From Saprospiraceae bacterium (GTDB lineage: Bacteria > Bacteroidota > Bacteroidia > Chitinophagales > Saprospiraceae), in NCBI GenBank assembly GCA_029263015.1, contig JAJCYI010000161.1, positions 1 to 54,549 on the forward strand: 54,549 bases of DNA, in the 5' to 3' direction. This document shows, one piece after another, positions 1 to 54,549 of the stretch. The notes below the pieces were generated by a model, which had not been told where the DNA came from, ran no database searches, and saw only the letters and a program-made list of their open reading frames with translations. The translations under genes were made by a program, and so were the position numbers. Position 1 is the stretch's first letter. The number at the start of each line of letters is the position of its first letter.

Positions 1-139
1 TTTCCGCCATACTTTGTTAAAAAAAATGACCGTAGCTATGGCTATGCTAATTTTTTTTGCCTTGTCTGACGAAAAAACCTGCCTGCCGGTAGGCAGGTAA
101 CCTCGTCAAAAGTGTCGATTATTTAACTCCACCTACTTA
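1..139. repeat. Left-terminal copy of inverted contig-end repeat
   Basis: Bases 1-139 are the reverse complement of 54383-54522, with one substitution and one T-run length difference. The copy contains an internal hairpin (TGACGA ... CCTGCCT/AGGCAGG ... TCGTCA, 67-107) and the motif AAAAGTGTCGATTATT at 108-123. In the right-hand copy this motif occurs as both ends of a 151-bp unit, so the left copy looks like the same MITE-like element cut off by the window edge. Bases 140-244 up to the first gene hold nothing else I recognise. Confidence 0.85.
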
Positions 140-244
140 GCGGTTTGAAGACCTCCAGGGATTTGTCAAAGAACCAAAAATTAAGTCCAGAGTTATTTGT
201 TTTAAATGTTTTATTAATTAAATTTGTAAAACAAAATGTAAATT

Positions 245-1303
245 ATGGCAGCAGGTTCAAACTATATTAAAGGCAGAGGGGCACAAATCAATACACCCAA
301 TCCATTTCACGATTTGGTTTATGATGACAACCCAATCGTAAACCTTGAGGATGAGGAGTCATTGGCAACTGAATATTTGGATGTTTATCCAAAGACAATG
401 TTGAATAAAGTGAAAAGTCCAGACATACCCTTGGATTGGTCATTGAATCCATACCAAGGCTGTGAACACGGATGTGTTTATTGTTATGCGCGGAACACAC
501 ATCCATTTTGGGGTTATAGTGCAGGGACTGATTTTGAACAAAAGATTCTGGTAAAAAAAGATGCTGCCAAGCTGGTAGAGCAGAAAATAAAACATCCCAA
601 ATGGATTGCCTCTCCAATGATGCTTTCGGGAAATACAGATTGCTATCAGCCAATTGAGCGAAAATTGGAGATCACCCGATCCATTTTGGATGTACTTTGG
701 AAATACCGACACCCTGTCGGCATCATCACAAAAAACAGCCTGATATTGCGAGATCTCGACATTTTGACCAAAATGGCAGCGCAAAACCTGGTGCATGTTT
801 CTATTTCATTGACTACCCTTGATGAGGAACTTCGGAGGGAGATGGAGCCGAGGACAGCAAGTGTGCAGGCTCGTTTGCACACCATTGAAAAGTTGTCGAA
901 ATTCGGAATACCAGTAAACGTCATGTTTGCTCCTATCATCCCTGGGTTGAATGAACATGAAATCTTTAAAGTAGCGGAATACACATCAAAATTGGGGGCG
1001 CTCGGCATGGCTTACACCTTGGTAAGGTTGAACGGCGATGTCGCAACTATTTTTGAAGATTGGTTGAGAAAGGTTTTCCCTGATAGGGCAGACAAAGTCT
1101 TGAACAAAATCAAAGCCTGTCACGGTGGGCAATTTGAAGATTCCCGTTTTGGTAAAAGGATGAGTGGTGAAGGGAGTTATGCCGAAATAATCAGAGACCA
1201 GTTTCACTTGGCAAAACATAAATTTTTCCAAGACAAGAAATTGCCGCCATACAATCTTGATTTGCATGAGAAGATGAAAAACCCACAGATGAGTTTGTTT
1301 TGA
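245..1303 (+). CDS. PA0069/SplB-like radical SAM protein
   Basis: A 352-residue radical SAM protein of the group related to spore photoproduct lyase (COG1533; the PA0069/Rv2578c branch). The cluster-binding CX3CX2C motif is at C73, C77 and C80 (CEHGCVYC). The N-terminal GRGAQ..TPNPF signature is typical of this branch. A TIM-barrel-like region follows (GNTDCYQPIE, VSISLTT, APIIPGLN). It should use a [4Fe-4S] cluster to cleave S-adenosylmethionine, but the substrate of this branch is not established. A true spore photoproduct role is unlikely in a non-sporulating bacterium. The ATG at 245 immediately precedes the conserved N-terminus. The gene stands alone, with a structured non-coding segment behind it. 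The family call is firm and the function is unknown. Confidence 0.9.
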   Translation: MAAGSNYIKGRGAQINTPNPFHDLVYDDNPIVNLEDEESLATEYLDVYPKTMLNKVKSPDIPLDWSLNPYQGCEHGCVYCYARNTHPFWGYSAGTDFEQKILVKKDAAKLVEQKIKHPKWIASPMMLSGNTDCYQPIERKLEITRSILDVLWKYRHPVGIITKNSLILRDLDILTKMAAQNLVHVSISLTTLDEELRREMEPRTASVQARLHTIEKLSKFGIPVNVMFAPIIPGLNEHEIFKVAEYTSKLGALGMAYTLVRLNGDVATIFEDWLRKVFPDRADKVLNKIKACHGGQFEDSRFGKRMSGEGSYAEIIRDQFHLAKHKFFQDKKLPPYNLDLHEKMKNPQMSLF

Positions 1304-1308
1304 TTTTA

Positions 1309-1600
1309 AACCACAAAAGGTAACATACGCTCATGTTCTCAATTCCCTGATTTCCAAAATTTCAGCCAACCCAGAACGATTCCCAAGCCTGGTGCAGGTG
1401 TTGAATTCAGGGCGAATTTCAGAAATCTTGTTAGTTGCTTCCTCGTGAGATTTCCGAAATTGTCCGTGGGCTGCACTACGACAGGAGCAATAGCCTTTTT
1501 CAAAAAGTCTGAAATTTCGGAAATCAAATCAGCAATTACGAAACATGAGCGGAATCATAAGTCAGCTTTTTTTTGTGCCACTTTTGTGCCTTTTGTGGTT
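1309..1600. repeat. Imperfect inverted-repeat element, about 290 bp
   Basis: The gap after the radical SAM gene is a nested inverted repeat. AACCACAAAAGG (1309-1320) pairs with CCTTTTGTGGTT (1589-1600). CGCTCATGTT (1328-1337) pairs with AACATGAGCG (1542-1551). Further in, GATTTCC.AAATTTCAG pairs with CTGAAATTTCGGAAATC. The centre has another AATTTCAGAAATCT/AGATTTCCGAAATT pair. A 62-codon minus-strand open frame lies inside but shows no protein-like features. It is most likely a degenerate non-coding mobile or structured element. Confidence 0.6.
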
Positions 1601-1693
1601 CAAAAAATACCCTGTCCACAATAATTAGAATACCCCATTTTGAAACCAAGGTGTGGCATTTTTGTAATTTGGCCTTTTGCTAAAATGCTAATC

Positions 1694-4600
1694 ATGCGCA
1701 ACACTCTTGTTATCTTATTTTTTTCCTGTTTTTCTTTCCTTATTTTTTCTCAAGAATTACCTGACTTAGAGTCATTTCAATTCCGGGAAGTTGGCCCATA
1801 CCGAGGGGGACGAGTTACCGCCGTTACAGGTGTTGACCTGCAGCCAAATGTCTTTTATATGGGTGCCACGGGGGCGGGTGTTTGGAAAACGGAGGACTAT
1901 GGCACAACATGGGATAACATTTCCGATGGCTTTTTTGAAACGCCATCAGTTGGAGCGATTAGGGTAGCGAAAAACGACCCAAATGTCATTTATGTGGGGA
2001 CAGGTACAGATGGATTGCGGAGCAATATCATCGTCGGAAAAGGGATCTATAAATCCATTGATGCTGGAAAGTCTTGGAAAAACATTGGCCTAAAAAACAC
2101 GGGGCATATTGGTGCTGTTGAAATACATCCAACTGACCACAATATTGTTTTTGTTGCTGCCATCGGCCAGGCATTTGGAGCCAATAGCGAACGAGGGGTA
2201 TTTCGGACCAAAGATGGAGGTAAAAGTTGGGATAAGGTGCTGCACCTTTCTGATACCGCCGGATTTGCGGATTTGGAATTCATGCCCACCAACCCAAATA
2301 TTATTTATGCTGCAGCCTGGCGGGCAGAGCGGAAACCTTGGACGATCATTTCTGGAGGGAAAGAAAATGGCATATATAAATCGGTGGATGGTGGCGATAA
2401 TTGGGTGAAACTTGAAAATGGACTTCCCACTGAGTTGGTCGGTAAAATTGACCTAGCCGTTTGCCCTGCTGATTCAAAAGTGGTTTACGCGCTGATTGAG
2501 GCTCCCGATGGAAAGGGAGGATTGTACCGTTCAGACAATCAAGGTGAATCCTTTGAGCAGGTTTCATCAAATTCAGCCTTGACGATCCGTCCTTTTTATT
2601 TCCTGAATGTAGATGTTGATCCGACAAATGCCGATGTCGTTTATGTAAACACTTTACGATTTCATAAATCAAAAGACGGCGGAAAAACCTGGCGGACAAT
2701 CGGAACACCACATGGCGACAACCATGATATATGGATTAACCCAAACGACCCTCAGTTGTTGGTGCAGGCGAATGATGGAGGGGCCAATGTCAGCCATAAT
2801 GGCGGCAAGACTTGGTCAACACAATTTAACCAACCAACGTCGGAACTATATCAAGTAGAAGTGGACGACCAGTATCCCTATTGGTTGTACGCAGGTCAGC
2901 AGGACAATTATACGACCGTGTCGGTGCCAAGTTTGCCGCCTGGTTCACATCAACTTGGAGCATCTGGATTTATTGTCAACACCGGAGGCTGCGAAACTGG
3001 GCCAGCGGTGCCCAAGCCAGGCAATCCAGATATTGTTTATTCGAATTGTAAAGGCCGGTTCAGTGTTTTCAATAAGCGGACTGGTCAGGAAAAGGCGTAT
3101 GATGTTGGAGCTAGGTATATGTATGGTCACAATCCAAAAGACTTAAAATTCAGGTTTCAGCGGGTATCTCCAATTCATGTATCGCCGCACGATGCGGAGG
3201 TGATTTATCACACTTCACAATACGTTCACCGGAGTACCGACGAGGGTAAATCCTGGGAAATCATTTCACCTGACCTCACTGCCAATGAGACTGAAAAACA
3301 AGTTGTTTCTGGGAGTCCAATCACAAGGGATATTACGGGCGAGGAATTTTACAGTACGATTTATTCTATCCGTGAATCAAAACTGGAAAAAGGATTGATA
3401 TGGGTTGGCGCCAATGATGGCCCTGTCCATGTAACAAGGAATGGAGGCCAAAATTGGCAGAAAGTGACTCCTAAAAACCTTCTTTCAGGGGGTAGGGTAG
3501 ATGCCGTTGAACCGTCGCCTCACAATGCTGCCAAGGCGTATTTTGCAGTGCTCAGGTATCAATTGGGTGATTGGAAACCCTATATTTTTAAAACGGAAGA
3601 TTATGGCAAACATTGGAAACTGATCACCAATGGAATTCCGTCGGATTTTCCAGTCAGGGTCGTTCGGGAAGATCCCGATAGGGAAGGGCTGTTATATGCA
3701 GGAACTGAATACGGCCTTTTTGTATCTTTTGATGATGGGGAAAACTGGCAACAAATGCAAAACAACTTACCCGTCACGCCAATTACAGATTTGAAGTTGC
3801 ATCGTAAAGATTTGATAATGAGCACGATGGGACGGGGTTTTTGGATCCTTGACGATTTGTCGTCGTTGCATCAGGGGTTAGAAAAGATAGATACTTTGCA
3901 AGCCCATGTGTTTAAGCCAAGGGATACTTACAGGTTTAAGTACAGGAGTTTCCGTGGTACGGATGGAGTGCCTTCGCCCCAGTTCCCACCGTCTTCTGTT
4001 ATTATTGATTACTTCCTTCCGGAAAAAAATAGCACGCCGTTGCGATTAGATATATTAAACGAAAATGGTGAAACAATACGGACGCTCATCAGCAAACCCG
4101 ATAGTTTGCAGAAGAAATCAAAAGCGTACCGGGACATGGCCACCAATGAATTTATCTATTCTGTGAATACGCAGCTAAAAAATGAAAAAGGCCTGCACCG
4201 TTTTAGATGGGATATGGCTCATGCTGGTGCGTGGGACAACGTGGATTCCAAAAGTTATCGAAATGGCCCGAAAGCCAGTCCCGGGAAATACACACTAAAA
4301 ATGTACTCGGGCGATCATGTTTTGGAACAGTCGTTCGATTTGATTCTGGATCCCCGAGTAGTGGAAAGTGGGGTAAGTATTTCGGATGTGAAGAAGCAGG
4401 AAGAAATAGCTTTGAAGATCATTGATTTGATTTCCGATGCAAAACGATTATCTCATAAAGTTCAGAAAGAAATAAAGGAATTGAAGAAAAAAGAGGCGTT
4501 GACAGAAAAAGAGAAAACCCGATTGAAAAAGTTGAAAGACTTGGATTCCAAAATGGTCAATGCCAAGACCCCATATCCCCAGCAAATGTATTTGAACCAA

Positions 4601-4720
4601 GTCAACTATTTATTTCGGGTTGCCACAGCTGCGGATCAAATTCCAGGAGATGTTGTTTTTACAAGGTTTGAAGAGTTGAAAGTGGAATTTGAAAATTTAC
4701 AACAGGAGTTTAATGAATAG
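1694..4720 (+). CDS. Secreted VPS10/sortilin-type Asp-box beta-propeller protein
   Basis: A large secreted protein built from Asp-box (BNR) repeats, often annotated as a VPS10 domain-containing or glycosyl-hydrolase-like WD40/YVTN protein in Bacteroidota. I count about 11 S/T-x-D-x-G-x-T/S-W motifs (for example KTEDYGTTW, KSIDAGKSW, RTKDGGKSW, VSFDDGENW), which form one or two propellers. The family's early GPYRGGRV motif is present. The C-terminal 100 residues are Lys/Glu-rich and probably coiled coil. The open frame reaches back to 1640, but the ATG at 1694 gives a clean signal peptide (MRNTLVILFFSCFSFLIFSQ), so I prefer it; 1685 is an alternative. There is no T9SS sorting domain at the C-terminus. 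Function is unproven; related proteins are often near peptidases or outer-membrane transporters, but none is adjacent here. Confidence 0.85.
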   Translation: MRNTLVILFFSCFSFLIFSQELPDLESFQFREVGPYRGGRVTAVTGVDLQPNVFYMGATGAGVWKTEDYGTTWDNISDGFFETPSVGAIRVAKNDPNVIYVGTGTDGLRSNIIVGKGIYKSIDAGKSWKNIGLKNTGHIGAVEIHPTDHNIVFVAAIGQAFGANSERGVFRTKDGGKSWDKVLHLSDTAGFADLEFMPTNPNIIYAAAWRAERKPWTIISGGKENGIYKSVDGGDNWVKLENGLPTELVGKIDLAVCPADSKVVYALIEAPDGKGGLYRSDNQGESFEQVSSNSALTIRPFYFLNVDVDPTNADVVYVNTLRFHKSKDGGKTWRTIGTPHGDNHDIWINPNDPQLLVQANDGGANVSHNGGKTWSTQFNQPTSELYQVEVDDQYPYWLYAGQQDNYTTVSVPSLPPGSHQLGASGFIVNTGGCETGPAVPKPGNPDIVYSNCKGRFSVFNKRTGQEKAYDVGARYMYGHNPKDLKFRFQRVSPIHVSPHDAEVIYHTSQYVHRSTDEGKSWEIISPDLTANETEKQVVSGSPITRDITGEEFYSTIYSIRESKLEKGLIWVGANDGPVHVTRNGGQNWQKVTPKNLLSGGRVDAVEPSPHNAAKAYFAVLRYQLGDWKPYIFKTEDYGKHWKLITNGIPSDFPVRVVREDPDREGLLYAGTEYGLFVSFDDGENWQQMQNNLPVTPITDLKLHRKDLIMSTMGRGFWILDDLSSLHQGLEKIDTLQAHVFKPRDTYRFKYRSFRGTDGVPSPQFPPSSVIIDYFLPEKNSTPLRLDILNENGETIRTLISKPDSLQKKSKAYRDMATNEFIYSVNTQLKNEKGLHRFRWDMAHAGAWDNVDSKSYRNGPKASPGKYTLKMYSGDHVLEQSFDLILDPRVVESGVSISDVKKQEEIALKIIDLISDAKRLSHKVQKEIKELKKKEALTEKEKTRLKKLKDLDSKMVNAKTPYPQQMYLNQVNYLFRVATAADQIPGDVVFTRFEELKVEFENLQQEFNE

Positions 4721-4734
4721 GTTTTTAGGTCGGA

Positions 4735-4767
4735 AGACCTGACAGGTTTTAGAAACCTGTCAGGTCT
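4735..4767. repeat. 15-bp perfect hairpin repeat (CC/GG allele)
   Basis: AGACCTGACAGGTTT (4735-4749), loop TAG, then its exact complement (4753-4767). It sits 14 bp after the propeller gene's stop. It has the architecture of the hairpins at 47294 and 54342, with a covarying dinucleotide. There is no T-run behind it, so it is not a classical terminator. Confidence 0.85.
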
Positions 4768-4804
4768 GGCTGGAAGAGAAGTAACATCCAAATATCAAAT
4801 CAGA

Positions 4805-5620
4805 ATGAATAAAACGATCCTTGTCACTGGTAGTAATTCCGGGTTTGGGAAATTGATTGTAGAGCAATTTGCAAGCAATGGATGGCAGGTGGCTGCGACC
4901 ATGCGTGACATTTCAAAAGCTGGTTCTTTGACAGAATTCCCAAATGTAAACACCTATCAGCTGGATGTAACGAATGCCGACAGTGTGGCTCGTGCAAAAT
5001 CAGTGGTGCTGCAGGATTTCGGCAAAATAGACATAGTGGTGAACAATGCGGGTTTTGGGGTTTACGGGGCTTTTGAATTGTCGACTGAAGAAGAAGTGGA
5101 GCGCCAATTTGCAGTGAATGTGAAAGGACTCATGGCGGTGACCAAAGCTTGGCTTCCACATTTTAGGGAAAACCAGGGTGGCATGTTCATTAATATATCC
5201 TCGGTTGCTGGAATTAATTCTTACCCGTTGGCTTCATTGTATGTTGCATCAAAATGGGCAGTGGAAGGTTTTTCGGAATCATTGTATTACGAAGTCAAGC
5301 CATTTAACATCAAATTGAAATTGATCGAACCTGGTGGGTTTAAGACCAATTTTCAAACGAGTTCTATCACTTGGACGCAGAACCCTGCAATTGATGTTTA
5401 CGATAAAAAATTAGCCCGAACCAAGAAATTTAGAAATGACAGGCAGGAAAATCTACCCGATCCCATTGAAGTGGCAAAATTGGCTTTTAGGGCAGCTACC
5501 GATGGCACAGATCGGCTTCGTTATTTGATAGGTAAAGATGCTGAAAAGATGATGAATTTGAGGGAATCACTAGGTGCAGAGAAATTTGTTGAACGTCAAT
5601 ATGAGGAGTATATGACTTGA
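4805..5620 (+). CDS. Short-chain dehydrogenase/reductase (SDR)
   Basis: A 271-residue classical SDR, a cytoplasmic NAD(P)(H)-dependent oxidoreductase. The cofactor-binding TGSNSGFG motif is at residues 8-15, NNAG at 80-83, the catalytic Ser in ISSVAG at 132-133, and YxxxK at Y146/K150. The sequence after the active site (EPGGFKTNF) is typical of the group that acts on small carbonyl or steroid-like substrates. The substrate cannot be read from sequence. It starts 38 bp after the 4735 hairpin and is probably transcribed alone. Confidence 0.9.
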   Translation: MNKTILVTGSNSGFGKLIVEQFASNGWQVAATMRDISKAGSLTEFPNVNTYQLDVTNADSVARAKSVVLQDFGKIDIVVNNAGFGVYGAFELSTEEEVERQFAVNVKGLMAVTKAWLPHFRENQGGMFINISSVAGINSYPLASLYVASKWAVEGFSESLYYEVKPFNIKLKLIEPGGFKTNFQTSSITWTQNPAIDVYDKKLARTKKFRNDRQENLPDPIEVAKLAFRAATDGTDRLRYLIGKDAEKMMNLRESLGAEKFVERQYEEYMT

Positions 5621-5683
5621 TTGTTTTATGTTTTTTTTTGGAATGTAATTCAAAATGTCGGTTTCACTATTCTAAACGATGCC

Positions 5684-5770
5684 GCCCGGTGTCCGACGCC
5701 TCGTAGGGCGTCCGACACCTATATTTTCTGGGGAGGTGTCGGACGCCTTGAGAGGCGTCGGACACCGGGC
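5684..5770. repeat. Long GC-rich imperfect hairpin
   Basis: Arms 5684-5720 and 5734-5770 pair over 18 bp, then a 5-nt internal mismatch, then 14 bp, around a 13-nt AT-rich loop. Each arm carries the core GTCCGAC twice. It lies between the SDR and malQ. Its GC content is well above the surroundings, as expected for a dispersed repeat rather than a local terminator. Confidence 0.8.
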
Positions 5771-5809
5771 GCCAACCATGAATCAATGAAACCATGAATC
5801 AATGAAACT

Positions 5810-8518
5810 ATGAAAATAACTTTCCGAATAAACTACAACACAAAATGGGGAGAGCGGATAATTGTCGCTGGGTCATTACCTGAGTTAGGTAATTGGGATA
5901 AGAATCAAGCGTTGCAATTGAGATATTCAGAAGATGGTGACTGGATAGGGGAGGTGTCCGTTGAAGATCCTATTAAAACGGTCGAGTATAAATATTACAA
6001 AGTTGACGACGATTTTGAAGTCTTGGATGAAGATTGGGGGGGCAATAGGTCGTTCGATATTAAGAAAAACCAACAAGGAAGCGTTGTCATTATTGATTCT
6101 TGGAGGGCAAAATTCCACTTGGACAATGTTTTATATACGGCTGCTTTTCAGGGAGTTATATTCAAACCAGCACTCTATAAATCTAAGATTTCCAAAAAAG
6201 CAACCGACACGACCGAACTTAAATTCCAGATCCATGCACCGAGGGTGGAAACCGGCATGCAATTATGTGTGTCCGGCGACATTCCAGCGCTCGGGAATTG
6301 GGATTTAAAGAAACCCCTTCTGCTTGGCAATGTGCAATTCCCTTTATGGTCCGGATCTATTTCTATAAAACCCAAAGTTGAAATTGAATATAAATATGGG
6401 ATTTATGACCCGAAAACAAAACAAGTAATACAGCTTGAAAAAGGGGCAAACCGGGAATTTGAAAACGATCAGCCTTCACCCAGAATAATCATCAAAACGG
6501 ATGAATATTTTGATCACCTTGAAAGTACATGGAAAGGAGTGGGAGTAGCAGTTCCCGTGTTTTCATTGCGGAGCAAAAATGGGTTTGGCGTAGGCGAATT
6601 TTCAGATATTAAGTTGTTGGTTGATTGGGCAAAAAGCGTACACATGAAGATGGTGCAGATACTTCCGATCAACGATACCATCGCGACTTATACTTGGGTT
6701 GATTCTTACCCTTATGCTTCCATTTCGGTATTTGCTTTGCACCCACTTTATTTGAATCTGGATGACGTGGAGGGGTTCAAGACCACCGTTGACCAAAAAA
6801 AGTATAACCTTGAAAGAGGGCGGCTGAATCAATTGCAAGAAGTTGATTACGAAGAAATTGTACAACTGAAATTCAAATATGCCAGGGAAGTTTTTTCAAA
6901 ACAAAAAGGCAGCTTTTTCAAAAGTGCAGCTTTCAAAAAATTCTTTGACGAAAACCAGCATTGGTTAAAACCATATTCGCTTTTCAGCCAATTAAGGGAC
7001 CAGTTCAAGACAGCCGATTTCAATCAATGGGGCAAATACAAAAAGTTCTCGCCTGCCATTCTTAAAAAAGGAACAGATGCCAAATCTCCCCATTTTGATG
7101 AAGTTGCCTTTTATTATTTTGTCCAGTTTCATCTCGACAAACAACTAAAGTCTGCCTCACAATATGCCAGGCAAAATGGTATTATATTAAAAGGCGACAT
7201 ACCGATAGGAATCTATCGCAATAGTGTCGATGCCTGGACCGATCCACACCTATATAATATGGACGGCCAATCAGGCGCACCGCCAGACCCGTTTTCTGAG
7301 ATTGGCCAGAATTGGGGCTTCCCAACTTACAATTGGGCAGAAATGGCCAAAGATGGTTATCAATGGTGGCAGAATAGGTTAAAGCAATTGTCCCGATATT
7401 TTGATGCTTTCCGGATCGACCATATCCTCGGGTTTTTCCGAATCTGGCAAATTCCGTTGGATCAGGTGGAAGGGACTTTTGGTTTTTTCAATCCAGCCAT
7501 TCCAATCCAAAAAAAGGAATTTGAAGAACTGGGTATTTGGTTTGAGCACGACCGGTTTTGCAGGCCTTTTATCACCGTGGATATTTTGAACCATTCTTTT
7601 GGGGAGAAGGCTAATTATGTTGCAGAGACCTTTTTGATGAAAGACAAGTTCGGCAATTATTATTTCCAAGAAGAATTTGAGACCCAGCGCAAGGTCGAGG
7701 CATATTTTGAGATGGAAGAAAACGCAGCGACAGATCATTTAAAAAACGGATTGTTCAAGTTGTTGAGCAATGTCCTGTTTTTTGAAGTGCCAGATTCACA
7801 GGGACAGGCGTTTCATCCACGTATTGATTTTCAAAAAATAGATTCCTTCAAAGCCTTGCCCCAAGACCTACAATCAAAATTAGCGGCACTGTACGAAAAT
7901 TATTTTTATCAGCGGCAGGATGAATTTTGGAAACAAGAAGCAATGAGAAAGCTTCCTGCAATCAAGGACGCAACCAACATGTTGATCTGTGGTGAAGACC
8001 TCGGCATGGTGCCCGATTGTGTCCCTGGTGTCATGAGTGACCTCGGGTTCTTGACCCTTGAGATTCAGCGGATGTCCAAAAACCCACAAACGGAATTCCT
8101 TGAAGCCCAGGACATTCCATATCTTTCGGTAATTACACCTGGAACGCATGATATGTCACCGATCAGATTATGGTGGGAAGAAATGGATTATGAACAACGA
8201 TGCCGTTTTTATTGGCATCAGCTGGGGATGACGGGAGACCCGCCGGCAACATGTGAACCTGAAGTCGTGGAGCGCATATTTCACCAGCATCTTCGCTGGC
8301 CAGGCATGTGGACGATATTTTCCATTCAGGACATTTTGGCTTTAAGTGCTAAATTGAGAAGAGAAAATCCGCAAGAAGAAAGGATCAATATTCCAGCAAA
8401 TCCGCAGCATTATTGGCGGTATAGGAGTCATCTTTACATGGAAGATTTACTGAATGAGGAAGGATTGATGACCCAATTGAATGAAATGTTTCTTGAGGCT
8501 GGTAGAAGGACTGTATGA
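5810..8518 (+). CDS. malQ: 4-alpha-glucanotransferase (amylomaltase) with two starch-binding modules
   Basis: A GH77 enzyme that transfers alpha-1,4-glucan segments between maltodextrins in the cytoplasm. The 902-residue length fits the DPE2-like architecture: two CBM20-type modules (about residues 1-100 and 125-230, each with a G-x-LPELGNWD or GDIPALGNWD strand) before the GH77 barrel. Catalytic residues are visible: nucleophile D537 (FRIDHILGFFR), acid/base E729 (GEDLG) and D781 (GTHD). Classic MalQ is about 500-700 residues and lacks these modules; the two-module form is known from plant DPE2 and many Bacteroidota, where it is thought to act on branched glucans. The next glycan-related gene is the GH3 lipoprotein at 11159. 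Confidence 0.92.
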   Translation: MKITFRINYNTKWGERIIVAGSLPELGNWDKNQALQLRYSEDGDWIGEVSVEDPIKTVEYKYYKVDDDFEVLDEDWGGNRSFDIKKNQQGSVVIIDSWRAKFHLDNVLYTAAFQGVIFKPALYKSKISKKATDTTELKFQIHAPRVETGMQLCVSGDIPALGNWDLKKPLLLGNVQFPLWSGSISIKPKVEIEYKYGIYDPKTKQVIQLEKGANREFENDQPSPRIIIKTDEYFDHLESTWKGVGVAVPVFSLRSKNGFGVGEFSDIKLLVDWAKSVHMKMVQILPINDTIATYTWVDSYPYASISVFALHPLYLNLDDVEGFKTTVDQKKYNLERGRLNQLQEVDYEEIVQLKFKYAREVFSKQKGSFFKSAAFKKFFDENQHWLKPYSLFSQLRDQFKTADFNQWGKYKKFSPAILKKGTDAKSPHFDEVAFYYFVQFHLDKQLKSASQYARQNGIILKGDIPIGIYRNSVDAWTDPHLYNMDGQSGAPPDPFSEIGQNWGFPTYNWAEMAKDGYQWWQNRLKQLSRYFDAFRIDHILGFFRIWQIPLDQVEGTFGFFNPAIPIQKKEFEELGIWFEHDRFCRPFITVDILNHSFGEKANYVAETFLMKDKFGNYYFQEEFETQRKVEAYFEMEENAATDHLKNGLFKLLSNVLFFEVPDSQGQAFHPRIDFQKIDSFKALPQDLQSKLAALYENYFYQRQDEFWKQEAMRKLPAIKDATNMLICGEDLGMVPDCVPGVMSDLGFLTLEIQRMSKNPQTEFLEAQDIPYLSVITPGTHDMSPIRLWWEEMDYEQRCRFYWHQLGMTGDPPATCEPEVVERIFHQHLRWPGMWTIFSIQDILALSAKLRRENPQEERINIPANPQHYWRYRSHLYMEDLLNEEGLMTQLNEMFLEAGRRTV

Positions 8519-8561
8519 GTGCAACTCAAGATGTCATGGAATAAAAGCGACGACCATTGTA

Positions 8562-8583
8562 GTGCGAATCTCCAGATTCGCAC
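8562..8583. repeat. 10-bp hairpin, GTGCGAATCT family
   Basis: GTGCGAATCT, loop CC, AGATTCGCAC. The same design recurs at 51886-51905 as TACGAATCT-CC-AGATTCGTA. Both copies sit shortly after a plus-strand stop codon. Confidence 0.75.
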
Positions 8584-8598
8584 ACTTAACACTTACCT

Positions 8599-8663
8599 GC
8601 TGGCGCAGGACTCTGTCCTGTGACATGGATTGTTCAAGGCACAGGACAGAGTCCTGCGCCAGC
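8599..8663. repeat. 24-bp perfect inverted repeat
   Basis: Arms 8599-8622 and 8640-8663 are exact reverse complements (core GCGCAGGACTCTGTCCTG) around a 17-nt loop. It lies in the convergent gap between malQ and the minus-strand reductase, next to the 8562 hairpin. There is no T-run, so it is better viewed as a dispersed repeat that may also stop convergent transcripts. Confidence 0.8.
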
Positions 8664-8692
8664 GAGTGGCAAAACCATGAAACCATGAGCCT

Positions 8693-9601
8693 TCAATTTA
8701 ACATAGCCTTATCACCTGATCTGAAAAACGGCTTTAATTTTTTCAATTCATCCTGCGGCATTTTTAATTCAAATCCAGTACCTGCGATCTTCTGGCAATT
8801 TAAACTTAAGTCTGGTGGACGGTAGGCCGGGGTCTCCACTTCTTTTTGTGATTTAGAATAAATGATTGCATCAGGAAAATTCAGGATATTTTTTGCCATC
8901 AGGGCAAAATCATATCTGGAGGAAAAGGTTTTGCCACCCAGGTGAAACAATCCCTGCGCACCTTGATGCAGGAGATGAAATAATCCATCTGTACAATTTT
9001 TTGCACTTAGAAAAGGACGGATTTCATCATGGAAAGCGGTAATTGGGATCATCTTCTCCCAACTTTCTGTCCATTGGTTCAAGAAGCTTTTGCTAACGGT
9101 AGTGGGCAAGCCAAAGAGAACGGCAATTCTTAGAATACAAGCTTCTGGATAAACCGATTGAATGATGTTTTCTGCTTCCAGCTTTTGTTTTCCATATTCA
9201 TTTTTGGGGTTTGGTTCGTCGGTTTCCGTGTATTGACCCTGTGTCCCATCAAAAACTTGTTCACTGGAAGTAAAGAACAATTTGGCTTTTAAGTCAGCGG
9301 CCATTTCGGCCAGGTGGGTAGTTGCCGCTACATTCAACTGATGTGATTCTTCCGGATTGTTTTCACAAAAACCAGTTCCAGAATGAGCGGCCAAGTGGAA
9401 AACTGCGTCAGGTTTTACGGTTTTCAATGCTTTCCATAAAGCGTCTTTATCGGTCAAATCCAATTTATATGCGTCAGCCGATGGATGGACCCCGTCTTTG
9501 TTATGGTGGTGGGTAGCAATTACTTTCCAGCCGTGTTGTTCGTTTAAACAACAATGCCAGCCTAAATATCCGGAGCCACCAGTAATCAATAATTTTTTCA
9601 T
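8693..9601 (-). CDS. RmlD-like NAD(P)-dependent sugar-nucleotide reductase
   Basis: A 302-residue extended SDR resembling dTDP-4-dehydrorhamnose reductase. The N-terminal Rossmann motif ITGGSGYLG is at residues 6-14, followed by DLTD, FHLAAHSG, a Ser/Thr active-site strand (FFTSSEQVFDG) and YGKQK as the catalytic YxxxK. Closely related proteins include the MAT2B-like and RmlD_sub_bind groups. No rml partner genes are nearby, so a dedicated rhamnose role is not supported and the substrate is open. It is transcribed alone and convergent with malQ. Confidence 0.85.
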   Translation of the reverse strand: MKKLLITGGSGYLGWHCCLNEQHGWKVIATHHHNKDGVHPSADAYKLDLTDKDALWKALKTVKPDAVFHLAAHSGTGFCENNPEESHQLNVAATTHLAEMAADLKAKLFFTSSEQVFDGTQGQYTETDEPNPKNEYGKQKLEAENIIQSVYPEACILRIAVLFGLPTTVSKSFLNQWTESWEKMIPITAFHDEIRPFLSAKNCTDGLFHLLHQGAQGLFHLGGKTFSSRYDFALMAKNILNFPDAIIYSKSQKEVETPAYRPPDLSLNCQKIAGTGFELKMPQDELKKLKPFFRSGDKAMLN

Positions 9602-9750
9602 TCTTGTTTGCTTTACTCCAAAAAGGCAATATTACTCCAAATCGTAAACTATGGTTTGATTTGCCATCAAAATAAACCATATACCTATATTCGCGCCCAA
9701 TCTTGAAAAATGAGGATCTTTGATATATTTTGAGGAATCGCAATATTAAA

Positions 9751-9842
9751 TTAACCACTGGGAACACAGGGGAGCAAAGGGAATTAACTTATTTCCGCCT
9801 CTGGCGGAAACCCTCCGTGTCCCCTGTGCCCTCCGTGGTTAA
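9751..9842. repeat. Inverted repeat (TTAACCAC...GTGGTTAA)
   Basis: TTAACCACTGGGAACACAGGGG at the left pairs imperfectly with CCCCTGTGCCCTCCGTGGTTAA at the right. A small inner hairpin, TTTCCGCC/GGCGGAAA, lies between them. It is in the leader of the RNase D gene, 17 bp before its ATG, so a transcript crossing it would fold strongly. Confidence 0.7.
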
Positions 9843-9859
9843 TCAAAAACAAAAGAAAC

Positions 9860-11050
9860 ATGCACGCTGGAATTGCCCCACACACTTTGATTGTAGATTC
9901 GGCTGGACTTGAAGAATTCAAACGCATCAATGAGGGGATCGAGTGGATGGGATTTGACACGGAATTTATCGGAGAAAAACGGTTCATTACATTGATATGC
10001 TTGATCCAAGTGGCTACTGAGCATGGTTATTATTTGATTGACCCAATAAAAACCAAGGACTTATCCCCACTTTTAGAAATGCTGACTGATGAACGGATTT
10101 TGAAAATCGTCCATGCAGGCGACAACGACTACCGCCTTTTCAACATGCATTTTGGCATTATCCCTAAAAATACTTTTGATACCCAAATTGCGGCTGCATT
10201 TATCGGCTATAAATATCCTGTCGCTTTCAGCAAGTTGCTGGAAAGCGAGTTAAACGTAATGGTAAGTAAGGGATATACGGTAACAGATTGGGAACGTCGG
10301 CCATTCAGTAATAAACAAATTAAATATGCACTCGACGATGTTATTCATCTGCATGACCTGTGGCAGAAAATGACGAAAAAGCTGAGCAACCAGGGAAGAT
10401 TGGAGTGGGTTATTGACGAGTTAAAAAAATTAGAAAACCCAGAATCATACCAACAAGACCCTTACAAAGAAGCACTCAACAGCAACCTTATCCGTAGTCT
10501 TCGCCGCAAAGAACAAGTCTTTCTTTTGAGGTTGCTACTTTGGCGGACTGCTGAAGCAAAGCGTTTGGACTATTCAAAAGAAATGGTGTTGCCAGGTAAA
10601 TTTATTAGCCCGATTGTCAGGGCCATCCACAGTGGGGAGGACGCCCTGAAACAGAATAGGCGATTGCCGAATTCGATTGTATCAAGGTTTGGAAAACACT
10701 TTGTTCAGCTGTTCCAAGAGCCAATTACCCCATTGGAAAAAGAGGTGCTTGGTCGCATCCCACCTGACAACAGCGATAATCCAAAACAAGATATTTTAAT
10801 GGAAATGTTGGATTTGTTGGTTCGGTATAAATGTTTGGAAAAGGGTATTTCGCATCACATGGTCATGCCCCGGGCTGTGCTCAAACGAATGAAAAACGAT
10901 AAAGAATTTTTCGATTCCTCCATTGACGTTGGGTGGAGGAAGGCGTTTCTTGGCAATGAAATTATCGACTGGTTTAAGTATAGAGCGAATTTGGAAATCG
11001 TTTTTGAAGAGGGGAAATTTGAATTGAAAATGCCAGAGGAAATCTCGTGA
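9860..11050 (+). CDS. rnd: Ribonuclease D (3'-5' exonuclease with HRDC region)
   Basis: A 396-residue DEDDy exonuclease. Exo I is DTE at D33/E35 (GFDTEF), exo II is HAGDNDYRLF, and exo III is YALDDV with the tyrosine typical of RNase D. FDTQIAAAF is also conserved. The C-terminal half contains an HRDC-like helical region (about residues 215-295), as in E. coli RNase D, where it aids binding of structured RNA. The family trims the 3' ends of tRNA precursors and other stable RNAs. The ATG at 9860 leaves a 17-nt gap to the 9751 repeat. Confidence 0.9.
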   Translation: MHAGIAPHTLIVDSAGLEEFKRINEGIEWMGFDTEFIGEKRFITLICLIQVATEHGYYLIDPIKTKDLSPLLEMLTDERILKIVHAGDNDYRLFNMHFGIIPKNTFDTQIAAAFIGYKYPVAFSKLLESELNVMVSKGYTVTDWERRPFSNKQIKYALDDVIHLHDLWQKMTKKLSNQGRLEWVIDELKKLENPESYQQDPYKEALNSNLIRSLRRKEQVFLLRLLLWRTAEAKRLDYSKEMVLPGKFISPIVRAIHSGEDALKQNRRLPNSIVSRFGKHFVQLFQEPITPLEKEVLGRIPPDNSDNPKQDILMEMLDLLVRYKCLEKGISHHMVMPRAVLKRMKNDKEFFDSSIDVGWRKAFLGNEIIDWFKYRANLEIVFEEGKFELKMPEEIS

Positions 11051-11158
11051 TATGATTGTTTTGCCAATTTAGAAAATAATTAACTGCGTCGAATATGTCG
11101 ATAATATTTGTCAAGGTACTAATTAAATTTTCATTCATCCTTCTTACCTAATTTTAAG

Positions 11159-13438
11159 ATGAAACAACTCACCCTCCTCCAATTAGCTCTCGTTTGGTTC
11201 ATGTCACTATTGCTTTTGACAAGTTGTACAGAACCAGTAAAAAATGAGCAATTTTCAGAAAATAAGGAAAAGGCAAAAAAACTGCTTTCCAGTTTAACTT
11301 TAGAAGACAAGATTGGGGAAATGACCCAACTGGCCATTGATGTGCTATGTGTCGGTAATCCATACAACCTACAAGATCCCGTCACTTTGGATGAGGAAAA
11401 ACTAAAGAAAGTACTTGTTGATCTAAGGGTAGGTTCTATTTTAAATGTTGGAGGACATGCATATTCCCGGGAGGAATGGAAACTCATCATTTCAACAATT
11501 CAAAAATATGCAATTGAAGAAAAGCCTACAGGTATTCCAGTTCTATATGGGATAGACGCAGTCCATGGTGTCAACTATACTATCGGAGCGACTTTGTTTC
11601 CACAACAGTTGGGTCTTGCGTCAAGCTGGAATCCAGCGCTTGCCAGGGAGATGGGGGCTGTTACAGCATATGAAACAAGGGCTTCTGGCATTCCATGGGA
11701 TTTTTCTCCTGTCTTGGATATAGGTCGGGATGCCAGGTGGCCAAGATTGTGGGAAACCTTTGGCGAAGACGTTCACCTTGCAAGTAAGATGGGCGAAGAA
11801 TTGATTATCGGCTACCAGGGTGACAATACCGCGAACCCTCATAAAGTTGCAGCTTGCTTAAAGCATTTTATTGGTTACTCAATGCCTCTAACTGGAAAAG
11901 ACCGAACTCCTGCATGGATTCCTGAACGCCATTTACAGGAATATTTTGTGCCAACATTCCAAGCTGCTGTGGATGCTGGGGCAAAAACGGTGATGATTTG
12001 TTCAGGTGATGTAAATGGTATTCCAGTTCACTCTAACCCTTTAATTCTCAAAGACTTACTTCGTGATCAAATGGGGTTCCAAGGCGTGGCAGTTTCAGAT
12101 TGGGAAGACATTGGCCTATTGGTCAGTAGGCACAGGGTTGCTCAAGATTTTAAAGAAGCAATAGGACTTGCAGTCAATGCTGGGATTGACATGGCTATGG
12201 TTCCAATGGATACAGAATTCCCCATATTGCTAAAAGAATTGGTAGAGGAAGGGGTTGTGCCAATGGATCGCATTGACGAAGCTGCGTTGAGAGTGCTCAC
12301 TTTAAAATATGAGTTGGGGTTGTTTGAGAATCCGTTTTATCCGTTTGAAGATTATACAGAATTTAATAGTGAAGCTCACCAATCTATTGCCAGGGAAGCG
12401 GCGCAAGAGAGTGTTGTAATGTTGAAAAATGAAGACGATATTTTGCCTTTAACAAAAAGTGCAAAAATACTCGTGACGGGGCCTACTGCACATTCGTTGA
12501 ATGTCCTAAACGGTGGCTGGACAGGTGTCTGGCAAGGCAATGATCCAAATTACAGCACCGATGGGGCTAAGACTATCTTGGAAGCCATCCAATCTAAAAT
12601 TGGAGGTGAAAACGTTACTTATCTGGAAGGGGCAAGCTATGATGAAGTCGAGGATATTCAGCAAGTGGTCACTGCTTCAAAGCGTCATGACATTGCTGTC
12701 GTTTGTGTGGGAGAGATGACTTATACCGAAATAGTGGGCAGTATTGACGAAATGCGTTTGCCGGCAGCACAGTTTGAACTGGTTGAGAGGATTTCAGCTA
12801 CTGGCACTCCTGTCGTGGTTGTTTTAGTAGAAGGACGGCCGAGGGTGATCACTGAGATTGAGGAGGCTTCGGATGCTATTGTTGCTGCCTTTTTACCAGG
12901 TGATTTTGGAGGTGAGGCGATAGCAGATGTATTATTTGGCGATGTAAACCCAAGTGGAAAGCTACCAATTACCTATCCCCGGTTCAGCAATTCTTTGTTG
13001 ACTTACGACCATAAAGGAACTGACCTGGTAAAACAGGATTTTAGCATGAATGCGTTTAATCCTCAGTGGGAATTTGGACACGGATTGAGTTATACTGAAT
13101 TCATTTACAGTGATTTGCACTTGGATAAGAATAAGTTGAGCCAAAACAATGATGATAAAATCCAAATTTCCGTCAACGTGAGAAACAATGGAAAACGTGC
13201 GGGGAAAGAAGTCATTCAGCTTTTTATTTCTGATATGGTCGCCAGTATTACTCCCCCCGTAAAAAGATTACGGGCATTTGAAAAAATCAACCTTGAAGTG
13301 GGTGAGTCAAAAACAATTACCTTTTCCATTTCAGCCAAAGATTTGGCTTTTGTGGGTATAGAAAACAAATGGATAACCGAGCCCGGAGCATTTGAAATTG
13401 AAATTAGCGGGCTAAATGATGTTTTTGAAATAGATTAG
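11159..13438 (+). CDS. bglX: Glycoside hydrolase family 3 beta-glucosidase, lipoprotein
   Basis: A 759-residue GH3 enzyme. The N-terminus is a signal peptide ending in lipobox LLTSC, so it should be lipid-anchored and act in the periplasm or on the surface. The GH3 N-terminal barrel spans about residues 35-380 (GIPVLYGIDAVHG, KHFIGYS). The catalytic nucleophile is D314 in VAVSDWEDIG. The GH3 C-terminal sandwich follows (VMLKNE, VVLVEGRPR, FLPGDFGGEAIADVLFGDVNPSGKLP), then a fibronectin III-like domain. The family cleaves terminal beta-D-glucose from glucans and oligosaccharides. It is convergent with gldG, with only 24 bp between stops. Confidence 0.9.
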   Translation: MKQLTLLQLALVWFMSLLLLTSCTEPVKNEQFSENKEKAKKLLSSLTLEDKIGEMTQLAIDVLCVGNPYNLQDPVTLDEEKLKKVLVDLRVGSILNVGGHAYSREEWKLIISTIQKYAIEEKPTGIPVLYGIDAVHGVNYTIGATLFPQQLGLASSWNPALAREMGAVTAYETRASGIPWDFSPVLDIGRDARWPRLWETFGEDVHLASKMGEELIIGYQGDNTANPHKVAACLKHFIGYSMPLTGKDRTPAWIPERHLQEYFVPTFQAAVDAGAKTVMICSGDVNGIPVHSNPLILKDLLRDQMGFQGVAVSDWEDIGLLVSRHRVAQDFKEAIGLAVNAGIDMAMVPMDTEFPILLKELVEEGVVPMDRIDEAALRVLTLKYELGLFENPFYPFEDYTEFNSEAHQSIAREAAQESVVMLKNEDDILPLTKSAKILVTGPTAHSLNVLNGGWTGVWQGNDPNYSTDGAKTILEAIQSKIGGENVTYLEGASYDEVEDIQQVVTASKRHDIAVVCVGEMTYTEIVGSIDEMRLPAAQFELVERISATGTPVVVVLVEGRPRVITEIEEASDAIVAAFLPGDFGGEAIADVLFGDVNPSGKLPITYPRFSNSLLTYDHKGTDLVKQDFSMNAFNPQWEFGHGLSYTEFIYSDLHLDKNKLSQNNDDKIQISVNVRNNGKRAGKEVIQLFISDMVASITPPVKRLRAFEKINLEVGESKTITFSISAKDLAFVGIENKWITEPGAFEIEISGLNDVFEID

Positions 13439-13462
13439 TTGATGCAAACAAACAATCATCAA

Positions 13463-14962
13463 TCAAACAAAGCCCTCCTGCATTCTTTTCATGCGGAGGT
13501 TACGTTGACGTTGAAATCTGACGAATCCGTAAAAGATAACCAAAAGCAGTGGCAGGCCAAAGTTCATGTATTTCATGAAACTGCGCTTGCCGGCATTCTC
13601 TTCACCAAGGTATTCTTCTGAAATTGGACGGGTAGCCACACCTTTTGTACGAAGTTCAATCAACCCAGTATCATCAGAAAGAAAGTCAATTGAATTGACC
13701 ATCAAACTAATATTGTCTTGGCTCTGGCCGCGGCCCTGCTGACCAGAAACAGGGAAATCACCATCACCGACTACGATCATTTTGCCCAGGCCTTGTCCTT
13801 CCACTATGGCACCTAAAGTAAGGTTGGACATCATAAAATCATTGGCAGTCCATTTCTTGTTAAATACATCAAAGGTGGTCGGGGCAGGGGAGGAGGCTGA
13901 TTTTGCTGAAGATTGTAAAAATGGGGTGAAAGTGCCGGGGCCATTATAACTGATGGGGCTTGCAAATGGCAGGATAACTTGTTCCAATCCATTGGTGATC
14001 GGGTGTTTGGGGAATTGACTGATCAAAGGTAAGTAGGGAAACTGCACTGGCGAATTCATAACAAAAAAGCCTTGTTGTCGCTGCACGTTGACAGTCCCGC
14101 ACTGGGCGTCCAAAAGGAAGGATGGTTCAACTTGTACACCTTTCAAAGCCAGCCAGGACTCCAGTCCAGTATTGACCAATGATCCTGTTTGTTCCTGTAA
14201 ATTTCCTTCTACCCTGTTTACTCCAAAAAATAGATTCCCCCCGTTGCTCAGATAGATATCAAGGTTGGCAAGATGGGTGGGGGGGATGCTGTCTTTTGGC
14301 CCCACCATGGCGACAGCCTTGAACCTGCTCAAGTCGCCATTATTCAAATCAACAGGTTCGATCGTATATAGGATGCTCAGTGACTGATAAACCTGGGCGA
14401 TGTCTTGAAGGCTTGGTTCTCCATGACCTTGCACAACTCCAATGACAGGTTTGTTGACGACTGACATTTTTTTGATGCTGGTGGTCAATGAATATTCCAT
14501 GCCTGTACCGGTTGCAATAACTGGGATCACCTCTTGTAATTCACCCATTTTTAGGATGGCACCCAAAAAAGCCCTTTGTTGTTTGCTCTGGTCCTTTTCC
14601 CGGATATTTATCATCACAGGTTGGATGCCGTTTTGCTGGGCCTCTTGTTCTTTTTCAGGATCTGCATTTGGGTCAATGAACTGGTAATCAACCATGCTCT
14701 TCGATGTGTTCCTGAATTCAACCAGCATTTCCAAAAAATCTTTGCGGAGCTTTTGCAGATTGGGTGGCAAGTCTTCTGAGAAATAAGCCGTTACCGTTAC
14801 CGGAGAGTCGAGGTTTCTTAGAATATCTTTTGTGGCGTTGCTCAATGTGTACTGCTTGTCGGCAGTCAGATCCAACCTATAAAAGAAGTTCTTCGATAAA
14901 ACATTGAGCAGCAATAAAATAGCAGCTACTAATAATATGGAAACTGTGGTTGTCTTTTTCAT
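13463..14962 (-). CDS. gldG: Gliding-associated ABC transporter accessory protein GldG
   Basis: A 499-residue GldG. It has an N-terminal membrane anchor (residues about 7-25), a long ABC_transp_aux periplasmic domain (NATKDILRNLDSPVTVTAYF, VGVVQGHGEPSL) and a C-terminal membrane helix (about 470-487) with a basic tail. GldG and GldF form the membrane part of an ABC complex needed for gliding in Flavobacterium johnsoniae. Related proteins resemble the human ABC-auxiliary IFT52/GldG fold. It is third in a minus-strand gldA-gldF-gldG cluster. The 98-bp gap to gldF contains copies of a repeat that also lies between gldA and gldF. Confidence 0.9.
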   Translation of the reverse strand: MKKTTTVSILLVAAILLLLNVLSKNFFYRLDLTADKQYTLSNATKDILRNLDSPVTVTAYFSEDLPPNLQKLRKDFLEMLVEFRNTSKSMVDYQFIDPNADPEKEQEAQQNGIQPVMINIREKDQSKQQRAFLGAILKMGELQEVIPVIATGTGMEYSLTTSIKKMSVVNKPVIGVVQGHGEPSLQDIAQVYQSLSILYTIEPVDLNNGDLSRFKAVAMVGPKDSIPPTHLANLDIYLSNGGNLFFGVNRVEGNLQEQTGSLVNTGLESWLALKGVQVEPSFLLDAQCGTVNVQRQQGFFVMNSPVQFPYLPLISQFPKHPITNGLEQVILPFASPISYNGPGTFTPFLQSSAKSASSPAPTTFDVFNKKWTANDFMMSNLTLGAIVEGQGLGKMIVVGDGDFPVSGQQGRGQSQDNISLMVNSIDFLSDDTGLIELRTKGVATRPISEEYLGEENAGKRSFMKYMNFGLPLLLVIFYGFVRFQRQRNLRMKRMQEGFV

Positions 14963-15026
14963 TTTTTAAATCCTTGTTTTCGAACAAGTCTGTTTTTTTT
15001 TAAACAACTAACTTTAGGAATAAAGT

Positions 15027-15056
15027 CTGACCCCTGACGCCTCTATCCTGACCCCT
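15027..15056. repeat. CTGACCCCTGAC repeat between gldF and gldG
   Basis: CTGACCCCTGAC at 15027-15038 and CTGACCCCT at 15048-15056. The same 12-mer in the same orientation occurs at 15900-15911 in the gldA-gldF gap. Confidence 0.6.
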
Positions 15057-15060
15057 AAAT

Positions 15061-15774
15061 TCACCTCTTCGAAATATTGTACTCCGCCAAAAAAAGCCCC
15101 AAAATAATGATCGAGGCAAAATAGATTAAATCTTTTGAGTCCACTACTCCTCTTGAAATGGAATCAAAATGTCCAGAAATACTCAACATGCTGAAAAATT
15201 CCCCCAGCATTCCAGTAAATCCTGATGCAATCATGTCAAAAAGAAAATGGAACAACAGACACAAAAACAATGAAATAAGGAATGCAACGATTTGGTTATT
15301 GGTGGTCGAACTTGCGAACAACCCAATACTTATGTACGCGCAACTCATCAATATTAAGCCAACATAACCAGCCGTGGTAGCCCCATGGTCTATATTGCCC
15401 AATTGGGTAACTGAGATATAATAAGGTATAGTAAATGCCAGCGCGATGCATATCATCAGGATGCATGAGAGGAATTTGCCGATCACGACTTGCCTGTTGG
15501 TGACATTTTTTGTCAGTAGCAATTCGATGGTGCCTGTCCGTTTTTCTTCTGCAAACTGGCGCATGGTAATAGCTGGAATGAATAGCAACAGCGTCAATTG
15601 TGCCACCTCAAAAAACACCATTAAATCCACTTGCTTGCGAATGAAAATGTCTGCTCCAATTAGCCACGTGAAAAAGCCCGTCAGGCCCAAAAAAGCAATC
15701 AATAAAATATATGCCACGAGCGTGTCGAAGTATTCGTTCAATTCCCGCTTGGCGATAACCCAGGTTGGATTCAT
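15061..15774 (-). CDS. gldF: Gliding motility ABC transporter permease GldF
   Basis: A 237-residue ABC-2-type permease with about six hydrophobic segments. The family's FAEEKRTGTIELLLT motif follows the second helix. The sequence matches GldF, the integral membrane partner of ATPase GldA. The N-terminal cytoplasmic stretch (WVIAKRELNEYFDT) is characteristic. It lies between gldA and gldG on the same strand, so the three are probably co-transcribed despite repeat-filled gaps of 146 and 98 bp. Confidence 0.9.
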   Translation of the reverse strand: MNPTWVIAKRELNEYFDTLVAYILLIAFLGLTGFFTWLIGADIFIRKQVDLMVFFEVAQLTLLLFIPAITMRQFAEEKRTGTIELLLTKNVTNRQVVIGKFLSCILMICIALAFTIPYYISVTQLGNIDHGATTAGYVGLILMSCAYISIGLFASSTTNNQIVAFLISLFLCLLFHFLFDMIASGFTGMLGEFFSMLSISGHFDSISRGVVDSKDLIYFASIIILGLFLAEYNISKR

Positions 15775-15802
15775 GATTAGATAATTTAGGAGTCAGGTAT
15801 TT

Positions 15803-15915
15803 AGGAGTCAGGGGTCAGAAATAAGGTATCAGGATTCAGACAACAGTTTATTCGTAGTAAAACAATCCATGAAAAACGATTGTCTCTGACTCCTAAAACC
15901 TGACCCCTGACTCCT
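15803..15915. repeat. 16-bp inverted repeat between gldA and gldF
   Basis: AGGAGTCAGGGGTCAG (15803-15818) pairs exactly with 15900-15915, leaving an 81-nt loop. Further partial copies (AGGAGTCAGG at 15789, CTGACTCCTAAAACCTGAC near 15886) make this a patch of degenerate repeats inside the gld cluster. Confidence 0.75.
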
Positions 15916-15920
15916 CAAAA

Positions 15921-16844
15921 TCAATTTAAAGTTAGGTCACGGAAGATGTCTTCCAGCCTCGTTTCAAAAGGAATAAGTTCCGTTAATGCCCATTTGTTTT
16001 TTACACATAAGTCGAATATTTCCCGGTTGGAAAAAGTGTCTTGGGTGCTTTGGATTTCAAAACGATTCATGGGTGCATCAAGGATGTCAACCAAAGCAAC
16101 AGTTGGCAAATTCTGTAGCTTTCCAAAAACAGTATTTACATCTGCATCTTCAATCCTTACATGTAATACTTGTTTTCCTTGAGCTTGCTTGCGCAATGTT
16201 GCAGCGGTGCCATCGGCCACTATTTTGCCTTTGTTGATAATGAGGATGCGGTCGCAAGTAGCCTCGACTTCCGGTAAAATATGTGTACTCAAAATGACCG
16301 TTTTTTCCTGGCCAATATTTTTTATCAGCTCTCTAATTTCAACGATTTGGTTAGGATCAAGGCCAGTAGTCGGTTCGTCAAGTATCAAGACTTCTGGGTC
16401 GTGGATCATGGCCTGTGCAAGACCGACCCGCTGTCGGTATCCTTTTGAGAGTTCCCCGATCTTTTTGTGCTTTTCTGCATTTAAGCCGCAAACCTTTACC
16501 ATCTCACGAATTCTACCCGGAACCAATGATTTTTCCATTCCTTGAATGGAGGCACAAAAACCGAGGTAGTCGATAACAGGCATTTCGAGGTAAAGAGGAT
16601 TGTGCTCTGGAAGGTATCCAATATAGCCTTTGGTAGCACTGTTGTTTACTGAATTTCCACCAATGGTCACATTGCCGTTATCACCTTCAATATAGCCGGT
16701 GATAACTTTCATTGTAGTCGTTTTCCCAGCGCCATTTGGGCCAAGGAACCCCAGGATCTCACCTGTTTTTACTTCAAATGAAATGTCATCAACGGCCTTT
16801 TGGGCGCCATAGGTTTTTGTTAGGTTCTGAATTTTAATATCCAT
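15921..16844 (-). CDS. gldA: Gliding motility ABC transporter ATP-binding protein GldA
   Basis: A 307-residue ABC ATPase. Walker A is GPNGAGKTTT, the signature is LSKGYRQRVGLAQ, and Walker B is VLILDEPTTGLDPNQ followed by the H-loop STHILPE. The C-terminal extension matches GldA/NatA-type exporters ending LEDIFRDLT. The frame stays open to 16955, but the ATG at 16844 (MDIKIQNLTKTYG) begins exactly where the ABC fold starts, and the upstream stretch is AT-rich non-coding DNA. It powers the GldF/GldG complex. In F. johnsoniae gldA is not next to gldFG, so the contiguous order here is a useful detail. Confidence 0.92.
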   Translation of the reverse strand: MDIKIQNLTKTYGAQKAVDDISFEVKTGEILGFLGPNGAGKTTTMKVITGYIEGDNGNVTIGGNSVNNSATKGYIGYLPEHNPLYLEMPVIDYLGFCASIQGMEKSLVPGRIREMVKVCGLNAEKHKKIGELSKGYRQRVGLAQAMIHDPEVLILDEPTTGLDPNQIVEIRELIKNIGQEKTVILSTHILPEVEATCDRILIINKGKIVADGTAATLRKQAQGKQVLHVRIEDADVNTVFGKLQNLPTVALVDILDAPMNRFEIQSTQDTFSNREIFDLCVKNKWALTELIPFETRLEDIFRDLTLN

Positions 16845-16859
16845 AATTATCAATAAAAT

Positions 16860-16896
16860 AGCCTCAGGCAAGGAATGTGGATTCAATTCCAAATGA
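16860..16896 (+). other. Hairpin with T-run upstream of gldA
   Basis: AGCCTCA (16860-16866) pairs with TGAGGCT (16884-16890), followed by a run of Ts on the plus strand. It lies 15 bp upstream of the gldA start on the opposite strand. It could stop antisense transcription into gldA or be a leader structure of gldA. Role uncertain. Confidence 0.35.
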
Positions 16897-17072
16897 GGCT
16901 TTTTTGGTTTGGGCGCAAAAATATAATTCAAAGGAACAACTAAAAAATAAAGCATAGGTTTTTTGAAATTTGCAGAGTTCTCATCTCATGGTTTGTCACT
17001 TCATTGCTTTTTTTGAAATTTGCTGCATGAAATTTGATTCCGATTCACTTGAAACAATTAATACTATTAATT

Positions 17073-17684
17073 ATGAAAAATGTGATTTTGCTTTTCAGTT
17101 TGTGTGTATTGGTGTTTTCTTGCGAAGAAAATGGGGCAGCCCCCGCAGCGGAAGTTCAGTCTGTTGATTTAACAGGTTTTGAAATAACTGAACTACCTAA
17201 TGGTTTTCAGCGCGTTTACCGCAATGACATTACAGGAAAATCCATTGAAGAAGGCGTAATGAAAAATGGAAAGCGCAATGGTACTTGGGTGGTATATCAA
17301 GATAAAAGACCGGTGCCAAAATCAATAGCAAACTTTATCGATGATGAATATTCTGGTGTTTATATGGAATTTTCCTCAACTGGTCAGCTTGAGTTGATAT
17401 GCAATTATAGGGCAAGCCAATTGCATGGAAAATTCGTTAGGATAAAAAACACGAGGTTGTTGGAGGAAGGGTACTATGTGGATGGGCAGATTGATGGTGC
17501 GTACAAGAAATTTTACCCGAACAAGGATATCTTGCAGCAGGAAATCTATTATACCAACGGGCAACTTGATGGCGCCTCCAACTATTTTAATGAAGAAGGC
17601 GAAATCGTCATGAAGTATGAATATAAGGATGGGGAAAAAGTCAGTGGAGGAATGGTGGAGCGAAATGATGAAAGTAAAAAGTAA
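17073..17684 (+). CDS. MORN/YwqK-type repeat lipoprotein
   Basis: A 203-residue lipoprotein. The ATG at 17073 gives a signal peptide with lipobox VFSC (MKNVILLFSLCVLVFSC); the longer frame from 17034 would spoil it. The mature part carries four or five MORN_2/YwqK-type repeats of the form G.x.NG...G.W..Y (GVMKNGKRNGTWVVY, GYYVDGQIDGAYKKFY, IYYTNGQLDGASNYF). Such repeats form an extended beta structure. They are common in Bacteroidota surface lipoproteins and are often labelled YwqK-like antitoxin from homology alone. No toxin partner is adjacent. It is divergent from gldA. Function unknown. Confidence 0.8.
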   Translation: MKNVILLFSLCVLVFSCEENGAAPAAEVQSVDLTGFEITELPNGFQRVYRNDITGKSIEEGVMKNGKRNGTWVVYQDKRPVPKSIANFIDDEYSGVYMEFSSTGQLELICNYRASQLHGKFVRIKNTRLLEEGYYVDGQIDGAYKKFYPNKDILQQEIYYTNGQLDGASNYFNEEGEIVMKYEYKDGEKVSGGMVERNDESKK

Positions 17685-17719
17685 AAAGTGGTGGTTCATC
17701 TTGTATCACAATTCACTCT

Positions 17720-17759
17720 ATAAAAAGCAGAAAGCGATGAACATTGTTGCTTTCTGCTT
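17720..17759 (-). terminator. Probable terminator for the di-haem peroxidase gene
   Basis: An 11-bp perfect stem AAGCAGAAAGC (17725-17735) / GCTTTCTGCTT (17749-17759). Read on the minus strand it is followed by TTTTTATAG. It lies about 100 bp beyond the minus-strand peroxidase stop. Confidence 0.6.
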
Positions 17760-17859
17760 CTACTTGGCTTGTGGTGAACTGACAATCGTAAATTTATTCA
17801 AACGGATGATTATCAATAATTTAGCCGACAAATCACCCATCATCACTCATCACTTCAAT

Positions 17860-19194
17860 CTAGTTACAACCTAAATCTACTCTTGAAAGGGCGTCATTAT
17901 TTGGAAAACAGTTGCCAGAAAGGACTTGCTGCGGCACATGTTTGTGAAATTCGTGATCGTACAAAGAATGCTCGATAAATAATACAACTTTATCAATTTC
18001 TTCTTCGCTTAATCCGAGTGGATGGAATTGGGCAGCTATTCGGGAGTTTGAAACCATGGCATTTTCTTTCACCCCCTCATTGAAATATTCAACTACTTCT
18101 TTTATGCTCCTTTTGCTGCTACCGTGAAAGTAGAATCCTCCGCCTTTCAAGTTGTAAAGTTGAGGCACTTTGAATTTGAAATTGTCTTCTTCTTTTTTTG
18201 TGAATCCACCACGGCCAAGGTTCCTTAAATCATTAACGTTGGTGTTGATTGCTTCATCCGCCTCGTACAAATCCTTTACGCCAATGGCATAAAACTGGTT
18301 TGGATTATTGAGTGGTTTCCCATTGTGGCATTTATAACAGCCTGCTTTTCCAAAAAACAGTAAAGCTCCTTCTTTCTGTTCGTCAGACATGGCAAATTCG
18401 TTGCCTTTGAGCCAATGTTGAAAAGGAGCATCATTGGTAATCAATGATCGCAAATAAGCAGATATAGCAAAACTTGTTGTCAATTTGGTGTATCGTTCAG
18501 AAACCGGAAAACTCCCAAACACAGCATCATAATATGGTTTGTAGCCTAAGGTGTCAATGATTGTCCCATTGACGATCATTCTATGCAACTCAAATCCTTC
18601 AAGGGCTTGGCTTTCAAGACCCATCAGCCCTAATTCATTGATTTCGGTGAATCCTTCCCAGACATCTTCTGTGCCCACATTGTTGTCGTTCCCTCCAAAT
18701 TGGCCACTCCAGGTGGTGTTAGGAACGAATGCCACATTCATCACACTAAGTGCCCTTGCGCCTTGCACATCTGGCTCATCATTATCATAAAAGAACAGTT
18801 TCGTTCGGCCTTCTCCATTTACTCCAAATCCACTTCCACCATCTGCAATACCTTGAGCACGGCCTGGCATAAACCCCGCTTCGGGAATGTGACAGGTAGC
18901 ACAGGAATAGGTTCCTTTTGATTCTTCAAAAAGAGGATCGAGGGCAATGCCTGTCTCAAAGAACAGCATCCTGCCAAGTTCAATTTTTGTTTCTGTTAAA
19001 GGGTTGTTCGGATCTGAAGGAATTGAAGCGTAGTCTGTAGATGAAGGTAGAATAAAATGGTCTAAGCTGCCATTAGGAGAAGCTTTCCTAACCGCAGCCT
19101 TTAAATCTACGTCAAGTGGATTCGTCAGTTCATCAGAGGAGCATCCATAAATGAATGAAAGCATTACAAATGCCCCTAGTACGTACTTTTTCAT
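17860..19194 (-). CDS. Di-haem cytochrome c peroxidase/MauG-family lipoprotein
   Basis: A 444-residue protein of the bacterial di-haem cytochrome c peroxidase/MauG family. The signal peptide has lipobox IYGC (C18), so it is probably a periplasm-facing lipoprotein. Two haem motifs are present: CATCH (C98/C101) and CYKCH in the second domain. The GRMLFFE motif before the first haem and KVPQLYNLKGGGFYFHGS near the C-terminus are typical. Members reduce peroxide or oxidise protein and small-molecule substrates using c-type cytochrome electrons. No partner is adjacent. Haem attachment would rely on a System II synthase such as the one at 39119. Confidence 0.88.
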   Translation of the reverse strand: MKKYVLGAFVMLSFIYGCSSDELTNPLDVDLKAAVRKASPNGSLDHFILPSSTDYASIPSDPNNPLTETKIELGRMLFFETGIALDPLFEESKGTYSCATCHIPEAGFMPGRAQGIADGGSGFGVNGEGRTKLFFYDNDEPDVQGARALSVMNVAFVPNTTWSGQFGGNDNNVGTEDVWEGFTEINELGLMGLESQALEGFELHRMIVNGTIIDTLGYKPYYDAVFGSFPVSERYTKLTTSFAISAYLRSLITNDAPFQHWLKGNEFAMSDEQKEGALLFFGKAGCYKCHNGKPLNNPNQFYAIGVKDLYEADEAINTNVNDLRNLGRGGFTKKEEDNFKFKVPQLYNLKGGGFYFHGSSKRSIKEVVEYFNEGVKENAMVSNSRIAAQFHPLGLSEEEIDKVVLFIEHSLYDHEFHKHVPQQVLSGNCFPNNDALSRVDLGCN

Positions 19195-19626
19195 TTCAAA
19201 GTATCTTATGTTATGGGATTCATGTCAATTCGTTTTCAAATTGGACAAAGGCGAATGTCCCGCCAGTATCTTGAGTTGTCCAACATAAAACGCTTATGTA
19301 AAATCGGAAGTCGGGAATAGATTGGATTGGATACGATAACGTTTGCAAAAATAGTGCACGAAATTGATATATTCAAAATGAATGCTGTCTTTCAGGCATT
19401 TTAAATGAATATTTTTTGAAAACCCCTATAAACATTGGTCCTGAAGGAGATGGACTATGGCATCATTTTATTATATTTTTATCTTTTGGCCTTCAAAACT
19501 TGCAACTTTGTTTCAAAGAACTAAATTTGGGCTAATACCTGCATTTTGCGCTCATTCTCAGCAACTTGTAAACTTTTCGCCTGAACCCACGTACACATAT
19601 TTGCAGAAACCAAACACTTCCTTTCT
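19195..19626. other. 432-bp divergent intergenic region
   Basis: AT-rich gap between the divergent peroxidase and helicase genes. Apart from the candidate promoter at 19500, I see no gene, tRNA or strong hairpin. It presumably holds promoters for both directions. Confidence 0.5.
19500..19529 (+). promoter_or_regulatory. Candidate Bacteroidota-type promoter for the helicase-Vsr gene
   Basis: TTG at 19500-19502, 19-nt spacer, TAAATTTG at 19522-19529. This fits the Bacteroidota -33 TTG / -7 TANNTTTG consensus. It predicts a leader of roughly 90 nt before the ATG at 19627. Confidence 0.4.
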
Positions 19627-22600
19627 ATGAGGAATAGTCAAACTCCTTCCATCTATTCTATTTATAATAATGCACTGCCATTTTATCAAGACCGTATTGA
19701 CCTCTCCACCCTGACCGACAATGGGAATGCGTTTGCGGTAAATTTCATCTCCAGTCTATTGAAAGGAACCCTCATTCTCCAATTTGATGCATCAAACACG
19801 GTGGCTGATAGAGTGAGGCATTTGTTTTTTGAGTCTCGAAACCTCGCTAAAGTTGCTGGAGTTAAGACCCTTGGATTTGGCTATCCGCATGTTATTGATA
19901 CATTTGAAGGAGAGCTTATGGTAGCTCCTCTGTTAATTTGGCATTTGACCCTTGAGCCTGCTCAGACCAAAACGGATGCTTGGGTTATTCGTTTTGATCA
20001 AAACCACCATGTAGAGCCTAACTTCCAGTTAATCAATTCTTTGAAAGAAAAATACGACCATGATTACACCAATGAATTGTGTTCAATGGTACATAGTTCA
20101 AGGTTAAACAAACACTCGTTAGAACATATTTGTACTGACCTGAAAGAGCGTTTCCACTATGAAGATTATTATGAAGATGATAAAGTAATCTCATCGCCAG
20201 GCATTGACGAGATCGGGTCATTCACTGAAAAGGGAGCAGTTCATTGGTCTGGGGTACTTGGAATTTACCCACCTCAGCATTTCCGATGGAAATCGAGCAC
20301 ATCAAAACCTGAAGACGTATTTGCTCCTGTAAGAGAAGAAGACGGAGAAGTCCCGTTCGTGTTCCCCTATCTTGCCGCAGATCCTGAACAAGTAAGTGCT
20401 GTGGAACAGGTTTTAAGAAAGAATATGAGTGTTGTGGAAGGTATTGATGCACTGGGAAAGACGCAAACATTATTGAACCTAATCATCTGTTTGCTGATGC
20501 AGGGTAAAAAATGCCTTGTTGTTTCAGAAAGAGCGCCCGCATTAAAAAAAGTTCAGGAACTGCTTGCAAAGGCTGGAGTCAACCAATTTCATTTCCTGCT
20601 AACCGATGCATTGAATGACAAAGACCAATTCCTGGAGTTCTTGAGAGTAGCTGCGAAAGGAGTCGGAAAAGATATTCAATACGACGAAAAGGATTTCAAT
20701 TATAAAAAGAACAAATATACCAGAGGGAAGGCTCGGCTCGACAGTGCGTATTCGGCTGTCAAATCAAAAGTTTTTGGGGAGCACAATTGGACGGATACCG
20801 TTGGCCTTTTTCTGTCGAACCACAAAACAGAAGGTAAAGAATTGCTGGCGAGCCATTTGAACAAAGGCGATTTTAGGTTTGAAGAAGATGAACATAAAGG
20901 ATTGAAAAAAGGAATAGAAACCTGCTTCCCTCTTTTTCAGAAAGTAAAAACACTGAACCACCCGTTGAGTAATTTGAATGATAAAGTTTTCCAACAGGTA
21001 TCTTCTGAAGATGGAAGAATATATGTGGAAGATCAATCGACTGAATTCCTAAACAAGGCCAGTAACCTGCATCACCGTTACATTGCTGAGATTGATGATT
21101 ATAGGAACAGGCTTATCGGGCATTATGATAATTATGCAAATGAGATCGAAGCAGGTCTTTCTTCCTTGAATGAATTGATATTAGGCTATTCAGACCAGCT
21201 TGGCCCTGCGTTTCAGCAAGCTACTACCCGAATTTTTCAAATCTCCTTCTTGGTCTCCAAGAAGAACAAAAAGATTAATGTCGCCCAAAAGGATGTTTCA
21301 AAAAAATACCGGAATTTCAGTAAAGCGTTTGAGGCTAACCCTTATTTTGAATTCCAGTTTACGGATGCCAAAGGAGGGATGGTAATAAGAGAAGTAATTG
21401 ATGAACTGGAGCGGTTTGAAGGGGAATTCCAAGTATGGAAAAACAAATTGGAAGGGAACATCCATGAAGAAGTAATCAGGCTGAACAGTAAAACGGCACA
21501 CCCAAGTTTGGATATAAAAGAAGATGTGGCACAATTGGAATATTCGCTGGACTCAATGCTTGAAGAATTGAACGAGGCGGGACTTTATCGAAAAAATTTT
21601 GAGAACAAAACACTTACGGTGCAGCAACGGCAGAAGTACCTAGAATCGATAATCGAACAACTTGAAAATACCCAGTTGAATCTTCGGGATTTTTCAATTT
21701 TTTATCACTGGCAATCCAGCTGGCTTCAAATCGGACAACTTGGGCAAAAGGTTATCAAGGCATTGGTCAAAGTGAAACCTAAAGACTGGTCAGCTGCTTT
21801 TGAAAGTTGGTATTTCAGCAATTTATTGCAAGTTAACCTAAATGAAGAAGTGCCCACTGCAAAATCTATTGTCTCAGATTTTAATAAGAATTGGCATTCT
21901 TTGAAACCCCTTATCCTCAGCCATATTAACCAACTGTGGCAAAAGAATCAGATTGTAAATCTGAAAAAACTTAAAAAGGCTGACAAGAAAAAATACCAAT
22001 TGACTTTTGAGCACAAAAGCAAAAGTAAAAAGGGAAATGTTACTTTGGGTGAAGTGATGGACGGAGGCTTTGAAGCTATATCAGATTTTTTACCTGTTTT
22101 GTTTGTCACCCCACATGTGGCGCTAAATGTGGTCCCCAATGATTTCAAATTTGATTTTGTCATTTTTGAGGAAGCCAATCGGTTTTCAATCGAGCCATCT
22201 ACCGACATTGCCAAACTTGGAAAACAGCTTGCCATATTCGGATCTGATGACAGCAATGGCAATGAAACAAGCCTGTTGCAATACGCCCTGGAAAATGATG
22301 TGCCTTCTGTTAGCATCACCAATTGTTATGAAGTGCCAGTTCACCAGTCAATTTCTTATCAAGCCAACCAGCACACTTTTCATTTTGCCAATGAATACCA
22401 TGTTGAAAATATAGAAGGCCGCTTCCATGAGTTGGAAAGCACCAACGATGTCGAAGCCCAGTACATCATTAGGTTATTGAACCAGATCAAACAAACCCCA
22501 CAAAGGGTTTTTCCATCGGTCGGGATTGTGGCATTCACCAAGGAGCAAAGAGACCTGATCGCTTCCTATTTACTGAAATTGAAACAACAAAATGTTGCTG

Positions 22601-23385
22601 GCAGTGAGAAAATAAGACAGTTGGAACGAAACGGCATGGGGGTGTACTACGTGGATGAGTTATTTGGTCAGCAATTCGATATTTTGATACTTTCCTGCAC
22701 CTTCGGTACCATAAATATCAAGGGGAAAATGGCTAAGAAGATATTGCTCCTGAACACACCTGAAGGAGTAAGCCATCTGCAAATGGTAATGAATAAGCCA
22801 GTTCAGCAATTATATCTTCTACATTCATTTGCAGAGAAAAAAGTTGAAGAAATGAAAGGCAAGCCTTGGGAAAAAGGAACTTGGTTGCTCGCCCATTTCA
22901 TCCAACTTGCGGAAGCATCAAGGGATGGGAATAGTGTTATGGTTGATGATTGTTTGGAAGCAATAGGGCGTAAATCGCCAAGGAACGTTGGAAAAAATAT
23001 TTTAGCGTCAGAAATTGCATTTGCCTTGCAAGCCTATATTGATCCTTCACGGATTCGAATGGATGTAATGGTTGATGATATTATCTTGCCGCTTGTAGTT
23101 GACCCTTTAAATGCTCAAGGTCAGAAAGTGATTATTCACCCTGATGGTTTTTTTGCAGATACAAATTGTACTTCTGGGGTTTGGGAAATGCGGCATCGGG
23201 TTAATCTCGAAAAAAGTGGTTATAAATACTTGGCTACTTGGTCGTCAGATTGGTTGAAGAACCCCGAAAAGGAAACAAGGAGACTTGCCAGTCAAATAAT
23301 CAAAAAGGACAATTTGGACAATAAAGAACAGCTTCCAAGAGATGAAAAAATATCAGAGGAAGAATTGGGAAAAAAAGAGGGATGA
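19627..23385 (+). CDS. SF1 helicase-Vsr nuclease fusion protein, Hhe/DUF4011-helicase-like
   Basis: A 1252-residue protein. An N-terminal domain (about 1-240) precedes a superfamily 1 helicase core with Walker A at 272-279 (GIDALGKT). Motif Ia-like CLVVSERAPALKKVQELL is characteristic of the DUF4011-helicase-Vsr group (Hhe in defence surveys). About 550 residues of helical insert follow, with a Walker B-like region at 846-850 (IFEEA), motif V-like VDELFGQQFDIL near 1009, and a Vsr-type nuclease-like end (about 1128-1215: SEIAF, HPDGFF with D1173, WSSDWLKNP). Several helicase residues deviate: motif II is FEEA instead of DEA, the GDxxQ of motif III is GSDDSN, and the arginines of motif VI are missing (NKPVQQLYLLHS). 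It may bind ATP yet have lost full helicase activity. Single-gene unit; an antiphage role is inferred from family membership. Confidence 0.7.
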   Translation: MRNSQTPSIYSIYNNALPFYQDRIDLSTLTDNGNAFAVNFISSLLKGTLILQFDASNTVADRVRHLFFESRNLAKVAGVKTLGFGYPHVIDTFEGELMVAPLLIWHLTLEPAQTKTDAWVIRFDQNHHVEPNFQLINSLKEKYDHDYTNELCSMVHSSRLNKHSLEHICTDLKERFHYEDYYEDDKVISSPGIDEIGSFTEKGAVHWSGVLGIYPPQHFRWKSSTSKPEDVFAPVREEDGEVPFVFPYLAADPEQVSAVEQVLRKNMSVVEGIDALGKTQTLLNLIICLLMQGKKCLVVSERAPALKKVQELLAKAGVNQFHFLLTDALNDKDQFLEFLRVAAKGVGKDIQYDEKDFNYKKNKYTRGKARLDSAYSAVKSKVFGEHNWTDTVGLFLSNHKTEGKELLASHLNKGDFRFEEDEHKGLKKGIETCFPLFQKVKTLNHPLSNLNDKVFQQVSSEDGRIYVEDQSTEFLNKASNLHHRYIAEIDDYRNRLIGHYDNYANEIEAGLSSLNELILGYSDQLGPAFQQATTRIFQISFLVSKKNKKINVAQKDVSKKYRNFSKAFEANPYFEFQFTDAKGGMVIREVIDELERFEGEFQVWKNKLEGNIHEEVIRLNSKTAHPSLDIKEDVAQLEYSLDSMLEELNEAGLYRKNFENKTLTVQQRQKYLESIIEQLENTQLNLRDFSIFYHWQSSWLQIGQLGQKVIKALVKVKPKDWSAAFESWYFSNLLQVNLNEEVPTAKSIVSDFNKNWHSLKPLILSHINQLWQKNQIVNLKKLKKADKKKYQLTFEHKSKSKKGNVTLGEVMDGGFEAISDFLPVLFVTPHVALNVVPNDFKFDFVIFEEANRFSIEPSTDIAKLGKQLAIFGSDDSNGNETSLLQYALENDVPSVSITNCYEVPVHQSISYQANQHTFHFANEYHVENIEGRFHELESTNDVEAQYIIRLLNQIKQTPQRVFPSVGIVAFTKEQRDLIASYLLKLKQQNVAGSEKIRQLERNGMGVYYVDELFGQQFDILILSCTFGTINIKGKMAKKILLLNTPEGVSHLQMVMNKPVQQLYLLHSFAEKKVEEMKGKPWEKGTWLLAHFIQLAEASRDGNSVMVDDCLEAIGRKSPRNVGKNILASEIAFALQAYIDPSRIRMDVMVDDIILPLVVDPLNAQGQKVIIHPDGFFADTNCTSGVWEMRHRVNLEKSGYKYLATWSSDWLKNPEKETRRLASQIIKKDNLDNKEQLPRDEKISEEELGKKEG

Positions 23386-23673
23386 AATTCTTCGGTAGAA
23401 ATATTTGTAAAAATTCTTCCAGCATTGGTTTTTGTTTTACCTTCACCGCTGCTATTCAACTGCTCCTCTTTTATTACTTGCTAAATTAACCTAACAACTA
23501 TAAGTACCCCCTTTTATCCCCCTTTTTATTTTTGTTAAAGGGGATCGTTCTCACGTTATCAATTTGGTTTCGAAGGTAGTGAATTCAAAGTCATAATCAT
23601 TTTGTGAAGCCTGGCTTTAATTTAACAAACACTAATAGTACACCCAATAGTGATTCACTACACAGGCTCCAAT
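23386..23673. other. Convergent intergenic region with weak hairpins
   Basis: Between the helicase stop and the IscA-like gene's terminator. It contains a bulged hairpin around 23516-23545 (ATCCCC.. / ..GGGGAT) and a 9-bp inverted pair GTAGTGAAT/ATTCACTAC (23576/23653). No coding potential seen. Confidence 0.4.
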
Positions 23674-23706
23674 AAAAAAGCCCGGCAAGGGAAACCTGCC
23701 GGGCTT
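23674..23706 (-). terminator. Rho-independent terminator of the IscA-like gene
   Basis: A 9-bp GC-rich stem (AGCCCGGCA/TGCCGGGCT) with a short loop, followed on the minus strand by TTTTTTATT. It lies 22 bp beyond the minus-strand stop at 23729. Confidence 0.85.
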
Positions 23707-23728
23707 TGCATTTTATATTGGTGCTGGT

Positions 23729-24067
23729 TTAGGCTGAGAATGAAGTCCCGCAGCCACAGGTTGAAGATGCATTGGGGTTGTTGAAAGTAAATCCCCGATT
23801 GTCCAACCCTTCCACCCAATCAACCTCCATCCCCAGAAGATAGATGGCATGTGATTTCTCCATGAAGACTTTAAGGCCTTCTATTTCATATTCATCGTCT
23901 GACTCATTTTTTTTGTCAAAACCGAGCACGTAAGTAAATCCAGAACAGCCACCACCTTTCACGCCGATCCGAAGGCCGTGGTCACCTGAAATTTGCTGCT
24001 CATCTTTAATTCTCAATAATTGCTTTATTGCGCCCGAAGTCAATGATATTGGTTGTGTTGTAGTCAC
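23729..24067 (-). CDS. HesB/IscA/ErpA-type iron-sulfur assembly protein
   Basis: A 112-residue A-type Fe-S carrier. The three conserved cysteines are C41 (GGGCSGFTY) and C104/C106 (CGCG) near the C-terminus. IscA, ErpA and SufA cannot be separated safely by sequence alone. The protein accepts a nascent cluster from a scaffold and passes it to target apoproteins in the cytoplasm. No isc or suf genes are adjacent. It has its own terminator and is transcribed alone. Confidence 0.92.
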   Translation of the reverse strand: MTTTQPISLTSGAIKQLLRIKDEQQISGDHGLRIGVKGGGCSGFTYVLGFDKKNESDDEYEIEGLKVFMEKSHAIYLLGMEVDWVEGLDNRGFTFNNPNASSTCGCGTSFSA

Positions 24068-24111
24068 CTGATTATGTTTTATGAAATTTTTTCAACCTTG
24101 TTTAAAATTTT

Positions 24112-24252
24112 CTGGACTTTTGACAATAGACGTTAGACTAAAGATTTTAGACGATTTAACATGAAAACAGTTTTGTAAATCATTGGTAGTCAGTCGTCAT
24201 CTGTTCTGGTTTCTAATGTCTAACGTCTATTTGTCTAATGTCAAAAGTCCAG
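24112..24252. repeat. Inverted repeat upstream of the IscA-like gene
   Basis: CTGGACTTTTGACA (24112-24125) pairs with TGTCAAAAGTCCAG (24239-24252). Inside it, ATAGACGTTAGAC (24126-24138) pairs with GTCTAACGTCTAT (24218-24230). An extra TTGTCTAA sits in the right arm. This fills much of the 395-bp gap; the rest (24253-24462) is AT-rich with no gene seen. Confidence 0.75.
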
Positions 24253-24462
24253 TTAAAATTTTGGACCATCAAAATTGAAAAAACAAAGTTAGGCAAATTA
24301 TCGCCAGGCATTACTAACGCATCCTGGCGTATCTTGGTTGAAGCTGAAACAAATTTTTTGAATTTAGAATGCTCCCCTTAGTTTTGCGGTCAGACTTTAG
24401 ACATTGCTCATGATAACGATTTCGGTTTAAACTCAACAACTCACTAATTTCAATTCCTAAAA

Positions 24463-24996
24463 ATGACAACTTTTGTAAATATTTTGCTTGAAATAATAAA
24501 AATTACCGTACCTGCCCTTATTGTTTTTTTTACGGTTTATTATTTGTTCAAAACCTATTTAGACAAGCAATATCAGCTTAAACAATTGGAATTTAAGCAA
24601 GCGAATCAAAAGACAACAATACCCTTACGTCTTCAAGCCTATGAAAGGCTATCACTATTTTGCGAACGAATTTCGATCCCAAACCTATTGCTACGCCTAA
24701 ATGAAAGTGGGCAAAGCACAGCTGCTTTGAGGCTCAAGTTATTATTGACGATTCAGCAGGAATTTGAATACAACATAACTCAGCAATTATATGTCTCCGA
24801 GCAGCTATGGCAAATCATAAAGATATCAAGAGAAGATACCATGACTATCGTCAACGGTATTGCCGAAAATATCGACTCCAAAGCTCCTTCCTCAGAACTT
24901 TCATCAAGGCTTTTGGCCTTCGTCGAAAGCCAACCTGACTCTTCGTTGGACAAAGCCTTGCTTGCTATTAAAAAGGAAGCTACTATTTTGATGTAG
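24463..24996 (+). CDS. Conserved Bacteroidota hypothetical membrane protein
   Basis: A 177-residue protein with one N-terminal transmembrane helix (about residues 8-28). A charged segment and a mainly helical cytoplasmic domain follow (QTTIPLRLQAYERL-type start, ISREDTMTIVNGIA near the middle). I believe it belongs to a small family found almost only in Bacteroidota (recently catalogued as DUF7935), but I cannot verify this. No catalytic motif is visible. It precedes dnaA on the same strand but is separated by 375 bp containing a likely promoter, so co-transcription is doubtful. Confidence 0.65.
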   Translation: MTTFVNILLEIIKITVPALIVFFTVYYLFKTYLDKQYQLKQLEFKQANQKTTIPLRLQAYERLSLFCERISIPNLLLRLNESGQSTAALRLKLLLTIQQEFEYNITQQLYVSEQLWQIIKISREDTMTIVNGIAENIDSKAPSSELSSRLLAFVESQPDSSLDKALLAIKKEATILM

Positions 24997-25188
24997 TAGC
25001 ATATGACGTAACTGCTTGATTTTCAACATTATAACATACAATCATTTGAATATCAGTTATTTATACAATTAAAAAACACTATCTTACTGATTCTTAGTAT
25101 GTTATCTAAATGTTAAGTGGTGTTTTTCATATTATTCAAAAAAAATTAAAAAAAAAGCTTAAAACACCTCCCTTCCACGGGATTTTTT

Positions 25189-25200
25189 TACCACCTTTGC
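25189..25200 (+). promoter_or_regulatory. Candidate -7 element of the dnaA promoter
   Basis: CCACCTTTGC inside an otherwise very AT-rich 375-bp gap (24997-25371). It resembles the Bacteroidota -7 box (TANNTTTG, one mismatch), but no convincing -33 TTG precedes it. It would give a leader of about 165 nt, including a small TGTCC/GGACA hairpin at about 25317-25330. I found no cluster of DnaA boxes in this gap, so an origin is not claimed. Confidence 0.35.
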
Positions 25201-25371
25201 AGTCCTCCATTTGAAGAGACTACCCAAGTTTCTTGTTAGAGCAACCTGAATAGTGTAAGGGCACATCACAGGGCTTTCACTCGGAGATTTTCCTAGTTTA
25301 CTGATGCTACAATTATTGTCCTAAGGACATGTTTCAAACTTATTTCTTAACTTCCAATTTATTAAAGGAGA

Positions 25372-26814
25372 ATGGTAAAGGATTGCGTAACAGTATGGGA
25401 CAATTGTCTCCAGACCATCAGGCGGAATGTAAACGGGCAAAGTTTTAAAACTTGGTTTGATCCTATCAGACCAATTCGGTTGGATAATTTTGCACTGACA
25501 ATTCAAGTGCCTAACAAATTTTTTTACGAATGGCTGGAAGAGCACTATGTGGCATTATTAAAATTGACCATCCGTAAGGAGCTGGGCGAACGTGGACGCT
25601 TGGAATACCAGATTCTTACCGGCAACAATAGGTCACAAAATAACGAACTGGTTGCAGTCGGTGCTGGTCATAAAAATTTATCCCGTGCCAATGGCAATGG
25701 GGTGTCCCCAGGTGGATTGGATACTTCCAATATCAAAAATCCATTTGTTATCCCTGGCATAAGAAAGATAAAGGTTGATCCTCAGCTTAACCCCACCTAT
25801 ACATTTGATTCATTTATAGAAGGAGATTGCAACCGCCTTGCCAGGTCTGCGGGTATGGCAGTAGCTAAAAAACCAGGAGGGACCGCTTTTAATCCCTTGG
25901 TGATTTTTGGCGATGTCGGCCTTGGTAAAACCCACCTTGCCCATGCTGTGGGCAATGAAGTGTTGCGTACATTTGACAATAAAAGGGTGTTGTACGTTTC
26001 TTCTGAAAAATTTACCAGCCAGATTATTGAATCTATCAAGAACAATGCAGTAAATGACTTCGTGAACTTCTACCAGATGGTAGATGTGCTGATCGTGGAT
26101 GACATCCAGTTTTTGGCAAACAAGCAAAAGACCCAAGAGATTTTCTTTCATATATTCAACCAGTTGCATCAAAACGGCAAGCAGATCATTCTTACATCTG
26201 ACCGTCCTCCAAAGGATCTTGATGGAATGGAAGAGCGGCTCATATCTAGGTTTAAATGGGGGCTTTCTGCCGATTTGCAAGTACCTGAATTTGAAACAAG
26301 GGTTGCTATTCTGGAAGCCAAAATGAATAGGGAAGGGGTTGACCTTCCATCTGATGTTGTTGAATTCATTTGTTATAACATCCAGAACAATATCAGGGAA
26401 CTTGAAGGGGTCTTGGTGTCTTTGATTGCTCAATCTTCACTGAATCGACGAGAGATTGATGTAGAGCTGGCCAAAGATGTTACCCGCAACTTTGTGACGC
26501 AAATAAACAAGGAAATCACACTTGAATTCATAAAGAATCTGGTGGCCGATCATTTCAGTGTCCCAGTTGAAAAACTGGGCGGTAAAACAAGGAAAAGGCA
26601 GTTCGTGATAGCCCGTCAACTTTCCATGTACCTTGCCAAGCACTTGACTGACAAGTCGTTGAAAGCTATTGGTGAGATGTTTGGAGGACGAGATCACAGC
26701 ACGGTAATTTACTCCATTAAAACAGTCCAGGACTTGATGGAAACTGATTTGGTTTTCAAAGACACTGTTTCTGAATTGGAGAAGAAACTCAAACTCAGTT
26801 TGAACGAGAAATAA
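25372..26814 (+). CDS. dnaA: Chromosomal replication initiator protein DnaA
   Basis: A 480-residue DnaA. Domain I is residues 1-90 (VWDNCLQTIRRN, SFKTWFDPI). A variable linker is followed by the AAA+ domain with Walker A at 180-187 (GDVGLGKT), Walker B VLIVDDIQF, and sensor/arginine motifs (LTSDRPPKDLDGMEERLISRF). Domain IV carries the DnaA signature GGRDHSTVIYS for DNA-box recognition. It binds the origin and melts it for replication start. AAAGGAG lies directly against the ATG, too close for ideal spacing, but the conserved N-terminus supports this start. Its neighbours are tRNA genes, not dnaN. Confidence 0.98.
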   Translation: MVKDCVTVWDNCLQTIRRNVNGQSFKTWFDPIRPIRLDNFALTIQVPNKFFYEWLEEHYVALLKLTIRKELGERGRLEYQILTGNNRSQNNELVAVGAGHKNLSRANGNGVSPGGLDTSNIKNPFVIPGIRKIKVDPQLNPTYTFDSFIEGDCNRLARSAGMAVAKKPGGTAFNPLVIFGDVGLGKTHLAHAVGNEVLRTFDNKRVLYVSSEKFTSQIIESIKNNAVNDFVNFYQMVDVLIVDDIQFLANKQKTQEIFFHIFNQLHQNGKQIILTSDRPPKDLDGMEERLISRFKWGLSADLQVPEFETRVAILEAKMNREGVDLPSDVVEFICYNIQNNIRELEGVLVSLIAQSSLNRREIDVELAKDVTRNFVTQINKEITLEFIKNLVADHFSVPVEKLGGKTRKRQFVIARQLSMYLAKHLTDKSLKAIGEMFGGRDHSTVIYSIKTVQDLMETDLVFKDTVSELEKKLKLSLNEK

Positions 26815-26945
26815 TCCCATGATGTTTGGGAAGCTGGAACTGGAGTATTCCGAACTAAATGAAAATAATCTTCATTTTATGTTTTGGAAATCTAAAACTT
26901 CCCAATACATTTGCCGCCGCTTTGAAAGAAAAGCGAAAAGATATG

Positions 26946-27034
26946 GGAGACGTGGGTGAGTGGCTGAAACCAACGGTTTGCTAAATCGTCAGTCTGGGAA
27001 ACTGGGCTCGGGGGTTCGAATCCCTCCGTCTCCG
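26946..27034 (+). tRNA. tRNA-Ser (anticodon GCT)
   Basis: An 89-nt cloverleaf: acceptor GGAGACG/CGTCTCC, anticodon stem ACGGT/ATCGT with loop TTGCTAA, a long variable arm as in class II tRNAs, and T-arm GGGGGTTCGAATCCCTC. The 3' CCA is not encoded. It reads AGC/AGU serine codons. Confidence 0.95.
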
Positions 27035-27140
27035 CAGAAAATTTGGTGGTTATGAAACTTAGAGTGCATCATGTCGTTTTATCATTTTCACTTCTTAAAT
27101 GTAAGAAGCAAATTCCATCAAAATCAAAGAATTAGTCACA

Positions 27141-27215
27141 CGGGGTGTGGCGCAGTCCGGTTAGCGCACCTGCTTTGGGAGCAGGGGGCCGCAGGTTCGA
27201 ATCCTGCCACCCCGA
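27141..27215 (+). tRNA. tRNA-Pro (anticodon TGG)
   Basis: A 75-nt cloverleaf: acceptor CGGGGTG/CACCCCG, anticodon stem CCTGC/GCAGG with loop TTTGGGA, and T-arm GCAGGTTCGAATCCTGC. The 3' CCA is not encoded. Its last 27 nt and following terminator recur as a direct repeat at 42282-42355, which makes it the probable attachment site of the island to its right. Confidence 0.95.
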
Positions 27216-27225
27216 CTTGGTTATC

Positions 27226-27260
27226 AAGGAGTTATGAAAGAAATTTCATAACTCCTTTTT
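27226..27260 (+). terminator. Terminator behind tRNA-Pro
   Basis: A 14-bp perfect stem AAGGAGTTATGAAA/TTTCATAACTCCTT with a GAAA loop, then a T-run. The rest of the gap to 27533 is AT-rich and shows no feature. Confidence 0.9.
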
Positions 27261-27533
27261 CATTTGCCAGCAATTTTCAAACACTTCTTGGCTTTATATG
27301 AGCTTATCTGGTTTATCTTAGCAGAATTAGTGATTGTAAGAAATTAGTGTGATTGTAAGAACCTTTGAATCTTAATATTTTATTTTGAATATGAATCGCA
27401 ACAATAATTTTTACGTGTTGACTTGAACATTACTTGAGAAAATTGGTGTGAATGTTTAGTCATCCAGTATTTCTATGGCTCTATCAATCTGTGTTATTCT
27501 TTTACTATACCAAATTCCACCTACCTGCGATAG

Positions 27534-28430
27534 ATGAAGGAACAGGAAAACAAGGCCATAAAAACGATCTATATCAGCATCATTGGCAACGTCGTATTGG
27601 CCTTGGTAAAAGGGATTACTGGTTTTTTTGGGAATTCCTTTGCCCTGATAGCCGATGCCATTGAGTCGACGACTGATGTCTTTTCGTCTGTTTTGGTTTT
27701 GCTGGGATTGAAATATTCGATGAAGCCGCCCGATGAAGACCACCCTTACGGCCATGGGCGGGCAGAGCCGTTGGTTACTTTTGTCATTATCGGGTTTTTA
27801 GTGATTTCCGCAACTGTGATTGCATTCAAGAGCATCCAGAATATCAAAACACCTCATGAGATTCCAGCCCCTTACACCCTGATCGTTTTAGGAATTATTA
27901 TTTTGGTAAAAGAAATTTTTTACCGAATGATTGCAAAGAAGGGAAAAGAATTGAAGAGTTCTGCGTTAAGGGCCGATGCTTGGCATCACAGAAGCGATGC
28001 CATCACTTCATTGACTGCTTTTTTGGGCATTTCCGTAGCCCTGTTTATGGGAGAAGGCTATGAAGCGGCAGATGATTGGGCAGCTTTATTGGCTTCTGGA
28101 ATAATTGTTTACAACGCCTATTTGATATTTAGGCCTGCCCTTGGCGAAATCATGGACGAGCAACTTCACGGTGATTTGATAAAAAAGATCAGAATAATAT
28201 CGAAGGGAGTCTCAGGTGTGATCGGCACAGAAAAATGTTTTGTCCGCAAAGCGGGCATGTATCATTTTGTTGACCTGCATATCATCGTGCATGCAGACAT
28301 TTCCGTCAAAGAGGGGCATACCATCTCCCACAAGGTCAAGGACGCATTGAAAGAAAAAATGCCGGAACTAACGGATGTGCTTATCCACATTGAACCAGAT
28401 GACCAGTTGAATACCCCTACCATCAGATAG
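27534..28430 (+). CDS. Cation diffusion facilitator (CDF) family metal exporter
   Basis: A 298-residue CDF transporter. The six-helix membrane domain has paired metal-site motifs DAIESTTD (helix II) and DAWHHRSD (helix V). HPYGHGRAEP, the family signature, follows helix II. The C-terminal cytoplasmic domain (about 210-290) has the histidine-rich ferredoxin-like fold (VDLHIIVHADISV, VLIHIEPDD). CDF proteins export Zn(II), Fe(II), Co(II) or Mn(II) by proton antiport; the H/D site suggests zinc but ferrous iron is possible. It is the first gene inside the candidate island and lies upstream of a MarR regulator on the same strand. Confidence 0.9.
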   Translation: MKEQENKAIKTIYISIIGNVVLALVKGITGFFGNSFALIADAIESTTDVFSSVLVLLGLKYSMKPPDEDHPYGHGRAEPLVTFVIIGFLVISATVIAFKSIQNIKTPHEIPAPYTLIVLGIIILVKEIFYRMIAKKGKELKSSALRADAWHHRSDAITSLTAFLGISVALFMGEGYEAADDWAALLASGIIVYNAYLIFRPALGEIMDEQLHGDLIKKIRIISKGVSGVIGTEKCFVRKAGMYHFVDLHIIVHADISVKEGHTISHKVKDALKEKMPELTDVLIHIEPDDQLNTPTIR

Positions 28431-28487
28431 CCAGGGAATTGGGCAGCGCCCCAGATAGGTTGTCAGCAGGGTCATGAAAATTTATCT

Positions 28488-28502
28488 CTAATTGGGAATT
28501 AG
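28488..28502. promoter_or_regulatory. Candidate operator upstream of the MarR gene
   Basis: The 15-bp dyad CTAATT-GGG-AATTAG lies 70 bp before the MarR start. MarR proteins usually bind short AT-rich palindromes in their own promoter. There is only this one site, so support is modest. Confidence 0.35.
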
Positions 28503-28572
28503 GCAAATATGATTAGCTTTGGCCCAACAATAAAAACTTTCGAAGTCAACCAGCCAATTTATTATTTCCCCT

Positions 28573-29025
28573 ATGAAGATTGAAAATGCGATACAACAGA
28601 AGACCTTCAAAAACGAATATCTAAAAGCTCATATCAATATCCTTTATTCTTCTTCTTGGTTTCGTTACCAAATTCATCATTTATTAGAACCATTTCAGAT
28701 ATCATTACAGCAATTCAATATTCTGCGGATTCTAAGGGGCAAACATCCCGAACCTTTGACAGGAAAAGAATTGACGAAAAAAATGATTGACCGGATGTCT
28801 AACACTTCCCGGTTAGTGGAAAAAATGAAACAAAAAGAACTTGTCACCCGCACCAGAGCCGAAAGTGACAGGCGTAGGGTGGATATAACCATTACACAAA
28901 AGGGATTGGCACTATTAGAAGAGACATCCATAGTCATGGAACGTGAAATAGTCAATTCCATGCAAAATATCTCAGAGGAGGAGGCAAGGTTGTTGACTGA
29001 ACTTCTCGACAAAATGAGAGGGTAA
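28573..29025 (+). CDS. MarR family transcriptional regulator
   Basis: A 150-residue winged-helix protein. The recognition region LTGKELTKKMIDRMSNTSRLVEKM and wing ESDRRRVDITITQKG are typical of MarR. The family acts as a dimeric repressor released by small ligands or oxidation. It is the only regulator in the 27.5-42.2 kb block. It is convergent, 7 bp away, with the 12-haem cytochrome gene. I infer it may control the exporter, the cytochrome operons or both; possible targets include the dyads at 28488, 31836 and 39084. Confidence 0.88.
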   Translation: MKIENAIQQKTFKNEYLKAHINILYSSSWFRYQIHHLLEPFQISLQQFNILRILRGKHPEPLTGKELTKKMIDRMSNTSRLVEKMKQKELVTRTRAESDRRRVDITITQKGLALLEETSIVMEREIVNSMQNISEEEARLLTELLDKMRG

Positions 29026-29032
29026 AGAAGAA

Positions 29033-30730
29033 TTAGTAAGTCCGCCCATTGTGGTTCTCACCATGACAAATTAAGGTACATTTCCCACTAAATGTCCCCA
29101 GATCTTCAAATTCGAGTACGCCATTACGAGGCGACACAATGTTTAAGTCGAAATTGATAAGGTGCGTATTATTTGTTGAATTCCCTTGTGTGTTACTTAC
29201 TCCATGAGGGTCGTGACAAGCATTGCAAGGAGCATCGACATTGTAAATATGCCGCTTATGTTCTGCAAAAGATTCGTCGTCTTTGATGGAGTCTTCATCA
29301 TGACATTCATAACACAGGCGATAGACGGAGGTTGATTGTTCGGTGTTATCGGCGGTCTCATATCTAAACCTGAGTACGGGCTCAAATATGGAGCCATGGG
29401 GTCCCTTTGGCGAATTAGCGCCATTACTTGCATGGCAATCCGTACAATAGATTATGCTGGATTCTGTAAGCGGGGCGATCAGGCTCGGGACATTTGGATT
29501 GTTGCCCACGCCTGCCACCGGGTGGTAAGAAGGGTTGTTGGTGTTAAATTCCAGTCTCACATTATTTTGGTCATGTTGCCTTAAGGTTCTGGCCGGTGGT
29601 TTGGAGGGGCTGTCGGCATGGCACCTGAAGCATAGTTCGTATTGATATTGAATGGGGTTGACAGTGTTGCCGCTCATATCAATTCCCTGAACCCCATTGA
29701 TAAAACCGTTGGCATTAGGGGCAGAAGCACTACTGCTGTTGGTTGCATGGGGGTTGTGGCAGTCTTGGCATTCCACATGTTGGGTGAGCGACAAGGCCCC
29801 TTCGCTTACGTCATGTATCAGGAAATAACCGGCAACGTTGTGAGTGGAGATTTTTGCAAGTTGGGATTGAATATCGGTGGATGCCACGTTTCCCGAATGA
29901 CAGGCAAGGCAATTATTTTCCTCAGTATTATAATTTAACAAAGGCTGGTTGGGTCCGGCGTTATGGGGGTTGTGGCAATTTTCGCACGCATTTTCTGCAA
30001 CGGTAGTATAAGGCGTATGGAACCAGGGATTGGTTCCAGATCCGTTCCAGGTTGCAGAAGAACTCTGGTGAGTGGAACTGGTCCAGTAATCTCTCTCATG
30101 GCAACTCAAACACAAGGCAGAATTTTGTCTGGTTTGAACCAGAAATTTACCGTTCACATTATCATGGGGATTATGGCAGGATGTGCATTGGGTTTTCCCA
30201 TTTTCAAGCCCGACGGGAGGTGTGATCGTTGCCGGATCTTTTAACTGACCATCAGCAGAGGCCAGGCTGGCAGAATAGATAAAGGAGATGGGGTGGTCGT
30301 CTGATAAATTTGTCGAAAGATTGGTATTTCCAGATGGCATCGTGGTCACCCCCCCCGTGAAAGCAATGTCTGTGGGCCTGCTGATCACATTGCCCAAGGC
30401 TATGGTACCGTCGTGGCAGGACAGGCATAAAACGGAGGATCCGTCCGGCTGATTGACCGAAGCATTAAGGGCAGTTGTATTATATAAGGTGTAAGTCATT
30501 CCTCCCTTGCCCTTATTCCATAAGGGGCTGTTGGCTCTGCTACTATGAGGGGTGTGGCAGAATATACAGATCTCGGACTCCGTGGTGGCCTTTATAGTAC
30601 CTGATCCGGTAGTTGACAAATTATGTAGACTGCTGACGATGGTTTGTGCAAAAAGTGGAGACATACCAAGACAAACCAGTATTGCTACAAAAGCCATTGA
30701 CCTACTGTAACTGTCATTATCTCTACTCAT
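29033..30730 (-). CDS. Twelve-haem doubled-CXXCH multihaem cytochrome c
   Basis: A 565-residue secreted cytochrome. A signal peptide spans about residues 10-29. Eleven CXXCH motifs follow (CIFCH, CLSCH, CTSCH, CLSCH, CENCH, CLACH, CQDCH, CFRCH, CTDCH, CYECH, CNACH), often as CxxCHxPH with a nearby distal His. The very last motif is CTLICH, a CX3CH variant 10 residues from the end, giving up to 12 haems. The first part (FCHTPHSS, LCLSCHDGTIALGN) resembles the 4-haem protein at 31976. The start overlaps the upstream NHL gene by 8 nt (ATGAGTAG), implying translational coupling. Probable role: long-range electron transfer at or beyond the outer membrane. Confidence 0.88.
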   Translation of the reverse strand: MSRDNDSYSRSMAFVAILVCLGMSPLFAQTIVSSLHNLSTTGSGTIKATTESEICIFCHTPHSSRANSPLWNKGKGGMTYTLYNTTALNASVNQPDGSSVLCLSCHDGTIALGNVISRPTDIAFTGGVTTMPSGNTNLSTNLSDDHPISFIYSASLASADGQLKDPATITPPVGLENGKTQCTSCHNPHDNVNGKFLVQTRQNSALCLSCHERDYWTSSTHQSSSATWNGSGTNPWFHTPYTTVAENACENCHNPHNAGPNQPLLNYNTEENNCLACHSGNVASTDIQSQLAKISTHNVAGYFLIHDVSEGALSLTQHVECQDCHNPHATNSSSASAPNANGFINGVQGIDMSGNTVNPIQYQYELCFRCHADSPSKPPARTLRQHDQNNVRLEFNTNNPSYHPVAGVGNNPNVPSLIAPLTESSIIYCTDCHASNGANSPKGPHGSIFEPVLRFRYETADNTEQSTSVYRLCYECHDEDSIKDDESFAEHKRHIYNVDAPCNACHDPHGVSNTQGNSTNNTHLINFDLNIVSPRNGVLEFEDLGTFSGKCTLICHGENHNGRTY

Positions 30731-31724
30731 TTACAATTAATTTGAATACCTGAATCCGTGAATTATAAGTGTCCGTTACATAAATATTGTCACTCCTGTC
30801 TACATATATATCTGTAGGCAACCAAAAGTGACCATCTTCATGTCCCTGACTCCCAAAATTGTATAGGAAGTCCCCATTTCGATCAAATATCTGAACAGTA
30901 TTAAACAAAGCATCTACAATATAGATATGTCCGTGGGAGTCTGTGGATATGCCTTTGGGTCTGGCAAAGTATCCACTGGCATCTCCAATTTTCCCAAATG
31001 CACTATTAAATGATCCGTCGTTATTTAAGATCTGGATACGAAAATTCATAGAGTCTACAACGTAAACCAGACCTGCTGCATCTATCCAGATAAAAGTAGG
31101 AAAATTAAATAACAAAGGACCTTTTCCTCTTTCTCCAATACGCTTAATCAATTCCCCATTTTCATTAAATATAGAAATGCGGTGGGCTGTTGTTTCCACA
31201 ACCCAGAATTGTTTGTCTTGTGTTGACCAGGCAATTCCCGTGGGCTGCTGCAATACTATTGAACCCTGCACAAGTTCAGAGACCTTTCCTTTTTCTGACA
31301 ATAGGAATACTTTACCTAAATAAGAATCGGTGAAAGCAATTCGTTCGCCGTCCAGACTGCACATCCCGACCAGAGAAGGAAAGACTTTGCGGGAACGGAC
31401 AGCAGGGAACAGTTTTCCTTTTTTCATTTTATAGCCCCAAATAGTCTTGCTTTGTTGATCGAGAATTCTCAACTCTCCGTTTTTGAGGACCCAGACAGAC
31501 ATGGGATGCCCCAGGGTGTGATAGCTTTTACCTCCAAGAATAGTATTCAATAAACGGGAAGAAAAGTTGCCCTTTACAGATTCTTTGGATGAAATACTGC
31601 TGACCCATTTGACTTGCTTCTTTTCTGGTTCTTGTGCATAGCTATGCTGGACAGTTGCACAAAGGAACATTAGACAACAAAAGAAGAATACCATGTCGGT
31701 GAAAGCCTTTTTTGATTTCATCAC
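30723..31724 (-). CDS. Secreted NHL-repeat beta-propeller protein
   Basis: A 333-residue NHL-repeat protein with a signal peptide (cleavage near AQE at about residue 31). At least five or six repeats of the form P.GI..D..G.IYVVD...NRIQ.F...G are visible (RPKGISTDSHGHIYIVD, LPTDIYVDRSDNIYVTD, NFRIQILNNDG). It forms a six-bladed propeller of the kind that binds protein partners. It is first in the minus-strand pair with the 12-haem cytochrome, with overlapping stop and start codons, so the two are made together. A second, lipid-anchored NHL protein partners the 9-haem cytochrome at 33150-35074, so I infer a structural role in assembling or docking cytochromes. Confidence 0.85.
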   Translation of the reverse strand: MMKSKKAFTDMVFFFCCLMFLCATVQHSYAQEPEKKQVKWVSSISSKESVKGNFSSRLLNTILGGKSYHTLGHPMSVWVLKNGELRILDQQSKTIWGYKMKKGKLFPAVRSRKVFPSLVGMCSLDGERIAFTDSYLGKVFLLSEKGKVSELVQGSIVLQQPTGIAWSTQDKQFWVVETTAHRISIFNENGELIKRIGERGKGPLLFNFPTFIWIDAAGLVYVVDSMNFRIQILNNDGSFNSAFGKIGDASGYFARPKGISTDSHGHIYIVDALFNTVQIFDRNGDFLYNFGSQGHEDGHFWLPTDIYVDRSDNIYVTDTYNSRIQVFKLIVNE

Positions 31725-31835
31725 AAAGTATGAAGTTGTGTTTATAAAGAATTCACTACCGGATACTTTTTAATGGGCTGTATAAAAGATCCCTGATAGT
31801 AAAACAAAATGAAGCATTTCCAAGCCTTTATAATA

Positions 31836-31873
31836 TGACAAAAATCATCTTGAAATAAGGGAGATTTTTGTCA
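31836..31873. promoter_or_regulatory. Dyad in divergent cytochrome promoter region
   Basis: The perfect 11-bp arms TGACAAAAATC/GATTTTTGTCA are separated by 16 nt, between the divergent NHL gene and the 4-haem cytochrome gene. A second perfect palindrome, ATGTCTAGACAT, lies at 31922-31933, about 43 bp before the 31976 start. Either could be an operator for both directions. Confidence 0.4.
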
Positions 31874-31975
31874 CCAAAACAAGGACGATGAATTGATGAA
31901 AGTCATTGTCCACTACAATGGATGTCTAGACATTTGCCCTAAAGAAAGTTTAACATAAAACAAAAAAGAATTACT

Positions 31976-32593
31976 ATGAAAAAGAAGATTGCATTCATCC
32001 TTATGTTAGTTGGTACGGGTGTCTTGGTTTACGGCCAGGGGATCACCGGCACAAAACATGATTTTTCCGCTGCTGGTTGGAACTCAACCGGGGAGATTTG
32101 CGTAGTTTGTCACACGCCTCACAATGCGGATATAACGGTTACCAATGCTCCATTGTGGAACCACGAAGTGACAACCGCAACTTTCCAGACCTACTCTTCA
32201 TTTACTTTTGATGGTTCTGGTACTATCGGTCAGCCTGACGGGGTTTCAAAGCTTTGCCTGAGCTGCCATGACGGCACGATTGCACTCGAATCTTTTGGGG
32301 GTGCAACTGGATCGACGTTCATGACAGGGGATGCCCTGTTGGGTACAGATTTGAGGAATGACCACCCTGTATCGTTCACATTTGACGCTGCACTGGCAAC
32401 AATAGATGGAGGCTTGTACGATCCTACCTCCGCTTTATCCGGCTTGGGTGGCACCATTGATGTTGACATGCTCCGGGGCGGTAAAGTTCAATGCGTATCT
32501 TGCCATGAACCCCATAACAAATATGGTCATGACAAGTTTTTAAGGAAGAGTAATGCCGGTAGCGCACTTTGTCTGACTTGCCACGACAAGTAA
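31976..32593 (+). CDS. Four-haem doubled-CXXCH cytochrome c
   Basis: A 205-residue periplasmic or secreted cytochrome with a Sec signal peptide (MKKKIAFILMLVGTGVLVYG). There are four CXXCH motifs: CVVCHTPH, CLSCHDGT, CVSCHEPH and CLTCH, the last two residues from the C-terminus. The layout matches the N-terminal third of the 12-haem protein at 29033 on the opposite strand, so the two probably share an ancestor. It is divergent from the NHL/12-haem pair. Probable role: a small electron shuttle feeding the larger cytochromes. Confidence 0.88.
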   Translation: MKKKIAFILMLVGTGVLVYGQGITGTKHDFSAAGWNSTGEICVVCHTPHNADITVTNAPLWNHEVTTATFQTYSSFTFDGSGTIGQPDGVSKLCLSCHDGTIALESFGGATGSTFMTGDALLGTDLRNDHPVSFTFDAALATIDGGLYDPTSALSGLGGTIDVDMLRGGKVQCVSCHEPHNKYGHDKFLRKSNAGSALCLTCHDK

Positions 32594-33149
32594 TTCTTTG
32601 CGAAAAGCATGTAAGTAATAAGTGATTTCTCTGTGAAAAGTAAAAACCTATTATTGTTATAAACATCGAGTGATAAATGGATCAAGGAGTGTTTAACCGA
32701 CACCAGACACCTTTTGTTCCACATTATGCAGGAGAAAACTAGTTGAAAAAGGGTATAAGTGAATCACACCTCTTCTTCAGGGTTTTCTTTGCCCAAAGTG
32801 TCATTTATCCTTGATTACCTACTTAGGATCGGAGCATTTTCTTTAGTTAAAAATACCAGGCTTTCTCTGGAATTAAATTTGGGGCGTGCAAATCCATTGA
32901 TTCGCCTTACTTATTTTGATGAAAATTTTATCTCAGGGAAGGTCTGGTTTTGACAGTAGGTTTAACAATTTTGTTTAAAAGGCTACTACGTAGATAAATT
33001 CTTACAGGAGGGAGCATCATAGCAAAAATCACCAAACGGTTTCTAATGTAATACTCCCTCCTAAAAAGATTTTTTGCTTCCAGAGCCAGCCATTGAAGAA
33101 TGATAACATGTTAGTCACCAACATTTATAATATTAAACATACTATTGGG
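32594..33149. other. 556-bp intergenic region with a 9-bp hairpin
   Basis: Between the 4-haem gene and the NHL lipoprotein gene. A 64-codon GTG-initiated frame (32759-32953) lacks recognisable features. AGGAGGGAG (33006-33014) pairs with CTCCCTCCT (33054-33062), followed by an A/T stretch. This may be a leader structure or terminator for the 4-haem transcript. Confidence 0.45.
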
Positions 33150-34220
33150 ATGAAAAAGATATTAAAGGTCTTATTTTTCCTGACCCTAGTATTATCTGCC
33201 TGTTCAGGCGCGCGCAAGATTCCCACCATTTCTGCTGAAAATATCAGAGTATATCCGGAGCCACCGGATAAACCACGAATCCAATATCTTACCAGTATCA
33301 GCAATTCAAAGGACATTGTTAAAAATAGGTCAGGGATGCATGAATTTGTTATGGGCAAAGAGAAAGACATCTCGGTATCAAAGCCCTATGGTATCGCCTT
33401 TGGGAATGACAAATTATATATATGTGACCTAGATATAAAAGGACTTCAGGTAATTGACCTAAAAGCTCAGTCATTCAAGTCGTTTGTACCTAAAGGTTTT
33501 GGGGCATTAAAAATGCCAGTGAATTGCTTTTTCGATAAAGAAGAGAACAAGTTATATGTCGCTGATAGCGAGCGAAAACAAATTGTGGTTTTTGATTCAA
33601 CTTTACAATATGTGGCAAGCTTAGGAGGAGACTCTTCTATTGTCAAACCGGTTGATGTTGCTGTCCATGGTGAAAAAATATTTGTGTCCGATTCGAGAGG
33701 GAAAGCCATTCATGTGTATGATAAATCCTCCCTTGAATTGATTGATAAATTTCCCAAATTAGAAAAAGGGCAGGAGGGCTTTCTCTACATGCCCATGAAT
33801 ATTAATGTTACATCGGACAAGCTTTATGTAACCGACTTCGGGGAATTTATTGTTAAGACTTATTCGCATGAGGGCGAATATTTAGGTTCTATCGGAAGTT
33901 TTGGCAGAAACATCGGGCAGTTTGTACGGCCCAAAGGGATCGCAACAGACCGGGAGGATAATGTTTATGTGGTGGATGCTGCATTTGAAAATGTACAGGT
34001 TTTTAATGATGTAGGGGAACTTCTCTTGTTTTTTGGAGGGCCTTACAAGACCGCCGGGGATATGTGGCTGCCTGCAAATGTGATCATTGATTACGATCAC
34101 AATGACTATTTCAAAGACTTTGTGTTTGAGGGTTTTGATCTGCAATACTTGATACTGGTCACCAACATGTTTGGACAGGATAAGGTCAATTTGTATGGAT
34201 TCGTTTCTGAAAAAAAATGA
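33150..34220 (+). CDS. NHL-repeat propeller lipoprotein of the cytochrome operon
   Basis: A 356-residue lipoprotein. The ATG at 33150 gives signal peptide MKKILKVLFFLTLVLSAC with a lipobox Cys; the frame from 33093 is longer but lacks this property. Five or six NHL-like blades are visible (KLYVADSERKQIVVFDS, IFVSDSRGKAIHVYDKSS, LYVTDFGEFIVKTYS, VYVVDAAFENVQVFND). The final blade region mentions no catalytic motif. It is first gene of a tight operon: its TGA overlaps the ATG of the 9-haem cytochrome by 4 nt. By analogy with the NHL/cytochrome pair at 30723 it probably docks or organises cytochromes at a membrane face. Confidence 0.85.
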   Translation: MKKILKVLFFLTLVLSACSGARKIPTISAENIRVYPEPPDKPRIQYLTSISNSKDIVKNRSGMHEFVMGKEKDISVSKPYGIAFGNDKLYICDLDIKGLQVIDLKAQSFKSFVPKGFGALKMPVNCFFDKEENKLYVADSERKQIVVFDSTLQYVASLGGDSSIVKPVDVAVHGEKIFVSDSRGKAIHVYDKSSLELIDKFPKLEKGQEGFLYMPMNINVTSDKLYVTDFGEFIVKTYSHEGEYLGSIGSFGRNIGQFVRPKGIATDREDNVYVVDAAFENVQVFNDVGELLLFFGGPYKTAGDMWLPANVIIDYDHNDYFKDFVFEGFDLQYLILVTNMFGQDKVNLYGFVSEKK

Positions 34221-35074
34221 ACGCAAGGAATGCGATATTTTTAATAATCATTTTGATTATCACCGGTCTTCAATGTTGCAGCCCGACCAAAAGACACTTG
34301 CTTTTATCAACCTTCTTAGATGGAGTTCCTCCTTTGGATACATCTTCCCGATTGGTTTCACAAAATGTATTTAATGCAGCGATGGACACTTCAGCAAACA
34401 CGACAGGATCCGCAAATGAGGTGGTAGGCATGAATGTACACCCACCCTTTCGAGACAGGCAGTGCCGGAAGTGCCATCAAGAATTCTCTAACAATCTTGT
34501 TAAACCATTGCCTTCCCTTTGTTTTCAATGCCATGAACCATTTTGGAACACTTATGAAAAACTTCATGGCCCGGTGATTTCAGGCCATTGCATAAAATGC
34601 CACAATCCCCATTGGACAGATAAAAAAAAGTTATTGTTACGGGCAGGCCAGGATATATGTTTTGAATGCCATAAACAAGACGCCATTCTGGCCAACTCAA
34701 AACATGAAACAATCGGAAACCGGAACTGTACGGATTGCCATTCCCCTCATGGTGGAAAAAACAATTTTATGCTCAAAGATGGAAGCTGTTATAACTGCCA
34801 CGACTTGCACATGGATGAACCCGACCGCTTTAAACATGGGCCGGTACTCAGTTTCAATTGCTACGAATGCCATGGAACCCATTCTACAAAAACAGAACAT
34901 AAACTGCTTCGGTCTGGCCAAGACATTTGCCTGAAATGCCACCAGTCAAAAGACATACTAGCCAACAAAGCTCATGAAACAATAGGGGAAACAATATGCA
35001 CCGAATGCCATAACCCCCACCAAAGTGATCAAAAATACATGCTCATAATAAATAAAGTAGATGAGGATAAGTAA
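34217..35074 (+). CDS. Nine-haem cytochrome c lipoprotein
   Basis: A 285-residue multihaem cytochrome. The signal sequence ends TGLQCCS, suggesting lipid attachment at C20. Nine CXXCH motifs are present: CRKCH, CFQCH, CIKCHNPH, CFECH, CTDCHSPH, CYNCH, CYECHGTH, CLKCH and CTECHNPH. The doubled CXXCH pattern appears as two tandem blocks (LLRAGQDICFECHKQ and LLRSGQDICLKCHQS), evidence of internal duplication. The start overlaps the NHL gene by 4 nt and the end overlaps the barrel gene by 14 nt. It is the likely periplasmic-side cytochrome of a porin-cytochrome conduit, equivalent in place to OmaB or MtrA. Confidence 0.88.
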   Translation: MNARNAIFLIIILIITGLQCCSPTKRHLLLSTFLDGVPPLDTSSRLVSQNVFNAAMDTSANTTGSANEVVGMNVHPPFRDRQCRKCHQEFSNNLVKPLPSLCFQCHEPFWNTYEKLHGPVISGHCIKCHNPHWTDKKKLLLRAGQDICFECHKQDAILANSKHETIGNRNCTDCHSPHGGKNNFMLKDGSCYNCHDLHMDEPDRFKHGPVLSFNCYECHGTHSTKTEHKLLRSGQDICLKCHQSKDILANKAHETIGETICTECHNPHQSDQKYMLIINKVDEDK

Positions 35075-37007
35075 ATCCATATCACTTGTTATTATACTGC
35101 TGTTGTCGCTTAAAACCATGGCACAGCAGGAGCGCTTTTTCGGCATTCGGTCTTATAGCGGGGAAATAGGTATTTCGACATTATTTAAAAAACAGCAGAG
35201 TATATCTCCGGCCATCACTGATTATCAGGAATCAACCACTGTTTCGGGAGGGTTATTACTCAATGCCCAATCCTATGTATGGACACCGAAATTCTTTCTC
35301 TTTGATGTAAGTGCCGGTTATAATCCGGTGAGTGGGCAAAATATGTTCCTCGTAACCCCGGACAGAAATGAAGTCAGGACTTTAAAGAGACTTGTGCTAA
35401 GGGCGACATTCCTGGAAGATAAGCCCATATCCCTCCATCTGTTCAAAAACTATAATGAAAATTTCACCAAAAGAGACCTCTTGACTGATGTCAAGAATAT
35501 GGGGGATGCCATGGGTGCTTCGCTAAAAATCAGCAATAGGTTGTCGCCCATAGTGGTAGATTACCGGGAGAACAACTGGAAGCAGGAAGAAATTGAGAAA
35601 GACAGGGTTTCCAATAATACCCACCGTGCACTTTGGGTAAAGACCGAAAGATCATTTTCCCAAACAAATAGGCTGACTCTGGACTATCACCACAATGAAT
35701 ACAAATATCATGGGTTTGAACTGACTAAGACCAATAATACGAATGACATGGTTGACATCAATCATTCGTTCTTTTTCGACACCCTGAAGACTCAAGGGCT
35801 TAGGTCAAAAGTTAATTTTATTGATCAAAGGGGGAATCAGTCTTTCCAAAGAGCGCAAGTTTTTGAAAGCGTGAATTTAAACCTGCCATCAAACTTTAAC
35901 CTAACTGGCAATTATCAATATTCCAGAAATGTACGACCTGTTTCCACTCTGAATATGCACACGGCAAAGGCGCAAGTGAATCACCAGCTGTATGCTAGCT
36001 TGAAGTCGAGTGTTTATGTTGAATACACCAAAATCAAACAAACAGCTTTTGATGAAAGGGATTTCAGGTTTAGTGGATCCCTAAGATATACCAAACGGAT
36101 ATTGGGGGGGAATACCCTGAACATCAATTATAGTTATTTCAGGCTCGGACAGAAGGTTGATCGAAAACAGGTAATGCCCCATGTTTTCGATGAGGAAGTT
36201 ACCATTTCCGATAACGAGATTGTCCTGATCGATAATCCATTTGTTGATCTGAACACAGTTGTTGTGACCGATCTTACCGGGGTAACTCGATACCTCCCAA
36301 ACATAGATTATCTCCTATTCGAAAGCGGGGAATTTGTTGAAATCCAGCGTATTCCCGGAGGACTGATTGCGGAAGGCAGCATCGTTCTGGTAGATTATGT
36401 TCATCAGCAAAATGCAGATCATCGTTTTGCGCTGATCCGCCATTCCGTAGAAACAGAGGTAATTTTATTTAACCGTTTGATAAGGTTATATGCACGGGCA
36501 AGCAAACAAAAATATAACCATATTGAGTCCTCTGGATTGGTGGGGTTGAGACCTTTCCGTGATTTAAATTATGGGGCAATTTTCAATTATGGCTTTTTAA
36601 CTGGGGAAATAGAATACCGGCTATTCGATAGCAGTATTGGGCCGTACAGGATGTTGGGCTATCAACTACAGGCTTCCGAAACTTTGGCGAAAAGGCTGCT
36701 CTTTTCCTTGATCGCCAGCCGGAAAAAATTTCAAAGGCTCGATCAGGAAAGCACGGAGTTTTATATGGACGTGTATGGGGGGTTAACCTATAAAATCAAT
36801 CCAAGGTCGAAGGTAGATGTCAACATTGGATACCGAAACCAACAAGGAAGGCTACTTGATCTAGACCTGTTCACGGCCCGGCTTCAGTATTCGGTTTCCT
36901 TTCGGTTGATATCAATGAATGTTGGTGGTTCAATATACAGGAGGGATTACCTGGAAGAAGCCATAGACTACAATAATTTTTATGTCCAGTTAATGAGAAG
37001 GTTCTAA
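35061..37007 (+). CDS. Outer-membrane beta-barrel protein of the cytochrome conduit
   Basis: A 648-residue protein with signal peptide MRISKSISLVIILLLSLKTMAQ. The rest is dominated by alternating hydrophobic and polar strands rich in Tyr, Phe, Arg and Asn (LTLDYHHNEYKYHG, FNLTGNYQYSRN, LNINYSYFRLG, VDVNIGYRNQQG). It ends in a strand with terminal aromatic and Arg-Phe (FYVQLMRRF), the usual signal for outer-membrane barrel insertion. I expect about 20 or more strands. Its position between a 9-haem and a 15-haem cytochrome, with a 14-nt overlap upstream, makes a porin-cytochrome sheath role likely, as for MtrB or OmbB. I see no clear sequence similarity to those, so it may be a separate family. 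Confidence 0.78.
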   Translation: MRISKSISLVIILLLSLKTMAQQERFFGIRSYSGEIGISTLFKKQQSISPAITDYQESTTVSGGLLLNAQSYVWTPKFFLFDVSAGYNPVSGQNMFLVTPDRNEVRTLKRLVLRATFLEDKPISLHLFKNYNENFTKRDLLTDVKNMGDAMGASLKISNRLSPIVVDYRENNWKQEEIEKDRVSNNTHRALWVKTERSFSQTNRLTLDYHHNEYKYHGFELTKTNNTNDMVDINHSFFFDTLKTQGLRSKVNFIDQRGNQSFQRAQVFESVNLNLPSNFNLTGNYQYSRNVRPVSTLNMHTAKAQVNHQLYASLKSSVYVEYTKIKQTAFDERDFRFSGSLRYTKRILGGNTLNINYSYFRLGQKVDRKQVMPHVFDEEVTISDNEIVLIDNPFVDLNTVVVTDLTGVTRYLPNIDYLLFESGEFVEIQRIPGGLIAEGSIVLVDYVHQQNADHRFALIRHSVETEVILFNRLIRLYARASKQKYNHIESSGLVGLRPFRDLNYGAIFNYGFLTGEIEYRLFDSSIGPYRMLGYQLQASETLAKRLLFSLIASRKKFQRLDQESTEFYMDVYGGLTYKINPRSKVDVNIGYRNQQGRLLDLDLFTARLQYSVSFRLISMNVGGSIYRRDYLEEAIDYNNFYVQLMRRF

Positions 37008-37017
37008 ATCAAAAGCA

Positions 37018-38388
37018 ATGGAAATTTTGGTTTTTTTATATACGGTGTTATCCATTTTTGCTGAACCTGCTGAAAAGGTTGCGGAACCTTCTATCCCTGC
37101 TATAAATCTAACTTATCAAGTGCAAACGGATTCGACAAATATGAAATGCTTGGAATGTCATGGCGACCTGATGCAGCATAAAGTGAAACATTTGTCAGCG
37201 GTGCTGGATTGCAAAAACTGCCATGAGCCTACGACTGCAAGCCATCCCGGGAATTCAGCTGGTTTTGCACTTAAAGACAAAGTCCCCCAATTGTGTTTCA
37301 CTTGCCACGCCCATATACCCAAGGGCAAGCATGTGCATCCACCTGTTCAGGAAGGCCGCTGCCTTGACTGTCATAACCCGCACAGCTCTCCCAATAAAAG
37401 GCTATGGCACACGCCAACTTCGGCGGAACTGTGCCTGACCTGCCATAAAGAAAAACTGAATCTGGAAAGTAAGAATATGCTTCACAAACCGGTGGAGCAA
37501 GGTCAGTGCCATGATTGCCACAATCCGCATTCTACCGATACCGAGAAGTTCTTGAAAAAAGACGTTCCCCGGCTTTGCATGAAATGCCATAAGGACAAGC
37601 GGAAGATGTTGAAAATGGATCATGTCCATCCGCCCTTTGCTACAGATTGTCGTATTTGCCACGATCCACATGGCTCAAAAGAAGCGAACCTCCGCAGAAT
37701 GGAGATCATTCCTTTGTGTACTATGTGCCATCCTTTGATAGGCATGAAGTTGAGAAAATCTTCTGTGGTACACCAAGCGGTAAATATCGAAAAGAATTGC
37801 GTCAACTGTCACTCGCCCCACGCATCTCCGCATGACAAACAATTGCTGGGTGAAGTAAAAGAGGTCTGCCTCAAATGCCACGACAAAACCATTGCCGGTG
37901 CAGCGAGGGAAATCCCAAGTATCGGTGATATGATTAAGGAGGGTAACCGGGTGCATCCCGCCATAGATTCCTTCGGCTGTGCGGCGTGCCACGACCCTCA
38001 TGGCGCAGATAAAGACCGCTTACTGCTTCAGGAATTTTCCATTCATGAATACGTGCCGGGCAAAAAGGAAAGCTTTGAGCTTTGTTTCAAATGCCATGAT
38101 GAGAAGCTCTTTGACGATCAGTTCACAACAACCGCCACCAATTTCAGGATAGGAGATAAGAATCTGCACTTTGTCCATGTCAACAGGGAGGAAAAAGGAA
38201 GGAACTGCAAGCTTTGTCACAACGTACACGGATCGCCCAATAATCACCTGATCCATGAAAAAAGCCAATTTGGAAGATGGGAAATGCCCTTAAACTACAA
38301 TCATCGGGAGGATGGTGGTTCCTGCCTGCCTGGTTGTCATGAACAGCGGAGTTATTCCCGGTCTCCACCCATAGATGCAGGGCAGTGA
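37018..38388 (+). CDS. Fifteen-haem doubled-CXXCH cytochrome c
   Basis: A 456-residue cytochrome with an N-terminal hydrophobic signal (residues 2-15). Fourteen CXXCH motifs are seen: CLECH, CKNCH, CFTCH, CLDCHNPH, CLTCH, CHDCHNPH, CMKCH, CRICHDPH, CTMCH, CVNCHSPH, CLKCH, CAACHDPH, CFKCH and CKLCHNVHGSPNNH. A terminal CLPGCH, a CX3CH variant 19 residues from the end, follows. That is about one haem per 30 residues, dense enough for a wire. It begins 10 bp after the barrel gene. By position it is the probable outer-face terminal cytochrome of the conduit. It is the second protein here with a CX3CH as its last haem site. Confidence 0.9.
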   Translation: MEILVFLYTVLSIFAEPAEKVAEPSIPAINLTYQVQTDSTNMKCLECHGDLMQHKVKHLSAVLDCKNCHEPTTASHPGNSAGFALKDKVPQLCFTCHAHIPKGKHVHPPVQEGRCLDCHNPHSSPNKRLWHTPTSAELCLTCHKEKLNLESKNMLHKPVEQGQCHDCHNPHSTDTEKFLKKDVPRLCMKCHKDKRKMLKMDHVHPPFATDCRICHDPHGSKEANLRRMEIIPLCTMCHPLIGMKLRKSSVVHQAVNIEKNCVNCHSPHASPHDKQLLGEVKEVCLKCHDKTIAGAAREIPSIGDMIKEGNRVHPAIDSFGCAACHDPHGADKDRLLLQEFSIHEYVPGKKESFELCFKCHDEKLFDDQFTTTATNFRIGDKNLHFVHVNREEKGRNCKLCHNVHGSPNNHLIHEKSQFGRWEMPLNYNHREDGGSCLPGCHEQRSYSRSPPIDAGQ

Positions 38389-38475
38389 ATTCTGACCGGT
38401 GTTGAAAGTTCAAATATTAGTGACTTGAACCATAAATCATTAATAATTTTTTTAACAATTTAAAACAACAATAAA

Positions 38476-38910
38476 ATGAAAAGGAAATTCAAAATCATCG
38501 TAATCCCCGCGCTCATGTTGATGGGATTATTCGCTTTCACCGATGGGGACTTTGTCACGACGAACCCCGCCGAGATTGCAGGAGAGCCATGGTTGGCACC
38601 ATCCGAAGCTAACGATATTCAAAATCCGTTAGAGATTGACGAGTACACGCTGGAGGACGGTATGGATATTTACTCCGTCAATTGCCTGTCCTGTCATGGG
38701 GAAAAAGGGGATGGAGATACGCCCATTGCTGCTGCGTTGGATCCCAAGCCCAAAAACTTTAAGGATCCCTCATTTATAGAGCAGTCAGATGGAGCTATTT
38801 ACTGGAAGATCACTACCGGAAGAGGGTTAATGGTATCCTTCAAGGACGTTTTAAGTGAAGAAGAAATCTGGTCAGCTGTTGTTTATATAAAATCATTGTC
38901 AAAAGGCTGA
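38476..38910 (+). CDS. Monohaem class I cytochrome c
   Basis: A 144-residue secreted cytochrome with a signal peptide (residues 1-24). One haem motif, CLSCHGEKGDGDTP, and a distal Met in GLMVSFKDVLSEEEIWSAVVYIKSL fit the cytochrome c class I fold seen in soluble or oxidase-linked carriers. It is 88 bp after the 15-haem gene and followed by a terminator at 38939, so it probably ends that operon. Likely role: a mobile periplasmic donor or acceptor linking the respiratory chain to the multihaem proteins. Confidence 0.9.
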   Translation: MKRKFKIIVIPALMLMGLFAFTDGDFVTTNPAEIAGEPWLAPSEANDIQNPLEIDEYTLEDGMDIYSVNCLSCHGEKGDGDTPIAAALDPKPKNFKDPSFIEQSDGAIYWKITTGRGLMVSFKDVLSEEEIWSAVVYIKSLSKG

Positions 38911-38938
38911 TAATTCAAAATCAGTCAACCTGCTAATT

Positions 38939-38979
38939 ACAGGCCCGTTTGGATAACATCTGGGCGGGTCTGTATTTTT
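38939..38979 (+). terminator. Terminator of the cytochrome operon
   Basis: A 9-bp stem ACAGGCCCG/CGGGTCTGT (one G-U pair) with a 17-nt loop, then ATTTTTT. It lies 29 bp after the monohaem cytochrome stop. Confidence 0.75.
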
Positions 38980-39083
38980 TAAATCAGGCTCGGGCGCAAA
39001 AGCCCATTTACAAGCCTCAAGGAGATCATGGTTACTGGATTTTTGATATGAACCAAATGTTTAACCACCTTCTATTTAATAGC

Positions 39084-39101
39084 CATGACATGTATGTCAT
39101 G
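39084..39101. promoter_or_regulatory. 18-bp dyad upstream of the cytochrome c synthase gene
   Basis: CATGACAT-GT-ATGTCATG, a perfect 8-bp-arm palindrome whose end is 17 bp before the ATG at 39119. The core TGACA-N4-TGTCA resembles Crp/Fnr-type half-site spacing. It could be an operator or a start-codon-proximal RNA hairpin. Confidence 0.45.
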
Positions 39102-39118
39102 AATAACCAAAATATATT

Positions 39119-42100
39119 ATGAGGTATCTAAGATTTTTGTTCTCAGGAGCCTTCATGGGCATTTTGCTCATTTTATTTGCTGCAGCGATTGGCTACGCTA
39201 CTTTTGTTGAAAATGATTATGATGCCGTAACGGCTAAAATGGTAGTGTACAATGCCAAGTGGTTTGAAGCATTGATGGGTTTGATGGTGGTTAATTTCGC
39301 TGGGATGATTTTTACATATAAGCTTTATGTATTAAAAAAATTAAACATTCTTATCATCCACCTTGCTTTTGTTTTTATTATCATAGGGGCTGCCATAACC
39401 CGTTATATTGGGCTTGAAGGCCAAATGCACATTCGGAACGGCCAGACTATTGACCAGTTTCTCTCGGCTGATGAATATTTGAAGGTTCGCTTGGAAAAGG
39501 ACGGTGCAATAAAAGAAATAGAAGGGAAAGTCATGTTCTCCTCTAAAAAGGAAAATCTTTATTCCGCTTCCGTAGATTTTGAAGGAAAGCCGTATCAGAT
39601 TTCGGTTCAAAAATATCTCCCTAATGCAGTACAGACTGTTGTACCTGTTAACATGGGTGTTCCTTATATTAAAATGGTAGTGGGTAGTCAAGCTGGCAGG
39701 CATGAGACCTACATCAAACACGGTGAACAAAGGGATTTGTACGGCACCATTTTCAGTTTTGGGGATACGGTCATTGCTGGTCAGGTCAATATCATATTGC
39801 AGGACAGCCAACTGTTTGTCAATGCCCCAGATACACTGACCACAAGCCCAATGGACGGAAGCCAAAAGCAGATTTTTGAGGCAAATAAAACAGTGCCTGT
39901 GAAACTTATGAATGTTCATTCGATGGGAAACAGCCCCTTTGTTATCACAGAATTTATCGAAAATGGTTTTATGAACTACACCCAGGCCACTGATGAAAAG
40001 CAGCAGGGAATACCCATCATCAAGATGGAAATCAATAACATGATCATGCGTATCCCGAAAGGGGTTGAAAAAACCCGCGATATTGAAGGCACGAAAGCCA
40101 CGGTGTACGTTGGCAGCAAATTACTTGATCTCCCTTTTGCCCTTCATTTGAACCAATTTGAAATGGAACGCTACCCCGGCTCTAACAGCCCCTCTTCCTA
40201 TGCCAGTCACGTTACTGTAGTGGATGATGAACTGCGGGAAACATTTGATTTCAAAATATTCATGAACAACATCCTCAATTACCGAGGGTACAGGTTCTTC
40301 CAATCATCGTATGACCAGGATGAGCAGGGTACTATACTTTCGGTCAACCATGACTTCTGGGGCACCTTGGTCACTTATTTTGGGTATGCACTTTTGTTCG
40401 GTAGTCTTATCGCTTCGTTTTTCACCCGGAACAATCGATTTGCATCACTTACCCAACAACTGAAGACGATCCACTTACAAAGGAAAAAAACAATGGCATC
40501 CATTGCCGTGCTGGGGCTGATTATAGCTTTTACAAATCAGGCCATTGGGAATAATATATTAGATGGATATATCGATAAGGTACATGCAGAATCATTTGGG
40601 ACATTGTTGACCCAAGACATTGAAGGTAGAATTGAACCAGTAAATACCGCAGCGGCAAAGGTGCTTATGAAAATTTACAAAAAAACAACATTCAATGGGT
40701 TGTCTGCAGATCAGATATTCTTGGGATTTGTATCAGACCCTGATAAATGGCGCTCCGAGCCAATCATAAAGGTAAGTGATCCCGCCTTGCGGAGTATTTT
40801 GGGCATGTTGGAAGACCATGCCCGGTTTTCAGATTTTATTGATAAAAACGGGAAGTATAAAATAATGGAATATGTAGATCTTGCCTATCAGAAAAAGCCG
40901 GCACTGCGCTCGACATTTGACAAAGAAATTATTAACGTGGACGAGCGGGCGAATGTAATGTACAAAGCGCTCAATGGCGATTTTATTAATATTTTCCCAC
41001 TTCAGAATGATCCAAATAATAAATGGATCACACCGCCTGAATTTCACAGGCTGTCCGGCCACGGTACTCCCGATGGTGATATGTTCGAGCATTATATGCT
41101 TGCATTAAATGATGCAAAAGTGACTGGGGATTATTCCGATGCTGCCTCACTTTTAGAAATAATAAGGAATTATCAGCAAGAAAACGGGAATGAGATCATC
41201 CCCTCGGAGACAAAAATTAAATTGGAACTATTTTATAACAAGGCGAATATATTCCAACGCCTTTTTCCATTTTACCTGACGGTCGGCCTTATTCTGGTAG
41301 TATTGTTTTTTCTCCAAATATTTAATGTTTCGCTGCAGTTTCGTTTGGTGGGGAAAGTTCTCGTTGCAATATTGTTGGCGGCATTTCTCTTCCACACCTA
41401 TGGACTGGGCCTACGTTGGTATCTGTCCGGCCACGCCCCCTGGAGCAATGGGTATGAATCAATGATCTACATTTCCTGGGCTACCATGCTCGCTGGGTTC
41501 TTGTTTATGAAACGGTCTCGGGTTACCCTTGCGATTACCTCTGTGCTAGCGGGGATTACTTTATTGACCGCTCATATGAGTTGGATGAACCCAGAGATCA
41601 CAAACCTTGTCCCGGTGCTGAAATCACACTGGCTGACCATCCATGTGGCCACTATTACTGGCAGTTACGGTTTTCTCGGACTGGGTTGCTTGATGGGGTT
41701 TCTGAACATGCTGCTGATGATTTTTCGGAACAAGCAAAACGAGCTTCAGGTCAACCTGATGTTGCATGAGCTAACGCTTATTGTTGAAATATCTCTGATT
41801 GTCGGATTGGTGTTGTTGATTATCGGCAATTTCCTTGGAGGGATATGGGCAAATGAATCATGGGGCAGATATTGGGGTTGGGATCCTAAAGAATCCTGGA
41901 CACTGGTTTCAGTAATTGTTTACTCTTTTGTACTGCATTTGAAATTGATACCCTCGCTTAGAAGTAACTTTTCCTTTAACCTGCTTGCAGTACTTAGCTT
42001 TGGGTGTGTCCTGATGACCTATTTCGGTGTGAACTATTACCTGACAGGTTTACACTCATATGCAAATGGAGACCCTGTTCCGATACCAACATTTGTGTAT

Positions 42101-42208
42101 TATACATTGGCCGTCATTGCATCGGTAGCTGTATTGGCGGGGTTAAAAGAGCATTCTCACCGGTCATTAAATGAGCAGACCTTACAGAAAAAGCCACTGA
42201 TAATATGA
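39119..42208 (+). CDS. ccsBA: Fused System II cytochrome c synthase (ResB-CcsA, CcsBA type)
   Basis: A 1029-residue membrane protein that attaches haem to CXXCH motifs outside the cytoplasmic membrane. The N-terminal part (about 1-450) is ResB/Ccs1-like: helices at 7-28, 48-66 and 75-93, a long periplasmic domain (FFQSSYDQDEQGT) and a fourth helix. The C-terminal part (about 715-1015) is CcsA-like with the haem-handling WWD motif WGRYWGWDPKESW and conserved His residues in flanking helices (ILLTAHMSW-like, LKSHWLTIHV). Such fusions are typical of Bacteroidota and epsilonproteobacteria. It stands directly after five cytochrome genes, behind a terminator and a dyad, so it may be separately regulated. 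It may be specialised for the dense multihaem substrates, including the CX3CH sites. Confidence 0.93.
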   Translation: MRYLRFLFSGAFMGILLILFAAAIGYATFVENDYDAVTAKMVVYNAKWFEALMGLMVVNFAGMIFTYKLYVLKKLNILIIHLAFVFIIIGAAITRYIGLEGQMHIRNGQTIDQFLSADEYLKVRLEKDGAIKEIEGKVMFSSKKENLYSASVDFEGKPYQISVQKYLPNAVQTVVPVNMGVPYIKMVVGSQAGRHETYIKHGEQRDLYGTIFSFGDTVIAGQVNIILQDSQLFVNAPDTLTTSPMDGSQKQIFEANKTVPVKLMNVHSMGNSPFVITEFIENGFMNYTQATDEKQQGIPIIKMEINNMIMRIPKGVEKTRDIEGTKATVYVGSKLLDLPFALHLNQFEMERYPGSNSPSSYASHVTVVDDELRETFDFKIFMNNILNYRGYRFFQSSYDQDEQGTILSVNHDFWGTLVTYFGYALLFGSLIASFFTRNNRFASLTQQLKTIHLQRKKTMASIAVLGLIIAFTNQAIGNNILDGYIDKVHAESFGTLLTQDIEGRIEPVNTAAAKVLMKIYKKTTFNGLSADQIFLGFVSDPDKWRSEPIIKVSDPALRSILGMLEDHARFSDFIDKNGKYKIMEYVDLAYQKKPALRSTFDKEIINVDERANVMYKALNGDFINIFPLQNDPNNKWITPPEFHRLSGHGTPDGDMFEHYMLALNDAKVTGDYSDAASLLEIIRNYQQENGNEIIPSETKIKLELFYNKANIFQRLFPFYLTVGLILVVLFFLQIFNVSLQFRLVGKVLVAILLAAFLFHTYGLGLRWYLSGHAPWSNGYESMIYISWATMLAGFLFMKRSRVTLAITSVLAGITLLTAHMSWMNPEITNLVPVLKSHWLTIHVATITGSYGFLGLGCLMGFLNMLLMIFRNKQNELQVNLMLHELTLIVEISLIVGLVLLIIGNFLGGIWANESWGRYWGWDPKESWTLVSVIVYSFVLHLKLIPSLRSNFSFNLLAVLSFGCVLMTYFGVNYYLTGLHSYANGDPVPIPTFVYYTLAVIASVAVLAGLKEHSHRSLNEQTLQKKPLII

Positions 42209-42276
42209 TTGGCCAAAAAAGAATAATAATCGGTATGCGCCAATAGGTGTAAATGATCACGAAAAGGATACCATCA

Positions 42277-42308
42277 GGGGCCCGCAGGTTCGAATCCTGC
42301 CACCCCGA
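42277..42308 (+). pseudogene. tRNA-Pro 3'-end remnant (candidate attachment repeat)
   Basis: Bases 42282-42309 are identical over 28 nt to 27189-27216, the 3' end of the intact tRNA-Pro (T-arm plus acceptor strand CACCCCGA). No matching 5' acceptor, D-arm or anticodon stem precedes it. The following terminator is also homologous. This is what an integration into the tRNA 3' end would leave at the far side. Confidence 0.8.
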
Positions 42309-42318
42309 CCTGATTATC

Positions 42319-42355
42319 AAGGAGTTACGAATGAAGTTTCGTAGCTCCTTTTTTT
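42319..42355 (+). terminator. Terminator copy behind the tRNA remnant
   Basis: A 13-bp stem AAGGAGTTACGAA/TTCGTAGCTCCTT (one G-T pair), then seven Ts. It is homologous to the tRNA-Pro terminator at 27226, with most stem changes keeping pairing. It may now serve ccsBA. Confidence 0.8.
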
Positions 42356-42441
42356 ATTGTCCGACTGCTTGTTCTGATAGATTCCCCGACCCACAAATAG
42401 AAACCAACTCCCAAATTCCGTCAACCCCATTTCACCCTACA

Positions 42442-45400
42442 CTATTTCATCAACTGTACATCCCCCTTCACCATTTCTGTGCTGCCGTCCACAAATTCCA
42501 GCACGGCAAAGTAGGCAAAGACAGCAGGGTTCATTGGCTTGCCACGGTAAGAACCGTCCCAGCCAAAAGAGAGATCATTGGGCGGCAGGTTGAAGTAGGA
42601 AAAAACAGGATCGCCCCAACGGTCGAAAATGTGGAACTCCAAGATTCGGACGAGGTGCGGCCCACCAAAAATCGTGAAATGGTCGTTGATGCCGTCGAAG
42701 TTTGGACTGAAAGCATTGGGGATGTAGTATCGGAAGTCTTTATTTACCACGACCTGAATTGCATCGCTGGCCATGCAGCCCAATGTGTCAATGACAGTGA
42801 CGGTATAAGTGCTGGTAGCAATAGGGCCCACGGTCACATTGGGGCAACCCGGACAGTCAACTCCTTCCCAGTAGATCGAATCGAGCAGGGAGAACGGCAC
42901 GTTTGTGAGAAGTTGGAACGTAAGGGAATCGCCATACTGTATGCTCGCATCCTGCCCTAGCGAAGCTGTCAGTTCAGTATATGGATTGATGAAAATATAC
43001 GATGACGCGGTACAACCATTAGCATCTTCCACTTCTATCAGATTATTTCCAGAAGTTAATCCTTCAAATACGGGATTACCCTGCCAGTCATTTCCGTTCA
43101 GTGAATATCGGTATGGCTCGCTCCCGCCTTCCACCTGGCCGATGGCGATGGCTCCCAGCCCGTCGGTGAAGCAGTCCGGGTGAGCCACCGACAGGTTGAA
43201 CTGAATGCTGTCTGGGCTTTCCAGCAAGACAGAATCAATCGCCAGACAGCCCTCTGCGCCCGTTACAGTAACGGAATGCCAGCCTTCACCCAGGTCATCG
43301 GCTTGTGCGTTTTGACTGCCGTTCGACCAACTATACGAATATTGTGGAAGCCCTCCGCTCAGTACTGTCACAGAAGCTGCCCCATCGGCAGAACCATGGC
43401 ACGATATGCCATAACCATTAAAATCGGAGCTTAATTGGAGGTCAATCTGTAAAGGGTTGGGTTGAAATATAACAGCACTCAAAGTGGTCATCAGACCATT
43501 GGGATCTAATATCTCGAAGGTATATGTTCCCGGCAGCAAACCACTGACTTCCTGTGGTAATCCACTTTGATTAATGATCCCCGAACCTGTATTTCCATTT
43601 TGATCCGTCCAGGTGTAGTCATAAGGTGGCATGCCATCGAGAAAAGTCAACCAAAGATTGCCTGCTGTTTCCTGACATCCGATCGTATCTCCCTGAATCA
43701 GCGCATTCAACTGGCATTGGGCGGCAGGGAGCAAATTGGTTTGCTCGAAAACGATGCTATCGCAGCCGTATTGATTATTAAGCATTGTAAAGACAAGTCC
43801 TGTGTCTGCGGGCAAGCAGCTTCCAAAAAAGAGCCAGGTGGTGTCAATTGGCAATTGTGCAGTATTTGTTATGACGAGACTGTCGCAGCCAAAAACATTG
43901 GTCATAATTATTTCAGTGGTGCCCACCTGATTGGGATTACAACTAAAAGCCTGCAAGACTGTCGTATCGGAAGGCAACAAAGTGGTAGTTGTAATTACAA
44001 GGCTGTCACAGCCAGACATGTTTTGCTGGGCAACCTCCTCTACTCCAGCTTCGGCGGGATCACAGGTTTCGGCAATTAGCAGGGTTGTATCTGGCGGACT
44101 AAATATTGTTGTGGTAATGATCAGACTATCGCAGCCATATTGGTTGAGAAGTATCTCCTCGCTTTGCCCTGCCTGGTCAATATCACATGAAATGGCCTGC
44201 AGGTTAGTAGTATCTGATGGCAATAAGGATATCGTCGTGACCAGCAGGCTATCGCAGCCATATTGATTGACGAGCAATTCTTCCGAGATGCCAATGTTTG
44301 CCGGATCGCAGGTTTGGGCAAAGACTAGTACGGTATCGGATGGCAAGAGGGTAGTTGTTATAGTCACGACACTGTCGCAACCATCCGAACTCATTAGTAT
44401 TTCCACAAACACGCCCGCTTCGACAGGAGAACAAGTGGTATTTCCAACCTGGGTGGAATCGGCCTGAGCGAAGCTAGTGGTGATAACCAGAAGGCTATCG
44501 CAACCGAACTGATTCGTCAGCAGCACCTCTTCTGTGCCAGCCTGGTTTAGATCGCAGCTAGTTTGAAAAAGGGCCGTTGTGTCTGAAGATAGCAGGCCAA
44601 TGGTGGTAATGAGAATGCTATCACAACCAAAACTATTTGACAAAACTTCCTCAAAAACCCCCACTTCTACTGGGTTACAGCTTTCTGAAAAGATTAGTGT
44701 GGTATCAGGCGGAATAAAGGTCGTATTGGTGATAATTAAGCTGTCGCAGCCCTCCTGATTTGACAACAATTCTTCGCTTTGTCCCCCTTGGTTAATATCG
44801 CAGGTAGAATCCTCTAGGTAGGTGGTATCGGATAGCAAAAGGTCAACCATAGTTATAACGAGGCTATCACAACCATCACTTCCAGTGTACAAATCTTCGA
44901 ACACACCTACCGCTAACAGATCACAGGAGTTATCGAAAAGGTAGGTCGTGTCAACCAAAATAAATTCGGTAGTGGTGATCACCAGACTATCGCAGCCAAA
45001 ACTATTTGTAAAAACCTCTTCTGTGACGCCGGTATTAGCTGGGTCACAACTTTGTTCAAAAACATTAACGGTATCGACAGGAAGTAGGGCGGTAGTGGTT
45101 GTCACCAAGCTATCGCAACCGGATTGATTTGTCAGCAATTGCACCACGGTTCCTGTATCCTGAGGAAAACAACTGTACTCTTGGAAGAACAGGCTATCCG
45201 AAGGCAGGAGCGTCACAGTCTCGATCTCCACGCTGTCACAGCCAAACTGATTGGTAAAAGTCAGGGAAAAGATACCGGTATCCTGTGGATTACAAGATTG
45301 GTTAAATAGTAATACAGAATCCGACTCACTGAAACTGACTGTCAAGATTTCTATACTGTCACAGCCATATTGGTTAACGAATTCTTGGACAAATATTCCT

Positions 45401-46992
45401 GTATCGGCTGGGTTACAACTTGCTTGGAAAAGCAGAATACTGTCAGCAGGGAACTCTGTGACATCATGCGATGTCATCCCAATACAGTCATCGGCGTTGG
45501 TGACGGTCACCGAGTAGGTGCCCTCCATGGAAGTGGCGATGGTTTGGACGGGAGATCCAGTTGACCACAGATAAGAATCAAAGCCCGGCCCGGCATCCAG
45601 TAAAATGGGGTCTCCAGAGCAGACATTGGTTGGTCCAGTGATCGTAGGAAAAGGGTTGGACACAGGATCTACGACTGTAAAATCGAAGCCAGTGCAACCG
45701 AAACTATTAGTAACGGTCACCGAATAAGCACCGAACTGGGAAATGTCAATGGCCTGAGAATTGTCTCCAGTTGACCACTGATAAAAATCGAAACCTGGTC
45801 CGGCATCCAAAGTGATCGTATCGTAGAAAATGCAAATAGTTGCGGGACCCATGATTTCCGGCATTGGAACAGGGTTTTCAGTTAGGATTGTACTTGCAGT
45901 GCCTGTACATCCGGAAGCATTTGTTACCGTTACAATATATTCACCAGGGGTTGCAACAATGATGGGCGAACCAGTGCTGCCATTCGACCAAACATAAGAA
46001 GCATAGAAACCATTAACACCCAATTCAACAATCTCACCAGCGCAGAATTCAGGTGGGCCATAGATAGATGGCTCAGGGCTAGGGCTTTCAGCCTCAATCA
46101 AATAGGATTCCGTTTGAGAGCAACCATTCAAGTCGGTAATGGTGACGTCATAAGTGCCAGGGTCAAGCCCGAAGAGATCCTCAGTTACGTTGCCATTTGA
46201 CCATTGAAAGGTTGGAACAGCAGCACAGTCTGTGCTCAGGTCAATAGAACCATCCGTACTGTTCTCACAGGTAGCATTTTGAGTGATACCACTAAATTCA
46301 AAGGCCTCTTCACAGCATACTGTGCCCTCGCAGTTGATCGTGATCGGGCAATTTAGGTTAGGCATATTGATATAGGTGGCGCCAGTCGGGACTCCAAACA
46401 CTAGAGAAAATGTATTTATTCCGCTATTTATGTTGGGGTTGATGGTAAACGCATCACCACAACCGACACCACCGACTATTCCACCGTCCGTACAACAGGC
46501 AGCCCAATTGAAATTACCTGTGATAGTTGGAGGCCCACCCGCTAGTTCACCCGCATCATCGGAAAAATCAACTGTAGCGGTACCTGGTAGGCAGTTTATA
46601 TTAATTTCGGCGTTGCCTCCAGAGCCATCATTGGCAGCATCTAGGATTATGATAAGACTTGTGTTTCCCGTGGTCACATCTTCATGAATCATGATCAGCA
46701 TGGTTTCTGACATTTCCAGGCCGGTATTTGCAGACGCATTATCTGGATTGCCATAACTGTAAAAATTGACAGCAGAGCTGTTTGTACTCATAAAGGGAAG
46801 GGGTGAGGTAAAACTACCCTGGGTAACGGTACAGTTGCATGGAAGCGCAGGTAGGCTGGCCACCTCCGCAACGGGTTCGGCCACCTCAGTGTCGGGCAGG
46901 AAGAACACTTCCTCAGTATCGGGCAGGAGGAGATATAAAGGAAGAAACACAACAGGAAGTAGGTACAATAAATGCGTAAAGGGTTTTGTCAT
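42442..46992 (-). CDS. Giant T9SS-secreted repeat surface protein with CHU_C-type C-terminal domain
   Basis: A 1516-residue secreted protein. After a hydrophobic signal (residues 7-24) and a C-rich lectin-like region come a SprB-type repeat (about 245-310: GSIDLSTDC, TFQWSNGN, DVTITDLNGC), several Ig/PKD-like repeats of the form F..Y.WS.G...I.....G.Y.VTVT (about 315-515), then 14 tandem 41-residue repeats (DNA about 43720-45450) each with NQ.GCDSL.ITTT and a SC.P...G pair. More SprB-like repeats follow (about 1180-1330). The C-terminus (about 1425-1516: PNAFSPNFDGINDHF, FDRWGDPVF, WDGSYRG) is the gliding-motility/type B T9SS sorting domain. Probable role: an adhesin carried along or shed from the cell surface. 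Two Cys per 41-residue repeat suggest one disulfide each. Confidence 0.9.
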   Translation of the reverse strand: MTKPFTHLLYLLPVVFLPLYLLLPDTEEVFFLPDTEVAEPVAEVASLPALPCNCTVTQGSFTSPLPFMSTNSSAVNFYSYGNPDNASANTGLEMSETMLIMIHEDVTTGNTSLIIILDAANDGSGGNAEININCLPGTATVDFSDDAGELAGGPPTITGNFNWAACCTDGGIVGGVGCGDAFTINPNINSGINTFSLVFGVPTGATYINMPNLNCPITINCEGTVCCEEAFEFSGITQNATCENSTDGSIDLSTDCAAVPTFQWSNGNVTEDLFGLDPGTYDVTITDLNGCSQTESYLIEAESPSPEPSIYGPPEFCAGEIVELGVNGFYASYVWSNGSTGSPIIVATPGEYIVTVTNASGCTGTASTILTENPVPMPEIMGPATICIFYDTITLDAGPGFDFYQWSTGDNSQAIDISQFGAYSVTVTNSFGCTGFDFTVVDPVSNPFPTITGPTNVCSGDPILLDAGPGFDSYLWSTGSPVQTIATSMEGTYSVTVTNADDCIGMTSHDVTEFPADSILLFQASCNPADTGIFVQEFVNQYGCDSIEILTVSFSESDSVLLFNQSCNPQDTGIFSLTFTNQFGCDSVEIETVTLLPSDSLFFQEYSCFPQDTGTVVQLLTNQSGCDSLVTTTTALLPVDTVNVFEQSCDPANTGVTEEVFTNSFGCDSLVITTTEFILVDTTYLFDNSCDLLAVGVFEDLYTGSDGCDSLVITMVDLLLSDTTYLEDSTCDINQGGQSEELLSNQEGCDSLIITNTTFIPPDTTLIFSESCNPVEVGVFEEVLSNSFGCDSILITTIGLLSSDTTALFQTSCDLNQAGTEEVLLTNQFGCDSLLVITTSFAQADSTQVGNTTCSPVEAGVFVEILMSSDGCDSVVTITTTLLPSDTVLVFAQTCDPANIGISEELLVNQYGCDSLLVTTISLLPSDTTNLQAISCDIDQAGQSEEILLNQYGCDSLIITTTIFSPPDTTLLIAETCDPAEAGVEEVAQQNMSGCDSLVITTTTLLPSDTTVLQAFSCNPNQVGTTEIIMTNVFGCDSLVITNTAQLPIDTTWLFFGSCLPADTGLVFTMLNNQYGCDSIVFEQTNLLPAAQCQLNALIQGDTIGCQETAGNLWLTFLDGMPPYDYTWTDQNGNTGSGIINQSGLPQEVSGLLPGTYTFEILDPNGLMTTLSAVIFQPNPLQIDLQLSSDFNGYGISCHGSADGAASVTVLSGGLPQYSYSWSNGSQNAQADDLGEGWHSVTVTGAEGCLAIDSVLLESPDSIQFNLSVAHPDCFTDGLGAIAIGQVEGGSEPYRYSLNGNDWQGNPVFEGLTSGNNLIEVEDANGCTASSYIFINPYTELTASLGQDASIQYGDSLTFQLLTNVPFSLLDSIYWEGVDCPGCPNVTVGPIATSTYTVTVIDTLGCMASDAIQVVVNKDFRYYIPNAFSPNFDGINDHFTIFGGPHLVRILEFHIFDRWGDPVFSYFNLPPNDLSFGWDGSYRGKPMNPAVFAYFAVLEFVDGSTEMVKGDVQLMK

Positions 46993-47160
46993 AGTGCAAT
47001 AGCTTTTGCTTTTGGCTTCCCAAGGCAGCTCATTTTTTATCGGGGGTCAAGATAGGCAATTTTTTTTTTTGAGCCATCCTGTCTGAAAAGTTCCCAGTTT
47101 TTTATGCGCTAATTTTTCTGGTGTGTTCGGCGAAAAAGTGTACGGATCATACCTGTTGGT

Positions 47161-47242
47161 GGGAGGGATGCAGGTCTGGATACTGCCTCTCCGGGCTCGT
47201 TGTCAATGAGATGCAAGTTATTTTGGGGCTCCTTTTTTATTT
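47161..47242 (+). pseudogene. Possible degenerate tRNA-Pro-end plus terminator
   Basis: GCAGGTCTGGATACTGCC (47170-47187) resembles the tRNA-Pro T-arm. Downstream, CGTTGTCAATGAG and GGCTCCTTTTTTATTT mirror the tRNA-Pro tail (GGTTATCAAGGAG ... ACTCCTTTTTCATTT). The similarity is patchy, and no cloverleaf can be built upstream. Confidence 0.3.
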
Positions 47243-47293
47243 ACAAGTTCACGCCATTCTGGGTGCGATCGAATCAAAGCGTTTGGATTAGAA

Positions 47294-47327
47294 AGAGGTG
47301 ACACCTTTTTGGAAAGGTGTCACCTCT
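47294..47327. repeat. 15-bp perfect hairpin repeat (GG/CC allele)
   Basis: AGAGGTGACACCTTT, loop TTGG, exact complement at 47313-47327. It has the same architecture as 4735 and 54342, with GG...CC in place of CC...GG or TT...AA. Confidence 0.85.
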
Positions 47328-47418
47328 GGGTCGCAATCCTGCCTTAGTCGGAGATGGGTTTAGAGAAATATTGTGTAAGATGGATGAAAATCTGTACAAT
47401 TTCGCCAACCTCGCCACT

Positions 47419-48000
47419 TCAAATCTCATTGTAAAACCAAATATAAAAACGATAGGAATAATATTCCAATTCTAACGAAGGGTAATCATCAAGGTTGAAA
47501 GGAATACCTCCTAACTCACAAATCTTTTTTTTATCGTTATAGGTTCCTACGTATTTTTTCAGCTCTCTTTTTCTTGCAGTAGGCCGATTGTCCTTATTCA
47601 ATCCATATAAATCAATTGTGATGGCAGCTCTTTTATTCTGCTCATCATTTTGGCTGGATCTTGGTTGGAGTGTGCCTTCCTTAAAATTGATGTCAAAATA
47701 TTGTTCAAACTCATAACCAGGTTCGTCAGGTTTAAGCAATAAAATATCATATTTTCCCAACTTGTAAGATTGACATTGGTCGCAGCATAAAAACAGGTTC
47801 TCCCAGGAAAAGGCAAGATGGGGGAATTTTTCCTTTGACTTTGGACGGAAATGCTCAACAGTAGGCCTTATTTCACCCTTGGATACAGGAAGAATATCAC
47901 AGAAACAACAATGATTGGCAGTAAGCTTGCTCAATTCCATTACTAATCCTTCTTGCTTATCATGCCAATTAAAATTACCAGATTTTATGTACATGGCCAT
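47419..48000 (-). CDS. HNH endonuclease (retron/PtuB-like group), rearranged 5' end
   Basis: A zinc-finger HNH nuclease. The core CCFCD ... VEHFRPKSK ... WENLFLCCDQCQSYKLGK has two CxxC zinc ligand pairs and the catalytic His of an EHFRPK strand. It matches the group annotated as retron-associated HNH or PtuB of Septu. I start it at the ATG at 48000 (MAMYIKSGNFNW), where family-like sequence begins. The frame stays open to a TTG at 48087, but that stretch lies in a 39-bp direct repeat and reads like a piece of another protein. No retron reverse transcriptase or PtuA-type ATPase is adjacent, so the gene looks like an orphan of a defence module. The intact N-terminus is uncertain. Confidence 0.65.
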   Translation of the reverse strand: MAMYIKSGNFNWHDKQEGLVMELSKLTANHCCFCDILPVSKGEIRPTVEHFRPKSKEKFPHLAFSWENLFLCCDQCQSYKLGKYDILLLKPDEPGYEFEQYFDINFKEGTLQPRSSQNDEQNKRAAITIDLYGLNKDNRPTARKRELKKYVGTYNDKKKICELGGIPFNLDDYPSLELEYYSYRFYIWFYNEI

Positions 48001-48016
48001 GTTTTCTCCCCCAAGA

Positions 48017-48132
48017 GCTTCTAAATCAGCCTCCGATATAATTAGGATTGCGACTTGTTCGCTTGCGGCATCTGTACCCCCGTTCAAAAAACGGCTTCTA
48101 AATCAGCCTCCGATATAATTAGGATTGCGACT
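48017..48132. repeat. 39-bp direct repeat at the HNH gene's 5' end
   Basis: 48017-48055 and 48094-48132 are identical over 39 nt (period 77). On the minus strand the repeat reads VAILIISEADLEA; the outer copy is preceded by IHGRP, giving HGRPVAILIISEADLEA, which resembles the core of Phd/YefM antitoxins. The outer copy runs into a stop, while the inner copy is in frame with the HNH protein. Confidence 0.8.
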
Positions 48133-48296
48133 GGCCGGCCATGTATTTATATTGTTGGTTCAGCTTTTCTAAACCGTTCTGCGGTTAGGCCAAGCAGGGT
48201 TGCTTTTTTGGCGAGTATTTTTTTGATGCTAATTTGCTTGATAATGCCTTACCTTTGTTAGGTGCTAATCTTCCAACCACTTACAGTTATCGTTTT

Positions 48297-48854
48297 ATGA
48301 CCAGAGCAATCAAAATGCCCCTGCGCTCCTTGAAACCCGAGATGGTGAGCGATTTCCAGGAGATGTACCCAGGTGCGGTGATCAGCATTGAGGTGCCGGA
48401 AAACAAAAAGGAACGGGCATTGGGCGATGCGGAATTCTGGGAGGCCATCTCCCTTTTGGACTGGACAAAGGAAGGGGATGACGGACAGGTGGTGCAGGCT
48501 GCCGTGGCGGCATTGGCCAACCGGCCGGTGCGGCATATCATTGAATTTGAGGACATCCTTTCCGAAAAACTATATGCACTCGACCGGGCCGATATTGCCT
48601 CGCAAACGGTCGCTGAGCTTGGCCTGCTCTCGGTGGACGGCTTTTTGTACGACCGCTGTGCCGTGGTGGCCAACGGCAAAGAGGTTTACGGTGCCGTGCT
48701 GCACGATCCTGCAAAAATGCCAAAAGGCGTTGCCTTTGGTGCGCTTCTGCGGCTCGCCAACGAGGCCTACCAGCTGAAGACCGGTCGGGAGATGCATTTC
48801 CGCCCCCAGTACAGTTACGAAACCTACAGCAACAAAGAAGGCTGGCCTTCCTAA
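48297..48854 (+). CDS. DUF4240-like protein
   Basis: A 185-residue protein whose middle matches the DUF4240 pattern FWEAISLLDW ... LANRPVRHIIEFEDILSEKLYALD. The function of this domain is unknown; it turns up in accessory regions, sometimes beside toxin genes. I chose the ATG at 48297 (MTRAIKMPLRSL) over an upstream start at 48234 because sequence before it is not protein-like. The gene is strikingly GC-rich (41 of 60 bases in 48481-48540) against AT-rich neighbours, as expected of recent transfer. It lies 15 bp before the URI-type gene on the same strand, so the two may act as a pair, possibly immunity and toxin. Confidence 0.7.
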   Translation: MTRAIKMPLRSLKPEMVSDFQEMYPGAVISIEVPENKKERALGDAEFWEAISLLDWTKEGDDGQVVQAAVAALANRPVRHIIEFEDILSEKLYALDRADIASQTVAELGLLSVDGFLYDRCAVVANGKEVYGAVLHDPAKMPKGVAFGALLRLANEAYQLKTGREMHFRPQYSYETYSNKEGWPS

Positions 48855-48869
48855 ACACCTCCCCCGACC

Positions 48870-49175
48870 ATGTCCGCCCACGGCAATTCACACCAGAACA
48901 AAAACCCCTACCACCTTTACGGTATCTTCGAGCACAAGACCGATGATGTCTTCAAATATGGCATCAGCGACGGCCCCATCGGAAAGGACGGCCTTTCCTA
49001 CCGTGTCCGCAGCCAATTGCGGTTTGCCAACCTGGCCACGGGCTTTATCAAGTTTTTCGCAAAGATCATTTTAAGGAACATAGCGGGAAGGAAAGAAGCG
49101 GAACGCATCGAAAGAGAACATATCAATGCCCATGAAAAGGAGCATGGCGTAAAGCCTCCCGGCAACCTGAGGTAG
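48870..49175 (+). CDS. Small URI/GIY-YIG-fold nuclease-like protein (Tox-URI2-like)
   Basis: A 101-residue protein matching the GIY-YIG/URI nuclease plan: HLYGIF (GIY position) and VFKYGIS (YIG position), an Arg-containing helix (YRVRSQL), then a Glu helix (ERIEREHINAHEKEHG) and an Asn in PPGN. It resembles the Tox-URI2 domains found at the tips of polymorphic toxins. Here it is free-standing, so it could be an orphan toxin module or a solo nuclease. GC-rich like its upstream partner. No signal peptide is visible. The call rests on motif order, not on a search. Confidence 0.6.
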   Translation: MSAHGNSHQNKNPYHLYGIFEHKTDDVFKYGISDGPIGKDGLSYRVRSQLRFANLATGFIKFFAKIILRNIAGRKEAERIEREHINAHEKEHGVKPPGNLR

Positions 49176-49326
49176 ATAATGGGCGTCTCGGATTGCTTTT
49201 TTTTCTGTTCTGGAAAAGCCAATAATATTATGGATGACTTGTCGGTGACTACGATTTTCCAAATCCCTTTTCCCTAACACAATTTGGCGAAAACATTGTC
49301 CTATCTTTACCCATCAAAAATAAAAA

Positions 49327-50235
49327 ATGTCATTGAATACAAATATGGTATTATCCAATTCACCTGCGATCGATAAGATAGGAGTAGAAGAAAGGGTGGC
49401 TCGTTTATCTAGTAGGAGCATCAAAAAAGATTCGAAAGAGCAGGCTTTGAAATTGGCTTTGAGCATGATCGACTTAACTACCCTTGAGGGGAGTGATACG
49501 CCGGGCAAAGTGCGGCAATTATGTTATAAAGCTGCTCACCTGCACGATGCATATCCGGCCTTGCCAACTGTGGCAGCCGTATGTGTTTATCCTTCATTGG
49601 TAAAAACCGCCAAAGAGGCCCTCGGCGGCACTAACATCAACGTGGCCTCCGTAGCAACTGCTTTTCCAAGTGGACAAGCTTCGATGGAAGTGAAAATTGA
49701 GGACACGAAATTTGCCGTAAATGAGGGGGCAGATGAAGTGGATATGGTTATTTCGCGGGGCAAATTTTTAAAAGGCGAATACAGTTTTGTGTTTGATGAA
49801 ATCGCAGCTATCAAAGAAGCTTGCGGAGCAGCGCATCTCAAAGTCATCCTCGAAACAGGTGAATTGGGTACCCTCGACCAGGTACGTAAAGCCAGCGACA
49901 TCGCAATGATGGCTGGAGGCGATTTTATTAAAACCTCCACTGGCAAGGTCTCGCCAGCGGCGACCATGCCCGTGACCCTGGTCATGTTGGAAGCTATCCG
50001 GGATTTTTATTATCAAACTGGCAAAATGATCGGAATGAAACCTGCTGGCGGCATCCGGAAAGCCAAACAGTCCATTCAGTATTTGGTCATGGTAAAGGAA
50101 ACTTTAGGAAACGCATGGTTGACGAATGAGTACTTCAGGTTCGGTGCGAGCAGCTTGGCGAACGATATATTGATGCAGCTTCTAAAATTAAAGACTGGGG
50201 TATATCAGTCCATGGATTATTTTTCAAAAGACTAA
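49327..50235 (+). CDS. deoC: Deoxyribose-phosphate aldolase
   Basis: A 302-residue DeoC that splits 2-deoxyribose 5-phosphate to glyceraldehyde 3-phosphate and acetaldehyde in the cytoplasm. The Schiff-base lysine is K202 in DFIKTSTGK. Other signatures are MIDLTTLEG, VCVYPSLV, ADEVDMVI and MKPAGGIRK. It is longer than the about 220-250-residue bacterial short form because of an N-terminal extension, matching the long (eukaryote-like) class. Two aldehyde dehydrogenase-like genes follow on the same strand, which would oxidise the acetaldehyde; this arrangement is known elsewhere in bacteria. Confidence 0.95.
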   Translation: MSLNTNMVLSNSPAIDKIGVEERVARLSSRSIKKDSKEQALKLALSMIDLTTLEGSDTPGKVRQLCYKAAHLHDAYPALPTVAAVCVYPSLVKTAKEALGGTNINVASVATAFPSGQASMEVKIEDTKFAVNEGADEVDMVISRGKFLKGEYSFVFDEIAAIKEACGAAHLKVILETGELGTLDQVRKASDIAMMAGGDFIKTSTGKVSPAATMPVTLVMLEAIRDFYYQTGKMIGMKPAGGIRKAKQSIQYLVMVKETLGNAWLTNEYFRFGASSLANDILMQLLKLKTGVYQSMDYFSKD

Positions 50236-50243
50236 CTTTTGAG

Positions 50244-50373
50244 AATTGAGAATTGAGAACGAAAAATGGGAAATGGGAAAATCTGATTGGTGGAATTGAA
50301 ATTACCTAATTGATTGTTAAATAGAAGATTACAGATATTTATTAAACTGGCATTTCATTCTCAATTCTCAATT
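50244..50373. repeat. 16-bp inverted repeat before the aldehyde dehydrogenase gene
   Basis: AATTGAGAATTGAGAA (50244-50259) pairs exactly with 50358-50373. A further CAATTCTCAATTT copy sits at 50377. This is a low-complexity AATTGAGA-type dispersed repeat filling the deoC-ALDH gap. Confidence 0.7.
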
Positions 50374-50406
50374 TTTCAATTCTCAATTTGGCAAAGCCAC
50401 CGTTTT

Positions 50407-51885
50407 ATGTCAAACAATACCGCAACAAAACTCAATTTTAAAAATACCCTTTTGGAATATGCCCCTGCTCCTGAAAGCAAGGATCATATTGAATTGAAAA
50501 AGAAATATGAACTGTTTATTGGGGGCAAATTTGTTAAGCCCAAGCAGGGCAAATATTTTGAAACGCTCAATCCGGCAACCGGTAAAAAAATTGCAGACAT
50601 TGCAGAAGGCACGAAAGAAGACGTGGACAAAGCGGTAAAGGCCGCCCGAACTGCTTATGATAAATACTGGTCGAAATTGTCGCCTAAAGATCGGGGAAAG
50701 TACGTCTACCGCATCGCTCGGATGATCCAAGAACGGGCCAAAGAATTTGCCGTGATTGAAAGTCTTGACGGGGGCAAGCCTATCAGGGAATCAAAGCAGG
50801 TGGACGTTCCGCTGGCAGCCGCTCATTTTTTTTACTACGCAGGCTGGGCGGATAAATTGGATTATGCGTTTCCAAACAGGCAACCAAAACCTTTGGGCGT
50901 GGCAGGACAGATTGTACCCTGGAATTTCCCCTTGCTCATGGCTGCCTGGAAATTGGCTCCTGCTCTCGCTACTGGAAATACGGTCATTTTAAAACCGGCG
51001 GAGACGACTCCCCTAACCGCATTGAAATTGGCCGAGTTGATTCAGGAGGCTGACTTGCCGCCCGGCGTGGTGAATATCGTGACAGGGGCTGGCAAAACGG
51101 GGGCTGATTTGGTCAGCCATCCCGATATTGATAAAATCGCTTTTACCGGCTCAACGCAAGTTGGGAAACTCATCCAAAAAACTATAGCAGGTTCTCGCAA
51201 AAAAGCAACACTCGAACTTGGGGGCAAGGCTGCCAACATCATCTTCGAAGATGCTGCCATTGACCAGGCAGTGGAGGGTATCATCAATGGTATTTACTTC
51301 AACCAAGGGCATGTTTGCTGTGCGGGATCACGATTGTTCGTTCAGGAAAGTATCGAAGAGGTGGTTATCCAGAAACTCAAAGACCGCATGGAAACGCTTA
51401 TCGTGGGAGACCCGCTCGATAAGAATACTGATATTGGAGCCATCAATTCCAGTGGCCAACTTGACACGATCAACAAATACATCGAATTAGGGAAAAAAGA
51501 AGGGGCAGCATTTTACGAAAGTTCCTGTGCTCTACCTAAAAACGGAGGCTATTGGTGCCGACCGACTTTGTTTTTGAATTGTTCGCAATCGCACCGTATT
51601 GTTCAAGAAGAAATATTCGGCCCTGTGCTCGCTGTACAATCATTCCGAACGGTTGAAGAAGTTTTGGAAAAAGCCAACAACACTTATTACGGACTTTCTG
51701 CCGGTGTGTGGACAGACAAAGGTTCTAAAATATTTAACCTGACGACCAAGCTGCGGGCGGGCGTTATTTGGGCAAATACTTATAATAAATTTGACCCAAC
51801 ATCTCCATTTGGAGGATATAAAGAAAGTGGTTTTGGAAGGGAAGGGGGGCTGCATGGCTTGTCGGCTTATTTGAAATTGATGTAG
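50407..51885 (+). CDS. NAD-dependent aldehyde dehydrogenase
   Basis: A 492-residue full-length ALDH. Conserved points are PWNFPLLMAAWKLAPALATGN (Asn/Lys of the active site and cofactor site), FTGSTQVGK, the general-base Glu in LELGGK, and the catalytic Cys at C304 (NQGHVCCAGSR). EEIFGPVLAV and the C-terminal SPFGGYKESGFGRE are also present. The start at 50407 begins just before conserved sequence; the longer frame from 50314 runs through an inverted repeat. Together with deoC it likely converts acetaldehyde to acetate, or acts on a related aldehyde from deoxynucleoside breakdown. Confidence 0.93.
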   Translation: MSNNTATKLNFKNTLLEYAPAPESKDHIELKKKYELFIGGKFVKPKQGKYFETLNPATGKKIADIAEGTKEDVDKAVKAARTAYDKYWSKLSPKDRGKYVYRIARMIQERAKEFAVIESLDGGKPIRESKQVDVPLAAAHFFYYAGWADKLDYAFPNRQPKPLGVAGQIVPWNFPLLMAAWKLAPALATGNTVILKPAETTPLTALKLAELIQEADLPPGVVNIVTGAGKTGADLVSHPDIDKIAFTGSTQVGKLIQKTIAGSRKKATLELGGKAANIIFEDAAIDQAVEGIINGIYFNQGHVCCAGSRLFVQESIEEVVIQKLKDRMETLIVGDPLDKNTDIGAINSSGQLDTINKYIELGKKEGAAFYESSCALPKNGGYWCRPTLFLNCSQSHRIVQEEIFGPVLAVQSFRTVEEVLEKANNTYYGLSAGVWTDKGSKIFNLTTKLRAGVIWANTYNKFDPTSPFGGYKESGFGREGGLHGLSAYLKLM

Positions 51886-51905
51886 TACGAATCTCCAGAT
51901 TCGTA
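51886..51905. repeat. 9-bp hairpin, GAATCT family (second copy)
   Basis: TACGAATCT, loop CC, AGATTCGTA directly behind the ALDH stop. It is a sister of the hairpin at 8562-8583; the change GC to TA at the stem base is paired on both sides. A looser third arm (GTGAATCTGAAGGTTCGAG) follows at 51919. Confidence 0.75.
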
Positions 51906-51962
51906 TAGTTTTAGTCCATGTGAATCTGAAGGTTCGAGCTACATTAAATCAATTTGTTAATA

Positions 51963-52907
51963 ATGAAAAAAGTAAAAGATAGTAATACTGGTTTAGGCAA
52001 TGGCACACCTGCTGCCCAAACTGAGAAAAATGGCGCTGAGGGCATTTCTACTCATCTCGCTGTGCCCAAAACGTACAAACTTTACATCGGGGGTAAATTT
52101 CCCCGAACTGAATCTGGGCGTTTTTACAAGTTAAAAAGTATAGATGGGAAATTGATGGCAAACGTCTGCCAAGGGTCCCGCAAGGATTTCCGCATGGCGG
52201 TGGTCGCGGCTCGTTCCGCACAATCAGGCTGGGCCAAACGATCAGCTTATAACCGCAGCCAAATCCTTTACCGTATTGCCGAAATGTTGGAAGGCCGAAA
52301 AACCCAATTTAAGGAAGAATTGCAATGGCTTGGTGTCTCAGAAGCAGAAGCAGAATCAGAGGTCGTTGCCTCGATCGACCGCCTTGTTTATTACGCAGGA
52401 TGGGCAGATAAATACCAACAGGTGTTTAGTGCTGTAAATCCAGTTGCTTCTTCTCATTTCAATTTCTCTGTTTTGGAACCGATGGGCGTAGTTTCCGTTA
52501 TTGCGCCAGAAAAGCATGGTTTGTTAGGATTGTTATCTGCCACTATTCCTTCCATTTGTGGAGGAAATACAGTCGTCGTTTTGGCTTCACATAGCCAACC
52601 TACCATTGCCATTTCGCTGGCAGAAGTGCTGCACACCTCTGACCTGCCAGGTGGAGTGCTCAATATTCTAACGGGTTTTCGAAATGAATTGATCGGGCAT
52701 TTTTCTACTCACAAAGATGTGAATGCCATGATCTTTTGTGGACAGGAAGAAAAAGACCTAGTTACAATTCAAGAAAATTCGATTGAAAACCTCAAGAGGG
52801 TAGTGGACTATCAAAATGAAGATTGGATTGCTGAAGATGCACAAAGCCCATATTTTATTAGCGATGTACAGGAGGTGAAGACAACATGGCATCCTGTGGG
52901 AGTGTGA
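51963..52907 (+). CDS. Shortened aldehyde dehydrogenase-like protein lacking the catalytic domain
   Basis: A 314-residue protein homologous to the first 55-60 percent of ALDH (YKLYIGGKFPRTESGRFY, YYAGWADKYQQVF, LEPMGVVSVIAPEK, CGGNTVVVLASHSQPT, LHTSDLPGGVLNILTG). It stops after the Rossmann part, so the general-base Glu region and catalytic Cys are absent. Active-site Asn is also not kept (APEKHG instead of PWNFP). It cannot be a working dehydrogenase alone. The C-terminal end (about 260-314) is unrelated to ALDH and carries no clear motif. Placed 77 bp after the full ALDH, it may be a pseudo-enzyme subunit, as in ALDH16-type paired proteins. The ATG at 51963 was chosen over an upstream TTG. 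Confidence 0.8.
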   Translation: MKKVKDSNTGLGNGTPAAQTEKNGAEGISTHLAVPKTYKLYIGGKFPRTESGRFYKLKSIDGKLMANVCQGSRKDFRMAVVAARSAQSGWAKRSAYNRSQILYRIAEMLEGRKTQFKEELQWLGVSEAEAESEVVASIDRLVYYAGWADKYQQVFSAVNPVASSHFNFSVLEPMGVVSVIAPEKHGLLGLLSATIPSICGGNTVVVLASHSQPTIAISLAEVLHTSDLPGGVLNILTGFRNELIGHFSTHKDVNAMIFCGQEEKDLVTIQENSIENLKRVVDYQNEDWIAEDAQSPYFISDVQEVKTTWHPVGV

Positions 52908-52916
52908 ATTGAAATT

Positions 52917-52985
52917 AATCCCGAACGTTCTTTCCAAAAGGATGGGAATTTAATTCCCATCCTTTTGGAAAGAACGTTCGGGATT
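52917..52985. repeat. Perfect 34-bp palindrome with 1-nt centre
   Basis: Arms 52917-52950 and 52952-52985 are exact reverse complements with a single T between them (core CCGAACGTTCTTTCC). It lies between the convergent stops of the shortened ALDH and the efflux adaptor. There is no T-run. The single-base centre would hinder hairpin formation in DNA, so it is a notable sequence. Confidence 0.9.
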
Positions 52986-53022
52986 TCAGGGTGGCATTTT
53001 GAAACGCCCCAGCCTGATTCTT

Positions 53023-54261
53023 TCAATGGGTGTGCTCCAGTTCGCCTGCTTTTGACTGTGCATAAACATAATATGCACCGACTGTCACTATTTTCATTCC
53101 TTCGGGTATTTTTCCAAGTAATTTTACAGAAGTGAACCCCTGGTCCACGGTGCCCGGCATAACCATTACTTGTTCAAATTTTATTTCGTTTTCCTCTATT
53201 TTATTATTTGTAACATATATGTACGAAGAAGCGCCATCTTTGATAATTGCATTTTCAGGCAATGCTTGAACGGTTTGGTCATTAAGCCATATTTTTGCTT
53301 CCACAAATAAATCTTTGATAAACTGGGGTCGTTCATCTTCTAAATGTCCATGAATACGGACAGTCTTATTTTCCGTATTAAATTCTTTCCCGATTACATG
53401 GACTTCCCCCTCATAAACTTCGCTGCCCAAAGCCGGAACAGTATAGCTGATTTTCTGGTCTTCTTTCACGGCGGCAATGTCTCTTTCAAATACATCCAGT
53501 TCCAGGTGCAAATGATTTTCACTGACGATTTCCATTAGTTCCAATTCAGGTGACACGTACATTCCATTGTGCATTTTAATGGAAGTTATGTAGCCAGACA
53601 TAGGAGCAATGATGGCTACCCGTTCTACAATATTGTCAGGTGATAAGCGATTTATTTTAATACCTAAATAAGCAAGTTGTTTGGCAATCCCTTTAAGTGT
53701 TGCGGTTTTTATATTCACCTCAGATTGAAGCTTTTGGAAATTTTTTAAGGCACCTGCATTTGCATTAACCAAACCTTCCTGGCGTTCAAGTTCCTGTTGT
53801 AAATAGGTCAATTCGGAAAACACCTCTAGGTATTCTTGTTGGTCCTGAATAAATTCGGGATTTTCCAAATAAGCCATGACCACTCCTTTTTTTACATAAC
53901 TACCCTCAACATATTTATTGCTTTCTTTGATAAATCCACTTGCTTTGGCGCTTACGGAAGAGTACGCATTGGGAGGTAAACCCAATGTGCCTGTAGCGCT
54001 TACATAATCGTTAATCTTGATGAGGGAAAAATCTCCAAAGGTTATTTTCATAGTCTCTATCTGATCCTTAGTGAGATGTATTTCTCCATCTTTATGTCCA
54101 ACATTATTATTTAAAATATCCTTTTCAGAGTTATTGATGGAATTATTATTAATTCCGTGATTGTGGCTGTCATCTTCAACATGGCTTTGATTGCAGGAAA
54201 ATTGAAATAGAACGATGACTATTAATAAAAGTGATATTATTAAATGGCTTATGATTTTCAT
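53023..54261 (-). CDS. RND/HlyD-type efflux periplasmic adaptor lipoprotein
   Basis: A 412-residue membrane fusion protein. The ATG at 54261 gives signal peptide MKIISHLIISLLLIVIVLFQFSC with a lipobox Cys; the longer frame to 54318 would bury it. A short His-rich linker follows (HVEDDSHNHG). Then come the lipoyl/barrel-sandwich hybrid domain (VSATGTLGLPPNAYSSVSAKASGFI), a coiled-coil hairpin (about 160-230), the second half of the hybrid (IIAPMSGYI) and a beta-barrel/MP domain. It resembles CusB/CzcB-type adaptors, so it may serve metal efflux. No RND pump or TolC partner lies in the window; upstream of it the contig ends. Confidence 0.88.
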   Translation of the reverse strand: MKIISHLIISLLLIVIVLFQFSCNQSHVEDDSHNHGINNNSINNSEKDILNNNVGHKDGEIHLTKDQIETMKITFGDFSLIKINDYVSATGTLGLPPNAYSSVSAKASGFIKESNKYVEGSYVKKGVVMAYLENPEFIQDQQEYLEVFSELTYLQQELERQEGLVNANAGALKNFQKLQSEVNIKTATLKGIAKQLAYLGIKINRLSPDNIVERVAIIAPMSGYITSIKMHNGMYVSPELELMEIVSENHLHLELDVFERDIAAVKEDQKISYTVPALGSEVYEGEVHVIGKEFNTENKTVRIHGHLEDERPQFIKDLFVEAKIWLNDQTVQALPENAIIKDGASSYIYVTNNKIEENEIKFEQVMVMPGTVDQGFTSVKLLGKIPEGMKIVTVGAYYVYAQSKAGELEHTH

Positions 54262-54341
54262 TTTATTATTTTTTAAAAAGCAACTTGGGATGGTATGAAA
54301 GTTCAAAATCTGGTTCAACAGGCTGACTTTTTACTGTAAAT

Positions 54342-54374
54342 AGATTTGACAAATTTTTAAAATTTGTCAAATCT
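54342..54374. repeat. 15-bp perfect hairpin repeat (TT/AA allele)
   Basis: AGATTTGACAAATTT (54342-54356), loop TTA, exact complement at 54360-54374. Third member of the 4735/47294 family. It lies upstream of the adaptor gene. Confidence 0.85.
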
Positions 54375-54382
54375 GAAATTCA

Positions 54383-54549
54383 TAAGTAGGTGGAGTTAAA
54401 TAATCGACACTTTTGACGAGGTTACCTGCCTACCGGCAGGCAGGTTTTTTCGTCAGACAAGGCAAAAAAAATTAGCATAGCCATAGCTACGGTCATTTTT
54501 TTTTAACAAAGTGTGGCGGAAAAAGAGCCCGCCAAAAGTGTCGATTATT
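54383..54549. repeat. Right-terminal contig-end repeat with 16-bp terminal inverted repeats
   Basis: 54383-54522 is the inverted counterpart of 1-139. Within it, AATAATCGACACTTTT (54399-54414) is the exact reverse complement of the last 16 bases of the window (54534-54549). This bounds a 151-bp unit with perfect terminal inverted repeats and an internal GC-rich hairpin (ACCTGCCTACCGGCAGGCAGGT), the structure expected of a MITE. No transposase is visible. Confidence 0.8.

Follow-up and report, generated by a model that had tools for sequence, protein, structure and literature searches.

What is the role of a compact group of cytochrome genes that, in the genome of a Saprospiraceae bacterium, surrounds a gene for a putative outer-membrane barrel? 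The group lies in a window of 54,549 nucleotides (the whole stretch of DNA analysed). We conclude that it probably serves extracellular electron transfer of the kind described for the Uet (undecaheme electron transfer) pathway, through a barrel-cytochrome conduit that also exports and anchors an OmcE-type filament; the filament and its anchor are the parts that we infer. How cytochrome nanowires are secreted, anchored and supplied with electrons is stated to be unresolved in the excerpted text of PMC12307469, and the locus offers a direct candidate for the joint between wire and conduit: a 12-haem protein (H12) that is conserved, is in part a putative wire subunit, and in many phyla has its gene next to that of a barrel.

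Organization of the locus

An ORF and haem-motif scan of positions 29033-42208 places 12-, 4-, 9-, 15- and 1-haem cytochromes, two NHL propellers, a 648-residue barrel-type protein and a fused ResB-CcsA synthase where a sequence-only reading had put them, and Pfam agrees, with paired-CXXCH, NHL, ResB and Cytochrom_C_asm all matched among the nine proteins.

29033-30730, minus strand: H12, 12-haem cytochrome, UetJ-like (565 aa; 11 CxxCH and 1 CxxxCH), with signal peptide, OmcE module and 8-haem domain
30095-30643, minus strand: OmcE-like nanowire module of H12, about residues 30-212 (phmmer and Foldseek matches to 7TFS)
29036-30094, minus strand: C-terminal 8-haem domain of H12, about residues 213-565 (8 haem motifs, invariant His)
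30723-31724, minus strand: NHLa, UetHI-like beta-propeller (Pfam NHL E=2e-24), overlapping H12 by 8 bases
31725-31975, no strand: divergent intergenic region, 251 bases between two transcription units (from coordinates)
31976-32593, plus strand: H4, 4-haem cytochrome, UetA-like, OmcE nanowire subunit homologue (205 aa; 4 CxxCH)
33150-34220, plus strand: NHLb, beta-propeller and predicted lipoprotein (LSAC, by eye; Pfam NHL E=1.2e-10)
34217-35074, plus strand: MtrA-like 9-haem lipoprotein (285 aa; 9 CxxCH; lipobox-like Cys by eye)
35061-37007, plus strand: outer-membrane beta-barrel type protein in UetC-like position (648 aa; about 28 strands by our own count, and a soluble domain)
36183-36404, plus strand: soluble domain inserted in the barrel, about residues 375-448 (DSSP of the AlphaFold model)
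37018-38388, plus strand: 15-haem cytochrome, MtrA/DmsE-like, accessory (456 aa; 14 CxxCH and 1 CxxxCH)
38476-38910, plus strand: mono-haem class I cytochrome, possible periplasmic shuttle (1 haem motif; Pfam Cytochrome_CBB3 E=2.4e-12)
39119-42208, plus strand: fused ResB-CcsA cytochrome c synthase (CcsBA), accessory (1029 aa; Pfam ResB and Cytochrom_C_asm)

The genes form two divergent units rather than one operon, with the H12/NHLa pair facing away from the others across the 251-base gap. Gene overlaps are 8, 4 and 14 bases, and the start of NHLb was reset by eye, the ATG at 33150 being the best. All 15 matches to the paired-CXXCH family (PF09699, E 0.001 or better) in the 6.95-Mb host genome fall within this locus, an uncommonly clear example of a system confined to one place; because, in addition, other phyla have the same genes in the same order (see below), the locus is not a chance assembly. 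Base composition gives no support for recent transfer of the cassette, with GC3 of the nine genes (0.386-0.510) in line with the rest of the window (0.436, s.d. 0.064, in 22 other ORFs). In the H12 tree the Bacteroidota do not group together (5 rows with 3 changes, 2 of them forced by starred branches), a result that is at most suggestive.

H4 and H12 are related to the nanowire subunit OmcE

H4 is by sequence a homologue of the Geobacter nanowire subunit OmcE: phmmer aligns its residues 14-205 with 7TFS (E=1.9e-25) and its residues 22-205 with 9YUQ (E=1.6e-26). It shares with OmcE four haem motifs and four further His, and the motifs and the distal His set are identical in 13 of 13 aligned rows. 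OmcE is a filament subunit, one of whose haems takes a His ligand from the adjacent subunit (PMC12954529 and PMC12307469, in excerpt).

The N-terminal third of H12 is also an OmcE homologue, as judged from both sequence and structure model. With phmmer, H12 matches 7TFS at E=4.9e-32 over residues 12-212, and the Foldseek match between 7TFS and the H12 model (pLDDT 86.7, pTM 0.81) has E=2.5e-9, probability 1.00 and TMt 0.73 over 202 alignment columns, the target length being 202. Because 7TFS and 9YUQ are the only PDB chains, of all those searched, to reach E 0.01 with H12 as the query, the match reflects more than CxxCH likeness. Foldseek gave the H12 model no other PDB fold match above probability 0.05, and so no solved fold match for the 8-haem domain. 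Twelve motif His and 12 non-motif His are identical in all 49 aligned H12 rows, and with these invariant non-motif His all 12 haems can be bis-His ligated. Residues 243-380 give a partial match to Pfam MtrC/MtrF domains II/IV (52.7 bits against a cut-off of 30), and the domain is matched at E 0.001 in 39 of the 49 rows; NrfB-like matches of H12 in Pfam and NCBIfam are weak and below cut-off.

H4 could nonetheless be monomeric rather than filamentous. Such a conduit would have no wire: H12 would be a surface terminal cytochrome like MtrC, in keeping with its MtrC/MtrF-like domain match, and H4 a secreted monomeric shuttle. An OmcE fold alone is no proof of polymerization, and the authors of PMC12977616 warn, in the excerpted text, that wire and non-wire relatives of OmcS are not distinguishable by sequence. 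However, the OmcE His set, with the one His that acts across subunits (PMC12954529, in excerpt), is retained in both H4 and H12, and all 49 aligned rows combine an OmcE-type module with an additional haem domain, although these rows were picked as H12 relatives. We therefore regard a conduit without a wire as rather unlikely, and favour one that exports and anchors an OmcE-type filament.

Four other OmcE loci (L150-L153, with 43-61% identity to OmcE) provide a comparison. They too encode CcsA, cytochromes matching the 15-haem profile and a protein of 748-807 aa that looks barrel-like by eye; an NHL gene is called in three of them. They differ in that the H12 fusion is not seen and the large protein is unrelated to the window barrel by profile, except in the last 79 columns; outside these columns we reject homology between the window barrel and the large protein of L150-L154. 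Because L150-L153 carry OmcE, show no H12, and use another large protein in the place of the window barrel, not every OmcE filament requires H12. A literature search for OmcE-like proteins and omcE gene clusters, with the primary OmcE-structure and Tenderiales papers outside its reach, found no paper.

The barrel protein

The modelled 648-aa product resembles outer-membrane barrels, as expected for the porin-cytochrome type of locus that the sequence-only reading had described. Its AlphaFold model is all-beta by DSSP, with low confidence in residues 1-121, and the 50 Foldseek matches listed are all outer-membrane barrels by title. TM values are low to any barrel and Foldseek singled out no one family, with 6r2q_B of the Mtr complex ranking 21 among the listed matches (TM 0.37). 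A C-terminal F is present in 44 of 61 relatives, and many of the invariant residues of a 7-member alignment lie in the inserted soluble domain.

Searches of Pfam and NCBIfam with the 648-aa protein gave only meaningless matches (E 0.075 and E 0.046, respectively). The same reading had judged the protein not to be MtrB-like, and this holds: we reject membership of MtrB/PioB (PF11854), which matches neither the window barrel nor any of 50 aligned members and, in 8 cassette genomes, gives a weak match in 2 and none over cut-off. NCBIfam 'phage tail tube' matches in 12 of the 50 members (best E 4.9e-8) were set aside as chance or as a property of the inserted domain. As a single query, the barrel found one clear relative (G298) and nothing confirmed in genome contigs or plasmids; its two other matches, both low-scoring (L003/L006 and L004/L007), were dropped, the stretches taken having no ORF of at least 100 aa with CxxCH. 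The better-conserved H12 was used as the search query in its place.

Conservation of the cassette

Linkage was surveyed in the best 80 of 569 H12 relatives, which are spread over 15 named phyla. In the 40 that are well flanked, with 8 kb or more to either side of H12 (counts being conditional on H12 as the query, itself 40/40), NHLa is present in 40, H4 in 39, the barrel in 38, NHLb in 37, and the lipoprotein, with 5 haems in most relatives rather than 9, in 36. These six genes (H4, the two NHL propellers, the 5/9-haem lipoprotein, the barrel and H12), each in 36 to 40 of the 40, make up a core that is found complete in 12 named phyla. Gene order, whose survey the sequence-only reading had left to be done, is kept in the relatives, and the barrel is on the strand of H12 in all 66 loci with both. 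With this and the barrel-like model of the 35061 product, neither of the two outcomes which that reading had named as counting against it was observed. The cassette also occurs in Verrucomicrobiota, in Carboxylicivirga marina N1Y132 (L080) and in Desulforhopalus sp. IMCC35007 (L079), and the latter two are possible test carriers if in culture.

Other components are more variable. The 15-haem protein is accessory, with its family in 23 of the 40 well-flanked relatives, and the mono-haem cytochrome was found in 0 of 40 with a single-sequence profile. A CcsBA- or CcmF-type gene was detected in 9 of 80 relatives (8 of the 40 well flanked), these counts coming from a mixed profile of the window CcsBA and five family f53 genes that are CcmF-like by Pfam, and so not of CcsBA alone. 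The sequence-only reading gave the locus a haem-attachment enzyme of its own, as it may have: some maturation gene recurs next to such loci, but its type varies, being CcsBA in the window and in L039 (where a like gene of 1022 aa adjoins the set), CcmF-like in five f53 loci, and ResB plus CcsA in L150; the host genome has two further long CcsA-domain proteins (961- and 1042-aa frames).

The 9- and 15-haem cytochromes

The view that the cytochromes are unlike MtrA or MtrC stands only in part. The 9-haem lipoprotein (E=1.3e-13) and the 15-haem protein (E=6e-15) match 6r2q_A, chain A of the Mtr complex, by phmmer, and both H12 and the 15-haem protein (50 bits against a cut-off of 30, PF22113) match the MtrC/MtrF domain. 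The NCBIfam models do fall below cut-off, both TIGR03507 (see below) and the DmsE-family decahaem model (77.9 bits for the 9-haem and 142.2 for the 15-haem protein, cut-off 192.2). Because the 15-haem protein also matches the MtrC/MtrF domain, H12 is not the sole outer-face candidate, and from its sequence an outer-face place for the 15-haem protein is conceivable.

The products of 34217, 35061 and 37018 had been taken as the three parts of the conduit. The 9-haem, barrel and 15-haem proteins would then be the whole of it, the last of them lying at the outer face, and H12 and H4 would be side carriers, as might be supposed from the three genes being overlapping or 10 bases apart and from the MtrC/MtrF domain score. 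Conservation argues otherwise, with the 15-haem family in 23 of 40 well-flanked relatives versus 39 for H4 and 40 for H12 (the query). Moreover, the best PDB match of the 15-haem protein is the MtrA-length chain A, and several f53 versions have an apparent N-terminal membrane anchor (by eye). We consider this three-part assignment improbable. More improbable still is a role confined to the periplasm, in respiration or in cytochrome maturation, to which the adjoining synthase and mono-haem cytochrome and the sub-cut-off NrfB-like matches of H12 might point, but which sits poorly with a barrel gene in 38 of 40 relatives, with H12 haems that are all apparently bis-His and leave no catalytic site, and with Pfam finding no terminal reductase among the nine scanned locus proteins.

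Relationship to known systems

'An undescribed conduit family' proved too strong a description, as most parts of the published Uet pathway have a match in this gene set. Uet is reported from Tenderiales and some Gallionella (Eddie et al. 2022, as given in PMC10734462), and the excerpted account lists UetA (extracellular tetraheme), UetB (peptidyl-prolyl isomerase), UetC (beta-barrel), UetDEG (triheme), UetHI (NHL) and UetJ (11/12 motifs, doubled CXXCH); an undecaheme cytochrome is described for Tenderia in the excerpt of PMC5371394. Compared by description, the window also has a tetraheme protein, H4, that may likewise be extracellular, a barrel-type protein, two NHL proteins and a 12-motif paired-CXXCH cytochrome, H12, whose 11 CxxCH and 1 CxxxCH and PF09699 matches fit UetJ. 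Relative to the excerpted account, the three triheme UetDEG are absent (no window ORF of at least 100 aa has three CxxCH), no UetB-type isomerase is among the nine scanned locus proteins, and the 9-haem lipoprotein, 15-haem protein and CcsBA are present. Barrel and H12 profiles also find L191 and L192 (class of Sedimenticola), with 4-haem, two 3-haem, barrel, NHL and 12-haem genes. By description, then, the window locus resembles a Uet variant with MtrA-like 9- and 15-haem proteins.

MtrCAB is similar in its barrel with MtrA-like cytochromes (here the 9- and 15-haem proteins), and the MtrC/MtrF domain II/IV matches of H12 and the 15-haem protein are over the Pfam cut-off. However, the window barrel is outside PF11854, the 15-haem protein scores 28.3 bits against a cut-off of 209.3 with the OmcA/MtrC model (TIGR03507, NCBIfam), and Foldseek found no MtrC-like fold match for the H12 model. 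Two further systems can be compared by their excerpted descriptions. Syntrophic sulfate reducers have clusters of OetABI with OmcS/OmcX, where every filament is proposed to be able to work together with a conduit (PMC10553843); conduit genes again lie beside filament-type cytochromes, but the wire is OmcS-type, not OmcE-type. In a freshwater Verrucomicrobia cluster (PMC5615132), a barrel of at least 20 predicted strands likewise adjoins multihaem cytochromes, but the periplasmic cytochromes have 8 haems.

A proposed conduit and filament

In the Uet-like system that we favour, the MtrA-like 9-haem lipoprotein would sit in the barrel and carry electrons between periplasm and cell surface, with the 15-haem and mono-haem cytochromes as putative lineage-specific periplasmic carriers. 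Outside, H12 would take electrons through its 8-haem domain, and its OmcE module would form the first subunit or anchor of an H4 filament. An OmcE-type cytochrome gene adjoins the gene of each NHL propeller, and the propellers may aid secretion or assembly of that cytochrome; the adjacent ResB-CcsA may aid attachment of the set's 41 haems.

More tentatively, H12 may be the missing anchor of OmcE-type nanowires, with the OmcE module capping or seeding the H4 filament and the 8-haem domain docking it on the barrel conduit; we hold this to be a plausible idea that is somewhat more apt to fail than to succeed. If true, one cassette would make, export, anchor and wire a nanowire in a dozen phyla, and the 'undecahaem' proteins would be 12-haem anchors, with the twelfth haem on the invariant C-terminal CxxxCH. 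The named structure of an OmcE-type wire comes from Geobacter; the distribution suggests that such wires belong to a far more widespread system. Electrons may run outward (to minerals, humics or partners) or inward, and flow in either direction is possible because COX1 and NrfD families are both found in the host genome.

Organization of the locus

ORFs and haem motifs bear out the nine genes and haem counts that the sequence-only reading gave for this locus, with one CxxxCH included in each of the H12 and H15 totals:

29033-30730 (-), H12, 12-haem protein
30723-31724 (-), NHLa, propeller gene
31976-32593 (+), H4, 4-haem protein
33150-34220 (+), NHLb, propeller gene
34217-35074 (+), H9, 9-haem lipoprotein
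35061-37007 (+), barrel, 648-aa protein
37018-38388 (+), H15, 15-haem protein
38476-38910 (+), mono-haem protein
39119-42208 (+), CcsBA, fused ResB-CcsA protein

H12 and NHLa overlap by 8 bases and are transcribed away from the remaining genes, with 251 bases between the two groups; NHLb and H9 overlap by 4 bases, H9 and the barrel gene overlap by 14 bases, and 10 bases separate the barrel gene from H15. All 15 paired-CXXCH family matches (E≤0.001) in the whole 6.95-Mb genome lie inside this locus. The locus was proposed to have its own haem-attachment enzyme, and CcsBA is indeed encoded in it, but exclusive service is unsupported, as the host genome encodes three long CcsA-domain proteins, CcsBA among them. 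The sole other listed window ORF with two CxxCH motifs (17860-19194, minus strand) encodes a di-haem cytochrome c peroxidase/MauG-like protein. Positions 42442-46992 (minus strand) encode a 1516-aa cysteine-repeat protein, whose C-terminal end resembles, by eye, what we take to be a gliding-motility/T9SS type B sorting domain, a domain typical of gliding Bacteroidota.

H4 and H12 resemble the OmcE nanowire

In PDB chain sequence searches, H4 is matched along almost all of its length by the Geobacter OmcE nanowire (7TFS, E=1.9e-25) and by 9YUQ (E=1.6e-26), a single entry whose 16 chains are named 'putative multiheme cytochrome c'; a third match, 6qvm, is weak (E=0.0028). Residues 12-212 of H12 match 7TFS (E=4.9e-32) and 9YUQ, and no other PDB chain up to an E value of 0.01. 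An AlphaFold model of H12 built from 49 aligned rows (pLDDT 86.7, pTM 0.81) has 7TFS as its sole significant Foldseek match in the PDB (E=2.5e-9; target-normalised TM 0.73 over 202 columns, the target having 202 residues), the next match having a probability of only 0.05. H12 thus combines a wire-type module with a C-terminal 8-haem domain that matches no solved fold. The latter domain has a partial Pfam match over cut-off to MtrC/MtrF domains II/IV (residues 243-380), recovered in 39 of the 49 rows at E 0.001, and an NrfB-like match below cut-off. Twelve motif histidines and 12 further histidines are identical in all 49 rows, and would allow bis-His ligation of all 12 haems. Across 13 compared rows (OmcE, 9YUQ, H4, and H12), four haem motifs and four further histidines are identical. 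Unlinked OmcE-like paralogues with five motifs were noted at L027:10272-10925, L029:6860-7513, and L031:11824-12477, where they share an apparently polysaccharide-related neighbourhood, as judged by eye.

An OmcE chain search of 297 genomes of the phylum of Desulforhopalus sp. IMCC35007, itself a carrier of the gene set, gave matches in 32, and six OmcE regions (L150 to L155) were examined, four of which (L150 to L153) we call Geobacter type from 43-61% OmcE identity. Alongside OmcE, L150, L152, and L153 contain a ResB-type gene (an assignment confirmed by Pfam for L150 only), a CcsA gene, 10-11-haem and 8-haem cytochromes, NHL genes (one or two), and a large protein of 769-807 residues with a C-terminal F. 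L151 is similar, except that no NHL or ResB gene is called there and its large protein has 748 residues; L154 and L155 differ from these four. Haem-maturation genes of varying kinds thus recur beside OmcE-type loci. The large protein was considered as a barrel homologue, and is unrelated by profile except for 79 C-terminal columns.

The barrel and its multihaem neighbours

The barrel protein has no sensible Pfam or NCBIfam family match. Its AlphaFold model, built from seven sequences, consists almost wholly of beta structure; we count about 28 strands, not including a soluble domain that spans residues 375-448. Confidence is mostly low over residues 1-121. All 50 Foldseek matches listed are outer-membrane barrels by title, consistent with the barrel-type product originally proposed; as 6r2q_B, from the Mtr complex, ranks just 21 among them, at TM 0.37, the modelled strand topology is tentative. 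A C-terminal F is present in 44 of 61 barrel relatives. Unlikeness to MtrB, also proposed, agrees with profile comparison of 50 aligned members, which gave no MtrB/PioB match and otherwise three unrelated single-member matches. The only NCBIfam match to barrel alignment A7 is a phage tail tube model (12/50 members, best E 4.9e-8), perhaps arising from the inserted soluble domain.

H9 and H15 both match chain A of 6R2Q, the Mtr complex (E=1.3e-13 and 6e-15, respectively), and H15 also matches the MtrC/MtrF Pfam model. This chain has 333 residues in the PDB sequence file, the length given for MtrA in a passage of PMC4245776; it carries the molecule name cystathionine beta-synthase, an apparent label error.

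Conservation of the gene set

Gene order is conserved in relatives, as the original conduit proposal required. Genomes of another family of the same phylum (f53) repeat an ordered set of NHLa, 12-haem, 4-haem, NHLb, 5-haem lipoprotein, barrel, and multihaem protein, whole in L005, L026, L030, L032, and L033 and split over L034 and L035 in genome G568. Their barrels are only 22-28% identical to that of the window and yet the order is the same, so order outlasts sequence. A CcmF-like gene (System I) lies downstream of the multihaem gene in five f53 loci (L026, L030, L032, L033, and L035; none follows in L005), whereas the window has ResB-CcsA (System II); two unrelated predicted haem-attachment systems occupy the same place beside the set.

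A genome contig scan with the 12-haem alignment confirmed at least 569 relatives, and we analysed the best 80 of these. By record title, 74 of the 80 belong to 15 NCBI phyla and six are unplaced; most of the 80 are metagenome bins, in which stray contigs are possible. Linkage was counted with six-frame profiles and is conditional on H12, the query. Among the 40 loci whose H12 gene is flanked by ≥8 kb in both directions, NHLa is present in 40, H4 in 39, the barrel in 38, NHLb in 37, the lipoprotein in 36, the 15-haem family in 23, a maturation gene in 8, and the mono-haem gene in 0; the respective counts for the best 80 of at least 569 are 76, 60, 66, 58, 54, 36, 9, and 2, the maturation-gene counts (8/40 and 9/80) coming from a mixed CcsBA/CcmF profile. 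Barrel and H12 genes share a strand in 66/66 loci. H12, the barrel, both NHL genes, and H4 occur together in 51 of these best 80, and with the lipoprotein in 46, spanning 12 named phyla plus unplaced records. Within the host's taxonomic order, a single-sequence search found the barrel in 1 of 149 genomes, the host's own. Two records titled Cyclobacteriaceae have the whole set with CcsBA (L039) or part of it, cut by the contig end (L042).

In Carboxylicivirga marina N1Y132 (L080:3860-6756), the 12-haem and 4-haem genes are separated by a sensor kinase and a sigma-54 response regulator, and in L040 and L058 by two ORFs of similar size, which suggests dedicated regulation. Near the set, L035:10237-15504 and L058:1035-6102 hold ORFs that resemble Rieske proteins and cytochrome b, together with cytochromes of 9, 11, or 17 haems, judged by eye to be a possible quinol entry module.

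Relationship to the Uet pathway

Among 369 genomes from the class to which a Sedimenticola record belongs, 13 have the 12-haem protein at E≤1e-80, and the loci of nine of these 13 were examined using genes as found by the ORF caller (L186 among them is identical DNA to L054). The barrel is called in 8/9 (not L190, which has masked bases), the 4-haem gene in 7/9 (not L185 or L190), and an NHL gene adjoining the 12-haem gene in 7/9 (not L187 or L190). In both L191 and L192, a pair of triheme cytochromes separates the 4-haem gene from the barrel, and Pfam assigns all four to Cytochrome_C7. The gene content of these loci is close to that of the undecaheme electron transfer (Uet) pathway as described in passages of PMC10734462: UetJ (11 or 12 motifs), the UetA tetraheme, UetDEG triheme proteins, the UetB isomerase, the UetC barrel, and UetHI NHL proteins. 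What has been counted as an undecahaem protein probably carries 12 haems, since the C-terminal CxxxCH, the twelfth motif of H12, is invariant in 49/49 rows. The suggestion of an undescribed conduit family goes too far, in that parts of the set are already published in those passages as Uet. Because the triheme proteins and isomerase were not found in the window's locus, we take it, by comparison with that description, as a Uet-like variant rather than a Uet member.

A proposed joint between conduit and filament

The best-supported reading is that the barrel and cytochromes form a conduit coupled to an OmcE-type filament, filament formation by H4 or H12 being putative. In this layout H12 and H4 would lie on the outside, and H9 and H15 on the inside. 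Passages of the reviews PMC12954529 and PMC12307469 describe one OmcE haem as ligated by a histidine of the next subunit, and regard wire secretion and anchoring as unresolved. We propose that H12 is the joint, and may serve as the anchor or first subunit of the predicted filament; a wire-type module with a further haem domain, an NHL propeller gene in 40/40 loci, and the barrel in 38/40 fit such a role. Predicted periplasmic partners vary, with H15-type proteins and the lipoprotein in a Bacteroidota-Calditrichota group and triheme proteins in some Proteobacteria. Passages of papers from full-text literature searches do not report the OmcE likeness, the H12 fusion, the cross-phylum core, or the Bacteroidota version; to a set partly known as Uet, one new and testable idea is thus added. 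The host genome has three COX1-family genes over cut-off, and the cell can therefore probably respire oxygen.
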